From assembly GCA_905221605.1 (NCBI GenBank), contig CAJNDS010000005.1, forward strand, positions 62,001 through 126,000: a DNA stretch of 64,000 bases, in the 5' to 3' direction. Positions 1 to 64,000 of this stretch are shown here, piece by piece; within the stretch, counting starts at the first letter, position 1, and each line of letters begins with the position of its first letter. The stretch is from Symbiodinium natans. Its lineage: Eukaryota; Sar; Dinophyceae; Suessiales; Symbiodiniaceae. Made by a program: the position numbers and the translations under genes. Under the pieces are notes generated by a model. It saw only the letters and a list, made by a program, of their open reading frames with translations, had not been told where the DNA came from and did not search any database.

Positions 1-67
1 GCTGCCAGAAGCTGCCGTTTTTCTGTGGGAGCTAACGTGTGCATCACGTGAAAACACTGCGAGAAAG

Positions 68-1016
68 GTGACGAAGGATGGAGTAACTGTTGCCAAAGCC
101 ATCGCAGTGGCCCCAGCATGCCAAGACACTGGCTTCATTTTGTGTTGTGCTCTGCGATCTGTTTCCTAGGAATTCAAGAACAAGCTCGTGAACGTGGGGG
201 CTTCGCTCATCAAGCAGGCTTTCTTCCGGCTCTCATGCTGCGGTGCTGCGGAAACGATTCCAGGTATTTGGTTGTGCTTCGCAGGTTGCTTCCAAGACAA
301 ATGACCTTGCTGGTGATGGCACCACAACGTGCCGATCTCGGCTCTTGCTCACGATCTCGAAACAGATGTTTCAAGATGACCCCTCGCACAAAGCAGCGAT
401 GCTAAGCATTCGAGGTCGACAGTGCTGGCCCGTGCAATCTTCCGAGAAGGAACTAAAGCGGCTCTGGCCTTAGCAGCCTGGGAAGGAGAGAGCCTGCAGA
501 GTCCTGCAGCCTTGCGCCAATGCCAAGGTCGTTGCAGGCATGAACCCAATGGCACGGAGCTCGTTGTTGCCACGCGTCTAGTATGTATTCGTATGCGTCA
601 TCCCTGAGAATGTAGTCTCCAAGGACGTGAAAAGAGGAATTGATGCTTCTGTGAAGATTGTGCTGGAGGAGACTGTTTGCGATGCTTGCTATGTGCTCGT
701 GCAAGGATCTTTCAGTGACGTTCAGGACTTAGAAAAGCGCGCGACGGAGATCTCCTCGCCCAAGGAGATAGCGCAGGCAGATTCAAATTCAAGACCCAAC
801 TTCCTACCGAAGAAGGCCTTGCCGTGCTCCTTCAGGTAGCCACAATTTCTGCGAACGGAGATGTCTTGCTTGCTAAATTGGAGCTGGATGTGGGTCTCAG
901 TTTCACATTGCTGAGGGATCTTTGCGTTGCTTTGGTCATGGCTGTGGCAAGCCGCCCCAGCATGCCAGGAGATTATCGGCAAGATGGTCGCCGATGCTTT
1001 TGAGAAAGTTGGCAAG
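68..1016 (+). CDS. HSP60: HSP60 exon cluster 1: equatorial domain with ATP-binding loop
   Basis: Exons read at 68-103 ([12 protein letters not shown]), 170-217 ([12 protein letters not shown]), 285-328 ([10 protein letters not shown], the ATP-binding GDGTT loop of all group I chaperonins), 415-460 ([14 protein letters not shown]), 528-551 (VVAGMNPM), 624-668 ([13 protein letters not shown]), 726-776 ([16 protein letters not shown]), 836-862 (VATISANGD) and 969-1016 ([13 protein letters not shown]). Introns here are only about 40-110 bases. Donors are GC except GT after 328 and 862 and GA after 668. A few residues expected between the first two exons (ELED in relatives) are not found and may sit in a very small exon. 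Confidence 0.94.
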
Positions 1017-4000
1017 GCCAGAGACAGTTTTAGCATCTTGGTAACTGCGCCTCTTGCAGCTTGTAGTTTGCTCATGGAGACGAGTGTGACAACGCGGAAT
1101 GTCTAGAGAAGACTTTTGGATACCAAGCTGCAACCGCAGTCGCTCCGGCTCAAGCTGAGTCGGCCCCTTGAGAGCTCGGGCCATGTCCCTTTGGAGCTCT
1201 TCCGCCCGTTGTGCCAAAAGGGCAGCGCAGGACTGACGGTACCTTCGCGGTTTAGGGTTTAGGGTTTAGGGTTTAGGGTGTGCAAGCAGTCCTGCAGGAG
1301 CGATTGCCAACAATACGTGAGGATGAGTGTCAAGACTTGGAGCATGAGGCGAACCAGGTGCTGGCTCATGATTGAGGGGCTGGGATGAGAAACTTATATT
1401 TTCAGAGTATGTGAGCACGGGACCAGAGCGAGGGGAAGCGTGTCAGGGAGGTCGTGGGTGCTTTCGTCGCTCTTGATGATTGCACCCTCAGGGTTTCTAA
1501 GCAGTGGAAAGTAAGAAAGGCTTTCTGTTGGTTGGATTCGCGAGAGTAAGGTCCCCTAAGCTTGGTAAAGCCCAAGAGGGTGGCGAACGAGAGAAAGGAC
1601 CCCAGAAACTTTGCGGGAGATTTTATGGATTCGATGTGGGGTTTTAAAGGTGTCCTGAGGGCGGTGTCTGGGGTCTTTTGTGCCAGCCTGAGGTTGTTGA
1701 GGTCCGCGAGGTTGTGATGAGCTGGGCAACAAACAGACTTTTCGCTTCATCTGAAGCTGTGGTCAGGGTTTTTGATCTCAGATTCGGGCATGAATGAGGT
1801 CTTAAAAGCTCGACTAGAATAAAGCAGGTGGGATGGATGGATTGCAGGGTTTCAAGGGCGGATTCATTCATGGACCCAGGGCGGTGACTTGACATGTAAT
1901 CTGTGAGCGAGCCAGGGTCTTATATAGAGGGGTCGGAACTGTCTGCATGTGAGAAGACCAGGGACCGAGGTTGGATACTTTTTTTGAATCGATGGCTGTC
2001 ACGATGGCTACCCGACAGCATGCAGGTCCGGCATCAGCTTGCCGAATCCTTCGGGGACCTCCTTCGTCCCTTGCCGTGCAACCATTGACTGAGCTGCAGC
2101 AATGAACGGACCTTGCAGTTCCGACTTGCTTTTTGTTTTGTGACAGCAATCTGGAATGGCGAAATGGACACCTTTCTTTGACCATTCGAGGTGGTGAGCC
2201 AGAGCCAGACAGGGCAAGTGATCTCATCAGGTTCTTGAAGGCTGGGTGCAGCATGTGCTATCTGGGCATTGCAATGCCATCAGCTTGCAATGCAGTCCAT
2301 GCTGTTTGTTTGTTTCCACTACTGGGAAGAACGCAATAGATGAGAGCCTGATACGAAACGATGCATGCCTGTGCCCATGTGCAAGCCCACTTGATAAAGA
2401 CGGGACGTTGCGGGGGATGCGCGTGTCCACGCGCATGTGCCGGACACTGTCGTGTTTAGCTCGCACAGGAGAGAGTTGAACACATCGGCGCATGGGCCTG
2501 CTTTTGGGGAGTCGCTGCCATCAGAAAAGGAGATAGGATCCGATAGTATAGAGAATCCATGGGCCTCAGCGCCTCCTGACCCATGCCGACCCTGCGTGTG
2601 GTGACAGGGTTCAGGTAGTGGATCCAAACATGCCTTTCCCACACGCATCCGGGGAGAGGGGCGGTGTAAGGTCCCCGCAAGGAATCGCTAGAGAGGGCAA
2701 TGCAAGCTTAGGTCCTCTATGTGTCTCTGTATATGTCTCTCAACCCAGGTTCAGGATCAGCTTGTCTAGGAACAAGCTGCGTGCCGCCCAAACATCTTCA
2801 CATTTGCCCTGGACGATGATGGACACAAAATGCCTTTCCTCCTTACACGCTTGGAATATGTTTGAACATTTTAATGAGGTGGCGAAATGAGCGAGAACTC
2901 AATTTTCAACGAGAGGAGACGCGCACGGCAGTTTCTGCATGCATATGTGGCACAGTGTGGCACAATGTGGCACAGCTCAGCAAGAAGTACAGCAAAGAGA
3001 GTGGTGGACCTCTGTCAGGCAGCTGACCAACATGGGCGGAAGGAAGCTCTTTCTTTCCTGGCGCCTGCGCTGCCTTCCCTGGCAAAGACCCAGCAAGGTG
3101 TCGTTCGTGCTGCCATCGAGGTGGCCACGAGCTCCGTGTCCCGGCCACACTTGTTAGTCTGAGTTAGTCTATGTTAGTCTATGTTAGTCTATGTTAGTCT
3201 ATGTTCGTCTATGTTAGTCTATGTTAGTCTATGTTACAGTAGTCCATGTTAGTCTATGTTAGTCTGTCACCTATGGAGTGACACAACGTCGTGGGAATCG
3301 CGATCGTCAGGACAGGGCCATTTTGCTTTCATCCTTCCGCGGCTCAGTGCTGGACTTGTGCCAGTGCAAGTCAGGCCCCATGGCATCACATGTCCGAAGT
3401 GTGCATTCTATAAATGCTCGTGCCCTGTAGGTCATCAGATGCTCGTGCTGCTCATTGACTGCGTTCCGGTGTTCTCTTTGGGATTCATGGTTTGCGAGAT
3501 GATTCACAATTGCGATGCTTGGTCGCACCATGTCCCACCACTCCCGGAGCCAAAGCACATGAAAGGGCATGTGGCTACATGTGGTTCAATCAATTTTGAG
3601 TTGCTGGCTTTGTCTCTTGACTCCCATACCAGCCCTATCTGAATTCATAGCAGTGATTCAAAGCAGTGCGCCATCAACGAATCCTGTGCTAAGAAGCAGC
3701 TCTCGCAGCATCGCTATGCTTCACATGTGATGGAGCCTCTTGGCCTTTACTGTTTGTCGGGTACTGCCGAGCATGCAACTTCAGACTATTGGTCAGATCC
3801 GAGCAAGAACCTGTCTGCCAAAATGGGATGCAAGGGTGATGCTGTGAGAAAGGCTACTAGAGATTCTTTGCCAATTGTTGTAGTGACAGATATGTGCGAG
3901 CAGTCCATGTCTCTGCACTTTGTGAGATGAAATCGATCCGTCAATCTCCAGCTTGCAACACCCGAAACCGATGCTTTTGTTATTCTCGCTGCGCTACGCC

Positions 4001-7000
4001 AAGGTCGATGCTGCTGCATTTCCACCCCTCCCAGCTAGTGGAGATTTCCTTGAAAGTGGTGGAGGCATGTTTTTTTTTTTGTTTTCGTCTGGTTTTGTCT
4101 TGAGGTGGATGGAAGAAGTTTGGATGGATAGAACACGTGGGGTCGTGACCTTGAACAGCCCATGGGTCACGACTTGATGCAGAGTGTCTGCTACGTGTGT
4201 CGCTTCATGTTGCTTCCATGACCCGGTCGGTGGAAGCCAGACATCGAGTACGACAGGCGAGCACTTCATGTTGCAGCGAGATCTTGAGCATGCGGATACA
4301 CTTTGGACATTCATCTGGGGTCTCCGCTTCCAGCATCCCTGTCAAGTTCCAAGCCTCGTTTCCCCCGTGTCCTAAGCCAAACCACAGGCAGCTTTCAGCA
4401 TATGGGTGGGCACTCGGATTCCTTGACAGGTGGGCTCTTCATAGGAGTATTGGTGACTCGCGTATCGAACGACAAGGAAGCAGCTTCCATGAGCAGAGGG
4501 TGTATTGTTTCGTGCTGCTGTGAGCACGTCCCCCCCCCCCGGGGCGGAGACGACGCGGGTGCGCATTGACTTTGCTGGGCAAGGCCTCTCAGTCACTCTT
4601 ACTCACTCACACTCAGCATCCTGCCGGGAAGCGAGGAAACCTGCAGAGCAAATGATCTTCGTTTAGGATGGGGCCGCTCGAAGCAAGTGTGCTGCTGCAG
4701 TCCCAGCAGGTAGTCCTCCCTCCCCGAGTGGTGCATATCAGGCTCCAGGGTGTCATAGAAGTGTCCCTTGGGCGTGTGGTAAGGGTGGACTCAGTGATGC
4801 TCAGTGGTTTGTCGGCCAGTAAGGGTTTCGGTTCGTGGCTTCTAGTTTGGCAATGGCGGTTGAGTATTGCGTGGTTGATGCCTATCAGTGCAGGCAGCAC
4901 CGTCGCTAGCAAGAGATCCGCATGGAAGCCGTGTTCTTCAGACTTTGACCGAGCCACCAACACGGCACTCATTGCAGGTTATCCTGTGCTGTTGGATTTG
5001 CATGTGGCTGTCGTTTGTTTGTCATGATGGGCTTCGGTTACACATTTGCATTGTGGGAGATGATTTGGTTGTAGGTGCCGCTTTCTCCACGGCATGTCTT
5101 TCCAACCGGAGTGTGTTAGGTATGGGAGCCCTACTTGCCGCGAGCTACTGTTTCGGAAGCTGCTGCCCGAGATTGCAATGCTGACGAGACTCGTTCAAAT
5201 GGATAGTCGGAGAGTCGCAGTACTATAGTTTTGGCAATGGTTGTCATGGCCGAAGATGTTTCTAAGGATGCACCGCGCTGGGTCGCAAGTCCTACGAAAA
5301 GCATTGGAAACAAGTGATGTGAATCTACAGTCCAATTCCCAGTTGCATCAGTCGGGTTCGTCTGCTCCTTGCATAGGGTTGTGCCGTTACGCCGCTGGTG
5401 TGCCAGAACTGCCAGAACTCGCGTTGCTGAAAGGCACCTCATTGCTGAAGCGGTGCTGGAAGGAGTCCGGAACAAATCTGTTCAGGCTCCTGTACCGGCT
5501 GAGGGAGTTTCGATGCGTTTCGTGTCCATGCGTTTCGTGTCCATCAACAACTTACCACAGGTTGCCAATATTGCCTGCAGCCGCTGTGGGAGCACCATCC
5601 TCCAACAGATCTCCGCATGCAGAAGTCCTGTCGTTGACGAAATCCACAGCTGGCTTGCAGAGGCTTGCTTGGGCCCGATGTGTTGCTGGCCTTCTGCAGT
5701 GTGCGTGTCCACAAGTGGAATGTGTGATTGGTGCCGGTTCTCCAGGCGCTTCCTCAGCTGGAGAAGTCCAGATATGGCCGCCGGCTGGTGCATGCGTGAC
5801 CTGCCGTCCCCTTGCTGTTCACACCTCAGCCAGTACTTGTGATACTAGTGCTGAGCAATGAGCACGACCCAGCTTCGTCAGAGCAACTAAGGTACAGACA
5901 CTACGAGGGCCGGCTCTACTTAGTTTCCTTGTCGTCCTCGCTGCAGCTCGTCTGCAAGGACCCCGTTGCTTGATACCCAAAAGATGATGAGCTCTTAGAG
6001 CCCTAAGAGTCTCAAAAGAACCGCTCTTAGAGCCAAGGATTGAGATCGATTGGCACCAGAGGCTGCGAGGTTTTTGAGCGGTGAGCACGTGTAGCTTGGA
6101 CATGTGCACCCGTCAGGTGTCGTGACGTGACACCGGCCAAGAAATGTGAGTGAGCAGGAGTGCAGTGTACAGATCTTAAGCATGCATCCTGTCTCATGGC
6201 CTTTTCGTCTGGCTCACCTCCGAGTGGTGAAGCGACTCTGTCCGCCAGACTGTGAACACATCAGGCTTTCCCATCTGCACTTCTCGGTGAAGATCGGTTG
6301 TCGGGTCATTCTTCTGATCCTGCCTTGTGCTTGTTTGTGTCAATAGCGAAGGCGAAGTAATTCAGGTCAAGACGAGAGTCGCCGTAGGCACATGCCATCT
6401 CTGGAGGGGTGAGTGTTCCCCAAGACAAGAAATTCGTGTCCTTGGCTACCGTGTGGTTTCATGGCCTGGCAGTATGGTTTGAGAATGCTTGAGATAGGGT
6501 TGGGGAACGATGGCAAATCACTGGCGAAGCTGTGGCACCGTCGTGCACTGGAAGGCATTCTACAACTTAAATTTCTACCTTGAAGATAAGTACTAACAAG
6601 TTTCCAAACTTGCGAGCGTGTGCACACGGAGGTCATACAGCAAGAATCGCAGAGGCAGCCTCATATTTTGAGCGAGAGCTCTGCGATTCCTTCAGTTCGG
6701 AGTATTCCGTTAGCTTTGACTGCCTGGTGGGCAGCTCAGAGCTGATCAATCCACTCAGCCCACGAGCATTGATGACCATTGCAACCGTTGCGATTGTCGA
6801 GATCCCTGCAGAGTTTGGCGGGATTTGTGTTGCCTGTATCGAACAGAAGCAAGGCGGTTCAACGTTCAAGCCCGGTCAAATTGCCTCTAACTCGTATCAA
6901 GTAGCAACGGAAGGGGAGCACAGCGATGCAGCAGCAGGCTTTTGCCGGTTCAGGCCAAGCTGACCTCGATGTGCTGCGTGTACAGCGCCTTTTGTGTCCT

Positions 7001-10000
7001 CATGCTGCTACTGAAGCTTCTGGTGGCATGATGTGGCATGTACTTCCAGACTTGTGAGCAGTGAGCAGTAGCACCAGGGAGGGCCAAGCGTGGCACTGAT
7101 GGCGAGTAAGGACCTTGCCAGCAAGACCTGCAAAATCTTGAAGCTTCTGCAAGCACAAAACACCTGATCCCCTTCAGATGTAGAGAGAGTCATTGCTCGG
7201 TGCATCTTTGAAGACTCACAGAGTCAGCAGACTCAATCCGGAAAATGTCACACTTTGGGCATTGCACTTGCCGTGGCTTTTGCCAGGATGGCACCATCAC
7301 TGTGTCGGAGGGCAAAACGCTGGATCATGAGCTGGAGGACCGACACCGCTCTCTGATGCCGACGTGAAGATCTCGGGGCCTTTCGGCAGGTTGTGGAAGG
7401 CATGAAGTTCGACCGCGGCTACATTTCCCCGTACTTTGTGACAGATACAAAGGCGCGGACACGGCCTGCCAACAAGCAGTGCTAGTAAATCCTTCGGATG
7501 GACACCGCAGAGCAGGAGAAAGCAAGACATTTCCTCACAGATCCTGACATTTATGATGCTGGGGCACCTCACATTCAACCTGTCGATCCCTGATGCAGAC
7601 CCTCTGAAATACCTGCAGTGCCCACCCCCCAGAAAATCGCCGAGTATCTCAGGAGCTGTCCGACAGTCCTGCTCAATATCCCTTGAGCGCCCACCCCGCA
7701 ACGAGTCTCGCCAAGTCTCCGGGGCGCCCCGAATCCCCATAAAACTCCCTGTAGTGTCCAATCCCACACTGTAGCGATGGAGGCCCTGGCAGTGGTTAAA
7801 AGCAGAATCCTGGGGCGAATTAGCTCCCACATCGGTGAGCTGTAGGGGATGATCGAAGTGTGTAAAAGTATTTTTTCCTTCGGAATGTCGGAGTCTGGAA
7901 GGCGCAAAAATGTGCCCTAGCAGACCCACTTGTTCTCATCTACGACAAGAAGATCTCGTCAGCCTCGGCCTTGTCGGCCTCAATTCCATGCCGGGATCAT
8001 GCACGCAAACGCAATGCACACAATGCGCGTGTGGATCGGCTTGCGGTGCAAGGTTCAGAGCATCCTCCCCGTTTTGGAGCACACCATGAAGGCTCGAGGA
8101 TCATCTTCGAACCTGGTCTTGCTGTCGTGATCCTTCTGGGCCGTGCTGGCATTTCGCGCATATATGTGTCGTCATAGGCAAGTGATCAAGCAGCTCGATT
8201 GCCCAAGTGCTGTGACATCAAGTGAGTGCCTCCCTCTCAAGCTGGTGCCTGTTGAGCTGCGGCCTCCCAGTTGAGAGCCAACCGGATTCAATCATCGCGC
8301 GTCCTATGTGGTCCTCGCTAGCCGGACAGGAGGGAAATTAGCATGAAGCGGGTGTGTGTGAAGAACGGCAGGCACAAAAACCTCTACTCATCATTGCGGA
8401 GGACGTTGAACAGGAGGCTGACACAGAGCTCATAGAAATTGTTAGTGAAGTGCAGACCATGATGACACCATGCTTTCACGATGACGGATGGCGGAGAGTT
8501 TTCCGAGACATGACGTACAACGGTGCTTCTGCGGTTTCAGTCGTTGGCAGGCCTTGGCAACCTTGGTGGTGAATAAGCTGCGTGGAGGATTGCAGGTATG
8601 CGCTGTCAAGGCAGGATGTGCCACTCTGCATAGCCAATGCTGGCAGTACTAAAATCATGCACCAGTGGTCAGTGACGCGGCGGTTTCAGTCTTAACCCAT
8701 GTTGGCTTCAAATGGTATTCCTTGTGACGTGCCTTGTGGGCTTCATCGCCCTCAGGCACCCGGCTTCGGTGACCATCGGAAGGCCATGTTGCAGGCAAGT
8801 TGCACTTCGGCAAGTAGGTGGAAATGTGCTTTGCACGCTCGATTATGAAGCGAGTGTGTAGCGCAGGCTCGGTTTGAGAGTGCAGGTCTGCATGTTCTGA
8901 GGCTACTAGGGTCTGAAAGGCTGCGTCGAGAATTCAAATTCGTCAAAGTCTTCGTACGCAGGATTCAGGTTCGTTGTTTGAGGAGTTAAGAACATGCGTT
9001 GTGCAATGCAGCTGGATGTTCTCACCTGCGCGCGGCAGTATGACCCCAGACCCAAAGCAAAGACGAGCTTGCAATCTCTTGCAAGAGATGCCTCTCAGCG
9101 TGTTGAATCTGAACAGTCGTTCCATGCGAGGACCTGTCTGTGCTCACAGGGGCAGAGCTTATCAGTGAGGCCTTCGCCCAATTTGCTCAGCTCAGTCGTG
9201 ACGACCATGAGAATCTTTTCGTGTTCCCTGCCAGGACACCGGCCGCAAGCTGGACGAGACCTTCGATGCGACTGTGCTCGGCACCGCCAAATCCATCACA
9301 GTCACGAAGGTCCTGGCTGTCCAAGACATTTCAAGGCTCGAGATGAAAGCTGTGCTGCTCATTCTGAGAACGTTTTCAGGATGACACCATCATTCTTGAT
9401 GGTGCTGGCGAACAGGCCTTGAGCACCATTCTCTGAAGTGTAAGGACGCGAAAAGCAAAGCGGAATGTGAGCCAAGAAGCTCAGAATCATGTCGAGGGAT
9501 GCGCTGAAGGCCGATATCCAGTCTCGCTGCGAGCAGATCCAGGCGGCCATCGAGGCAGGCACTTCAAGCCCATGATGACCAAGATTGGTGTCTTGTAGGT
9601 CCTGGGTCCGACGTTTTTGCCGGTCGCGTGCATGTGTCAGCGTCCGGTCTGAAAGATCATTCCTTCCTGGGCTGTGTTGGGTGGTATAAACCGTTGGTTC
9701 CCATGCTTCTTGTACGCTTCCGGAGAGCATGTTTCCCTTAACGACCAGCGCCAGACATCACAGGGCAGATGTGCTTCTCGGCGGCTTGAGATGCTTCTGC
9801 ACCCGAAGCAGAAATGTATTCGTAGGCCCATCAGGCCCACGAGTGGGCTCGCAGCCCCAAGTTCTTGCCTTTTCGTGTGTATCCCACCACCTTCGACCTG
9901 GTTTGCGCATGTGCCGGGGCGCAAGGCATGTTCGGGGGATTGATGGCCGCCGGCCCAGTGCAGGCTCACTGCATTTGCGGCCGCCGCATCAGGGGCCAGA

Positions 10001-13000
10001 GGTATTGAGTAGGAGGGCGACCTCGAAGAAGCGATAGGAAGACAGATTGGAAGGCGGCGAAGCTACTTTGTGAAGCCGCATTGGGCGAAGACGCTTTGCG
10101 ATGCCTCACTAGAGTCACTAGGGGGAGAATTTCAGTGCGAAATCGCATTGGGCAGGCGAGAGGCTTGCGATCAACACCACGCTACAGGTTTTCATTTCAG
10201 TGATGCCACTGTGCCGAATCATGCTACACGTCGCAGCGGCTGCCGTTCCCACGGCGACTGCGATGGAAATCTTACAACCCAAGAGCCAACAGTCATCTCT
10301 GCCGACCCTCTCCTGACAACTGGTTGTCGAAGCCGTTCAAACCGCCAAAGCGTGAAGGCCAAATCCCAAGCCATGAAGCCCCGACAAGTAAGCCAAAGCC
10401 GGCCTCAAGCTCCAAACTGGCTTGCGGCCAGCGGAGCATTATGCGGCATCAGCCAACATAGACCGACTACATGGAGTCGCGGCGTGGGGTCGCCAAACAC
10501 CGCTGGCGTGCTCGATTGCATCTTTGGTTCAGTGGGAAAGACGTTTTGCTCTCGTCACTCATGCACTGACTACCGTGGGACGCGATGTTTGTTTCGTTGT
10601 ATGGACGTGGTCCACGTGGTCCACATGTTGACTGCTGCGTCACGTTGTCAGGTTACTTCTTCAGAGTATGAGAAGGACAAGTGTTCAGCTCAGGGCATCG
10701 TGCACAGGTTGGAGAACAACTGAAGCGTGGGGGCATCCTTCTTAGGCTTAAGGAGCGCCTCGCCAAGTTGTCCGGTGGTGTGGCTGTCATCAAGGTGCCA
10801 TACGAGCTAAAGACATATTCCACTGAGGGAGTTGGAAAGAGACTGGCAGGTAAAGTCGGTAAAGTAGCTTGAGTTTGCACTTCTGTACTCAGGTTGGCGG
10901 CGCATCTGAAGTGGAGGTGTCGGAAGTGAAGGCGCAGCAGAGACTTCTCCTCCGCGGAACGCATGCATTGTTGTCAAAGTGCAGGACAGATTGAACGACG
11001 CGCTGAATGCCACAAAAGCAGCCGTGGAGGAGGGCATCGTGCGGGGAGCTGAGGAAGCTGACGGCACGTGACGAAGTCTCGGAAGGAGACGTGAACCATG
11101 CGTGAGCTAGCGGCAGCTAGCGGCCGAGGCCGGGTGGAGGGACTGCCCTCCTGTATGCCTCGAAGAAGCTGGAGGAGCTTTTCGTAAGCTTGTTGTGCGC
11201 CCTCTGCGGCTGAGCTTTGAGCCCCAAATTTCCGACGCATCGCCTTGCTGTGTTTTTTGCAGAAGGTGTGTTTTTGCGAAATGCGTTGCTGCAGTCCCTG
11301 GAGCTCGGGGGCTTCGACCGCAACGTGGGCCGTGACATCGTGCGCCAGGCCTTGCAGGTCGCAGAGCCGCAAGGTATTGCAAGGTTTCAGGGAATTTCAG
11401 GGCGCTCAAGATTTTGCCACCTTTTTCCTGCTCCGATTTTCGTTCTGTTCCGAGGTTCCTCTCATGTCCATCGTGCAAAATGCAGGCAAGGAAGGCAAGG
11501 CCCCGTGTGTGCGCTCTTGCTATGGTTTGCGTGTGTATGTCTGTGTATATAAGTATATATGTAGATATAAAGACATGTGTGCATATAGTTGTGTTCGAGC
11601 CAGTTCTTTCAGTGGCCTTCTTGAGCTACATTCGACGTTTTTGTAAAGGCAGAGTCCCGTACATTTTCGCAGCTTGCATTTATGCTTTTATGATTCCTCG
11701 GAGGGCACACTGATTTGAGACCAGCTTGGAAGGGGATGGCAGAATATTTGCCATTGCTGGAGGGGGCCCTGGTGTGCTGGAAATGGTGGAGGTGGATGAG
11801 GCCGTGATGTGAGTAGCTCCGGGTGTGCACAGGTCGGGGTGGGCACTTAGTATCTGCAGAGGGATCTGTGGAGAAGCGTGTTCGCCGTTTTTGGCACTCG
11901 ACTGGTGCACTGCCCTGAGCGGAGGTGACGGTGTTTGCTTGGCTTAGTACCCTGAAGGGTGACCTTTGGGGGAAGAGCTTGGCTGAGCGAAGTTATCGCG
12001 AGGATGGCAACCTGTCTGGCCCTTATGCCGGCCCGCCGGGCAGTACTCTGCTCGATGGGTGCAGGTGGCGGGTCTGCCTAGTGGTCGCTTTGTTTGGAGC
12101 AAACACGCCCTCACGCTCAACTGGGCCTTTTCGTTCGTCATCGCGTCGTGGTTGCGTGCTGTTGGCTGTTGCTGTTTGTCGTTGCGTTGTGTTGTTGTGG
12201 CTGACACTTTAAGCCTTCGCGCTGGAGGTGTCGCCAATTTGTTAGGCCAGGCATGCGTCTTCGGCCCGACGCATGCCTCGGTCGATGCTCACTCACTCAC
12301 TCACTCACTCACGCTTTTATGATTCTTCGTGTCGTATGTTCGTGGTTAACAGCATTACTTGTTCAGATTGAGCAAATTTGTTCTTTGTTGCTTTCGTTCA
12401 GGGTGTGGGGGACCTGTCTTTACAGGGTTGAGCACGTCATCAACGACGCTAGGTGACTTCAAAAGCAAAAGATGCACTTGAGTGCTGTGCACACCGCTGG
12501 TGAGCTCATTGACGTCCGTGACAACCGGTGATGAAGTCGAGTGCCAACATGGTCTAGCACGGAAATGGATGCCCGAATCCTGAAGGCGGACTTGCTCTCC
12601 CCAAAAACCAGTCAAAATACTCAAACCAGGCTCATGTTCTCAGTTCTCTGTTCACAGTGGCAGAGCCGATGGGGCAGGCTCATGCGTACCTACCTGCCCC
12701 TTCTCCTACTGCTCGTTCTGGTACATGGCCTTGTTATGTTCTACGTATCTCGTCTGCTTGCTGTGCTCTCATGATTATGCACCAGGCCAAAGTCTGCCAC
12801 CGTCATGGTCTCGTCTAGTTTGAGGCTATCGCTTCACAGGTGCATTCTCTTGAAATTGTTCCTCCCATCGCCCTAGCTTATAGCACATTCAGACTTGCGA
12901 GAATCCTTACCTGTGTTTTTTTTTTGGCATGTCTTCCGGTGAAACGCGTGATCCTTTTTGCAGCGTGTTATGCTGTAGCGATTTCCCATGGCTTACCTCT

Positions 13001-13873
13001 GGCCCGTGGAGGAGCCGTGGTGGTGGAGTACTTGCTAAAGCAGAGCGATGAAAAGCCTGGGCCTCAGCCAGAAGGTTTGTCGTTGCCTGGTGGAGGCTTT
13101 GCTAAACTAACATAACGCTGTGCAGCTTCGTCAGCTCTTGGTTTTCAGGCTTGGGTACAATGCGCAGACCGGACAGTGCGCAGCCCCGCCTTCACCAGCG
13201 CTGAAAGCCGAAAAAGCTTCAGCAGAGAAGTGACTCTAATTCGCAAGATCATGAGGTACGTCGACATGATTGCCAACGGCATCATAGCACGTGGCTCAGT
13301 CATGCTTTCTGCCTCTCCCGCGTGCATCGGCACATGTATTGCCACTGGTGCAAGTACATTAACTGATGCTCTCGTCATGTCTCGACTCAGCTGCTGACCA
13401 CGTAGAGCTTGGCTCTGTTGGCCCTTCAAGAAATTCGGCACTGGAGCCGAGTGTGAGTAAAAGTAAACGTCACAATGCCTCCCTCAAACCGGGTTGCGCT
13501 TGAGAGCCACGGGCCCCGGAACAGCCCCAGGGCCTCCCCACGACGTCCAACTCAGGACCCAACGAAGGTGGTGAGATGCGCTCTTGCTGACGCTGCATCG
13601 GTGCCAAGCCTAGAGTCTGCTCTCTCTCCGAGACATCACCGGCGCTTTCAAAGTCTTCGAAGTAACTTTGTGTGGGGCAGGTGGCCTCGCTGATGACAAC
13701 TACAGAGTGCCTCGTGACAGAGATCCCCGAAGAGAAGCCAGCAGGTGAGAAGCCCATGCGCATTTCTGCCAAGCTGCTGTCTTTCTGTGAACACGGCAGG
13801 TGGTGGTGGCCCAGGCGGCATGGGTGGAATGGGTGGAATGGGTGGCATGGGCATGGATGATGGCTGGGACTGA
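68..13873 (+). CDS. HSP60: Mitochondrial-type chaperonin HSP60 (Cpn60), 5' partial, about 33 exons
   Basis: Group I chaperonin of the GroEL family: the ATP-driven ring that, with Cpn10, refolds imported proteins. Family-ordered exons run from [12 protein letters not shown] at 68 to a Gly-Gly-Met tail, DDGWD and TGA at 13871-13873. The start codon, any transit peptide and the first part of the equatorial domain lie left of the window. Exons sit in four clusters (68-1016, 7287-9554, 10652-11494, 13012-13873) separated by introns of about 6.3, 1.1 and 1.5 kb. Almost every junction restores family sequence without a gap, so the gene looks intact. Of 32 inferred donors, 19 read GC, 11 GT and 2 GA. 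Internal residues such as KISSVQ and VNKLRGG resemble mitochondrial rather than plastid Cpn60; this assignment is inference because no targeting sequence is visible. Confidence 0.96.
1251..1278 (+). repeat. Interstitial telomere-type repeat (TTTAGGG)4
   Basis: Four exact head-to-tail TTTAGGG units lie inside the long HSP60 intron. TTTAGGG is the plant/algal-type telomere repeat and is the one reported for dinoflagellates. The tract is too short and too internal to be a chromosome end. Confidence 0.9.
3152..3265 (+). repeat. 10-bp tandem repeat, consensus ATGTTAGTCT
   Basis: About eleven units with occasional single-base variants (a TTCGTCT unit, a CAGTAGTCC interruption). It lies within the long HSP60 intron with no coding signal around it. 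Confidence 0.9.
7287..9554 (+). CDS. HSP60: HSP60 exon cluster 2: intermediate and apical domains
   Basis: Exons: 7287-7337 ([17 protein letters not shown]), 7390-7452 ([14 protein letters not shown], the apical-domain signature), 7902-7961 ([11 protein letters not shown]), 8053-8091 ([13 protein letters not shown]), 8372-8416 ([12 protein letters not shown]), 8551-8610 ([16 protein letters not shown]), 8756-8794 ([12 protein letters not shown]), 9131-9169 ([12 protein letters not shown]), 9235-9309 ([11 protein letters not shown]), 9380-9415 ([12 protein letters not shown]) and about 9498-9554 (CEQIQAAIE). The APGFGD motif is diagnostic. The 52-base intron 7338-7389 begins with GA and ends with AG. 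The 9415/9498 junction restores the frame only with a one-base shift from a standard AG acceptor. Confidence 0.95.
9555..10651 (+). other. 1.1-kb HSP60 intron
   Basis: GC donor after 9554, AG acceptor before 10652. No gene seen. It contains a stretch at about 10320-10430 rich in GAAGCC and CCAAA words, resembling similar stretches near 33150, 34080, 34440 and 40630. Confidence 0.7.
10652..11494 (+). CDS. HSP60: HSP60 exon cluster 3: return to the equatorial domain
   Basis: Exons: 10652-10680 (SSEYEKDK), 10746-10794 ([16 protein letters not shown]), 10893-10931 ([13 protein letters not shown]), 10984-11040 ([16 protein letters not shown]), 11129-11183 ([17 protein letters not shown], the conserved PGGG hinge), 11295-11357 ([12 protein letters not shown]) and 11455-11494 ([10 protein letters not shown]). 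Phases match across every junction, including split codons at 10680/10746 and 11040/11129, which makes these exon limits reliable. Donors are GT (10680, 10794, 11183, 11357) and GC (10931, 11040, 11494). Confidence 0.95.
11495..13011 (+). other. 1.5-kb HSP60 intron
   Basis: GC donor after the NAGKEG exon, acceptor before the AVVVEYLL exon; the split Gly codon is restored. It holds a (CACT)n microsatellite at about 12290-12312 and T runs near 12918-12926. No independent gene is supported. Confidence 0.75.
13012..13873 (+). CDS. HSP60: HSP60 exon cluster 4: C-terminal equatorial helices and GGM tail
   Basis: Exons: 13012-13074 ([14 protein letters not shown]), about 13149-13175 (LGYNAQTG), 13256-13286 ([10 protein letters not shown]), 13556-13600 ([15 protein letters not shown]), 13681-13744 ([15 protein letters not shown]) and 13800-13873. 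The last exon encodes repeated Gly-Gly-Met then DDGWD and TGA at 13871-13873. The DPTKVVR and [13 protein letters not shown] motifs are family hallmarks. Junctions 13286/13556, 13600/13681 and 13744/13800 are in phase; 13074/13149 needs one extra G and is unresolved. The acidic DDGWD ending after the GGM tail differs from the usual short hydrophobic end. Confidence 0.95.
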
Positions 13874-14685
13874 GCATGACTTGCACAGCGGTCCAGAGAA
13901 GCGGTCCAGAGAGACCTCAACAAAATACAACAAAATATGTCATCGAAGATGATGGGATGTCCTCATCCTCAATGGCCGGACGTCCGGTCGTCCAGCCCAA
14001 AGACTTCTTACCTGATGCGGTTCACAGCTGCGTGAGCATGTTCAGACAGCGCAGGAATGTCCAGACTGCAACATGTTCAGATGAAGATCTCTTGCGCCTG
14101 CTTGAAACAAGCTCAATCTTAAGATTTCAGGCTTGACTTGTAGCTCCCCGGAGGTGGCTAGAGCGGCTAGATGTGTGAGCCTCTGCTCAGCTGCTGGGAG
14201 GTGCGAATTCCTGTCAGGATTTTGAGGAGAGTTGATTTTTGCCGTCGTATTTCCATGCAGAGCTGCAATGGTTGCAGTCGCTGTGTACGGGGTCTGCTGC
14301 CCTGAAATGAAATCTCAGGTGCGGCAAGGCCGCGCATATTTAGCGTTGTTCTTTGGAAAGCCTTTTGCCTTCATGATCAGCTAGGCGGTTTACGCAGCGA
14401 TGCATCTTTCCAAAAGACAGCAAGGCGTTGATGCCTCGAAAGACCGCAGATTGCGCGGGGAGATTGTCTCGGCCTGCACTGATCTGGAAGTGCTGAGGCT
14501 GAGTGCAGGTCGAGCAACCAAGCTCCCAGAGACATTTTTGCAAGGGCAAAAAGGAGTGCCATCATGCCTTGTCGGGAAGTTTGCGTTTGTTCGTCCATTG
14601 TTGAGCAAACTTGGGTTGCTGGCGGACACGGCGCAATATTGTGTGGCTGCACGGGTACTATGCTGTATCTGAGCAGTGGAACAGG

Positions 14686-14737
<52 letters not shown>
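14686..14737 (+). repeat. (AATC)n microsatellite
   Basis: About twelve perfect tetranucleotide units in non-coding sequence downstream of HSP60. Confidence 0.95.
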
Positions 14738-14763
14738 GTAATGGCCCCGGAGGGGGGAGGGCA

Positions 14764-14897
14764 GGGATAAGTGGCTGAGTAGCGGCGTCATGTGCGCAAG
14801 AAGCCAGTTTGACTTTTTCGGTCGAGGGCAGGGGAAACTGGCTGAGGAGGGGCGTCGCGTGCCTCGGAAGCCACTTTGACTGTTTCGGGGCAGAATG
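14764..14897 (+). repeat. Imperfect 68-bp direct duplication
   Basis: Two adjacent copies (about 14764-14831 and 14832-14897) share the order gtggctgag/ctggctgag, ggcgtc, aagccag/aagccac, tttgact, tttcgg. They are diverged and non-coding. Confidence 0.75.
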
Positions 14898-15212
14898 GGG
14901 CAAAGCAGGGAAAAATGGATGGCGGTCGTAAGGAGACGACACGAGCAGACCGAGCGCACTGCCGGGCAACGGCATCGGATGTTTTGCTTCTTCTGTGAGA
15001 AAGAGCAGAGATGCTTGTGTTTCGGTGTTCCAGGCCGACCGCAAGCAGTCCCCGTAGACAGCACTGACCTTCGTCTCGGGCAAGAAAACGGTCCGACCAT
15101 GCGGAATGGGTGTATCGAGCAAGCTAGAATGAAGCGAGCGGTATCGAGATGGAGTTGGAAGCGCGGCTTGTGTCAGCAGCTTTTCGGTTCCAGGACTACA
15201 ACACCTTGAGCC

Positions 15213-16200
15213 ATGAGCATCCCAGTCGCGTTTCCAAAAACAGGCCCATATGAACAAACACCTCCTTCCTCCCTACATCCGCAGACTGACCCGCTACTTG
15301 TGGAGCTATGTCGCAAGCTCCGCAGAAGGCCCACAGCACGTTGAACCGAGTTGCACGCTGGTATGCATGGACTCGAAGTTGCTCCATGAGAAGGTAGAGT
15401 TCAAGACATGGTGCATCCGTTCATTACAGTTTGTTGGTGATTCTCAGGCGCTTCGGCTTCAGACCGGTGTGCGGTCCTGATATGCAATGCAGGTTCAATT
15501 GTGTGACAGACCGGTCATCTGAATTTGATGGTCCGTGCGTTGTTAGGATCAGTGGTTGCTCCGGCTAAGGCCCTACCGAGACAGCAAAGGCCTGGCTGCT
15601 GTACCTTCGGACGGAAGTGAGTTGGCGGGGATGCAGTGGAGATGTACGAATGCAAGAGCCACGGTTGCAGTCAGGCCAATGACAGATCCACATCAACCGA
15701 TGGGCCTTTCCATGTGCCTCTCACTTCTTCATGGAACCACGTGAGATCGAAGCACTTGTGGCATGGAAGTGCGCGATTGAGTCGCCAGGATGTGGAAGTT
15801 GCAGGCTCAAGTACAGCATTCAGTACAACATGTTATCGGCACCCCATACCCCGAAACGTCAAACCATGTCAAACCTCAACCCCCCCACCCCATGTCTGCA
15901 TTGTGAAGTCTCCTGCAGCTAAAGAGTGAGAGTTGCAGAAGAGGAACATCGAGGAACAGCTAACGGTGCAGTGTCGGCTCAAAGTAGCCGCGCTCCTTTT
16001 CCTTGCAATCTGTGCCGAATGCTCGGAAGAGCTCTGCGATTGTTTTGCTTTACCCAGTATTGTCCGATGCTTGCATACTGGCGGTGGCAAGGGCTATGAA
16101 GGGTCGCCCGGTTGTGCCGGCTTCCGGCCACAAGAAGTCGCAGAGACCTCCCCCCCCTACCTCGACGCCTCAGCATGTCATACGAAAAGTGCGGAAAGAG
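15213..16200 (+). CDS. Candidate 5' exons of the modular gene
   Basis: An ATG at 15213 opens a frame with PQTDPLLVELCRKLRRRP that ends at a possible GC donor near 15329. Further coding-like segments follow: VEMYECKSHG near 15637, EPREIEALVAWKCAIES near 15731-15785, LKVAALLFLAICAECSEEL near 15985-16035, and a Pro-rich stretch (SQRPPPPTSTPQHV) near 16130-16180 that sits where later modules have the Thr-rich linker. These are judged by composition and position only; phases were not matched. They might belong to a separate upstream gene. Confidence 0.35.
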
Positions 16201-19200
16201 GAGGGTTTGTCGCCATGTGCCATATTCGACATGGTTCGCTTTTGACTCCTCTTGACTCTTGCTTTGACTCAGGCCGGTTCATGGGCCTGGCAATTTGGGC
16301 ACTTTGCTGCCTGCATGGTCTCAGCTATGCAGAGGACGCCGCGTGCCAAGAGTGCTGGGAGTATATCTGAGCATGTGTGAACGTGTCGCTGCCTCCAAAA
16401 GCCGAAGTATGAGAGACGAGGGAGAGATGGACAGCAACCTGAGAGCAATCTGAGAGCAACCCTGGAGCATCCTTGAGGTGTTGGCTTCAGAACACTTACG
16501 AATAGGTCCCGGTACGAAGAGTTCACTGCGAAAAGATGGAGGCGCCTCGGCCTGCGCAGCGAAGCTCCTGACTGCTTTTTTTTTTGTTTGGTGTTGCGGG
16601 GTTCAAAAATTAGGTCTTCAACAGCCATTCTACCGGTCTGCTCGTGGCTGGACGAAGCTTACGTACGACGACGACCCCATGGATCTGGCATTCAAGGCAG
16701 GAGATGCAGATTTGCTGGTTGCGAAGGGTTTAGGGTGCTCCCATGCGGGGTGCTCGAAGGGGTGCCCTCATGACCAAGTTTCTTGCAAACCGACCAGCCT
16801 TGCTGGACACTTTTGGCTGTGGTTGTGCGCTGCGTGTGGATGTGCAGATCGGTACAGTCCTGTGATGTCGCTTTGATGGTCTTGTGGTCTTTCCTTCCCA
16901 TACTTGCTTGTCGAGGTCCCAAAAAGACATTCCATTCTGGGTTCTCTGTTCGTTCTTGGCAGATGATGAGTATCCGGAGCGAGCATTTTCCAGCATCCCA
17001 CTCACTACGCATTGTAGCAAGCAGAATTTTTTCTGCGCATGGGCTGGCAACTCAACTGCTGTCCTGCATGTCAGCTGGAAGCAGTTGCAATCTCAGCTGT
17101 CCATTTCGCCTCCTTGGCTTTCTTGGAATCGCGCTGGCCTGTGTCGGGCCTGGACCTAGTTTTCCTCGACAGCAGCTGGAACGACATGACAGAAGAGGGG
17201 GTGGAACACCAGAAGATGGCCGCGTGCGGCGGTGTTCAGCGATCCCAATGCGCAGGGAAACATTTGGCAAACAGCTCTGCCGGGGCATGCGATGGCCTCC
17301 GGCGTTGGGGCATACTGTGGTCATGCGGGTGGTGAAGGGATGGTGGAAGACTGCCAAAAGTTCAAGAGGGTGAGGGGTTAGTTTGCGCGCCGAATGGCAA
17401 GAGCCTGTGCACCAATCGCCTGAAAGAGTCATCATGTTACCCAACTAAACGACTAAACAAGGTTAGGCCAAACCCCGACCTTTGGGCAGATGTCACGACC
17501 AGGTTGATGGTCAGCTTGCTCGAATAGGCACGGCCATGCGGAGTTCAAGTCGTGCCCATTTGTCGTGATTCCGACTGCTGAGGTCGCACGTCGAACAACT
17601 TCCACAATGCCACTTACGCGGAGGTGTCATCTGTCCTCATGGTTGATGACGTTGCTCGTGTGGCTTGACTGGTTGTGACTGCCTGGCAAAGTCATGAGGC
17701 AGTCTAATGCGTACCTAACCTCATTGGTGCAACTTTGTGTGCCATGAGAGAGCGTGCAGTGCAGCCCAGAGATCGGATGTTGTGGGCAATTATTCGTTTA
17801 GGCAGGCCTCAGAAGTTACAAGAGCATGCTCAGGCATCACTGAAGCGTTGCTTTGCTGACATAGCCAAATTCCATGTTTGGACATTTCTCCGCATAGCTA
17901 CCCACTTTGTGGGTATCAGACAGCCGAGGAATCTTTAGCTTTCCGGCCGAGACGGTCTTCAGATCCGAATTCCGCATCAAAGCTTTGGGTTCCCTGTCGA
18001 GTGTTCAGGCGGGTTCTCGCTGACACGAGATGCGCTGTGTGGCTTCAAACTCTTCGCCTTTGGCTGTGTGCAGCAACGGAAATCCGGAAATCCACATCTT
18101 TACTGCAGTTTCAGTCTCGCGCAGCATGTCAGATTTGGATGGGCACATCAGATGATTGGATCGGCACGACCGACACGCCGACAAAGGAGCAAGGCCGTGA
18201 ATGCGTTGCCGTGCATGCCGTGCAATGCTTGAAAGTTTGAGAACATGTGTGTTTCCTGCTCAGGTGCATTCCGTATGGGCGCATTTGCCTCCGTACCGCA
18301 TGGGAATGTTCTGCACGTCTTCTCGGGCGTGGCACTTAGCTGGTTGCCATGGTTTCACGAGAGCTGGGGTTGGACAACCTGAGCGTGCGTTTTGTCACGG
18401 TTCGGGACTGGTTGTTTCCAAGGCCACACCTGCGCAAACTCAAAGCTCAATTCGCATGTCCTACACGGAGGGAGCATATAGGCGTAAGAGGATCCGGAGT
18501 GCAGGAGTAGGAGGATGAGGCGGCGGCGTTGCCCCTCAGCGTTTGGGAGCATCGCTTTGGGTTATCGTCACGGGGCGTTCCATGCATCAAATGGTCCCAG
18601 GCACCAAAGCGTCGCCAACTGCTATCGGAACCTTTCAAAAATCAAGGTCGGAATGAAACCCAGGATTTTTTCGGGCAAGCCTGCTAGCAAAGCCTTCCCT
18701 ATGGACGACAAGCTAAACGGATGGAAGAGAAGGGTGCGCATGCGTCAATGCCATAGCTTTAGCCATCCCAGCTTAATGACCCTTCGGGTGGCTGGGGCTG
18801 GGGTCCTGTAAATGCACAAGTTTGACGAACAGAAGCTGCAAGTCGAGGCCATGTCGGGCTCCCGTTTGAGAGCGTCAGGGGTCTGTATTGGTCTGGGTCA
18901 GGTGATAGCACCGGCCAGGGGCACCGAAGTACTGCCCGATTTTCTGCACCGCAGCAAAACGCACAAAGAAAGAAGGATGTTGCTCAGCAATGAAGCACAA
19001 ACAGTCAATTGTTCGACTGAGGTGATGAAGATGTCTTCTTCTTCTCAACTCACCCTGAAAGTCATGCCCTCATCCTCTCCCACTACGGCCATTGGAATGA
19101 CTTGGTTGCCCAAGCCTCAGTCGTTTATTGGTCTAAGTTGGTCCCAGGCTAGTTTCAACCTGGAGTTGCATTGTATATGCCTTGGGGTGCGCTGCGTTGA

Positions 19201-22200
19201 GCAGAAGCTTGCAGATTGAAAAGATCTGCAGTCACTGGAGAGCTACCAAAAAGCTTGCTTGCGCAGGGAGTGACGGCGTCAGATTTGCACTCTTCCCAAT
19301 CTGATGGGGCATATGGTGTTTATGCTGGAGCCTTAGTGAGGGTGAGAGAAGCACGTGGAATGGGATGTGATTCCACGTCCACATCCTCAGGTGCCCGTGG
19401 GATCTTTTGGCGCGGGCGAGAGCAAGTCAGTGAGTATTTTCTTTGCGGTCGCTTGGAAATCGACTCGTATCATGCTCTGTCTAGCAGTCCCACTCTGTCT
19501 CCGCATGTGGGGAGGTTTGCAAGGCTTTATTCGCCTCTGAGGCTGCCGATGGTGCCCACTTGGCAGAGCTCCTCCACCAAGCGGAGGCCGCACACAGGGC
19601 AGGCCTGGAACAGTGCTGAGGAGACATGCCCAGCATGTCTCCAAATTCCGACGGTCCCCGCCTGCAGACGTTGCAAGCACCACGTCTTTACACACCACGG
19701 CCGCGCCCATTACGACCACCACGACCACCACGACCCTCCAGGCGCTGCTTGTCCTGGGGTTGCAGACCGCAATGCGCACCAGCATGACAGACTTGTCCAG
19801 GTACTGCAGACGCAGGCCCTGAAACTGGGGGTCCTCCCGAGTGGAGGCGAGACCAAGCGCTTGGACCATGCTTGCCCGAAGAAAGCCTGAACAACAAATA
19901 CTTTGCCCCAGGCCTCGGGCAGCCGTTCTACAAGTCCAGCAGACGTGGGTGGACGAAGCTGACATACAACAAGCAGAACCTGGACTGCAGCGTCAAGGTG
20001 TGATTGCGGAGTGTGGAAAGGCTGCCATCTGCTGTGGGTGAGAGTCATCCGCAGGTGGATGGACACTTGACGGACATCGGTCGTACAGGCCTCAGAAAGG
20101 ATCAGCAAAGAGCCCTTGACAGGTGTATCAGTTTGGGGAGCCGGAGTGTTTCCAGGCGCAAGTTGCGGCTAGTTAGCCTTCTGAGGCGACGTAACGCTCG
20201 ACGTCAAGAACTCGACCTACGCCAGAGCCAGCGGTGCCTTAACGGTGTCTGGGATGCCCAAGGTGCCTTGACATCTCGGCTTGTGAATGTGAGCAGTGTG
20301 TGACAATGAGAGCAAGCAGCCGCGTGTGCAGCTGCATGTCAAGCCCTGCCAGGTGCAACTCACCAGAAGCTTGGACTAGCTTGGACTCGATGAGATGCGC
20401 CGTGATTGGGCTGTGCATGAGTTGCCCGAAGCAATCAAACTGGTCCGTGTCATTCCGTATCGGTTTCGAGGGGGGTTTGTGCGCCCAGGAACTTACAGCT
20501 TCCTTGGTGATGGCATGGTCTTCAAGGCCAACTTCAAGCTCCGGGCCTTGCAGCCGGTATCCAGTGCGCAGGCCTGGGTGGGGGGCGCCTCGGGTGGCGC
20601 GGGCGGCGCGGGCGGTTCGTGTTTGTCCCAGGGGCAGAAGCAAGATCAATCGAGCTTGCAGCCGGCAGGTGTGGTTGGGGACTTCCGATGACTGGATTGG
20701 GACATCCGATCGACCTACGAAGGTCCAAGGTAGGGCTCGGGCTGATGCGGGGGCTTCACATTCCCGCGCAGATCAACTGATCAGCGGCCTTTTCTTGTGT
20801 ATTCATGCAGTTAGCAGGTGTCTTTCAAGGAGGCGACTTCGTTCCAGTTCCCCACGGCCGCATCTTGCGAGTGCAATCAGGCGCCGGACATAATGGGGGC
20901 TGGAGGATTATCAGTTGTGTCCCCCTGTCATGCGGCTGTGAAAAGCAAACGAGATGTGTGTGCCACGAGGTGAGGAGGACGTCTTCGTGTACTCGACTCA
21001 CCCCGACAGCCACACTATCATAGAGTCCCACTATGGCCAGTGGGACGACGTGATAGCGGAAGCCTCAGCAACGAGCAGCAAGGAGACCTCCTAGCTCCCT
21101 TGCTTTCAAGGGCGCGACAGAATCGGAGCTCCATAGTTCAACTTCCGATGGAGCCTATGGCATCTACGTCCGGATCCCAGTGCCCGTGTCCTTGCATGTC
21201 CTTGGTCTTCGCCGTGCTGTGCGATGCTGCCCGGTGCTCCAGGTGCCATTTGGCGCACTCGCCGCTGGGGAGAGCAAGTCGGCCAGCATCTACTATGCTG
21301 CCCCTCGCGCTGCAGCCAGACGAGCGACGCAAACCTTACAATGTCACCGTGCAGCCATGTGCAGCCACGAGGCAGCCGATGCTGACAACTTGGCAGAGCT
21401 CCTCCACCAAGCGGAGGCCGCACACAACGCAGGCCTGGAAAGTGCTGAGGGGTTTTAGCCATCATGCCTCAACGTTCCGGCCGTCCCCGCCTGCAGACGT
21501 GGTAAGCACCACGTCTTTACACACCACGGCCGCGCCCATTACGACCGCCACGACCACCACGACCCTCCAGGCGCTGCTTGTCCTGGGGTTGCAGACCGCA
21601 ATGCGCACCAGCATGACAGACTTGTCCAGGTGCTGCAGACGCAGGCCCTGAAACTGGGGGTCCTCCCGAGTGGAGGCGAGACCAAGCGCTTGGACCATGC
21701 TTGCCCGAAGAAAGCCTGAACAACAAATACTTTGATCCAGGCCTCGGGCAGCCGTTCTACAAGTCCAGCAGACGTGGGTGGACGAAGCTGACATACAACA
21801 AGCAGAACCTGGACTGCAGCGTCAAGGTGTGATTGCGGAGTGTGGAAAGGCTGCCATCTGCTGTGGGTGAGAGTCATCCGCAGGTGGATGGACACTTGAC
21901 GGACATCGGTCGTACAGGCCTCAGAAAGGATCAGCAAAGAGCCCTTGACAGGTGTATCAGTTTGGGGAGCCGGAGTGTTTCCAGGCGCAAGTTGCGGCTA
22001 GTTAGCCTTCTGAGGCGACGTAACGCTCGACGTCAAGAACTCGACCTACGCCAGAGCCAGCGGTGCCTTAACGGTGTCTGGGATGCCCAAGGTGCCTTGA
22101 CATCTCGGCTTGTGAATGTGAGCAGTGTGTGACAATGAGAGCAAGCAGCCGCGTGTGCAGCTGCATGTCAAGCCCTGCCAGGTGCAACTCACCAGAAGCT

Positions 22201-25200
22201 TGGACTAGCTTGGACTCGATGAGATGCGCCGTGATTGGGCTGTGCATGAGTTGCCCGAAGCAATCAAACTGGTCCGTGTCATTCCGTATCGGTTTCGAGG
22301 GGGGTTTGTGCGCCCAGGAACTTACAGCTTCCTTGGTGATGGCATGGTCTTCAAGGCCAACTTCAAGCTCCGGGCCTTGCAGCCGGTATCCAGTGCGCAG
22401 GCCTGGGTGGGGGGCGCCTCGGGTGGCGCGGGCGGCGCGGGCGGTTCGTGTTTGTCCCAGGGGCAGAAGCAAGATCAATCGAGCTTGCAGCCGGCAGGTG
22501 TGGTTGGGGACTTCCGATGACTGGATTGGGACATCCGATCGACCTACGAAGGTCCAAGGTAGGGCTCGGGCTGATGCGGGGGCTTCACATTCCCGCGCAG
22601 ATCAACTGATCAGCGGCCTTTTCTTGTGTATTCATGCAGTTAGCAGGTGTCTTTCAAGGAGGCGACTTCGTTCCAGTTCCCCACGGCCGCATCTTGCGAG
22701 TGCAATCAGGCGCCGGACATAATGGGGGCTGGAGGATTATCAGTTGTGTCCCCCTGTCATGCGGCTGTGAAAAGCAAACGAGATGTGTGTGCCACGAGGT
22801 GAGGAGGACGTCTTCGTGTACTCGACTCACCCCGACAGCCACACTATCATAGAGTCCCACTATGGCCAGTGGGACGACGTGATAGCGGAAGCCTCAGCAA
22901 CGAGCAGCAAGGAGACCTCCTAGCTCCCTTGCTTTCAAGGGCGCGACAGAATCGGAGCTCCATAGTTCAACTTCCGATGGAGCCTATGGCATCTACGTCC
23001 GGATCCCAGTGCCCGTGTCTTTGCATGTCCTTGGTCTTCGCCGTGCTGTGCGATGCTGCCCGGTGCTCCAGGTGCCATTTGGCGCACTCGCCGCTGGGGA
23101 GAGCAAGTCGGCCAGCATCTACTATGCTGCCCCTCGCGCTGCAGCCAGACGAGCGACGCAAACCTTACAATGTCACCGTGCAGCCATGTGCAGCCACGAG
23201 GCAGCCGATGCTGACAACTTGGCAGAGCTCCTCCACCAAGCGGAGGCCGCACACAACGCAGGCCTGGAAAGTGCTGAGGGGTTTTAGCCATCATGCCTCC
23301 ACGTTCCGGCCGTCCCGCCTGCAGACGTTGTAAGCACCACGTCTTTACCCACCACGGCCGCGCCCATTACGACCACCACAACCACCACGACCCTCCAGGC
23401 GCTGCTTGTCCTGGGGTTGCAGACCGCAATGCGCACCAGCATGACAGACTTGTCCAGGTGCTGCAGACGCAGGCCCTGAAACTGGGGGTCCTCCCGAGTG
23501 GAGGCGAGACCAAGCGCTTGGACCATGCTTGCCCGAAGAAAGCCTGAACAACAAATACTTTGCCCCAGGCCTCGGGCAGCCGTTCTACAAGTCCAGCAGA
23601 CGTGGGTGGACGAAGCTGACATACAACAAGCAGAACCTGGACTGCAGCGTCAAGGTGTGATTGCGGAGTGTGGAAAGGCTGCCATCTGCTGTGGGTGAGA
23701 GTCATCCGCAGGTGGATGGACACTTGACGGACATCGGTCGTACAGGCCTCAGAAAGGATCAGCAAAGAGCCCTTGACAGGTGTATCAGTTTGGGGAGCCG
23801 GAGTGTTTCCAGGCGCAAGTTGCGGCTAGTTAGCCTTCTGAGGCGACGTAACGCTCGACGTCAAGAACTCGACCTACGCCAGAGCCAGCGGTGCCTTAAC
23901 GGTGTCTGGGATGCCCAAGGTGCCTTGACATCTCGGCTTGTGAATGTGAGCAGTGTGTGACAATGAGAGCAAGCAGCTGTGAGTGTGCAGCTGCATGTCA
24001 AGCCCTGCCAGGTGCAACTCACTAGAAGCTTGGACTAGCTTGGACTCGATGAGATGTGCCGTGATTGGGCTGTGCATGAGTTGCCCGAAGCAATCAAACT
24101 GGTCCGTGTCATTCCGTATCGGTTTCGAGGGGGGTTTGTGCGCCCAGGAACTTACAGCTTCCTTGGTGATGGCATGGTCTTCAAGGCCAACTTCAAGCTC
24201 CGGGCCTTGCAGCCGGTATCCAGTGCGCAGGCCTGGGTGGGGGGCGCCTCGGGTGGCGCGGGCGGCGCGGGCGGTTCGTGTTTGTCCCAGGGGCAGAAGC
24301 AAGATCAATCGAGCTTGCAGCCGGCAGGTGTGGTTGGGGACTTCCGATGACTGGATTGGGACATCCGATCGACCTACGAAGGTCCAAGGTAGGGCTCGGG
24401 CTGATGCGGGGGCTTCACATTCCCGCGCAGATCAACTGATCAGCGGCCTTTTCTTGTGTATTCATGCAGTTAGCAGGTGTCTTTCAAGGAGGCGACTTCG
24501 TTCCAGTTCCCCACGGCCGCATCTTGCGAGTGCAATCAGGCGCCGGACATAATGGGGGCTGGAGGATTATCAGTTGTGTCCCCCTGTCATGCGGCTGTGA
24601 AAAGCAAACGAGATGTGTGTGCCACGAGGTGAGGAGGACGTCTTCGTGTACTCGACTCACCCCGACAGCCACACTATCATAGAGTCCCACTATGGCCAGT
24701 GGGACGACGTGATAGCGGAAGCCTCAGCAACGAGCAGCAAGGAGACCTCCTAGCTCCCTTGCTTTCAAGGGCGCGACAGAATCGGAGCTCCATAGTTCAA
24801 CTTCCGATGGAGCCTATGGCATCTACGTCCGGATCCCAGTGCCCGTGTCTTTGCATGTCCTTGGTCTTCGCCGTGCTGTGCGATGCTGCCCGGTGCTCCA
24901 GGTGCCATTTGGCGCACTCGCCGCTGGGGAGAGCAAGTCGGCCAGCATCTACTATGCCGCCCCTCGCGCTGCAGCCAGACGAGCGACGCAAACCTTACAA
25001 TGTCACCGTGCAGCCATGTGCAGCCACGAGGCAGCCGATGCTGACAACTTGGCAGAGCTCCTCCACCAAGCGGAGGCCGCACACAACGCAGGCCTGGAAA
25101 GGGCTGAGGGGTTTTAGCCATCATGCCTCCACGTTCCGGCCGTCCCTGCCTGCAGACGTTGTAAGCACCACGTCTTTACCCACCACGGCCGCGCCCATTA

Positions 25201-28200
25201 CAACCACCACAACCACCACGACCCTCCAGGCGCTGCTTGTCCTGGGGTTGCAGACCGCAATGCGCACCAGCATGACAGACTTGTCCAGGTGCTGCAGACG
25301 CAGGCCCTTAAACTGGGGTTCCTCCCGAGCGGAGGCGAGACCAAGCGCTTGGACCATGCTTGCCCGAAGAAAGCCTGAACAACAAATACTTTGCTCCAGG
25401 CCTCGGGCAGCCGTTCTACAAGTCCAGCAGACGTGGGTGGACGAAGCTGACATACAACAAGCAGAACCTGGACTGCAGCGTCAAGGTGTGATTGCGGAGT
25501 GTGGAAAGGCTGCCATCTGCTGTGGGTGAGAGTCATCCGCAGGTGGATGGACACTTGACGGACATCGGTCGTACAGGCCTCAGAAAGGATCAGCAAAGAG
25601 CCCTCGACAGGTGCATCAGTTTGGGGAGCCGGAGTGTTTCCAGGCGCAAGTTGCGGCTAGTTAGCCTTCTGAGGCGATGTAGCGCTCGACTACAAGAACT
25701 CGACCTACGCCAGAGCCAGCGGTGCCTTAACCGTGTCTGGGATGCCCAAGGTGCCTTGACATCTTGGCATGTCGCATGTGAGCAGTATGTCACAATGAGA
25801 GCAAGCAGCCGTGAGTGTGCAGCTGTGCATGTCGAGCCGTGCCAGGTGCAACTCACTAGAAGCTTGGACTAGCTTGGACTCGATGAGATGTGCCGTGATT
25901 GGGCTGTGCATGAGTTGCCCGAAGCAATCAAACTGGTCCGTGTCATTCCGTATCGGTTTCGAGGGGGGTTTGTGCGCCCAGGAACTTACAGCTTCCTTGG
26001 TGATGGCATGGTCTTCAAGGCCAACTTCAAGCTCCGGGCCTTGCAGCCAGTATCCAGCGCGCAGGCCTGGGTGGGCACGGCACGGGCGGCGCGTGTGGCG
26101 CGGGCTGCGCGGGTTTGTCCCACGCATCGCAGAAGAAGCAAGATCAATCGAGACTGCAGCCGGCAGGTGTGGTTGGGGACTTCCGATGACTGGATTGGGA
26201 CATCGGATCGGCCCACGAAGGTCCAAGGTCGGGCTCGGGCCGATGCGGGGGGTTCACATCACCGCACAGATCAGCCGATCAGTGGCCTTTTCTTGTGTAT
26301 TCATGCAGTTAGCAGGTGTCTTTCAAGGAGGCGACTTCGTTCCAGCTCCCCATGGCCGCATCTTGCGAGTGCAATCAGGTGCCGGACGCAAAGTGGGCTG
26401 GAGGATTATCAGTTGTGTCCCCCTCGCATGTGACTGTGAAAAGCAGCGAGACGCGTGTGACACGAGGTGAGGAGGACGTCTTCGTGTACTCGACTCACCC
26501 CGACAGCCACGCTATTATAGAGTCCCACTATGGCCAGTGGGACGACGTGATAGCGGAAGCCTCAGCAACGAGCAGCAAGGAGACCTCCTAGCTCCCTTGC
26601 TTTCAAGGGCGCGACAGAATCGGAGCTCCATAGTTCAACTTCCGATGGAGCCTATGGCATCTACGTCCGGATCCCAGTGCCCGTGTCTTTGCATGTCCTT
26701 GGTCTTCGCCGTGCTGTGCGATGCTGCCCGGTGCTCCAGGTGCCATTTGGCGCACTCGCCGCTGGGGAGAGCAAGTCGGCCAGCATCTACTATGCCGCCC
26801 CTCGCGCTGCAGCCAGACGAGCGACGCAAACCTTACAATGTCACCGTGCAGCCATGTGCAGCCACGAGGCAGCCGATGCTGACAACTTGGCAGAGCTCCT
26901 CCACCAAGCGGAGGCCGCACACAACGCAGGCCTGGAAAGGGCTGAGGGGTTTTAGCCATCATGCCTCCACGTTCCGGCCGTCCCTGCCTGCAGACGTTGT
27001 AAGCACCACGTCTTTACCCACCACGGCCGCGCCCATTACGACCACCACGACCACCACGATCCTCCAGGCGCTGCTTGTCCTGGGGTTGCAGACCGCAATG
27101 CGCACCAGCATGACAGACTTGTCCAGGTGCTGCAGACGCAGGCCCTTAAACTGGGGTTCCTCCCGAGCGGAGGCGAGACCAAGCGCTTGGACCATGCTTG
27201 CCCGAAGAAAGCCTGAACAACAAATACTTTGCTCCAGGCCTCGGGCAGCCGTTCTACAAGTCCAGCAGACGTGGGTGGACGAAGCTGACATACAACAAGC
27301 AGAACCTGGACTGCAGCGTCAAGGTGTGATTGCGGAGTGTGGAAAGGCTGCCATCTGCTGTGGGTGAGAGTCATCCGCAGGTGGATGGACACTTGACGGA
27401 CATCGGTCGTACAGGCCTCAGAAAGGATCAGCAAAGAGCCCTCGACAGGTGCATCAGTTTGGGGAGCCGGAGTGTTTCCAGGCGCAAGTTGCGGCTAGTT
27501 AGCCTTCTGAGGCGATGTAGCGCTCGACTACAAGAACTCGACCTACGCCAGAGCCAGCGGTGCCTTAACCGTGTCTGGGATGCCCAAGGTGCCTTGACAT
27601 CTTGGCATGTCGCATGTGAGCCGTATGTCACAATGAGAGCAAGCAGCCGTGAGTGTGCAGCTGCATGTCGAGCCGTGCCAGGTGCAACTCACTAGAAGCT
27701 TGGACTAGCTTGGACTCGATGAGATGTGCCGTGATTGGGCTGTGCATGAGTTGCCCGAAGCAATCAAACTGGTCCGTGTCATTCCGTATCGGTTTCGAGG
27801 GGGGTTTGTTCGCCCAGGAACTTACAGCTTCCTTGGTGATGGCATGGTCTTCAAGGCCAACTTCAAGCTCCGGGCCTTGCAGCCAGTATCCAGCGCGCAG
27901 GCCTGGGTGGGCATGGCACGGGCGGCGCGTGTGGCGCGGGCTGCGCGGGTTTGTCCCAGGGGCTGAAGCGCATCGCAGAAGAAGCAAGATCAATCGAGAC
28001 TGCAGCCGGCAGGTGTGGTTGGGGACTTCCGATGACTGGATTGGGACATCGGATCGGCCCACGAAGGTCCAAGGTCGGGCTCGGGCCGATGCGGGGGGTT
28101 CACATCACCGCACAGATCAGCCGATCAGTGGCCTTTTCTTGTGTATTCATGCAGTCAGCAGGTGTCTTTCAAGGAGGCGACTTCGTTCCAGCTCCCCATG

Positions 28201-31200
28201 GCCGCATCTTGCGAGTGCAATCAGGTGCCGGACGCAAAGTGGGCTGGAGGATTATCAGTTGTGTCCCCCTCGCATGTGACTGTGAAAAGCAGCGAGATGC
28301 GTGTGACACGAGGTGAGGAGGACGTCTTCGTGTACTCGACTCACCCCGACAGCCACGCTATTATAGAGTCCCACTATGGCCAGTGGGACGACGTGATAGC
28401 GGAAGCCTCAGCAACGAGCAGCAAGGAGACCTCCTAGCTCCCTTGCTTTCAAGGGCGCGACAGAATCGGAGCTCCATAGTTCAACTTCCGATGGAGCCTA
28501 TGGCATCTACGTCCGGATCCCAGTGCCCGTGTCTTTGCATGTCCTTGGTCTTCGCCGTGCTGTGCGATGCTGCCCGGTGCTCCAGGTGCCATTTGGCGCA
28601 CTCGCCGCTGGGGAGAGCAAGTCGGCCAGCATCTACTATGCCGCCCCTCGCGCTGCAGCCAGATGGGCGGTGCACTTGCGGCTTGTGCTGTCAGATATTT
28701 GTTGTCGTGCTTCGACTACCAGAAGCGGGCTGCAGGCCGCCGATGCCGATCGATTGGGGGAGCTGCTCATGCATGCCAGCCAAGCTTCACAACAAGGCAG
28801 CGATGGCCGAAGTCACTCACTCGGCGTTGCAGCCCATGTGCACTGTGTGCGCATCCCGAGATGCCGACACCACGACCACACCAGAACCAGCCGAAGTGGA
28901 ACACGCTCAGTGCTCAGTGCCGTATAGTGCGGTGTGCGCAGTCGGGGGTTGGTGCAAGCAAGCTGATGACAACGTACACGAGGGTTTCTGTCCTAGATCC
29001 TGAAATCCTCGACGATGCAGTTTGACCTTCTCACAGAAGGAGGCATGGACAGGGCTAGACGATCATTTTTTAAGAGCTCTGTGACCCGGTCGTGGAGAAC
29101 TCGTCAGGTCTTGGCGATCCCCTTTACCATTCTGCACTCATGGACTGGACGAAGCTGACTAACGACCATCAGAACATGGAATGCACCGTAAAGGCTTGCC
29201 TTGCCTGATCTTGCCTGGATCTGTCACAATTGCGCTTTCCTACATGTAAAACGAATCGAGAATGTCGATCAGCTCTGCAAGGTGAATGGCAGACCGGTGG
29301 ACTACAACAGCCGGGCTCTTGGAATCCCAGGACACTCGCGCCAAACGCACATGTTAGAGACATCCGCAATGCTTGTTCCTTGCATGTCGAAGTCGCCACA
29401 AGCTTGCTGAGTAGCTCCATAAATGCCGCTTCTCTTGGAAGTTGAATCAATGTCACAGGATGTAGGAATGCGCCAGTTTCTGCCGGTTTTCGTGTCGGTT
29501 GCCCTGCGGCCTGTTAGCGCATCCAAGGCTCTCACGGCCCCCCCCCAGAACTGTGAAGGCTAAAGTTGTCTGCTTTGCACCTGTCCTTTACACCAAGCTC
29601 AGGTGATCCACATGAAGTGTATTTCAGCAACTCGACCTATGCCACAGCCGTTTCGTCATTGTCGTTGGACGGAACTGATGTAGTACCTTGGCCGAGTAGA
29701 CGACCTTCGAAGCCACTCCAGGAGAACTAGGAGCACTACTCGTACTTGTAGTACATTTGCAGTACATTCGGTGTTGTGCCTGAGGCAGTTCTGACACGTC
29801 GCCTGGCTTTAGAAGTGCAACATGCCATAGCGTACCCTGACGCTGATGACATCTGAGTAAGCATTGGCTAAGCATGTGTGTCTGGGCTCAGGGAGATACA
29901 CGTTCCTGGAAGACGGCCTTGTCTTCCGTGCCCAGTTCACTATTGCCGCGCTGGCCGATATCCCAAACCTACAGGCAAGGGACGTGTCGAAATGATGGGA
30001 TGATGGACTGCTTCAAGGGACCGAACGATTGTGAGCTGGCAGCGACTCAGGCAATTTGTTGAGCTACGAATTGAGCCACAAAGTTTGGATGCCGCAGGTG
30101 TGGATGGGAACGTCCAATGACTGGCTTGGGGACAATGACCGGCCCACGAAGGAACAAGGTGGCTCGTTTGCCCCTTTCGGCAAGTTCTCTGCACGATGCT
30201 TCGCAACCCCGGGGGCGGTTTCCGGTTTCCGCCTGCTCTCCTAGGTGCTTTTCACGGGGATGAGTTTATTCCGATGCCAACAGCACAAGTGTTGCGGCTT
30301 CGATCCAGTCCGGCCCTCGATCTTTGCAGAGAGATCCTGTCCAGGCCAGTGCCAAAAGGGATCAAAAGGGCCTAGAGCATTGCGCTCAGGAGGGGACACG
30401 ATGTTCTTCTTCTCGAACCACCCTGACAGCCACGCTATCATTGTGGAGCACTCCGGGCGCTGGCAGGACGTAGACGTTTCTCCGTTTGCAGTGAGAGACT
30501 TTTTCACACATGTCACTCGCATGGTGTTGCGATCACAGCATGGAGCGGTGCCTCAACCACAAAAGGCGCTCACCTCTTCCGCAGCGAGAACATCGGTCGC
30601 CGATGGCGCATATGGCATCTATGTGAGCGTTGCTGCAGCCAGTTCTGTGGTTACGGGACTCACAGAGCCTGGATGTGGTTTGTGAGTGTGGGGGTCGTGT
30701 GCCAAAATGAGGGGTCTTTACGTTGCTTCTGAGGTGCCCTTTGGAAAGTTCTCCTTGGGTGAGACGAAGTCGGCGAGCTTCTTCTATGGGGCACCTCAGC
30801 TTAGTCACCACGTTTTGTCTGCCGCGGTTTAGAGCTTAGAGGACTCCGTGCCCTTTCGTGGCTGGCGGCGTGACAAAGCAAACTTTAGCGATGCTCCGCA
30901 CGGATTGTTTCCAGTCAAGCGTAGCTTGTTGCAAGTGCTGAAAGCATCTGAGAGCAGTGTCAAAGAATAGCTGAGTAGCTTGTTTTCTTTCACGCTTCCG
31001 GCGGCTCCAGCCACGATGCATCCGCGAACACCTAGGCGGCAACGTGTCCTGCAGAAGTTACAGTAGTTGGTTTGCTCATAGCATGTTTGCTCAACGTGAA
31101 ATGTACGGAAATACGGGAGAGATGCAGATTCCTTGTGTAATCGGAATGGAATTTCGTCGTTGTGTGGCTACTTCATCTGAGGCACTGATACAAACGAAGA

Positions 31201-31858
31201 ACGGAAAGGAGTGCGGAGTAGAATAGCCGTCATGACGAAGTCAGTTTGGTCGAGGGTTGGACGTCATCATGCGTCATCATGGGTTTGGCATGGATGCAGA
31301 CGTGAACGGACGAGGTCGCCCCCCTCCCCAAACTTCTCCGCTCCCAGCCCCACGCCCCACCCTCCCCTCCCAGCAACAGAAGTGATCGCATACGGATATC
31401 CTGCTCCAAACGAGCCAGACAGGGCCTAGTTTTGGTTTGGAGCCGACACACCGGCCTTTAGCCCAGCACCGGCTGAGTTGCCTGAGGCGACAGACGCGGA
31501 TCGCGTAGTGGACCTCGTGCCAGCGTCAGCCAGGGTTTTCCGCAATTATCCGATGCCGCCGACGAGGTCCAATCTCTTGGCATCACGGCTGGCACATCTC
31601 GGCATGTCTTTGCGCATACATGTTGTGTTTGCTCACAACGGCGTACTGACCGGTAGCACACTAACCTTTGCGTCGCATATGCATATGTCGCCGTGGCACG
31701 CGTGGAGAGACATGTGGGCAGCAAATTCCTCTGAAGTGGCCGACAAGCTGCTTAAGCTGCACGCGGCTGAGGTACAGGATTACGAGCAATGTCAAGATGG
31801 CTCGGCAAATTCATCTGTGGAGCCTGAGTTCAAGAAGTATCCTTTGTATATGGAATGA
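15213..31858 (+). CDS. Large modular gene with seven repeated domains, function unknown
   Basis: I do not recognise the protein family. Seven modules (A blocks at 16614, 19912, 21741, 23569, 25400, 27238, 29108) each encode about 240 residues through a fixed series of short exons: A (GWTKLTY), C (NSTYA), B (FLGDGMVFKANF), D (GTSDDWIGTSDRPTK), H (GGDFVPVPHGRILRV), I (STHPDSHAIIESHYGQWDD), J (DGAYGIY), E (FGALAAGESKSASIYYA), F (AADADNLAELLHQAEAAH), then a Thr-rich linker. Modules 1-5 are near identical; modules 0 and 6 are diverged but keep exon lengths. I read it as one beads-on-a-string protein because linkers join F to the next A and no spacer separates modules. The alternative is a head-to-tail array of separate genes. 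The start at 15213 is a weak choice; the stop at 31856-31858 ends the last open frame. Confidence 0.7.
16614..19610 (+). CDS. Module 0 of the modular gene (diverged first copy)
   Basis: Homologous exons: A 16614-16696 (QQPFYRSARGWTKLTY), C 17583-17650 (NNFHNATYAEVSS), B 17929-18008 (SFPAETVFRSEFRIKAL), D 18133-18193 (IWMGTSDDWIGTTDTPTK), H 18264-18326 (ASVPHGNVLHVFS), I 19022-19120 (FFFSTHPESHALILSHYG), J ending 19323 (DGAYGVY), E 19391-19460 (GAGESKSVSIFFA) and F about 19542-19610 (LAELLHQAEAAHRAGLE). Introns are longer than in the array (the module spans 3.0 kb against 1.5 kb) and share no obvious sequence with it. Donors after A, B, D, H and J are GC. The F block is already very close to the array copies, so homogenisation reaches back to about 19555. 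Confidence 0.7.
19672..21500 (+). repeat. Array unit 1 (1829 bp)
   Basis: Exons: A 19912-19997, C 20186-20262, B 20489-20571, D 20669-20729, H 20818-20880, I 20970-21068, J ending 21167, E 21243-21314 and F 21372-21446. The Thr-rich linker exon at 19668-19741 straddles the unit start. Exon lengths A 86, C 77, B 83, D 61 and H 63 are the reference for the family. H ends on a GC donor. A and B begin in phase 1 although the preceding visible exons end in phase 0, so at least one small exon per gap is still missing from my model. Confidence 0.85.
21501..23328 (+). repeat. Array unit 2 (1828 bp)
   Basis: Same exon set as unit 1; A is at 21741-21826, B 22318-22400, and H ends 22709 with a GC donor. 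The acceptor before exon A reads tttgatccag instead of tttgccccag. The linker exon 21497-21570 has one Thr codon changed to Ala. Differences from unit 1 are scattered single bases. Confidence 0.85.
23329..25159 (+). repeat. Array unit 3 (1831 bp), mosaic of both subtypes
   Basis: A 23569-23654, B 24148-24230, H ends 24539 with a GC donor. The run CCCC just before the linker acceptor (about 23313) has lost one C; this base lies in the inferred intron, so the protein need not be shifted. The segment near 23976-24060 (gagtgtgcag insertion, gatgtgcc) carries variants of units 4-5, while later exon H keeps the unit 1-3 form, showing that subtype switches fall inside units. Confidence 0.85.
25160..26997 (+). 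repeat. Array unit 4 (1838 bp), second subtype
   Basis: A 25400-25485, B 25982-26064, H ends 26378 with a GT donor. The intron between B and D differs from units 1-3 (cacgggcggcgcg region, about 26078-26150). Exon C reads DVALDY rather than DVTLDV. Upstream of exon A the extended frame contains TAA (near 25309), so coding cannot extend further 5' than the ccag acceptor in this copy. Confidence 0.85.
26998..28663 (+). repeat. Array unit 5 (truncated homology)
   Basis: A 27238-27323, B 27818-27900, H ends 28224 with a GT donor. It shares the second-subtype variants with unit 4 but carries an extra ggggctgaag segment near 27957. Near-identity ends at 28663 within exon E; the F block that follows (28736) is diverged, so the module is completed by older sequence. 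Confidence 0.85.
28736..31858 (+). CDS. Module 6 and C-terminal end of the modular gene (diverged last copy)
   Basis: It starts with the F block completing module 5 (28736, AADADRLGELL) and a Thr/Pro linker at 28857-28911 (TTTTPEPAEVEHAQ). Module 6 exons: A 29108-29193 (DWTKLTNDHQNM), C 29603-29679 (YFSNSTYATAVSS), B 29892-29974 (FLEDGLVFRAQF), D 30098-30158 (VWMGTSNDWLGDNDRPTK), H 30245-30307 (GDEFIPMPTAQVLRL), I 30390-30473 (FFFSNHPDSHAIIVEHSG), J ending 30622, E 30734-30800 (GETKSASFFYGAP) and F about 31487 (EATDADRVVDL). The A, C, B, D and H lengths (86, 77, 83, 61, 63) equal those of the array exactly. A second F-like helix (SEVADKLLKLHAAEVQD) lies near 31728-31786, before the stop at 31856-31858. 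Confidence 0.7.
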
Positions 31859-32110
31859 AAGGGCTTGTCCTGGGGTCACAGAGGGTTGCGGCCGACTGAG
31901 CACTCAGCCATCAATGGGGCTGATGTCGCAATGGGTTGCTTTGTGAGGACTGCGCAAGAGCCGATTTCTGCTGGAATCACATGGCAGTCGTCCATAGCGA
32001 CTGTCGAGTTCCTTGCCTGAGACAATGCCGGAAAGAGAGTTGCAACGCCGGAATGAGGGGTAGTCGGCAGTCTAGCATATGAGCCAGCTCAGGTCCTTTT
32101 CGTTTCAACA
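31859..32110. other. Short spacer between the modular gene and the next gene
   Basis: About 250 bases with no coding signal, consistent with the compact spacing of unidirectional dinoflagellate genes. No spliced-leader relict was recognised. Confidence 0.5.
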
Positions 32111-33927
32111 ATGAGCATCGATGAGCTGAAGAAATACACATGCGGCAAATCTACGTGTGTGGCTGCAGCCAGGCAGACCGGTAGAGCGTCAAGAGAGATG
32201 CTTCGTGAGAGATTCTGGAAGTGAGGACCGCCCAGATCATGTGTGGCCGAACCTATGCCCTGGACACCAGCGGCTCGTTTCTTCAAAGATTTTGCTTCTC
32301 GCGCCCTTCAAGAATCTTCAAGAGCCCTCAAAAGGCGACGAGTCGACTGTCTGAGGTTGGTTGGCACCTGTCTTCTTCTACTACGATCGAAGCCTGGACG
32401 CAACACGGATACGGGTGAACTGTTGTGCTCAGCAAGCAAGATCCAGTAGCCACGCAATCAGTCTGTAGGTCTAAAGAGGAAGAGCTGAAACGCTTAGGAT
32501 ACTGTAGCGACGAATATCACGTGACGGACCTCGTGAATGACCACAGCAGTTGCGAGTTGTCGCTTCTGGACCCGGCGGAAGGGATCTCTTAGTAAAGGGT
32601 TCTAGTACATGCAAGTACCAGTGTGTATGCCGGGTTGCATGTTGCGACTCTTCCGCTTCCGGAGGACAGGCTGGATGGCTTTTGCGAACGAGCGCCTTAC
32701 TCGGTTCCTGTCGCATGCAAGAACGATTTCGGCCAGCAAGTCGCCAAACCATGAAATAAGGTGACGCGCTGTTACACGGAAGCGGGCGCTTTCGCTCCCT
32801 AGCTTGATTTGGGAAGCTCCTGCATGCTCACGAAAGCAAAGCCAGAGCTCAAGGTGCGAAACTGCCGATTGGACCTTGCAACGATGCAGGAGGTTCACGA
32901 TGTTGCTCGAAGCTTACATGCACCCTGCATGACCTGCCAGCTTGAACCTGCTTTTTCAGGATCAGGCAGACATTCTGTTAAACCGTTAAGCCTGTGTGGT
33001 GTTCGGACATGGGGATGCTGAATACTCGACCAGAGACCAGTGCCCGTTCCTTGTCCACGATTGCGCATCTGCCTTGGCTGCTAGGGCTAGGGTGATTGGT
33101 GAAAGTCTGCTGCTGGAAGGTTTGGGCAGTAAACGCTGGAAGAGCCCCTAGAACCTGAAAAGCCGTGAAAGCCCAGGTTAAAAGTCCAAACTCTCAAACC
33201 AGAACAGGCCAAAGCCAATCGAAGCCCTGGAAAACTTCGCTCAAGGGAGTGGAAGGGCCCTTCGACGGATCTCGTCAAGGCGTGTGCGCCAGGGGCATCC
33301 AAACTGGGGGCAAATTCTTTGGAATGCATATTATTTAGAGTTCACCGCATTACTACAGACCAGAACATGAGCAATATTGCAAACCAGAACAGCCAAATTC
33401 AACCAGATCATCTACTGTACTGTCTGCGGCTCAGGTGGAGAGCAAGGGGTGCGCAGATGCTGCGGACCACGCCCTGGGCCCGGAGGGACATTCCCCAATG
33501 CCAACCATATGCTCCCTGAAGCATCAGGGAGCACACTGTGTCCTCAAGCGATCATGATATGTTGGGTGTGTGTGCTCGCTTTCACGCGCTGTCAACCCGG
33601 CCTCCAAGCTGAGGTGCTCGCTGAGTGTGGAGATTACGACAGTATCCGAAGCAGCACTGGTGCAATTCGACAGTACCGGAGCCTCAGCAAAGACTAGGTG
33701 GCAGATTCCTGCAGGATGGAAAGGATCATTTTAAGTCATTTCGAGGGTTCGCTGTTTTAGAGAGTTGGCTTTGAAAACCTTTGCGTATCAACTTGCCGAA
33801 ACTCCTTCTTCCGGCCTCAGTGTGTCGTCACGCTACCGAGCAGAACTTCTCGGGGTGAGGTGTGGAGATCTCATTATTGAGGTTCCTCGTCCCTTCAGGA
33901 CCAACAAGTGCCTGGCACATCCTTCAG
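32111..33927 (+). CDS. 5' part of an unidentified multi-exon gene
   Basis: Family not recognised. A chain of exons is consistent in phase: 32111-32220 (ATG, MSIDELKKYTCGKS, donor GTGAGG), 32469-32582 (SKEEELKRLGYCSDEYHV, GA donor), 32622-32739 (VATLPLPEDRLDGFCERAP, GT donor), 33435-33520 (ADAADHALGPEGHSPMPTIC, GC donor), 33614-33697 (SVEITTVSEAALVQFDSTG, GT donor) and possibly 33899-33927. Split codons at three junctions are restored correctly, which random frames would rarely do. The first exon is Lys/Arg-rich and has no signal peptide. The gene may continue to the stop at 38884. Confidence 0.5.
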
Positions 33928-34204
33928 GCTGAACTGGCCGAATCAGGGGGGCCAGTGCACTTGTGGCCCTGGAGGCTTGCAAGCATGGGCGTGTCAACAA
34001 AACCAATCACAGGTTTCAATCGTTAGCCCCCGGAGCTTCCGCAGATGCGGCCATGCTTGGCCATCCGGAAACATGCAAGAGCTTCCACAGCCTTTGACCA
34101 AGCTGAAGAGCCTTCCTCGAAAGCCTGCAAAGCTCCAGCCAAAAGTTTGAAGCCTCAACTCGAAGCCCTGACGTATAGATCCTTAACCTCTTGTCCTTGT
34201 CCAG

Positions 34205-34293
34205 ATCGACCAAACTGAAAGCAGAAGCGGGGCAGAGAGGGCCACGGAGCTTCACGAAACCAACGCAGCAGGAGCAACAACAATGCTTCGCAC
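34205..34293 (+). CDS. Candidate exon (IDQTESRSGAERATELHETN)
   Basis: An open segment between a ccag acceptor and a GT donor with hydrophilic, helix-like composition and Ala/Glu/Thr-rich codons. It could belong to the gene starting at 32111. It was judged by composition and splice signals only. Confidence 0.3.
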
Positions 34294-35203
34294 GTGCCAC
34301 CTCATTGATGGCAATGGCAGATCCAAGCTGCCAGGAACTGAAACCTCCTAAGAAGTAGAGATGATGTTTGCTGACAGAATGGCCGGCCCTCAAACGGCCG
34401 AATAGTGGCGACCTCAGCCAAGTTCTTCACCCTGCAACAGGCAACGCCAAACCCCAACTCTGGATCCCCAATGCAGCCCCTCGAACGGCCAACCCATGTC
34501 CAGAAGCCAAGACCCAGGAGAGGAAACCTTCCAGGCTGACCCGAAACCCCGAAGAGACCCCAACAACCAGCCGAAAGTCGAGAAATGTGGTGTTGTACTG
34601 CGGTGTTTAACCAGCCGTTTGCCAACTACTAACGAAACATGATTCAGTGTGCTGGTGTCAGAGCTTGCCGCTGAAGGAAGTTCTTCCAGCAGTCTGGATC
34701 AGCGCTACCTTCCCCTGCAGGCACGCCAAATATATTTCCAAGTTTCTAAAGCTGTCGAATCCCATGTAGCTTCTTTTCGGGGGCAGGTGACTTGAGATAT
34801 GCTTCAGGAGTATGCTCTGTCGGGGTTAGGAGTTGGGGTTGGGCATCGTTCAACACACCTGTGCCTATTTTGTACTCCATTGCGCAACCTCGAAGCCAGC
34901 TCTTTGATGTTTGCATTGAAGGGAAGCAGATTAGATGCAGTGTCCTCCGGCGCACTGCGTACCCGTGACTTTTGCAACATTCTCGTGTGTTTGGAGCTTC
35001 GATTTAAGAAAAAACTGGTCGTGCTATTTTCAGCAGCAGAGCTGAAAAGCAATCATGGCGCTTGTTCCGGGCGTGGAATTGGCTGATTCTTCCAAATCTC
35101 CTTACACCGGAAAAGGATTGAGATGTGGTTTCCTCGCTCTCAACTATCAGCGTTTATCGCTGCTAGAGTGACGGATGCCCCCACTCCTTAAGTGGGGGTT
35201 TAC

Positions 35204-35300
35204 GAGAATGGGGGACCCCTAAAACAGACCCCCAAATAGTAGGATTCCCTTATAATAGGGACCTCAATAAGGTACCCTAGTTCCGGAAACCACCAAGTGG
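35204..35300 (+). mobile_element. About 90-bp dispersed element, copy 1 (plus orientation)
   Basis: This sequence matches the reverse complement of 61524-61620 along about 90 bases, including a 24-base identical core containing gacccccaaatagtagg (core at about 35227-35250). It is non-coding and too short for a transposase, so at most a MITE- or introner-like element. A GC-rich perfect inverted repeat (ccccac/gtgggg) sits directly upstream at 35178-35200. Confidence 0.7.
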
Positions 35301-35778
35301 GTCTGAAGGGGAGCAGTTGAGCATTCTGGCTCCTCCGAAACTGAAAAGAGAGGGACAGTGCTGCATGCTGCTTCTGGCACAGAAATTCGGGACCGTACAA
35401 TTTATTGTGTGGATGGCTTGGGGTTTCAACATGCGAACCTATGCTGAATATCCCAAAAAGAGCTCAAGCAGTCAAGTCAAGTGCCGCATTCTCAGTGCAA
35501 CTCAAATGTTGCTTTACAATTGCAAATTCCGGGAACATGTGCAAGCTAAGGCCATTCCAGGAAAGTCCCAGTCGAAAGTGAGTCGAACCGAATTTGGAAA
35601 TCGCTTTCTGAGAAGTGTGCAAGCTATACGGACGTCGGACCGCACGCAGTGTACACCGCCATTTAAAGTGCAGCATGCTTCTACCATGCTTACGATGCTC
35701 AAAAAATCGACGCATCAACCGTCAACAGGGTGTGGACCATCTTGAGATTGCTATGTTTAGAAGTCTCTTGAAGTCAAG

Positions 35779-35910
35779 GTGTGAATCCGTGGCCAGCGGC
35801 AAGCACCTCTCACTTCTTGACGCCGGCCTACGAGCGCTGCATGACGACGGTGAACATGTCGGAGAGGAACAGCGAGGCGCGACTGAAAGACGCCGTCGCT
35901 GTAGCGTCTG
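35779..35910 (+). CDS. Candidate exon (FLTPAYERCMTTVNMSERNS)
   Basis: A 132-base open segment from a caag acceptor to a gtgggc donor, entering and leaving in phase 1. It has high third-position GC and protein-like composition (RNSEARLKDAVAVAS). Other frames here are less protein-like. Family unknown; it probably belongs to the gene spanning 32111-38884. Confidence 0.45.
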
Positions 35911-37843
35911 GTGGGCCACCCGTGTTTCTCACACCCATGGAGATGCATAGATGCATCTGCTGGATCATTCGTTGCCCCAAATTGCTGAGGCCCTTAGAAT
36001 CGACGTACTCTTTTGAAGCCGTGAGAAGCTCTGACTGTCGTGGTGCACAGCCTGAGTCCAAGAACACGACTTGCCAGGCGTGTCACAAGGCTCTTCGCTG
36101 CCACAGCCTCATATCTGCGGCGACGTCGGCCTGTGAAGTGAGACACGGCTGAGGGGCACCTGTTAGGCCTTGAGGCAATGGTTCTCGTTTGATTCAGAAG
36201 GGGTCAACAAGGACACTGCCGAGTTAGAGCAATCGACAGGTCCTCTTTCTTTTTTTGCTTCAGTGAAACCATCTCGAAATCGTGACGTGAAGAGTATCGG
36301 CAACGCTTCTTCAAGCAACGCCTTGCCCTGCTCCAAGGATATGGCTACCAACGATGGAAACCTCCTCGCTTTCTGCCTCCGCAGCCCACCTCAATCAGTT
36401 TGACCCATGGAGTGCTGGGATGCGACTTTACTTGAGGTCTGTGGCAGGTCGCTTTGTGGCACTTTCGCAAGTCGCGTGGAGGCAAGCGCTCCATTATTCA
36501 AACCCGAGCACGTAGATTGCTCGAGACCCGCTGCCCTGACAGGAAGAGTGTGGCCACTTCCACCGGGCGAGAAGCGCTTTCGGCCCGGTCATGTCGTACA
36601 GGCGCAAGTACTGCCCAGACTCGGGTTACACAGCCGCTCGCACTTCGAAAGTTGGAGCCGGGGAAGTACGTTGAGGGTAACGGGCCATCTTGCCATCCAT
36701 TGCTCCGGGGGTGTTAGCCGAACCCGTGCAAACAAGCGTCGTCCAATTAATCAGGCTGGTAGAGCGGAGTCGACAAGGGTGACAAAGGTCTTTCCTAAGA
36801 AGCGAAGTTGATCGGCCTGGTTTCAAATTCGTTGCTCAGAAGTGGGCATGCTCTTGAAAGTGTCCAGGAAAGCTTTTGGGTGCTACGCACCATGCGAACT
36901 TCCGACAAAACTAGCTGCTTCAGATTTTTGGGGACAGGCCTGGCCACGGCCGTGCCACAGAATCAGACAGGTGTGCAGCAGGCCGTAAGTGGCCTTGCTG
37001 GGTGACCAGGGTTGGTACTTGAGAAGAATGCAGGACTGCAGCAACACAAGATTACGCATAACAGAAAGGCTTGCTGTCAGCGAGCCTGCTTAAGATGGGG
37101 CATGGTGGCAGGAAGTGTGGGCGAGAGCATGGTCTTTTGAATGTTTGGGATGTAGATGTACCAGAAGAGGAAGTTGAAGATATGAGTCATCATTGCTCTG
37201 CCATGATTCGGATTTGCTTGGCTCCCCACGGCTAGTGCAACCAAGGACATGATCAATGACCTCTACGTGTGCAGGCTGACTCCAAAGAACAGCAGCACCC
37301 GATCCCACTGCGCATCTCAGACGCACTGGTCTGTGGAGACCCGGGTTGAGCCCGGCTTGAAGATGTTGACCCAGCTCTGACATCGAACCGTTTTCTTTAA
37401 CGAAGCGAGTCACGTGATTCGCCAGGATGATGCGGCCTTCTGCCAGGAGCAGATCTCCGCAGTAGATCGGCAACGTGGCTGGATGTCTGTCTTTTTGACC
37501 CGTTCTTGGTCACAGTGCTCAGCCAGCTTGCGATGGTGCCATGCTGGCGAACTTTAAGCCCAGAGTATGCAGTGCCACGCATATCAACGGATAGAACAGG
37601 CAACAGCCAAATCCAACTGCTCATTGCCAGTAAGCCAGCCGTCTTGTGTCGTTGAATCAGAATCACTCTCCCGTCACTTCGAGTTTAGCTTATACTTTGT
37701 GCACTCTCTCGTCCTGTATCGACGTGGAAGCTGCAGTGGAAAGGTGTTTCTACAGGTCGAGTGTCAGGCATACTAAACTCCAGAAAGTGACCGGAATACC
37801 CCTATTGTCTGATGTGCTGTTTATTGCTCGTACAATGCTCCAG
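35911..37843. other. 1.9 kb without an identified gene
   Basis: Two plus-strand frames near 36430-36620 and one minus-strand frame (37473-37090, with YCGDLLLAEGRIILANHV) look moderately protein-like, but none has matching splice phase or a known motif. I leave them unassigned. Confidence 0.4.
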
Positions 37844-38884
37844 GTCATGTTTGGTCCTCACCGAAAACTTAGAGGAATCTGCGGACAACGTCTGCAGTGA
37901 GAAATGCAGGACCACCAGACCACGGTTGCACGAGATGTTGGCAGGTGGCAAGTGGTAGCCGTGCAGTCCACTCGGACAGGACCTTTATCAACAACTCACT
38001 GCATTTTTGCGCCAAGTACAGCGCCATGACCGACAGCCTCAAGGTGTGAGCACTTGCGCAGCTGCATGTCTGTAGACATCTGAAGCGAATCATCCCAGGG
38101 GCTCTGGGTCTTATCCTCTGCACAGGCATACCAAGCGTATCAAGAAGCTCTTGCATGCGGTGCCTCGAAACGCAGACTACTTGAATGTGCTTGAACTCAA
38201 CGCAAAGCCTCCATCTGCTGGATGCCCCAAAGTCCCAAAGCGTCCAGGTTCAAATGCGGACGCGGAGTTCTTCTCCAGGTCCTATAAGTCCATTGTGGGC
38301 TTATTCTCTGCCACTCAAGGTGTAGCAGGCAGCGCGCAATATGGCAGCGCAAGCTTTTTGCATGACACTTCCATCATACTCTGCTGGGGCAGTTTCGCTG
38401 ACAGGCGCCATGGTCATTGGGACTTTCTTGGCAAGTGTGAGTATAGCTGCGGCCTTAGTGTTTACCAGACGTGGCATGGCAATCAAGCGATTGCGGTAAC
38501 CAAGCATGCTTTTGCCTGGGTTTGTTGGTTCGCACGTTGAGCTAGGGCGGTTGCGTTCGGGAAACACCCCTAGTCTCAATTGTGAGTTGCCGAAGCCACT
38601 TCGATCTCCTGAGAAGCCGGGAGCGAGACTTTCAACTCTGATGCATCCTCCGTGCGCTTCTCGATAGAAGATTTGAGCAGGCAGGGAGGCTACGACGCAA
38701 ACGATGGCCAAACCACTGTGGTGAGGGCCCGCTACAGCTTGCACTTGCTAGGCTCCAGAGGCCAGGTGTCATGGAGATCAGCCCAAAAGACTTGCCCCTA
38801 GCCGAGCTCATGCCTGGCTGCCTGGGCCGAGGAGGGATCTCAGACGAAGAGAAATTGAGGCAGCTTAGATCTCTCATGGGGTAG
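37844..38884 (+). CDS. 3' part of an unidentified gene with a membrane segment
   Basis: Exon-like segments: 37844-37944 (LEESADNVCSEKCRTTRP), 37967-38043 (RTFINNSLHFCAKYSAMTD, GT donor), 38126 onward (AYQAYQEALACGASKRRLLE), about 38252-38280 (SNADAEFFS), 38329-38499 (hydrophobic AMVIGTFLASVSIAAALVF followed by basic RRGMAIKR, a likely transmembrane helix with a cytosolic positive end), 38614-38706 (SSVRFSIEDLSRQGGY, GC donor) and 38766-38884 (ISPKDLPLAELMPG, stop TAG). The last two join in phase across a 59-base GC-AG intron. The joined DAN-DG-MEI segment resembles an EF-hand loop but is one residue short. The membrane exon is not phased to its neighbours. Function unknown. Confidence 0.45.
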
Positions 38885-39674
38885 AGGACTGATCTTAGCA
38901 AGGAGCAGAGGTTGAGAGGTCTGAGCACGCTGAGTCGGCTGAGATCCCTTCTGACCAGAAGAGGATCTCCGCAAGGAGCACAGGTTACTAAGTCCGAGTA
39001 TCCGAGCCGGCTAAGATTCTTCCGAGCCAGCAAGCATGAGTGGCCGAGCCTACGCCACCAAGTCCAAAGGGAAAGCTTACGCGCCCAGTGCACGCTACGA
39101 ACACTTACGGCCGCGCTCACACCCTGCACTTCATGCGTTGGCTTGATGCGTTGAGACTTGGTCAGCTGTTCAGCTTTGTTGTGTTGCTGCAGTCATGCCA
39201 GCAGCTGTGCAGCTTTGCATCAAAAGCCCGCCTGCCCGCCCCTTGAGTACGGGGTGTCATGTCTGTCCAAGGACAGTGAGGGTGTGGGGGCCCCCCCATG
39301 GCCGGCTGCTGCTGTGCCTGGGGGGTGGTACTTGTGTGCGGCCCATTGCACAAAGTGAGCTTGCGTTTAGGCGTGTAGTAAGTGTTCTGAGGCGGATAGA
39401 GAGCAGCCGGCAGCACAAGAGCAAGCCTATCCAGCCGAAGCTATATCGAGAGGGAGAGCGGGGAAGTCTCAGCGGTCGTCCAGATCCAGCTGCAAATGCA
39501 TGATCTGCATCTTGCACGTAGAGCAGTGCGCGAGGCAGCTCCGAATGCCGTGTAGACGTCTGGCTCGGTGCTGCTGAGCATCCCCAAGTAATCCTCCAGG
39601 CACCCAGCCGGTGGCCCGCGTATTCCTTTTGTGATTTAAATCAAAGTCCATGTGGGATTTGCTTAACTTCGCGA
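38885..39674. other. Spacer, about 0.8 kb
   Basis: No exon-like segment was found. Repetitive gag/gatct words occur at 38880-38990. Probably the 3' region of the gene ending at 38884. Confidence 0.4.
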
Positions 39675-39830
39675 CCACCTTCTCGTCCTGACCGTGGAAC
39701 ACGATGACGTGCACGAAGCAAAAGTGGCCGCCTTCAGAGCCTCTAGCCACGCCCGATTGGCCAGCAACACCGTGGAGGAGTGGCAGAAGAGTGGCTTGCT
39801 GTGGGTGAAGGACCAGCCCAGAGTCCCAAG
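39675..39830 (+). CDS. Candidate exon (HEAKVAAFRASSHARLASNT)
   Basis: An open segment ending at a possible GC donor, with Ala-rich helical composition and VEEWQKSGLLWVKDQP at its end. The opposite strand (39750-39469) also has a readable frame (HVIVFHGQDEKVVAKLSKSH), so the coding strand is not certain; plus is preferred for consistency with neighbours. Confidence 0.3.
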
Positions 39831-40334
39831 GCTTTCACCGGGCGGCCGTGCATGTGCGCAGCGTGAGCGATCGATAGCGATCGCTGTGCCACGGACGCTT
39901 TTCCCATACCGTACTTGAGGTTGGGGCCAGGGGTTACTCACGAGGTGAAGGCGCAGGCCGGTGGCCATGTCTCCCCCCCCCAGTCTGGATTGGAGAGCAC
40001 GCAGCAAGCAAGCCTGCAGTTCGAGTGCTGAGGGCATTTCTTGGAAAGATGCCGGATGTATTTTGACAAGCCGCAGCCGGCAAACTGCTGCTCGCTTCAT
40101 AGCATTGCCTAGGCTTTGCTGGCACTTCGCACGCTCAGCTTGGGCGGACTGCCGCCGCGTCTGCAAGCTCAGTCTGCCGCATTCAATTGCACAGTTACAT
40201 GTGGTGTGCGTTCTGTTGAGTCACGCGAGCTCAGACGTGCTGAAACTGTGTGCTGGCTGGCCTTGGCTGTTGAGGCATGTGCTACGCGAGGGTCACATCT
40301 GAAGAGCAGGTGCCGCTGACCAGTCGCAGCATAG

Positions 40335-41163
40335 ACGGGTTTGATGGGTTCGATAGTGATGCCTGACATTGACACGTCCTTTGACGGCCTTCCGCTTTGC
40401 GCGAAATGCGCAAAGCAGTGTGAAGGGCAAGTGGAAAGTGGACCGTACAGGTCCTTTGTGCTCCTGTGATCGCGCTTGTCGGCCTGACTGCATCTGATAG
40501 TCTGAGGGGGCTAAAGAGTCTTAAGATACTCACTCAGTGATCGTGAGTTTGGGAGGCCCAATGTCCTAGAATGTTTTTCCTTTTCCAGGCCGCAGCGTAT
40601 CCGAATCGCGTGTTTTTCGTTGCATGGGCCCAAAGCTCGGCCGTGGTAGCCGGCAAAAGCCGGAAACCGCCAACATCAACACGCTGTCGCCTCAAACCCG
40701 TTTCGACTTCAACAGCCAGCCGAAAGCAATCCCGAGGTACACGAGCTTCGTGACAGCTATTTTGCCTGCGCAGTGCAGGTTGAGGTGGTTGCTTGTGCAG
40801 AGGTACCAGCCTGCCAGCCTGCGTGCCACGACCTTCGAGAAGACAACAGACGCCTACATGCCCCTCACATGAAGGGAGCACAAAGCATGTCTCAGTGTGA
40901 CACGAGAATCGGTATGAAAGGTATGACGTCCTCTTCTATGCTTTCCAGCAGGACAAGGCCTTCTGGTCGACGTGGCCTGTCCGACTTGCTTGGAGGGTGA
41001 CCGGTATTCTGCCTCGTCACAACAGTCACTTCCATTTCTCTGTGGCCAGGAGGGTGGTGGACTGCGCGGCCTCGGTTCCGGACAAGAGCCAGAAGCAGGC
41101 TCGGCCCTGTAACGTTGTGACGCTCATTCTCTACACGTTCTACACGCGTTCTACACGCTCTCA
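40335..41163 (+). CDS. Candidate exons of a Cys-containing protein
   Basis: Segments: 40335-40450 (PDIDTSFDGLPLCAKCAKQC, from a catag acceptor to a gtcctt donor), 40737-40873 (VVACAEVPACQPACHDL) and about 40898-41163 (YDVLFYAFQQDKAFWSTWPV, FHFSVARRVVDCAASVPD, stop TGA). The CxxC and spaced Cys residues suggest disulphide bonding or metal binding, but no named domain is recognised. The last segment has an in-frame TGA just upstream, so its acceptor must lie near 40897. Phases between segments are not proven. Confidence 0.35.
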
Positions 41164-42760
41164 TTGAGGCTTGCTGGCACTGTGGAACCGTCCGCGTCTT
41201 GATTCTGGCGCTCTGCATTCTTTTGCTGTTCTTTTGCAGTCCTTAGCGCGCTGTCGAGGCGTTCGACAGCATCCGTGACAACGTTTGCCGTCACTGCGGC
41301 CACAAGCGTGACCAGGCCAGGCAAATCGCAGTTCGCTTCACGAAGCCGCAATGACATGCCAGGGTCGGGCACCCATCCGCGTGGTCTGTGACATGCCGGG
41401 CATGAGCGAGCCACTGACTGAAAGACATCACTAGAATTGAATCGGGAGACACCCCAAGATGGGATTCCAGCATGCGTTTCTGTGTTTAGGGCTGCTCAAT
41501 GCTTAAGTTAGTTCGCCACAGGCATTCTGCCCCTCAGACGTTTCTTGAGTTCCCAAAGCTTTTTCTTGTCATTTCTTTCGTTGTGCTTCGTCTTGGTTTC
41601 ATGACATGTATTTTCTGTATCTCTTCGTATTTTCGAGGCTTCCTCGCTCATACCCGCCGTCGCAACTCGGCCGCGACAAGCCGGGGCCCCAGGTCAAAGT
41701 CAAGCACAGAAGGATGAACGAAAAGGGGGCACACTGGCCCGTGTGTTATCACTGGCGTGGTTGATGCGCATATTTGTCAGGCCAAGACCCATCCCAGGCC
41801 AGACCAAGCGTGCTTTGCAATGCTGTTGCTGCTTTGGCATGGCAAGCGCCATCACCCGCTTGGTTTGTTCAATGTCAAATATGTACATATAAATATCCAC
41901 ACATACAACACACACACAGGTATACACATATTTCTCAATCTTTCTCCCTCTCTCTCTGACTCTCTCTCTGACTTTCTCTCTCTCTATCTCTCTCTCTCCG
42001 AGACTCTCTCTCTCTCTCTCTCTCTGACTCTCTCTCTCTCTCCCTCCCTCTCTCTCTCTCCCTCTTTCTCTCTCCTGGCTAGCCGATTTTGGCAGGACGG
42101 AAGCACGCGTCTACAGCATAAGGTTTATTTCACCAGCTTTGGAGTCGTGCTGCATGGCCCTGTGAGGCTTCCAAAAACGATCTCAAAAACAGGGTTGGTG
42201 CTGCCAGTGGCGCAGTTTTCGCGTTCTGAATCTCCTGCCCAGCATCTGTCCTTCTGCGCTACCTAAACGTCAGCGAGCTGCCTTGAGGGCATTGCGCTTA
42301 TATGGCACTCCTAGTGAACGCCCTTGCCAATCTCGTCAATGGCTTCCCCATCTTCATGGCTTACCTAGCTTGCCAAGAGTCTTTATCATAGTGGGGTAAC
42401 ATTTTACATTTTAAGGGTACTTAAATTCAATAAGGAATAAAATTTTAAAATTTTATTACCATCCCAACTGTGAACCAGGAGTGGTCATCGACATGAAGCC
42501 ATGAAACCTTTGCGCCTTCTTCGAAGTCCGCACAAATCCCCATCTCTCGGGGACACTGCTGCTCCACTAGTTTGTGCTTCCGTATGAGCTAGGGGCTTCC
42601 CGATTCGGGACCAGAGCTCGCTCACTGCCAGGGCGGGCCCCCGACAATCATGCGGGTTGCACTGTTGTGGCCCGATTGTGAGCGTCGTGGTTCCGACCGG
42701 GATGGTCCATCATGGGTTATGCACAGGGTGAAGTGTTGGACTGCCCCAGCTCTGCCGCAG
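41164..42760. other. 1.6 kb without an identified gene
   Basis: It holds a polypyrimidine microsatellite (listed separately) and an AT-rich patch at 42405-42465. Open frames across the (CT)n tract are low-complexity artefacts. Confidence 0.5.
41935..42076 (+). repeat. (CT)n polypyrimidine microsatellite
   Basis: About 140 bases of interrupted CTCTCT on the plus strand, immediately 3' of a short CA-rich stretch (41898-41925). It resembles the much longer tract at 53680. Confidence 0.95.
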
Positions 42761-43019
42761 GTTTGTTCGGCTAGACCTGACACCGGGGGTTTCACAGTTG
42801 ATGACGTGCAGAACCTGAAAGACACAGTATCGAGCATGCATGAGCCATTGGAGTTGTTCAAGCAGCGTGTGAAGGCCTTCCTTCCGGGTACTCCGTGCCT
42901 CGGAGAAACATCGATTTATACTTGATGTGGAGTACCTCTATGTGCAGTGTGCAAGGTGCCACTCGAGGCCTTTACCGTCGAGGCAAATTCTCGAAGCTGG
43001 TAGACTACACGGCTCCCAC
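42761..43019 (+). CDS. Candidate exons (FTVDDVQNLKDTVSSMHEPL and KFSKLVDYTAPTK)
   Basis: Exon 42761-42874 (38 codons, cgcag acceptor, GC donor) has a helical, well-balanced composition ending ELFKQRVK. The next segment, 42954-43019, ends on a textbook AA/GTGAGT donor and reads TRGLYRRGKFSKLVDYTAP in phase 1, or PLEAFTVEANSRSW in phase 0. The phase-0 reading fits the upstream exon, so the second exon's frame is unresolved. Family unknown. Confidence 0.4.
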
Positions 43020-43708
43020 AAAGTGAGTTGACACCAGGATGGACAGATGCTCTTGGAGCGCCAGCGTGTGTTGCTTGGTCGCAACAGGACATACTGACGA
43101 ATGTTTTCTGATGCTGAGTAGAATCTAAGTTCAGGTTCAATGATGGGCATATCGATCCTCGATATCACTGGCTCCAGGAGCAGAGTTACGCATTTTGTAT
43201 TTGTCCTCTCTCTTCGCATGGTGCAGCATTCAGCACGAATCACCTAAATCATGGCAGGCTTCCCTTTCCATTGCGAGAGGTACTGCAGAGGTTTCCAGGA
43301 GTTTGCGGAGTGATGAGTAGATAATAGATAGAGGCTCGCTAGCCAGGCCGTTCGAGATTGCAGAAACAGAGAGAGGCTTAAGGCGAACGATTCTCCGGGA
43401 GAAGATCAAGCCGACACAAGCAGACCGTACAACAACAAGCAACACATCAAAGACACGACCTGATAGCGAGGAGTGTGAGAGAAGACAAGACCCGAGCAAT
43501 CAGGGACATAAAACGATAACGTGGCTGGAGTGGCCGCAGAGAGTGCTAGCTAAATGGCAGAAGTCCAAGCAGAGGCTGACGCTAGATGCTGGATCAGTTC
43601 CTGTGCCCAGCGAGCGACGTTGTGACAGCCGATCGTGGCCAGAACTTACTGCGGTGCTCTGGAACTCTGGAAGAAGACCCTCCTTCAACGGGGTCTTCTC
43701 TTGATCAG

Positions 43709-43817
43709 GATTGCTGCAATTTGCCGCAAGAAGGCCGAGACAAACCTGGTGTGTGACGTGCGATCCACGAGTGCGGAAGCGCATCGCCAGGAATGCGCTA
43801 TGGACATGTTGCAGAGA
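43709..43817 (+). CDS. Candidate exon (CRKKAETNLVCDVRSTSAEA)
   Basis: A 109-base segment from a gatcag acceptor to a gtagaa donor, entering in phase 2 and leaving in phase 0. It has charged, helix-like composition with three Cys. No family recognised. Confidence 0.35.
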
Positions 43818-43862
43818 GTAGAAACATGCGGGCGGAACAGGGCCGATCCGTCCCGTCTCCAG

Positions 43863-44011
43863 ACCTCGACAATGCCTTGCATCTGAATCCGATGTTTGTC
43901 GTGCGGGATTCTTTTGTTGGGAGTGTGTTGGATGATTTCGTGCCTCAATTCGTGTTTGGACAGGACATTATTTCCAGCTACGGCATGCGAAAGGCCCGTG
44001 CTGAGGCTTGA
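43863..44011 (+). CDS. Candidate terminal exon (HLNPMFVVRDSFVGSVLDDF)
   Basis: An open segment after a ctccag acceptor with strongly protein-like hydrophobic/charged alternation, ending KARAEA and a stop at 44009-44011. It is not in phase with the exon ending 43817, so either a small exon is missing or they are unrelated. Confidence 0.3.
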
Positions 44012-44026
44012 AACTGCCTTTGGAAT

Positions 44027-44449
44027 GTGGGCCATGTGGGCAAGGCCGATGGACAGGATGGGTCTGAAGGCTGGAAACCTACTTTGTTGGACATGGAGGG
44101 CTTAGGGCCCGTTAGGGCGGCATCTGAGGTGCAAATGCCGCCGTGGTGCCACAGCCAAAGCAAAAGGTGCTCGTCGGTGGATGGGGTGGATTCTGTTTTG
44201 ATGGCTCTCTCTTTGCCTATGTCTGCCTTGTCGGCTCCATTGAAAGCTGCACTGGCAGGCCACTTCGGTGCGTGGCTTCATGTCATGGCTGAGCGGTGCC
44301 GTAGGTGTACCAGAACAGACAGAGGCTCGAACGAGCATATTGCAAGAGATTTCCTTCTTCACCTTGACTTTCTGAAGCAACGACGTGAACTTTCAAAGGC
44401 CATGCCTGCCGTGACAGCCTACGGAGGTCAAGGCGCCGGGTCTTGCTGA
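44027..44449 (+). CDS. Uninterrupted 140-codon ORF, uncertain
   Basis: It opens with ATG and contains LPMSALSAPLKAALAGHFGA and ARDFLLHLDFLKQRRELSKA, both helix-like. It has no known motif. Chance frames of this length occur elsewhere in the window, so coding status is doubtful. Confidence 0.25.
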   Translation: MGHVGKADGQDGSEGWKPTLLDMEGLGPVRAASEVQMPPWCHSQSKRCSSVDGVDSVLMALSLPMSALSAPLKAALAGHFGAWLHVMAERCRRCTRTDRGSNEHIARDFLLHLDFLKQRRELSKAMPAVTAYGGQGAGSC

Positions 44450-45517
44450 GGCTTGCAAGTTTCACATCCTTGCTCAGCTTTCGTTTAGGCAGCACGCAAC
44501 AACATTTTGCAGAGAGGTCGGAAGCTCAGCAAGCTCAGCAACTTGGTTTTTTGCTTACACGGTGAGACTCAAGACACAGAGATTGCCACAGGGAGTACTG
44601 GACACAGGGGTTACTGGATCAGCAGAGTCAGAGGCTAGGCTAGCTTCGTTTGGGCTACAGGCAGGTAGCACTGCAATCTACAATTACAGGAGGGTGATCG
44701 CTCAAGAGATCGCAGGTTCATGACATGGACAGTTACCGATACGAGCAGTGAGTGTGCTGCAGCCATCATCGTCATCCTCGCGTGGTTTCGCGTCTTCCAC
44801 TCCTGGTGTGTGGGCGTGTTGACCGGTCACTGCGCCCAGGAACTCTGCGGGACAAGTTGGCATTGCACGCGAGGGATTGGTCCGCAAGGGTTTTGGCTCG
44901 CTTGCCCAAAGCTTCAAGATCGGAATCTTGAACCAATGCAGTGCGACCTTTGTGCAGGTCAGTCCTTACAACACTCGAAAGGTGGCAGCCGGACCCTTTC
45001 GCAAAGGACTTACGACTTGGAGCCCAGACTGCCAGACACGTACAACGTATGGCAGTTGTAGCAATGTGGCAGATGGCAACCTTTTGACTTCTGCTGGGCA
45101 TGTTCCGGGCACATGATGCTCAGGTCCTAGTCATGTAGTCGACAAGCTCCACCACGTTGAGGTTCAGAGTGTTGCCGAAGGCAAAGTTCACCGGGACGTT
45201 GCCATCAGTTGACTCCCAGGGTTCAGAACACCTTGATGACTCGATGACAGTTCGGTGACTCTGGCCTTGCGCGAGGCAATGAGCTCGATGCCCAGCTGCA
45301 GGAGATTATCTCTAGGACCGATGCAGCCGAAGCTGAGATGTGGTGCCTCACGTGGATTGCTTAGTTGATGTATTTGATGTTCGTTTTCATGCACGGAGTT
45401 AGTCGTCCACTCGTACATTGGGGTGGGGCCTCGTGGACAGAAGGCTTCTAGGACCATGGTTCAGGCAGTGGCCCAAGTAGATCAAGTCGCCAGGTTTCGT
45501 GAAGTCAGTATCGCAGT

Positions 45518-45850
45518 TTGTCGCAATGCAGTCCCCGTCTAGGACTGTCACGACAGACGCCAGAGACGTCAAAACTGAGAGTGCTTGATGATGCCAGTCA
45601 TATCAGTGCATATGCCATGTGCACTGCTGTGCGAATAGATTGGCATAGATGCGCCAATCCAATGGTGCAGGCGCTGTCCAGATCTAAGACCGAAGTCTTT
45701 CTAAAGCCACACAAGCTGGACGTTTGCGGCGCCGTCAATCCACAAAGGATGGATGGTCCAGTGACCGATGACGAAACAGCCCGCGCAGCAAACCAAGCGA
45801 CCAAGCTTGCATCACAACTTGCCTGGCATAACCCCCAGAACCTCATCTGA
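45518..45850 (+). CDS. Uninterrupted ORF ending in a stop, candidate terminal exon
   Basis: The C-terminal half (SKTEVFLKPHKLDVCGAVNP, ETARAANQATKLASQLAWHN) has natural protein composition, and the frame ends at TGA 45848-45850. The N-terminal third is less convincing and may be intron. No family recognised; the antisense frame is a shadow. Confidence 0.35.
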   Translation: MSQCSPRLGLSRQTPETSKLRVLDDASHISAYAMCTAVRIDWHRCANPMVQALSRSKTEVFLKPHKLDVCGAVNPQRMDGPVTDDETARAANQATKLASQLAWHNPQNLI

Positions 45851-46066
45851 GCACACCTGAGCACATCTGAGCACGTCAGCTGCAGCTTTCATGGGTGTGC
45901 CTGCGGCTTCCAGGAGACGGTAGCAGAGGGCTGTAGCTGGCCCGATTTTGGTCGATCTTGGGCAAGGCATCGCTTTGCCGCGGTTGTCTCATTCCCTGGT
46001 GCGATATGGGGTGTGCACAAGAGTGTGCACAAGAGTGTGCACAGAGTGCGCACGAGCAACTTGCAG

Positions 46067-47484
46067 AAAGAGTCGATCACAGTACTTCTTCCTGATACCT
46101 TCGACGAATTTCGTCCTTCCAGCAAAACTGACCCACCCTGGAAGAAGCCGAAGCCCAGCCTTTTCCTAAGTGATTGTGCTTGAACCCCCACTCCCCCCGC
46201 CCCCAAACCCAAAGCTAATACTAACCTTGGGCACTACTTCGGCTATAGACTTTCCACTACCTTGAGAATGGGGTTGGGGTTCGCCTTGGCGCGGGGCCAC
46301 ATTGAGCTTCATTGTAGGACAAGGCGATCCTCTGCCATCTCCCCTCATTCAGCACCTAACTATTCCTGTGAGAAGGAATGGTTCAGCAGCCTGCAGGCCA
46401 GGGTTTGGTCTGGCTCTCAGTGGCGGGAAAAGAAACAAATCTCAGGTGGGTCTCGAGTGCATCGGGTTCAAAGCAAATCGTATCTTTCCCAGGTCGCTGT
46501 GCCCATGACCGACGGCTACAAGGCGGTGACCGTGGCGGGCGGAGGCTGGGGAGGGCTTTCATCCGGAGCACCCCGAATCTCCATCAGCAAGTGAGAAAAG
46601 GCGGCTTCTCAGATGCCAGTGTTGCTCACGAGTGCCGCACTTCCGTCAAAATGAGAGAGTATCGGAAGAAACTAGTCGGAGAAACTAGTCGGTCAGTGGC
46701 GGTCAGCATCATCAGTCACACTTCTTTCTGTTTGCTATGAATATGAATGTTGGGCCTCAGAGCACAGAAGTCATCCTCAAAGAATCTCAGTTGACATTTG
46801 AGCCACTATCTGTATGTTAATAGCAATGTTAGTGGCCAAGAATGTCGTCAGTGTTTAAGGCTGCCGTGGGTTATAGCACGAAAACGCGAATAGTCTGCCA
46901 GTTATCTTGTAATCTTTGTTGCAGCTTCGCGGGCATTTCGCAGCCCAAATCTGGAGCAACATCTCAAAACTGCTCTTAGTGCAAGTGAGATGCTAGTGTT
47001 GCGTTTTGTTTAGTCGAGGGGAGCAAGAAGCTCAATCTTCCCTTTGACACAGGAACAGGTGCAGCTCACCAGGCTTAAACTTGACGTTTGAGCAAGAAGC
47101 TCAATTAGGTGATGCGCTGGCGCTAGGCCAGATGAACATGTATCGATGGGTCCGCGTGAATTTGGCGAGAGTGTTTTTCTTGCTTGGAACAGATCAGCAT
47201 CTATGCTTGGTGGATGTTGTCGGCCGGAAATTGACTCTGCGCGATGTAGCACGTTGAAAGGGGAAATTGTCTCTGCAACCTGGGTGTTGTCACCAGCCTC
47301 ATGTTTTCGGCAGGTGCAAGTGGGCGTGGCGTGGACATCATTACTGATCACGAAGGTGAAGTTGTTGGCATTGCCGTGAGCCAGGCGAGTCAAGCTTTTC
47401 TTGGAAAAATGGACTAACAGTGCTCAGACAGTGACAGGTGGCTCAGTTGTACACGATGGTAGACAGAATCCTGAGCAGCCAAAG
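46067..47484 (+). CDS. Exon chain of an unidentified gene
   Basis: Exons: 46067-46169 (ESITVLLPDTFDEFRPSSKT, GT donor), 46493-46590 (MTDGYKAVTVAGGGWGGLSS, AA/GTGAGA donor), 47019-47058, 47193-47252 (LCLVDVVGRKLTLRDVA, GT donor), 47314-47384 (GVDIITDHEGEVVGIAVSQ, GC donor) and 47438-47484 (VAQLYTMVDRILSSQ, GT donor). Phases agree at 46590/47019, 47252/47314 and 47384/47438. At least one exon is missing between 46169 and 46493 and the 47058/47193 join is not in phase. The protein alternates beta-like and Gly-rich stretches; I do not recognise it. Confidence 0.45.
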
Positions 47485-47633
47485 GTGGGACCATGCAAGC
47501 TAGCAGACACGGAGATGTCCGCCAGTGCTGCACAGGATGCTGGTGTTGCCGCTTTCGGATCGATACTCTCTGGCAGGGAAGGCGGGCTGCTTTTAGTGGA
47601 GTGGACGCCAGAACAAGAGAGAGAGAGAGAGAG

Positions 47634-48435
47634 AGTTACGTGAACGTGCCTCGTAATGATAGGAGCTGTGCTGTCATTTGGCTGTTCTGTGTGACTGCAA
47701 AGTGCGAGAGTTTCGTGAGTGAGTTCTCGGGTGCTCGTAAGAAAAGACCTCTGGTCGTCATGCATATGCATTAGACAGGGGGAGACGGGTTCAAGGAACA
47801 TGCGGTAGGAAGTGGGACTTATCATTTGTGGGTAATGCCACCTCGATCTGCTGCCTTGCCTGAGCAGTATTTACATGTACTTCCTGTCCCCGCCCGAAGA
47901 AAGAGGGGAGAAAGACAAGGGTTTCTACACAGGGCACTGGAGAGCGCTGCTGCGCAGAGCTCCCCTGGACCTCGAAGCCCTCGAGATCGAGCCGCAGCAG
48001 TGTCACACCAACAGACTCAGTAACTGGCGCCCCCCGGGGTAGGCACCTTAAGGAAGCAAGAAAGGAAGAAAGGAAGAAAGGAAGGAAGGAAGGAAGAAAG
48101 GAAGAACGGAAGAGAACGAGAGGAAACGCTGGCCCTCATGCCCGGCCGTGCTCCTTGCCAAACATTGAAAGAGAGGGTCTCACCGACTTGGGGAGCATAC
48201 CCTGCCTCGAGTTAATACAGCAAGTAAGCACTGACGTGGGATTCTGGGAGCGACTTGCAGACACGGCTGCCTCTCGCCTCGGCAGGTGGCGGCTGTGCCT
48301 GATGAGCATGGGCGTTTGATTGAGCGCCTTGCTTCCGCCACCGCCACATCTTTCAGCGAGGCACAGAACGGTGAAGACATGTTGGATTCTCGGCCACATG
48401 TGGTTGCCAGCTGCAATACCTAGACTCATGTCCAG
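47634..48435. other. About 0.8 kb without a supported exon
   Basis: It contains a short (GA)n run at 47618-47634 and a purine-rich GGAA/GAAA tract at 48050-48115. Frames here are low-complexity or short. Confidence 0.4.
48050..48115 (+). repeat. GGAA/AGAA purine microsatellite
   Basis: Interrupted ggaa and gaaa units on the plus strand, non-coding. Confidence 0.9.
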
Positions 48436-48640
48436 GTAGGAGCTCTCAACGCTTTGTATCTCATTGACATCTGCAAGGACCCAAAGCTAATGTCCGACGG
48501 TGTTCCAGCTGTGTCTTTCCCAACTCTCAAAGCGTGCAGTTTACGTGTATCAGGAGCTGGTGCCTGGCTTCAAAGAGAAGATTCCTGAGGGCCGCGTGGA
48601 GCAAGCCGCAGAGCTCTCCCCCCACAGCCGTGCAAAGGCT
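48436..48640 (+). CDS. Candidate exons (VGALNALYLIDICKDPK; VYVYQELVPGFKEKIPEG)
   Basis: Exon 48436-48485 runs from a tccag acceptor to a GC donor. A second segment near 48531-48620 has natural composition in one frame (YVYQELVPGFKEKIPEGRVE), but its acceptor and phase are unclear. It may continue the gene at 46067. Confidence 0.35.
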
Positions 48641-48979
48641 GCGAGAGATCACAGTAGCGTTTTGAACATCCTGGGGGAAAGAGAGTACAGCAGGACTACG
48701 TGCTAAAGGGACACAGGCCCCCAGAGTGCGATGCTCAGCAAGTCCAAACGTTGTGAACATGTCCCACGATGCCACCAGCATTCCAGTACATTTCAGTGGG
48801 ATTCCAGTGTGTTCGTTATCGTCCGCTCTTGCTGAATTGGCCATGACCAGCGCGGGCAACTTATTTCGTCCCCTTCAAAAGCTGGACCGCTTGCCAGAGT
48901 TAACGCGGCCTGCCATCTGGTATGTCAAGAAGCAACGTGTCAGGGACGCGTGAAGAACGCTGTCTATTGTCAGAAGGGT

Positions 48980-49110
48980 GCGTGGTGCAAATCGTGAGCA
49001 AGCCCAGGGGCTACCCAGCGGTGAAAGGGGATGGCAGCTACTTGCAGAAAGCGACCCCGGCCGAGGTAGTTGGCAATGGAGGTTGCAGTGTCAGTGTCAG
49101 CAGGCGGTGT
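48980..49110 (+). CDS. Candidate exon (VSKPRGYPAVKGDGSYLQKA)
   Basis: An open segment with Lys/Gly/Pro-rich, soluble composition ending TPAEVVGNGG. Splice limits are not defined. Family unknown. Confidence 0.25.
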
Positions 49111-49688
49111 AAAACCTTTCGGTGCACTTGTTGTTTGTGCTTAGTGTGTGCTTGTTGTCAAGTGGCCCTTGGGTAGGGCGCTGGTCCTGGGGGTCCATGG
49201 GGGGTTTCTGGGGGGTTCCAGGCAGTGGCCCAAGTTTTCCGCACAAGCCCTTCGACTAGTGATAGCCATAGTCACGGGCAATCATGCATTGTGGACCCAT
49301 TGCATATTCTGAAATTCTTGTCCGCATGTAGTTCACGTGGATTGGCGTGATGCAAGCTCAGGTGGTCACGGGCTGATCAGGACAAAGGCACCGTCATTCT
49401 GCTGCCAGTAGTAGCCTCTGTAAATATTGGCCAGAATGTGCAATGCCATATCCCTGTGATGCTAAGGAAGAGGAGACCGACTTGTTGACGGAGACTGGGC
49501 GAGCTGTAGGCGGGGTGGCTACGGTCGGATAGAGCTCTTGCTTTTTCGGTTGCGGCTGCCAGGTGATGCCACCAAGTTTGTTGGCGGTGCTGCTTTTGGA
49601 GGCTGAACCAAGAGAGCAAGGGATCGTGAGCACTAGGTCACTAGGTCTGACATTGTGCTGGGTGGAAGCAGCTGCCATAGTCTTTCAG

Positions 49689-50225
49689 GCGTGGGCCTCG
49701 TTACGGATACACTGGGCATCACCAAGAATGCCGAGGAGACACGATGGGTTGTTGATTGCTTCGATACTCTGAAGCCTCTTACCGCCTCTTACCATTCTCT
49801 TTCCCCCTGAATGATCCCATACGTTGTGGTTTGCTTTGGAACCGCCTGAGTCCCAGGACAAACTCGCTGCGACGGCTGAGGACTCACCGGAAACGCCGAA
49901 CACCGTGTTGGCTTATGCGGGTGAATGCGGGGAGCTACTTGCATCGCTGCCAAGCTGACGACCGTAGGACGCCGTGGACCTGGTCGGGTCAGGAGTCAGC
50001 AGCGTGGTGGGGGCTGTGGACCAGGCAGAGTGAGAAGAAAGACTAGAAATCACCATGTTTGACCTTTGCCACTTGTACCAGGGCTTGGACGGAACAGCCA
50101 AAGACCTTCAACGCAAAGGCGCAGTGGAGACCGAAATTTCTTGGTTTTGTAACACAGCGATGCAGGTGTTGTTGGAGCTGTCGGAGATGGCGTTGCTGAT
50201 GCCGTGGAGATCCCAGGGACTTCCA
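49689..50225 (+). CDS. Exons with Gly/Val/Asp-rich helical segments, first pair
   Basis: 49689-49742 reads GVGLVTDTLGITKNAEET after a ctttcag acceptor; about 50167-50220 reads GVVGAVGDGVADAVEIPG after a tgcag acceptor. Both start in the same phase. A segment between them (50084-50165, GTAKDLQRKGAVETEISWF) is also coding-like. The segments resemble those near 52465 and 53130, suggesting a repeated amphipathic helix in one protein. Function not assigned. Confidence 0.35.
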
Positions 50226-50893
50226 AGGGATTCAGGGGGGAAGGCTGTGGATCGAAATACCTTTCACGCTTCAGCGCCTCGAAGTTCTCCCACTCCCGTA
50301 TCGAAACAGAAACAAGGGCTATCAACAACTTGCTTTGTGGATTTGTTGCCGATTCTTTGACAACAGTTTCAGGTGACCATAGGTGACCCAGAAGCAGCAA
50401 CAACCAACAAGAAGTCCCGCTTAGACGATTGACCACCTGAACTTCGATCCCGTACCGGACATGGTCAACTTGAACAAGACTCACTACTAACATCATGACG
50501 TGTAAACGACACGTGTGTTTCTCCTCGACTTTTTTCACGCAGCTGTTGCCATCATCCTGGCAGATTTCAGCGTGCTCCGCCGCTTTACCAGATCATCGCG
50601 GAGGTCGTACTTGTATGCAGAATGCAGACATCGCGCCGGACGGGGTAGCACCTAACCGACGTCGAACACGCGCGCATACCCGAGGCTTATTTCTGCTGCT
50701 TTAACGTCACCTGACATGAAAGAGGGCGTACTTCCGTCCATGATCGGAACTTTGTTTCTGCATGTGGTACGCTGGCTTGCTGCCCAGCAGTGTCTTCGCG
50801 GTCTTTACCACTTGTCGCAGTCTTGTCGCCAATCTGGGCTCGAGACTGAACCGACACCCCTCGGTTGAGCCATTCCCAATCAAAAGCCTAGCA

Positions 50894-51440
50894 ATGCAGG
50901 CTGAGTTCAATCTTCGCTGGAGGTGCTGGCCACTTTTTGTCCTCCTCGCTACGTTAAGCAGTGCATCGGCAAACTATGTTGGGATCGAGCAGGAGGTGGC
51001 TGAAATGCAGGCCAGCAGCCACAACTTGCGTAACTAGCACTCTTCGATAGCCAGTTCTCTTGTCTGCTTGACTCCCGAAAGTGCAGCGAGTTACGTGCCA
51101 ATCGCTGGGCTTTTAACTCCAAGGATTTCGCATTGATCGGCATCAAGAATTTTGCAGTATGCTTTGAGTGCACACGGGGCGCAGTTTGAGCACTTAGATC
51201 ATGCAGGTGACGCTCTTGCAAGCAAAGCTTCAGCTTGGAAAAGCGATGGTCGAGACGGACAAAAGCTACGTAGGCAGGGTGCGGTCGAGGTTCCGAGATT
51301 TCCTTGTTTCTGCAACGCTTCAACCGACAGGCTCCAAGAAGACTGCAACCACATCCGACTTCTTGCATGGAGTACATGAGCTTGAGCGCCGTATAGCGTC
51401 GCTCGAATCTCGCCTCGACAACCTTGCAACAACAAGCACG
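50894..51440 (+). CDS. Signal-peptide plus coiled-coil protein, 5' exons
   Basis: ATG at 50894, shortly after a cctag that could accept a spliced leader. Exon 50894-51010 (39 codons, GC donor) has a basic start (NLRWR), a hydrophobic core (WPLFVLLATLSSASA) and a probable signal-peptidase site before NYVGIEQEVAEMQ. Exon 51207-51302 continues in phase with LLQAKLQLGKAMVETDKSYV. A further segment near 51365-51440 (HELERRIASLESRLDNLATT) has coiled-coil heptads. The protein is probably secreted or membrane-anchored in the endomembrane system. The downstream end is undefined; the helical segments at 52465-53214 could be later exons. Confidence 0.45.
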
Positions 51441-52439
51441 CCCTGGTTGCTTGCCTGGCCTTACATGCTAAAGCTAAAGACAGAGTTGGACCCCCCCAGA
51501 TCCTCAACTTCTCAGTCGCAAACCTTGTGTGATCCCATGAGCTTCCGTCAGGTTCAAATACGTTCAAGCAAAATCCAAAGCATCCTGTTCTCTAGTGTGG
51601 GTGTGTTTTGTCCGTACCACATTATTTTGTGTACGGTTGTTCAATGGGGCCAACGAGGCTGGAAGTGACGAGACAGTCGTCTACATCAGAAACCACGTTC
51701 ACGGAGCAAAAGAAAAACCAGCACAGACCAAGCAAATGCCATCATGAAACAGCAGGCCCCTCACGGCGCGTGTTAAAGTGTGGGATAGTGTTTAAGGGCC
51801 AAGGGTTAAGGGTTGCTTCACGATGAGACCAGCCTCCTTTGGGATCTATCGGTCAACACAGATAACGCCGAATGCCGAGTGCAAACACGCCTCGGAGGGC
51901 TGTCGCAGTACTTAACTCTGCTTGCCCTATAGAGCGGAAATGGACGCTTAGCAGTGCACTTGCTGGCTGTTCATGCAGGACTTAGTGCATTGTTCTGTCA
52001 TCACTCGAGATGTGTTGCGAGGCAGTTCGTCTGGGCAGACATCATGGTACTAGTAACTAGTAGTACAGCCGACAACCAGCAATCAATGGCCTCTGAAGAT
52101 GTGATGTACGTGATTTGTCTTTCTGGTTGGAGACGGTGGGGCGAGTTTTGTGTTCCGTTCCCGAAGGCTTTCTGAGCCAGGCCTGCCCGTGCACTTAACA
52201 GTCAAACGCGGCAAAACATGCTGCATGCCACATTGCAACAGCTCACCTTTACTTCATGCAACCGCGGGACATTTGCCCTTGCGACGCATGTTGCAAGCAC
52301 CTCCGGATCCCGAGCAAAGGTCATCTGCAATAGCAAAGAGACAGTTGCAATCGGCAGTTTTGCGCAGGGGGAGAAGGCATGAGGGACCACCCAAAAAACC
52401 AAGAAAAAGCGCCGGGGAGCGCAAGTCGAGGTTCTTGCA

Positions 52440-53214
52440 GCCCTTCGACAGCCTCGTGAGCATCTCAAGAAAGTTCGGGGACTTCGTCGGGGACCTGGTG
52501 CTTCATCCCCGGAGCTTTGCCTGGCAGCAGTTTGGGGTCTTTTGCTTATGTTTGGCAGGCGGCGCACCGGGCCGGTTACCTGTAAAGATATGGTTTCAAC
52601 TTAGAGCAACTTAGCTATGGTATCAAGAGCACTTGTGTGTGTTTGTTGCGGTTTAGTGTTGCACTTGGACATGCAGGCGTGATGGCGGGGGGACTGCAGT
52701 TCCAGCAGCACCGATATCTGAGTGAGAAGACCGGAGGAGCTTCTGCAACTGTTCTGGGGTTTGCAATCAGCCGCTTGGCTGACCCGGCTGCGGCTCACTC
52801 TATCTCTAGGCATGCGAACGGGGGCCCTCATGATTTTTTGAAAGTCCTCCTGCCAAGGTATGGCCTCAGTCTTCATTGCAGGTGCGATTTGTCATCCCTT
52901 GATTCCGTGGTTGCTGCTCCTACTTTGGTGTTGGATTCTGCGGGCCACGCGGCCGATACCATAGTCTGCGAAAGATGCAAGAGACACTTTGGCCGGAACA
53001 AAAAGTTGCGCTTGCGTCGACTTGCTCTATGGGTAGCCGCATGGTCTGTTGTCCAGTGAGTCTGCGTGCTGTCACTCTGGGCGTGTCTTTTTGAGTTGTT
53101 CTGCATGGCGGGTGCATTCGCTCTTTCAGGTCGACATTGTGTCAGACTTCGTGAGCGACACGGTGACTGGCATTGCCGATGGTGTCCACGGCATTCTGAA
53201 CTTCATTCGCAGAC
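52440..53214 (+). CDS. Exons with Gly/Val/Asp-rich helical segments, second pair
   Basis: About 52440-52510 reads FDSLVSISRKFGDFVGDLVL. Exon 53130-53213, after a ctctttcag acceptor, reads VDIVSDFVSDTVTGIADGVH and then GILNFIRR. The D-F-V-x-D and G-I/V-A-D patterns recur from the segments at 49689 and 50167. They may belong to the gene starting at 50894 or to a larger one covering 49.7-53.2 kb. Confidence 0.35.
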
Positions 53215-53679
53215 GATCAGTTTGGCGACAAAGCGCTGAATCCTTGACATTCTCCAAAAACTCAATCTGGTGTTTATGGGCTTGCGCTTGTGGTGTTTGT
53301 TTGAGGGGTGGTGTGTGTGTGTACACAAACCTGTTGCCAAGCATGAATAAATGGCGGGGGGCAAGTCAGTTGACAGAGTCTGTGGGATCACTTGTCACTG
53401 CCAACGAAGACACACCAACTCTCTGGTGAAAGCATTGGCCGAGGACGTCCAATATGTACCTGTAAGCTGGCCCCCTGAGGGGGGGGGGCAGCAATTTTTT
53501 ATTAGAAAAACCTGGGCCCGTTGTGATGATGCAGCAGACTTAGTTCTGATCGCCATAGTGATAAGTCCCAAATCTGACGGACGCCTTCCAAATGAGGGTG
53601 TGTGGTGTGTGTGTGTGCTGCTGTGCGTACGTGCGTGCCGTGCGTGCGCTGGTCTCTTCTATTCTATCGCTCGTCTCTC

Positions 53680-55535
53680 TCTCCTTCTCTTTTTTCTCTC
53701 TCTCTCTCCTCTTCTCAGCCTCTCTCCTCTGCTCTCTTCCTCTCTCTATCCTCTCAGCTATCTTCTTCCCTTTTTTTTTTTTTCTCTCCTCTCTCTCTAT
53801 CTTTCTCTCTTCTCTCTCTCTCATATCTCTCTCTATCAATCTCTCATCTTGTCTCTTATATTTTTTTTTTCTCTCTCTATCTTTTCTCTCTTATCCCTTA
53901 TCTCTTTCTCTCTTTTAATTGTATCTCTTTCTCTCTTCTCCACTTCTCCCTTTCTCCTTTCTCTAATGCTCTCACTTTAATATCCCTCCTATACACCCAA
54001 TCTCTCCCTTCGTCTTCTCTATTCTCTACCAAATCTTTTCTCTCCCTTTATTTTCTCAACATTCTAGACATTTCTCTCCCTTCTCATCTCTTCATCTCTC
54101 TAGTATCTCTCTTCTCTCTCTTCTCTCTCTGTGGTAGTCTCTCATATTTTTCTCCTCTTTTCTCTATATTTTCGATCTCTTTTCTCCTCTTTTCTCTCTC
54201 TGCTTCTATATCTTTCTCCTCTTTTTTTCTTCCTTCTCGATTCTTTTGGTATATCTTCTCGCTCTTCTCTCCGCTTCTCTCTCTTCTCTTCTTCTCTCTC
54301 TTTCTCTCTCTTCTCTCTCTTCTCTCTCTTCTCTCTCTTCTCTCTATTCGCCTCTACTTCGCTCTCCTTCGCACATTCTTCGACCTCTTTCTCCATCTTT
54401 CCCTCCCTTCTCACTCCTTTTTACCCCTTCTTCTACCCCTTTCTCCCTCTTCTCCCTCCTTCTCTCTCTCCCTCTTAACCGCTCTCCCTCTTCTCTAAAT
54501 ATATTCACATCTCTCCCTCTTATCCCTATTCTCAACTTCGCCCTCTTCTCACTCTTCTCCCTCTTCTACACTTCCATCTTTCTCCCTATTCTCCCTCTTC
54601 TCCCTCATTCTCCCATCTTCTACCTCTTCTCCTCTTCTCCCTCTTCTCCCGCTTCTCCATCTTCTCCCTCTTCTCCCTTTCTCCTATTCTCCATCTTCTC
54701 CCTCTTCTCCCTATTCTCTCTCTGTTCTCTTTCTCTCTCTTATATCTTTCTCTCTCTCTTTATCTTCTCTTGTTATCTATTCTCTTCTTCTCTCTTCTCT
54801 CTCTCTACTCTTCTCTATCTACTACTATCTCCTCTTTCTTCTCTCTCTTTTTCTCTCTCTTTCTTTATCTCTCTCGTTCTCTCTCTCGGTCTCTCTCTCT
54901 TTCTCTCTCTTCTGTCTCCTCTTCTTTATCTCTCTTTTCTCTTCTTATTTCTCTCTCTTCTTTCCTCTCTTCTTGTCTTCTTCGTTCTCTCTCTTCTTTC
55001 TCTCTCTTCTTCTCTCTCTTCTTCTATCTCTGCTTTCTCTCTTTTTCTTTCCCTATCTTATTTCTCTCTCTCTTCTCTCTCTTAATTTCTCGCTTTCTTT
55101 CTCTCTCATATCTCTCTCTTCTTCCTCTCTATCTCTTCCCCCCTTCTCTCTCTCTCGCTCTTCTCTCTTCTTCTTCTATCCTTCTCTCTTGCTCTCTTCT
55201 CTATTCTCTCTTCTATCTATCCTCTTCTCTCTTCTCTGTCCTCTTCTCTCCCTTCTCTCACTTCTCCTCTCTTATCTCCCTTCTTCTTCTCTCGTCTTCT
55301 TTCTCTCTCGATTCTCCTCTCTCTCTTTCTGTCTCTTTCTCTCTGTCTCTCTCTTCTCTCTCTGTCTCTCATCTGTCTCTCTCTTTTTTCAATCTCTCTC
55401 TCTCTCTCTCTCTCGCTCGCTCTCTCTCGCTCGCTCTCTCTCGCTCGCTCTCTCTCGCTCGCTCTCTCTCGCTCGCTCTCTCTCGCTCGCTCTCTCTCGC
55501 TCGCTCTCTCTCGCTCGCTCTCTCTCGCTGTCTCT
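53680..55535 (+). repeat. 1.85-kb polypyrimidine (CT-rich) tract
   Basis: Almost uninterrupted C/T on the plus strand (CTCTCT, TTCTC, TCTCCC), ending at about 55400-55530 in roughly nine copies of a 14-bp CTCTCTCTCGCTCG unit. The open frames across it (up to 367 codons, Ser/Leu/Phe-rich or Arg/Glu-rich on the other strand) follow from the base composition and are not genes. Such tracts can form triplex (H-) DNA. Confidence 0.97.
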
Positions 55536-55546
55536 CGTGTGTGTGT

Positions 55547-55623
<77 letters not shown>

Positions 55624-55632
55624 TGTGTGTGT
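55536..55632 (+). repeat. (GT)n microsatellite
   Basis: About 45 GT units with two interruptions, joined directly to the end of the polypyrimidine tract. Long (GT)n can adopt Z-DNA. Confidence 0.97.
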
Positions 55633-55895
55633 GCGTGCGTGCGCGACTTGTTGCTGCTGTTTTTGCCTTGGGGTTCTTTGTGTTTCAAGCTACCGTGAAT
55701 TTTCATGCGGCACTCCTCCACACAAGGCTACCGGCACGGATGAGACAGCCGTGCCCATGCAGGAGACGCATCTTGTTCAGTTCCCAGTGTTCCTTTCTGT
55801 TTTTTCAACCGGACCGCTAACTGATACATTGCAGGTTTGTTTCTCCGCATGTGTATTGCAGCGCACTTCATGATGTTGATCACGCGTGTTTCAAG

Positions 55896-55973
55896 GTTAA
55901 GATCGTTATTGCCGAGCTGTTCGGTGCCGAGAAGCGTTCAGCTGAGACCTTCGAGATTCCTTGTTCTTCACAG
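55896..55973 (+). CDS. Candidate exon (IVIAELFGAEKRSAETFEIP)
   Basis: 26 codons between a tcaag acceptor and the sequence cag/attgtt; soluble, natural composition. It is an isolated exon with no recognised family. Confidence 0.3.
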
Positions 55974-57414
55974 ATTGTTCGAGGACTATTGCGATTGCTA
56001 ATGATTGCCAAGGACGCTTGGGCTCAGGATAGAGAGCCGAGTTGTAACCGCCTTCACGAAGGAAGAGGCTCCCCGCCGATGTGTCGCTGTGAAGCTGCCT
56101 GAAGCTGCCTGAAGCTGCCTGAAGCTGCCTGAAGCTGCCTGAAGCTGCTTGAAGCTGCGTGAAGCTCTTGAAGCTCAACTAAGGCCGTCCGATTGGGTTG
56201 GCGACTCGGCGACTGCATCATTGCAGTCGGACGTCAACGAGTTCCAACGCAGGCACAGGGAGTATCACAAGGCTTGCTATAGATCACGCAAAAGGGCTGT
56301 TCGGTGTTCTCTCTAGGAAGCGCTGCTGTCTGGAATCTCCAGCTGCAAGGAGGCACGAGCTTTCATCAAACCTTCGCGTGACTGTTGGGGTCTCAGACCG
56401 CTTAAGGCTCTGCGAATGAACGGCACTCCGATTGAGTTCCTCGTCGAGAGAATGGGTGCCCGGCCGTAAGCAGACGGAATAATGATGAATCACCCACCGG
56501 CCATGCCTGCATGGTGGGCTGTAGCAAACAGATCACCGGACAAGAAGGTAGGATCGTAAAATAAGGTACTCGTAGTGCCTGGTGCTGGCAAGGCCCTGGT
56601 AGGACGCAGCCGCTGCAGAATCTGCAGCGCGGTTCACCACATGTCAGAGCTAGCCTCAGCTCTGAAAGATTCTGAGGGGCTTGGACCCCGTGGCATGCTG
56701 GATGGATGCTGCCATTTGAACCTGCCCCGTGCTGTTTGAGCCGTCGCATGGGCACCTTTTTCCACTGCCTGAGAACATGCCTGCGCTAGGCATGCACACG
56801 CCCCGTCAGAAAAGATCAAGACATAGATGGCAAGGGTTGATGAGGGCTTGGTGCATGGCCCTTCTCGTGCGTTTTGGAAAGATTTTCATGGATGGTGAAT
56901 CTAGACTGCCTGTTTGCAGCTTGGTGTTGGCTCATTTGTGAACCACCCGTGCTGTCAGCGAGCGAAGGCACGATGAAAACTGCTGACCACCCGTGAACCA
57001 AGGGTAAGCACATGGCTTCTGGCCGGGTGATCAGGATTGGCTTGTTGCGCGATGAACTTTGCAGCTGGGCAGGCTTCGGCATAGAACAGGTATGTAGAGT
57101 CAATGTAGAGGCCGATTCGGAGTCCTGTGCCTTGAGGTTGGCTTGCCGATTGATATGCCCTTGTCCATGCGGGGTGCCTACTTTGGACACGCTCCATTGG
57201 CTGCTCCATCCTCTGTCCATGGCAGCAAGTACGGTACGCCATGCTTCAAAAGATCCGTCCAGGCCAATGCCTTTGATGAAGCACTTTGGGGACGAGGTTC
57301 GACTCTGGGCTTTGTCTTCTTTTGCATTCTGTGAAGGCACAGCCTGGGAGATCTGCAGTTGATGCTGGCAGGTCAGCACTGGTGACGATTCCGAGGAAGG
57401 GCTCTGCGTAGCAC
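55974..57414. other. 1.4 kb without a confident gene
   Basis: It holds the 10-bp repeat at 56091-56170. A segment near 57225-57345 (KYGTPCFKRSVQANAFDEAL) looks protein-like but its limits are unknown. Confidence 0.35.
56091..56170 (+). repeat. 10-bp tandem repeat, unit GAAGCTGCCT
   Basis: Five exact and two or three variant units in a row, flanked by non-coding sequence. Confidence 0.9.
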
Positions 57415-57508
57415 GTCACGGCAATATGCAGCCTGCTCTTACAGACTGGTGTTGCTTGTCTGTCACGGCAATATGCAGCCTGCTCTTACAGACTGGTGTT
57501 GCTTGTCT
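57415..57508 (+). repeat. Exact 47-bp tandem duplication upstream of the cold-shock gene
   Basis: Copies 57415-57461 and 57462-57508 are identical. The array ends 77 bases before the chosen ATG (57586), so it lies in the 5' untranslated or promoter region. Confidence 0.95.
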
Positions 57509-57585
57509 GCCAAAGATCGGCTCATTGCGAGCGGCTAGGCTCAAGATGTCTTCTTAAGCTCGACGTAGCAGTAGTATGTGCAACG

Positions 57586-58381
57586 ATGCACCAGTCATCG
57601 GGCGGACGAGCCGGCACTGTGAAGGCTTGGATCGAGGAGAGAGGGATGGGTTTCATTTCTCCGGCAGATGGCAGTCCTGACGTCTTCGTTCATCGGAGCA
57701 ATCTGACCGATGGCAACTCCCTCGTGATTGGCACCGAAGTGATTTTCGAGCCTGGCTGGGATGAGTCAAAGAACAAGCCTATTGCTGCAAAGTGCTCTGG
57801 AGCCGTGGCTGTGAATGGTTTCGGAGGCAGCCCTGAGCTCGCGGGCCTTACTCCAAGGAAAGCGCCTGGAACAGTGCCACCTTTGACAAATGGACAGCCA
57901 GGCACTGTCAAAGCTTGGCTGGAAGAGCGGGGTATGGGGTTCATCTCCCCTGCAGATGGTAGCCCTGATGTCTTTGTGCACAGGAGCAATCTGCTGGATG
58001 GGAATTGCCTTTCTGTAGGTGCTCCCGTCATGTTCGAGTCAGGCTGGGACGAGTCCAAAAACAAGGCCATTGCCAAAGCAGTCACTGGCGCTTCAATGTC
58101 CTCAGCAGGAAAGGGCAGCCACGGCTGGAGCTCTCCCAGGGTGCCAGCGATGCCCGCGATCCCGAACGGACAGCCTGGAGTTGTCAAGGCCTGGATTGAG
58201 GGGAGAGGCATGGGATTCATCACGCCCGCTGATGGAAGCGCGGACGTCTTCGTCCACCGGAGTAACCTGATCGACGGTGATGCGTTGATCGTGGGAGCTC
58301 CAGTCATTTTCGAAGCTGGGTTTGACCCACAGAAGGGTAAGCCTATAGCGAAGGCAAGGGGGCAGGGGGGGACCTCAACTT
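57586..58381 (+). CDS. Exon 1: three tandem cold-shock domains
   Basis: An 796-base exon. Domains start at GTVKAWIEERGMGFISP (about 57610), GTVKAWLEERGMGF (about 57904) and GVVKAWIEGRGMGFITP (about 58171). Each has the RNP1-like GMGFI and the RNP2-like DVFVHRSNL, and ends with a GWDESKNK or FDPQKGK strand. Linkers are Gly/Pro-rich. The aromatic residues expected on the nucleic-acid face (W of KAW, F of GFI, F and H of VFVH) are present in all three. The exon ends with a strong GTGAGC donor in phase 1, matching the next exon. Confidence 0.92.
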
Positions 58382-61300
58382 GTGAGCGCCAGACCACTTT
58401 GTTTCGCTCGGCCCTGCAGGTGTGCTCAGGCGCCTCCGCGACAGGCTTGACCAGAACAGCGTTGTAGACTCTCACAGGGGCTTTGGAGGGATTCTGCTGC
58501 GCTGCTACGGGGTTCTGATCTGTTCGCTGTGCAGAGTCGCTCGTCGCTCGGGCGCACAAGCATCACTGAGAAACTTGCTCTGCTCGTTGACTCGTTGAGC
58601 ACGACTTGAACTGAGCCGCACGACTTTGTGCACATTTGCGAGGGGAATTATCAGGAGACAGCGAAGATTCTATCCATAGGCTTGAGGGAACGCAGAGATA
58701 CGCAAAGGAACGCACTGGATGGGGTCCTGAGATTCAGCCGAGCCGAATGGTGAGAGACTTGCAGTAGTGACAGCATTGACCGCATCGACATGCCTCATTC
58801 CTTCCTGACTGCTACCCTTCTGCTCGCAGGCGGGTTTGGTGGCACGTTTGGAGGAGTCGGGAATGGCTTCGCGAACGGCAAAGGCAGCAATGGGCCGCTC
58901 ACTGGAACCATCAAAGTGGCGTGGCTGACACTGCCTTGACGTCTTGCGTGCCTGTGCAGTTGCATGCAGGTGTCTTTGTCTTGTTGGCGAGTGGCTGTCA
59001 CCTAGACTGTCAGGTCTGGTTCGCAGACAAGGGCTATGGCGTCATGGCTGAAAGTTGCCATTGGGTTCACAGCTTGCCATTGGGTTCAGCAGAGGACATT
59101 CATGTCCCTCTTTGCGTGAGCCTGCTTGCCACTGCATGCAAGGTTTTATCACGCTGGATAACGGAATGGGAGATGCCTTCGTTGGCAGCAGCGCCGTTCC
59201 ACCGGGCATGGCTCTTTACGATGGCACTTGGTTTGAAAACAACCATGGTTTTTCCGCACAAGAAACTTTGATCTTTTCCATACAGAGCCCCCCCAACAAA
59301 CATGACAAATCGATCTAGCACTAGTTCCAGACCGAACAAGCCGATCTTGCACCCTTCTTAGAAGAGAAGACTCTGCAGGCATGCATGTTACCCTCACGGC
59401 GTCATGGAACGCAGAGAAGCAGAAGTTCACAGCTCTGCAGGCATGTGGATGCAAGGTATTGAATTCCGAGTCTTTTGCTTTGCAGAAAGGGGGTGAAAGG
59501 GCAGTCGTTAGGGAGATATGCCCAGTACGCGACGTGACTTACACTGAAAGGGATGCGGGGGAATCTACTCGATCCGAGTCATACTGTCGGGAAGCTTAGC
59601 CGACTCGGACTTATCATGGAAATCGTCCACCGCTGTCGTGCCTGCTAGACGGATTTCAGTGCCTATGAGCTCCCTGCAGATTCTTCCGGACGCCAAAGGC
59701 AAGGGCAAAGGTGCCAACGGCATGGCAGGCTCGATCCTTATCTCACACGGTTGCCAGGACCATGACAGCATACTCTGCTCTGTTCCTTCGTGCTCTTTGA
59801 GACTCTCGCGGCATCCTAAAGTGGTGCACAACTCCGCATGCTGTGAGGTGGCGAGCTGCCATCTGACAACTGTTTCATTACTGGCCTTCCGCGTCCTGTC
59901 GGATAATTGCATGCAGAACGCCATGTCACCCCTGTCAGAAGCCAGTAGTGCCAGTCGTGTCATTCTGAAAGTGCAGTTCAACACTTACATGGCCTCATGG
60001 CAGCACTACCAAGTGACATTGCCGACGCGATGTTGGTCGGACTTGTACACCGAGGCCAGACATCAGTGAGGAAAGGCTCCAGGAGCTCTTCAGCGTCTAC
60101 GGCAGCGTTACCAGCTGCAAGGCATGCTGGATGTCACTTACGTGAACACACGTGACCACATGTTACGACACACGTTAGAATGCCTGTTTTGTTCCCGAAG
60201 TTCTGAGACCGTGACCCGGTGAGGGCGCTACTCTTCCCTGAGGTGCTCCCAGGCGAGGGCCGACCAGACCGGGCAGCTTTGGTCCGCTTCTCCTCCGTCG
60301 GCGAGGCCACATGGATCGTGGAGAACGTGGGCCTGGCTGAGTTACTGTATGGAATCCAACTCACGGGGAACATGTCTCCCTGGAACTACTGCTGACTTTG
60401 CGCTTGAGTCAGGTTTAGTATGTTGCTGTGATGCGGATCTCTCGCACGAAGTTGAAAGCAGGTGAGTGGCACCGTTGTCTCTGGCTTAGATGGTCCAGTG
60501 AATGCGGCTGGGACTTGCTACAGCATCGATTTGGCAACAGTTGGTACGACTTGGTACGATTCGGTACCTCCTCTGCACCCGATGGACCGAAAGACTTAGG
60601 TAAGATATGCAAAGCTTCATGGTCCAGTTGCAGGCTTTCAAGGTTCTGGACCAGGCCAGAACGGCCAACGATCGCGAACCATGGCCATTGAGCACACAAT
60701 CTGTAAGTAGATCACACAGGCAGGGGCGGTTGTGGTGCTGGCGCCGGTGCCAGTGGCATACCTCCAGCCTCGCACATCCAGGCCGCACAAGTAGGCGCCT
60801 GGGCTGCGCATTGTTTGCATGATGTTGCCGTGAACAGTCTGTGCATCTTAATCAGACATGCACTGTCAAGTGCTTGCGCGTGCGCCCATGGGTGCGATTA
60901 GCAGTGACTGGCATTGTGCAGCGTTAGCTTCCGATACAGACTTCGGTTGTCTTATGGTTTTTTGAGTATGGTTCAAGCACAAATTGCACCGAGCCGCTGG
61001 CATGTGATGAAGGAGACACTATACACGAAAATGTCTACCACCAAAACAATTTCACGCAGCCTTGCAGCTTTTCCACGGGGTCTGACTGAAAATGCCAGTA
61101 CCAAGGTACTGTGAAGGCGGCCATGGAACATAGCTGCTTGATTGAGATCGCCTCCGCTTCTCGTCATACCTAGCATTCCCAGTCCAGCCACCTGCAATGC
61201 TTGAGGCGTTGTGGTAATACCCGCTGATGGAGGGCCTGATCTACACATCCCGAAGAGCATGCTGCTCGATGGGCATCCCGAGGCGTGGCCAAGAAAGACC

Positions 61301-62435
61301 CAATTGCTTCAAGGACATGTTTGCGCACATTCAGGTCTGAAGCTGAGGGGAAGCTGTGATTTCTCAGGTGGGTGGCCTGGTGTCCTTCAGCTCCGAGGGG
61401 AGCAGAGGTGGCAAGAGCTTTGGAAAGGCATCCGCGGGCGCTGCCGGCATGAGCCACCGCTTCTCTCCTTATGGTGCTGCGCCTCCACTTGGCCAGGCCA
61501 GGAGTCGATTGCGGCAGACATGTGGGGGTCCGAAGTTAGGGGTAACCCTGTTGGGGTCCTTTTTCTATCAGGGAATCCTACTATTTGGGGGTCCATTCTG
61601 GGGTCCCTTCTTCCCGTAAATCACATGTTGGGTTGGTTTGAGATCCCTTTCCACACTGGCAATCTCTGGCCGAGTATGATCTGGCCCAGGCCAATGGATT
61701 TGCAGCTACCGGAACAGTTAAGGCGACCCTTGCAGAAGAACTCGGCTTTCCTTGTGGCACATTGTTGCTTCCAGCATCGTTTCCTTCTTGCAAACTCATG
61801 GCAGGCCTGGATGGAGCACAGAGGGATGGGCTTCATTGCCCCCAGTGATGGCACCCAAGACCTCTTTGTTCACAGAAGCTACCTTATGGATGGAGGACAG
61901 ATCTCGGAATGTCGAAACCATGCCAAGGGTTGTTCAAGAACATTGTGCTGTTGTGATGGGGTGGGGGTGGTGGTGGTGGGGGAGGAGGTGGTGGTGGAGC
62001 TGGCAGGGTTGACTAGAGCAGTAGTGCTCGACTCTCGTCCGCCCGAAGGCTTGACAGGAGACGGTGGCTCCGCGCATGCTTCAAGGGATAACTCGAGAAA
62101 TACGACGGCTGCATGACCTCGTCATGCCCGAAACATATGTCGCCCTCACAAGACATGCCACGTTAAGCTATTCTTCCCGGCATGGCGACCCAATCGTGTC
62201 TTGGAGGCAGTACTGTACAACGTTGCAGTGCATGTGCTGAGAGGCTCCCTTATAGTCGGCTCGCGCGTGACATACGCAGCGGATTTTGCTGCTCGAGCTG
62301 CAAGTTAAGTTTTGTCTGATCTCTGAAGCTCTCTGCCAATGTGGCTTTGCTGCACGTGCTCAGGACCCGCAGAAAGGCAAAGCGATTGCAGTAAATGTTT
62401 GCGGCGCTGTTCCGCAGCCGATGCCCGGCATGTAG
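57586..62435 (+). CDS. Multi cold-shock-domain and RRM-like RNA-binding protein
   Basis: The gene encodes several cold-shock domains (CSD, the OB-fold of bacterial CspA and Y-box proteins) plus an RRM-like segment, so it probably binds single-stranded RNA. The start is the first in-frame ATG (57586, MHQSSGGRAG) before the first domain. Main exons: 57586-58381 (three CSDs), 58830-58915, 59014-59046, about 59089-59120, 59143-59238, 59379-59440, 59680-59728, 60055-60121 and 60243-60326 (RRM), 61206-61283, 61368-61473, 61706-61722, 61805-61895 and 62364-62435 (stop TAG). Gly-rich linkers separate the domains. Phases agree at 58381/58830, 58915/59014, 61473/61706 and 61722/61805. Exons around the RRM are incompletely joined, so a second gene cannot be fully excluded. 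Confidence 0.8.
58830..59440 (+). CDS. Cold-shock-like domain(s) split over small exons
   Basis: 58830-58915 is a Gly-rich linker (FGGTFGGVGNGF) ending GTIK; 59014-59046 reads VWFADKGYGVM in phase. AEDIHVPL follows near 59090, GFITLDNGMGDAFVGSS near 59143, and VTLTASWNAEKQKFTALQ at 59379-59440, which aligns with the terminal strand of the exon-1 CSDs. RNP motifs are weakened (GYGVM for GMGFI), so nucleic-acid binding may be reduced. Introns here are 80-450 bases; a short direct repeat (ttgccattgggttca) occurs at 59054-59087. Confidence 0.65.
60055..60326 (+). CDS. RRM-like exons
   Basis: 60055-60121 reads PDISEERLQELFSVYGSV (RRM helix 1 and strand 2 pattern); 60243-60326 reads RAALVRFSSVGEATWIVEN, with ALVRFSS in the place of RNP1. 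This is the RNA-recognition-motif order. The first strand (RNP2) should lie upstream of 60055 and was not pinned down. The exon pair is in phase (GC donor at 60121, GT donor at 60326). Confidence 0.7.
61206..62435 (+). CDS. C-terminal cold-shock domains and end of the gene
   Basis: 61206-61283 holds a partial domain (VVIPADGGPDLHIPKSMLL). 61368-61473 is a Gly/Ser linker. The last domain is built from a 17-base exon 61706-61722 (TGTVK), 61805-61895 (AWMEHRGMGFIAPSDGTQDL then FVHRSYLMDG) and 62364-62435 (DPQKGKAIAVNV to PMPGM and TAG). The final domain has intact RNP-like motifs. The intron 61474-61705 contains the dispersed 90-bp element; the last intron contains a GGT-rich tract. Confidence 0.8.
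61524..61620 (-). mobile_element. About 90-bp dispersed element, copy 2 (minus orientation)
   Basis: The reverse complement aligns with 35204-35300. It lies wholly inside an intron of the cold-shock gene, 51 bases after the donor. Its boundaries are imprecise and no target-site duplication is obvious. Confidence 0.7.
61958..62010 (+). repeat. GGT/GGA-rich low-complexity tract
   Basis: A G-rich run in the last intron of the cold-shock gene; the plus strand is G-rich enough to form G-quadruplex structures. Confidence 0.85.
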
Positions 62436-63750
62436 AGGAGCCAAGCCAGCACCGGCGCCTGGCTTCGGAAAAAAGAAGTCGCTCATGCACATGCCCCAGG
62501 GCCACCCATCCCAGATACACTTTGGCTTAGCATGTCTAGATCCTTTCCTACACAGGGGTATGAAAGCTGTCTTCAAGTGTGCTGCTAGTGAGCTAGACTT
62601 GAGTTGCGTCGGTAGCATGCCAATGTGGATTCTTGGCAAGTTCGCGTGCACCCATCATCATCATCATCATCATCATCATCACTTCCATCGTCATCGTCGT
62701 CATCATCAGTCATCAAGGCAGCATTTTCTCCAAAGCCACCTCGGGACAGTCCTTCTAGCATGCATGGTCTTGCGTGCTTGGCGCAGCTAGCGATTCAAGT
62801 TCTGGACTGGAAGCTTGATGAGCTATGCAGCAAATCGTTGTGGCGACATGTGCGGGGTGTGCAAGTGTCCTCCGGATCGTCATTCAAGATCATATTTCAG
62901 CTGTTCACAGCCGGCGCCCCTGGAGCCCAGCCGAGCTTTCGACGACGCGCGAGCCGGCCAAATCATCATCAGCTTTATCATTAGCATCATCAGCATCATC
63001 CCGAGCGATAGTGGTATCACGACCTCTTGGTATGTACCGTCATCTGCAACATCAGCATCTTCAACAAATCATGGAATCAGCATCATCACTCATAGCCATA
63101 GTTTTGAGATTCGTTACTCGTACGTCGATATGGTTCTTGCCAAGTTCACGTGCAGCTTTCATTGTTCAGCAGCATTAGCATTACTGCCATGAGTACCGTC
63201 ATCATTATCACCATCGTCAACACCATCACCATCATCATCATAATCAACAGAATCAACATCCTCGATGCAGTGGGGTCATCATCATGATCAGCACCGTTGC
63301 CATCAGAACCATCATCATTTAGGGCAGGGGTGGGGCCGGTCAATACTGTTATGGGTTTTTGCCAAGTTCGCGTGCTGGTGGGGTGGTGGTGATGGTGGTG
63401 GTGGTGGTGGCAGTGTGGGATTGTGGCGCGGGAACGCACACTTTCAACTTCCAGCTCAACATCCCAACAGCAGGTGCAGGGTGTGGTGAGGTCTGGTGCG
63501 CAATGTGAATGGAGTGTACGGACTTTCTTGTAAAGAGCCTTCGCTTGAAGAAAGGCGTGCACTACCCAGGGCTAGTTTTCGTTGGCCTGGGCTTGGTTGA
63601 GTTGCTTGTTGCGTGTGACTTTGTAGACAACCTCATGCGGAACATGTTAGCATGTCACAAGTACATCTGTCTCTGCTTGCAGGGTGGATCCTACCAACCC
63701 GCGAGTCACTGAGTGTATGGCAAGGATGCGCTTCCCATCGCTTCCCACAG
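62436..63750. other. Spacer with trinucleotide repeats
   Basis: Non-coding region downstream of the cold-shock gene, dominated by CAT/ATC and GGT repeats; no exon was recognised. His-, Ser- or Ile-rich frames are artefacts of the repeats. Confidence 0.6.
62650..63415 (+). repeat. Dispersed (CAT)n/(ATC)n and (GGT)n clusters
   Basis: Clusters lie at about 62652-62715, 62962-63003, 63187-63245, 63276-63318 and 63373-63412. Three of the breaks carry a shared word, (G/C)CAAGTTC(G/A)CGTGC, at 62635, 63139 and 63361. Confidence 0.9.
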
Positions 63751-64000
63751 TTTGCAAAAGGCTACACGTTTCGAAGACTGTCCGAGGCTAACCCAAACGC
63801 GACCAGAAGAAGCTCATCACCAGACGGCTCCCCAGAGGGCTTGCGTTACAGAGCCGAGGACGAGTCGAACGTCACAGAGTCTCGCAGAACATTTTGGACA
63901 GGATGACTTTGGGGATTTCTCTCCCGAGTCTGCGCAAGGAGCTGAGTGGGAGTCGGGCTACCAAAGAAGGCCCTGGGTCCATGACTTGGTCTTTACCAGT
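63751..64000 (+). CDS. Partial unidentified gene at the right edge
   Basis: An open segment starts after a cttcccacag acceptor at 63751 (GYTFRRLSEANPNATRRSSS, rich in Ser/Arg) and hits TGA near 63905. A second frame, opening near 63870, continues to the window end with GQDDFGDFSPESAQGAEWES and then RPWVHDLVFT. A splice between the two is likely but not located. The acidic/aromatic composition suggests a disordered region. The gene continues beyond the window. Confidence 0.4.

Follow-up and report, generated by a model that had tools for sequence, protein, structure and literature searches.

A five-unit tandem array in Symbiodinium natans is likely to form the centre of a single nuclear dinoflagellate gene, which would encode a large, probably secreted protein in which one domain is repeated seven times in tandem and the inner units appear to evolve in concert. 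We analysed a 64,000-nt window of contig CAJNDS010000005.1; coordinates are window positions, and all features lie on the + strand. The array sits at the centre of a longer structure and is flanked upstream and downstream by one diverged module each (~16.6-19.5 and 28.7-31.5 kb). The whole inferred gene, comprising a signal-like exon, seven modules and a C-terminal exon, would extend over 16281..31858.

Organization of the array and its flanking modules

Self-BLAST identified five direct head-to-tail copies of ~1.83 kb each at 19539-28669, as the first-pass annotation had proposed, with unit offsets of 1830, 1829, 1830 and 1838 and 93-99% identity. The array was bounded by DNA homology (self-BLAST and a DNA search of the genome), and substitution divergence between units was 0.6-5.4% over ungapped sites. 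Unit U1 (19539..21368) has ten exons, the first five at 19542-19602, 19912-19997, 20055-20094, 20186-20269 and 20471-20571, and the remaining five at 20669-20729, 20818-20880, 20970-21067, 21111-21167 and 21243-21296. The same ten exons are found in U2 (21369..23197), U3 (23198..25027), U4 (25028..26865) and U5 (26866..28669), where homology stops just past exon E9. The joined proteins of U2 and U3 are identical, as are those of U4 and U5. All five units contain 705 coding bases (235 aa) without a stop and run from phase 0 to phase 0, confirming that the unit is one protein module. Nine introns lie inside each unit and one between units.

The upstream diverged module (UP, 16614..19444) consists of nine exons (E2, E2b and E3-E9), its C-terminal helix being encoded by exon E1 at 19542-19602, and shares 55% amino-acid identity with the array modules. 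The downstream module (DN, 28736..30790) has ten exons in the exon table, including 28736-28796, which encodes the C-terminal helix of the U5 domain; its identity to the array modules is 49-50% (48.5% with U1). Both retain the phases of the array units, and exons E5, E6, E7 and E8 have equal length across all seven modules. These flanking modules, like the kinship to a bacterial domain, had been overlooked at first pass.

Relationship of the module to a bacterial domain

The domain had been described as unrecognised. It indeed has no database name, yet full-length relatives are found in surface-type proteins of Bacteroidota. Searches of Pfam-A, NCBIfam and PDB with dinoflagellate modules and bacterial members gave no significant match within the domain; the best Pfam value, 0.0028 for CARDB, was obtained with a single one of the five bacterial members, and the best PDB value, 0.016, came from a short glucoamylase A stretch matched by a longer L037 query and vanished with a profile. 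The relatives lie at the N-terminus of the bacterial proteins. A profile of five bacterial domains (L037 Flavobacterium sp. UBA6721, L039, L040, L041 and L042 Persicobacter sp. JZB09) matched UP, U3, U4 and DN, the four of seven modules supplied, with E values of 5e-16 to 2e-25 (6.7e-21 for UP, 5e-16 for DN), while the best of 2000 shuffles reached 0.34. For this search the E1 of the next unit was appended to each module where present. BLASTP of one joined module against the Flavobacterium domain gave 9e-26 in a single comparison, with 30% identity over 259 columns, and the alignment passed through the E9-E1 join.

Judged by sequence likeness, the module domain is homologous to the N-terminal domain of these proteins over its whole length of ~235 residues, including the C-terminal helix. 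The stretches QPFY, KLTY and W-GT-DDW-G-D-PTK are common to most dinoflagellate and bacterial members. If the bacterial relatives are taken as the guide, the domain begins at exon E2 and extends through the E1 helix of the following unit; the duplication break, in the E9/E1 intron, therefore lies off the domain edge. The bacterial domain follows an N-terminal signal-like stretch, and its carriers also hold Ig_7, TIG, cadherin or TSP3 domains, with a T9SS sorting domain in one of the five. Their open frames are at least 799 residues long and contain one domain copy each as seen, three of the five ending at the locus edge. In a tree, the four modules cluster together with a support of 100; the order of module birth is poorly supported (49).

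The domain is rare in the sampled bacteria (4/397, 2/395 and 1/395 genomes in overlapping draws), and none of 15 candidate stretches in viral contigs was confirmed. In the bacterial genomes and viral contigs sampled, the only other relatives found were in surface-type proteins of some bacteria. In the 759-Mb genome, all 52 matches listed for a draft-module protein query (hand-joined, 255 residues; Pfam and PDB searches were rerun with corrected modules) lay at the array locus, as did all 13 listed for a bacterial-domain query, which were weak (best E = 0.003). Fold prediction of the bacterial domain alone (pLDDT 35, pTM 0.31) yielded no fold backing a binding role, and when 27 exon peptides were aligned under the bacterial domain, most short rows were misaligned.

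Divergence between units and evidence for homogenisation

Synonymous divergence was low between the unit subgroups {1,2,3} and {4,5} (0.057-0.070), 1.6-1.8 to DN and saturated to UP, the low values supporting the first-pass view of the array as either very young or homogenised. Its companion claim, that introns are as conserved as exons, proved wrong: 21/705 exon sites are variable versus 83/1074 intron sites (Fisher p = 1.8e-5). Between subgroups, introns diverge 2.3-2.7 times faster than exons (U3 versus U4: exons 2.0%, introns 4.65%), and all eight indel runs counted, with the end of U5 left out, are intronic. Comparing U2 or U3 with U4 or U5 gave a dN/dS of 0.15-0.16; with U1 in place of U2 or U3, the value was 0.27-0.30. 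Constraint is not uniform, since U1 differs from U2 or U3 mostly by nonsynonymous changes (five, against one synonymous), all of them in edge exon E1.

Simple recent amplification, with three copies derived from one parent, two from another and no conversion since, would explain why 62 of 69 sites with every variant present in two or more units separate U1-U3 from U4-U5, and why 67 of the 69 are compatible with one tree. However, two sites (patterns aabba and ababb) contradict that tree, and the intron divergence between subgroups is patchy: differences along the unit amount to 2/133, 3/256, 43/531 and 0/154 sites in blocks chosen post hoc. Tests without chosen blocks gave p = 5e-4 (bins, 0/2000 shuffles as extreme) and p = 0.003 (scan, 0/300), a longest-gap test being weaker (p = 0.013). 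Alignment columns 1050-1445 hold 34 of the 48 fixed intron differences between U1-U3 and U4-U5 in 250 of 1074 intron sites (0/300 shuffles as extreme); in the U3 copy this block corresponds to 24243..24622, as derived from the alignment column list. The edge of the array is diverged as well. Private differences number 21 in U1, 7 in U5, 4 in U2, 2 in U4 and 1 in U3 (1779 ungapped columns), and 18 of the 21 in U1 lie within its first 114 ungapped sites (p = 1e-19). Patchy identity and diverged array edges, two marks of concerted evolution, are both present and favour homogenisation. Conversion or unequal crossover fits better than one duplication burst, and amplification without later exchange is unlikely.

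Gene model and predicted product

The 69 exons from 16614 to 30790 join into a single stop-free frame of 1613 residues. Among the 68 introns, donors are GC (33), GT (24) and GA (11), acceptors are AG in 68/68, and G comes next after the acceptor in 67/68; junctions were placed by eye for frame, and these counts include all five near-identical units, distinct junction kinds numbering ~29. GC and GA donors beside GT, together with AG acceptors, form the pattern of dinoflagellate nuclear genes; GC/GA donors are reported at 25-74% in Symbiodiniaceae (PMC11453091).

The first and last exons, which set the gene ends at 16281 and 31858, we infer as follows. The candidate first exon (16281..16353), MGLAIWALCCLHGLSYAEDAACQE plus one base, joins the first module in frame via a GC donor. 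The hydrophobicity of its start, 2.32, is the highest among 16 listed upstream ATG peptides (next, 1.95), and its codon score is negative (-0.257); its assignment as signal-peptide-like is weak. The putative last exon (31487..31858) starts with ATDADRVVDLV behind an AG acceptor, matching the E1-like helix of the last module, and is open to a stop. Its codon score of -0.033 is the best of three frames and lies below those of the UP and DN exons (0.17-0.18, themselves in the training set). This C-terminal open frame had no Pfam match at 0.01.

If translated as one chain, the seven modules might still be a polyprotein that is cut into single ~235-residue proteins, like dinoflagellate LHC or Rubisco II. 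Those genes likewise consist of head-to-tail coding units in one frame with no intervening stop codons, and for Symbiodinium LHC polyproteins duplication within one locus (PMC4351107) and suspected gene conversion (PMC4351107, PMC11453091) are described. Many F1-type LHC units, however, bear an SPLR cleavage motif (PMC4351107), whereas none was seen in the joined modules of this secreted-looking protein, and the bacterial relatives sit in long open frames with other domains. Retroposition, which has been put forward as the origin of Rubisco II (PMC11453091), would have removed the introns that every array unit has. Cleavage into single modules is improbable.

Conventional tandem arrays are common in dinoflagellates (PMC2488372, PMC11453091), and the array spacers contain an in-frame start codon (MCSHE) just ahead of exon E1, as they might if the units were separate genes that spliced-leader trans-splicing frees from a long precursor. 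Yet the spacers between units are just 75 bases long and, unlike those of conventional arrays, carry no in-frame stop; because they are open in frame, a separate unit would be without a stop. Moreover, the bacterial domain runs on across the E9-E1 join, and the diverged flanking modules share the array phases. Release by trans-splicing is very unlikely, and the absence of stops between array units (4/4 spacers) speaks against separate short genes.

The private differences, indels and ordered subgroup structure among units, in a window with no N, make an assembly artefact with fewer units in reality scarcely credible; the private differences show that the array is not one unit duplicated by the assembler, which may have miscounted among near-identical units. 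A decaying relic gene that has lost translation, despite the low codon scores of the terminal exons, is equally hard to credit against 69 exons without stop or frameshift, indel runs confined to introns and the dN/dS of U2/U3 versus U4/U5.

Origin and implications

The sequence data are best read as those of a dinoflagellate adhesin-like protein that is secreted and modular and whose central repeats recombine. Its ancestor would have been a single domain with introns already at the positions now common to all module types. Duplication of this domain would have produced several modules. The outer two would then have diverged, while the inner ones would have increased to five, with unequal crossover and gene conversion homogenising them again and again. 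Adding or losing a unit would change protein length by 235 residues and keep the frame, because units are phase 0 at both ends and the break is intronic; the earlier suggestion of in-frame copy-number change stands as far as this anatomy goes. The product is probably extracellular and serves in multivalent binding or adhesion.

The likeness to the Bacteroidota surface-type proteins comprises the whole-length domain, its C-terminal helix and the common stretches. The bacterial proteins have a single copy per frame as seen, are intronless and continue with Ig, TIG, cadherin, TSP3 or T9SS domains, whereas the dinoflagellate gene has seven copies, each split by introns, and none of these partner domains was seen in it. 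Tentatively, and with considerable doubt, a Bacteroidota surface-protein domain may have been taken up by a dinoflagellate and split by introns, now forming a secreted multivalent protein with recombining modules and strain-variable copy number. Strains would then differ in protein length and avidity, and the alga, which may live with bacteria or animal hosts, would possess a recognition or adhesion protein that changes fast.

Within-gene duplication of units has precedents among dinoflagellates; what is new is a bacterial-type module split by introns. Spider silk genes also contain tandem repeats within one gene that are homogenised intragenically (PMC3933166), whereas the repeats here are domain-sized modules, each with introns. 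The locus offers a clean case for measuring, in exons and introns separately, how repeats are homogenised inside a single intron-rich gene, and it adds a domain without a database name that a dinoflagellate shares with surface-type proteins of bacteria. Should copy number vary among strains, the array would be a testable source of algal protein-length variation; if constant, the gene would be an ordinary modular one whose domain is not yet described. Dinoflagellate luciferase, which has three domains in one chain, is alike, when compared by description only, in being one polypeptide of repeated domains, three there versus seven here.

Array architecture and exon model

Self-comparison of the window resolved the stretch 19539-28669 into five direct copies at intervals of 1830, 1829, 1830 and 1838 bases, confirming the five-unit array of about 1.83 kb proposed in the first-pass annotation. 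The homology of the last unit (U5) stops just past its final exon, and the window contains no N (count = 0). When one unit was used as a DNA query against the whole 759-Mb genome, in a search that passes over very common words, the matches listed were these five copies and a single 38-base match elsewhere. The latter, on contig C1893, corresponds to a short ACCACGACCACC-type stretch in the intron that follows exon E1 of the first unit (U1; 19697-19734), the sole part of the unit with a DNA match outside the array among those listed.

Translated array sequence also matched DNA on either side of the array, revealing modules beyond those previously noted, one upstream (UP; 16.6-19.5 kb) and one downstream (DN; 28.7-31 kb). 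By comparing the three module types (UP, array and DN) we built an exon model that is consistent throughout in both frame and phase. Each array unit contains ten exons (E1-E9, including E2b) of 61, 86, 40, 84, 101, 61, 63, 98, 57 and 54 bases, and the coding total is 705 bases (235 codons) in all five units. The lengths of E5 (61), E6 (63), E7 (98) and E8 (57) are identical across all seven modules, and the joined frame of all 69 exons is free of stops over 1613 residues. E9 may extend a few codons further at its 3' end.

The 68 introns begin with GC (33), GT (24) or GA (11); all 68 end in AG, followed by G in 67, with junctions placed by eye so as to keep the frame and amounting to about 29 independent kinds, since the five units repeat each other. 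Given that a passage of a review puts Symbiodiniaceae introns with GC or GA donors at 25-74% (PMC11453091), these donors point to a dinoflagellate gene. In this exon model, ten of the 11 GA donors cluster at two junctions per array unit, at exons E2b and E3; UP has none and DN one. The introns between units (21297-21371, 23126-23200, 24956-25030 and 26794-26868) are 75 bases each, open in frame and divisible by three, so that a retained spacer would lengthen the protein by 25 residues and keep the reading frame. If the 97-base spacer ahead of U1 were retained, the resulting frameshift would run into a stop.

Both gene ends are inferred. The candidate first exon (16281-16353), with the translation MGLAIWALCCLHGLSYAEDAACQE, continues in frame into the first module. 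Its start is more hydrophobic than any other among the 16 ATG peptides listed, and its codon score is poor (-0.257 versus 0.17-0.18 for UP and DN exons, which also belonged to the training data). The candidate last exon, from 31487 to a stop ending at 31858, has an E1-like start and an open frame, with no Pfam match at 0.01.

The module is related to a domain of bacterial surface-type proteins

The modules matched no Pfam family, NCBIfam family or solved structure; two members gave one weak Pfam value each (0.055 and 0.21). When the module alignment was used to scan contigs of prokaryote genomes, one of the 30 pattern matches proved to encode a relative, a Flavobacterium protein of 1933 residues. 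Its domain, used as a query, recovered three more relatives within its family (4 of 397 genomes, including itself), two genomes of 395 in its order, both found before, and one of 395 in its phylum, namely itself. It also led to a further relative on one Persicobacter plasmid record. The profile of these five bacterial domains, run on four modules, gave E-values of 6.7e-21 (UP), 2.2e-25 (U3), 6.3e-25 (U4) and 5e-16 (DN), the best of 2000 shuffled sequences reaching 0.34. The earlier description of the domain as unrecognised thus stands for family and structure databases, but not with regard to these Bacteroidota relatives.

In protein searches of the dinoflagellate genome, which score the best candidates only, the bacterial domain gave 13 listed matches (weak, best E = 0.003) and a draft module 52, all at the array locus. 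In a tree, the four modules form one group with support 100, indicating that module duplication postdates the split from the sampled bacteria; the branching order of UP, array and DN has a support of only 49. The bacterial-domain match continues across the E9-E1 join, which had been made beforehand, and so supports splicing and frame from one unit to the next. By the same match, E1 would encode the helix that closes the preceding domain at its C-terminus, which would place the duplication break within the domain's last intron rather than at the domain edge.

The bacterial carriers combine Ig_7, Big_2, Lcl_C, TIG, cadherin, TSP3 or T9SS sorting domains in varying mixes, a few of these calls falling below the curated cut-off, and we therefore read them as secreted surface proteins. 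From these carriers and the signal-like start of the candidate first exon, we tentatively propose that the protein is secreted and acts in multivalent binding or adhesion. The main functional rival is a polyprotein cleaved into single modules. Single-sequence structure prediction of the bacterial domain gave a pLDDT of 35, too low to define a fold.

Introns diverge faster than exons in a probably homogenised array

The introns had been described as conserved to the same degree as the exons, which proved incorrect. Between the subgroups U1-U3 and U4-U5, intron divergence is 2.3-2.7 times exon divergence; U3 and U4, for example, differ at 14/705 exon and 52/1118 intron sites. Over all five units, 21/705 exon and 83/1074 intron sites vary (p = 1.8e-5), and all eight indel runs counted, the U5 end left out, are intronic. 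Because dS for U2 or U3 versus U4 or U5 (0.057-0.063) is close to the intron rate (0.047-0.058) while dN/dS is low (0.15-0.16; dN = 0.009), the introns behave like nearly neutral sequence and the exons are constrained overall. For U1 versus U4 or U5, dN/dS is 0.27-0.30, and U1 versus U2 or U3 shows the opposite trend, with five nonsynonymous and one synonymous difference, all within the edge exon E1. Relative to the flanking modules the array is indeed young or homogenised, as first suggested, dS being 1.6-1.8 to DN and saturated to UP.

There are 69 sites at which every variant is shared by two units or more; 62 of these sites set U1-U3 apart from U4-U5, and 67 fit one tree, with which the other two conflict. 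Fixed intron differences are distributed unevenly along the unit (2/133, 3/256, 43/531 and 0/154 in four blocks picked after the data were seen). Tests with no chosen blocks also found unevenness, with eight equal bins (p = 5e-4, 0/2000 shuffles) and with a scan (p = 0.003, 0/300 shuffles); a test on the longest gap gave less strong evidence (p = 0.013). Among the private differences of U1, 18 of 21 fall in the first 114 ungapped sites (p = 1e-19). Such patchy tracts and diverged array edges are what unequal crossover and gene conversion would leave; a single amplification event with no exchange afterwards fits less well and is the less likely alternative.

Comparison with known dinoflagellate genes

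According to excerpts of published reports, Symbiodinium LHC polyproteins involve within-locus duplication with suspected gene conversion (PMC4351107), Polarella ice-binding gene blocks have coding regions less conserved than spacers (PMC7245778), and Rubisco II polyproteins are thought to arise by retroposition (PMC11453091). Bacterial gene transfer into dinoflagellates is well documented according to the same review. Tandem-repeat genes of Amphidinium are described as mostly intron-poor, psbO being both intron-rich and tandem and hence a precedent for intron-rich arrays (PMC2488372). The present locus differs from such tandem or polyprotein genes in carrying nine introns in each unit of one frame, and in encoding a domain shared with bacterial surface-type proteins. 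Among the open-access papers listed by literature searches, no title or abstract beginning described the domain or the array, the domain offering no name as a query.

Other features of the window

A joined peptide at 13675-13872 (+ strand) resembles a chaperonin-60 tail, although 45 residues searched against Pfam matched nothing at 0.01; a real gene here would be a same-strand neighbour of the array gene. At 57412-58467 and 61205-62116 (+ strand), an open frame contains three matched cold-shock stretches (PF00313, 1.8e-34), which self-comparison showed to be repeated in DNA as well (about 68%). Some 3 kb beyond, there is one more partial match to the cold-shock family, under the curated cut-off (5.5e-5). 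Finally, about 1.9 kb at 53671-55641 is C/T-rich and strand-biased, ending in a 53-copy GT repeat, and GC skew is -0.56 over 54001-56000.
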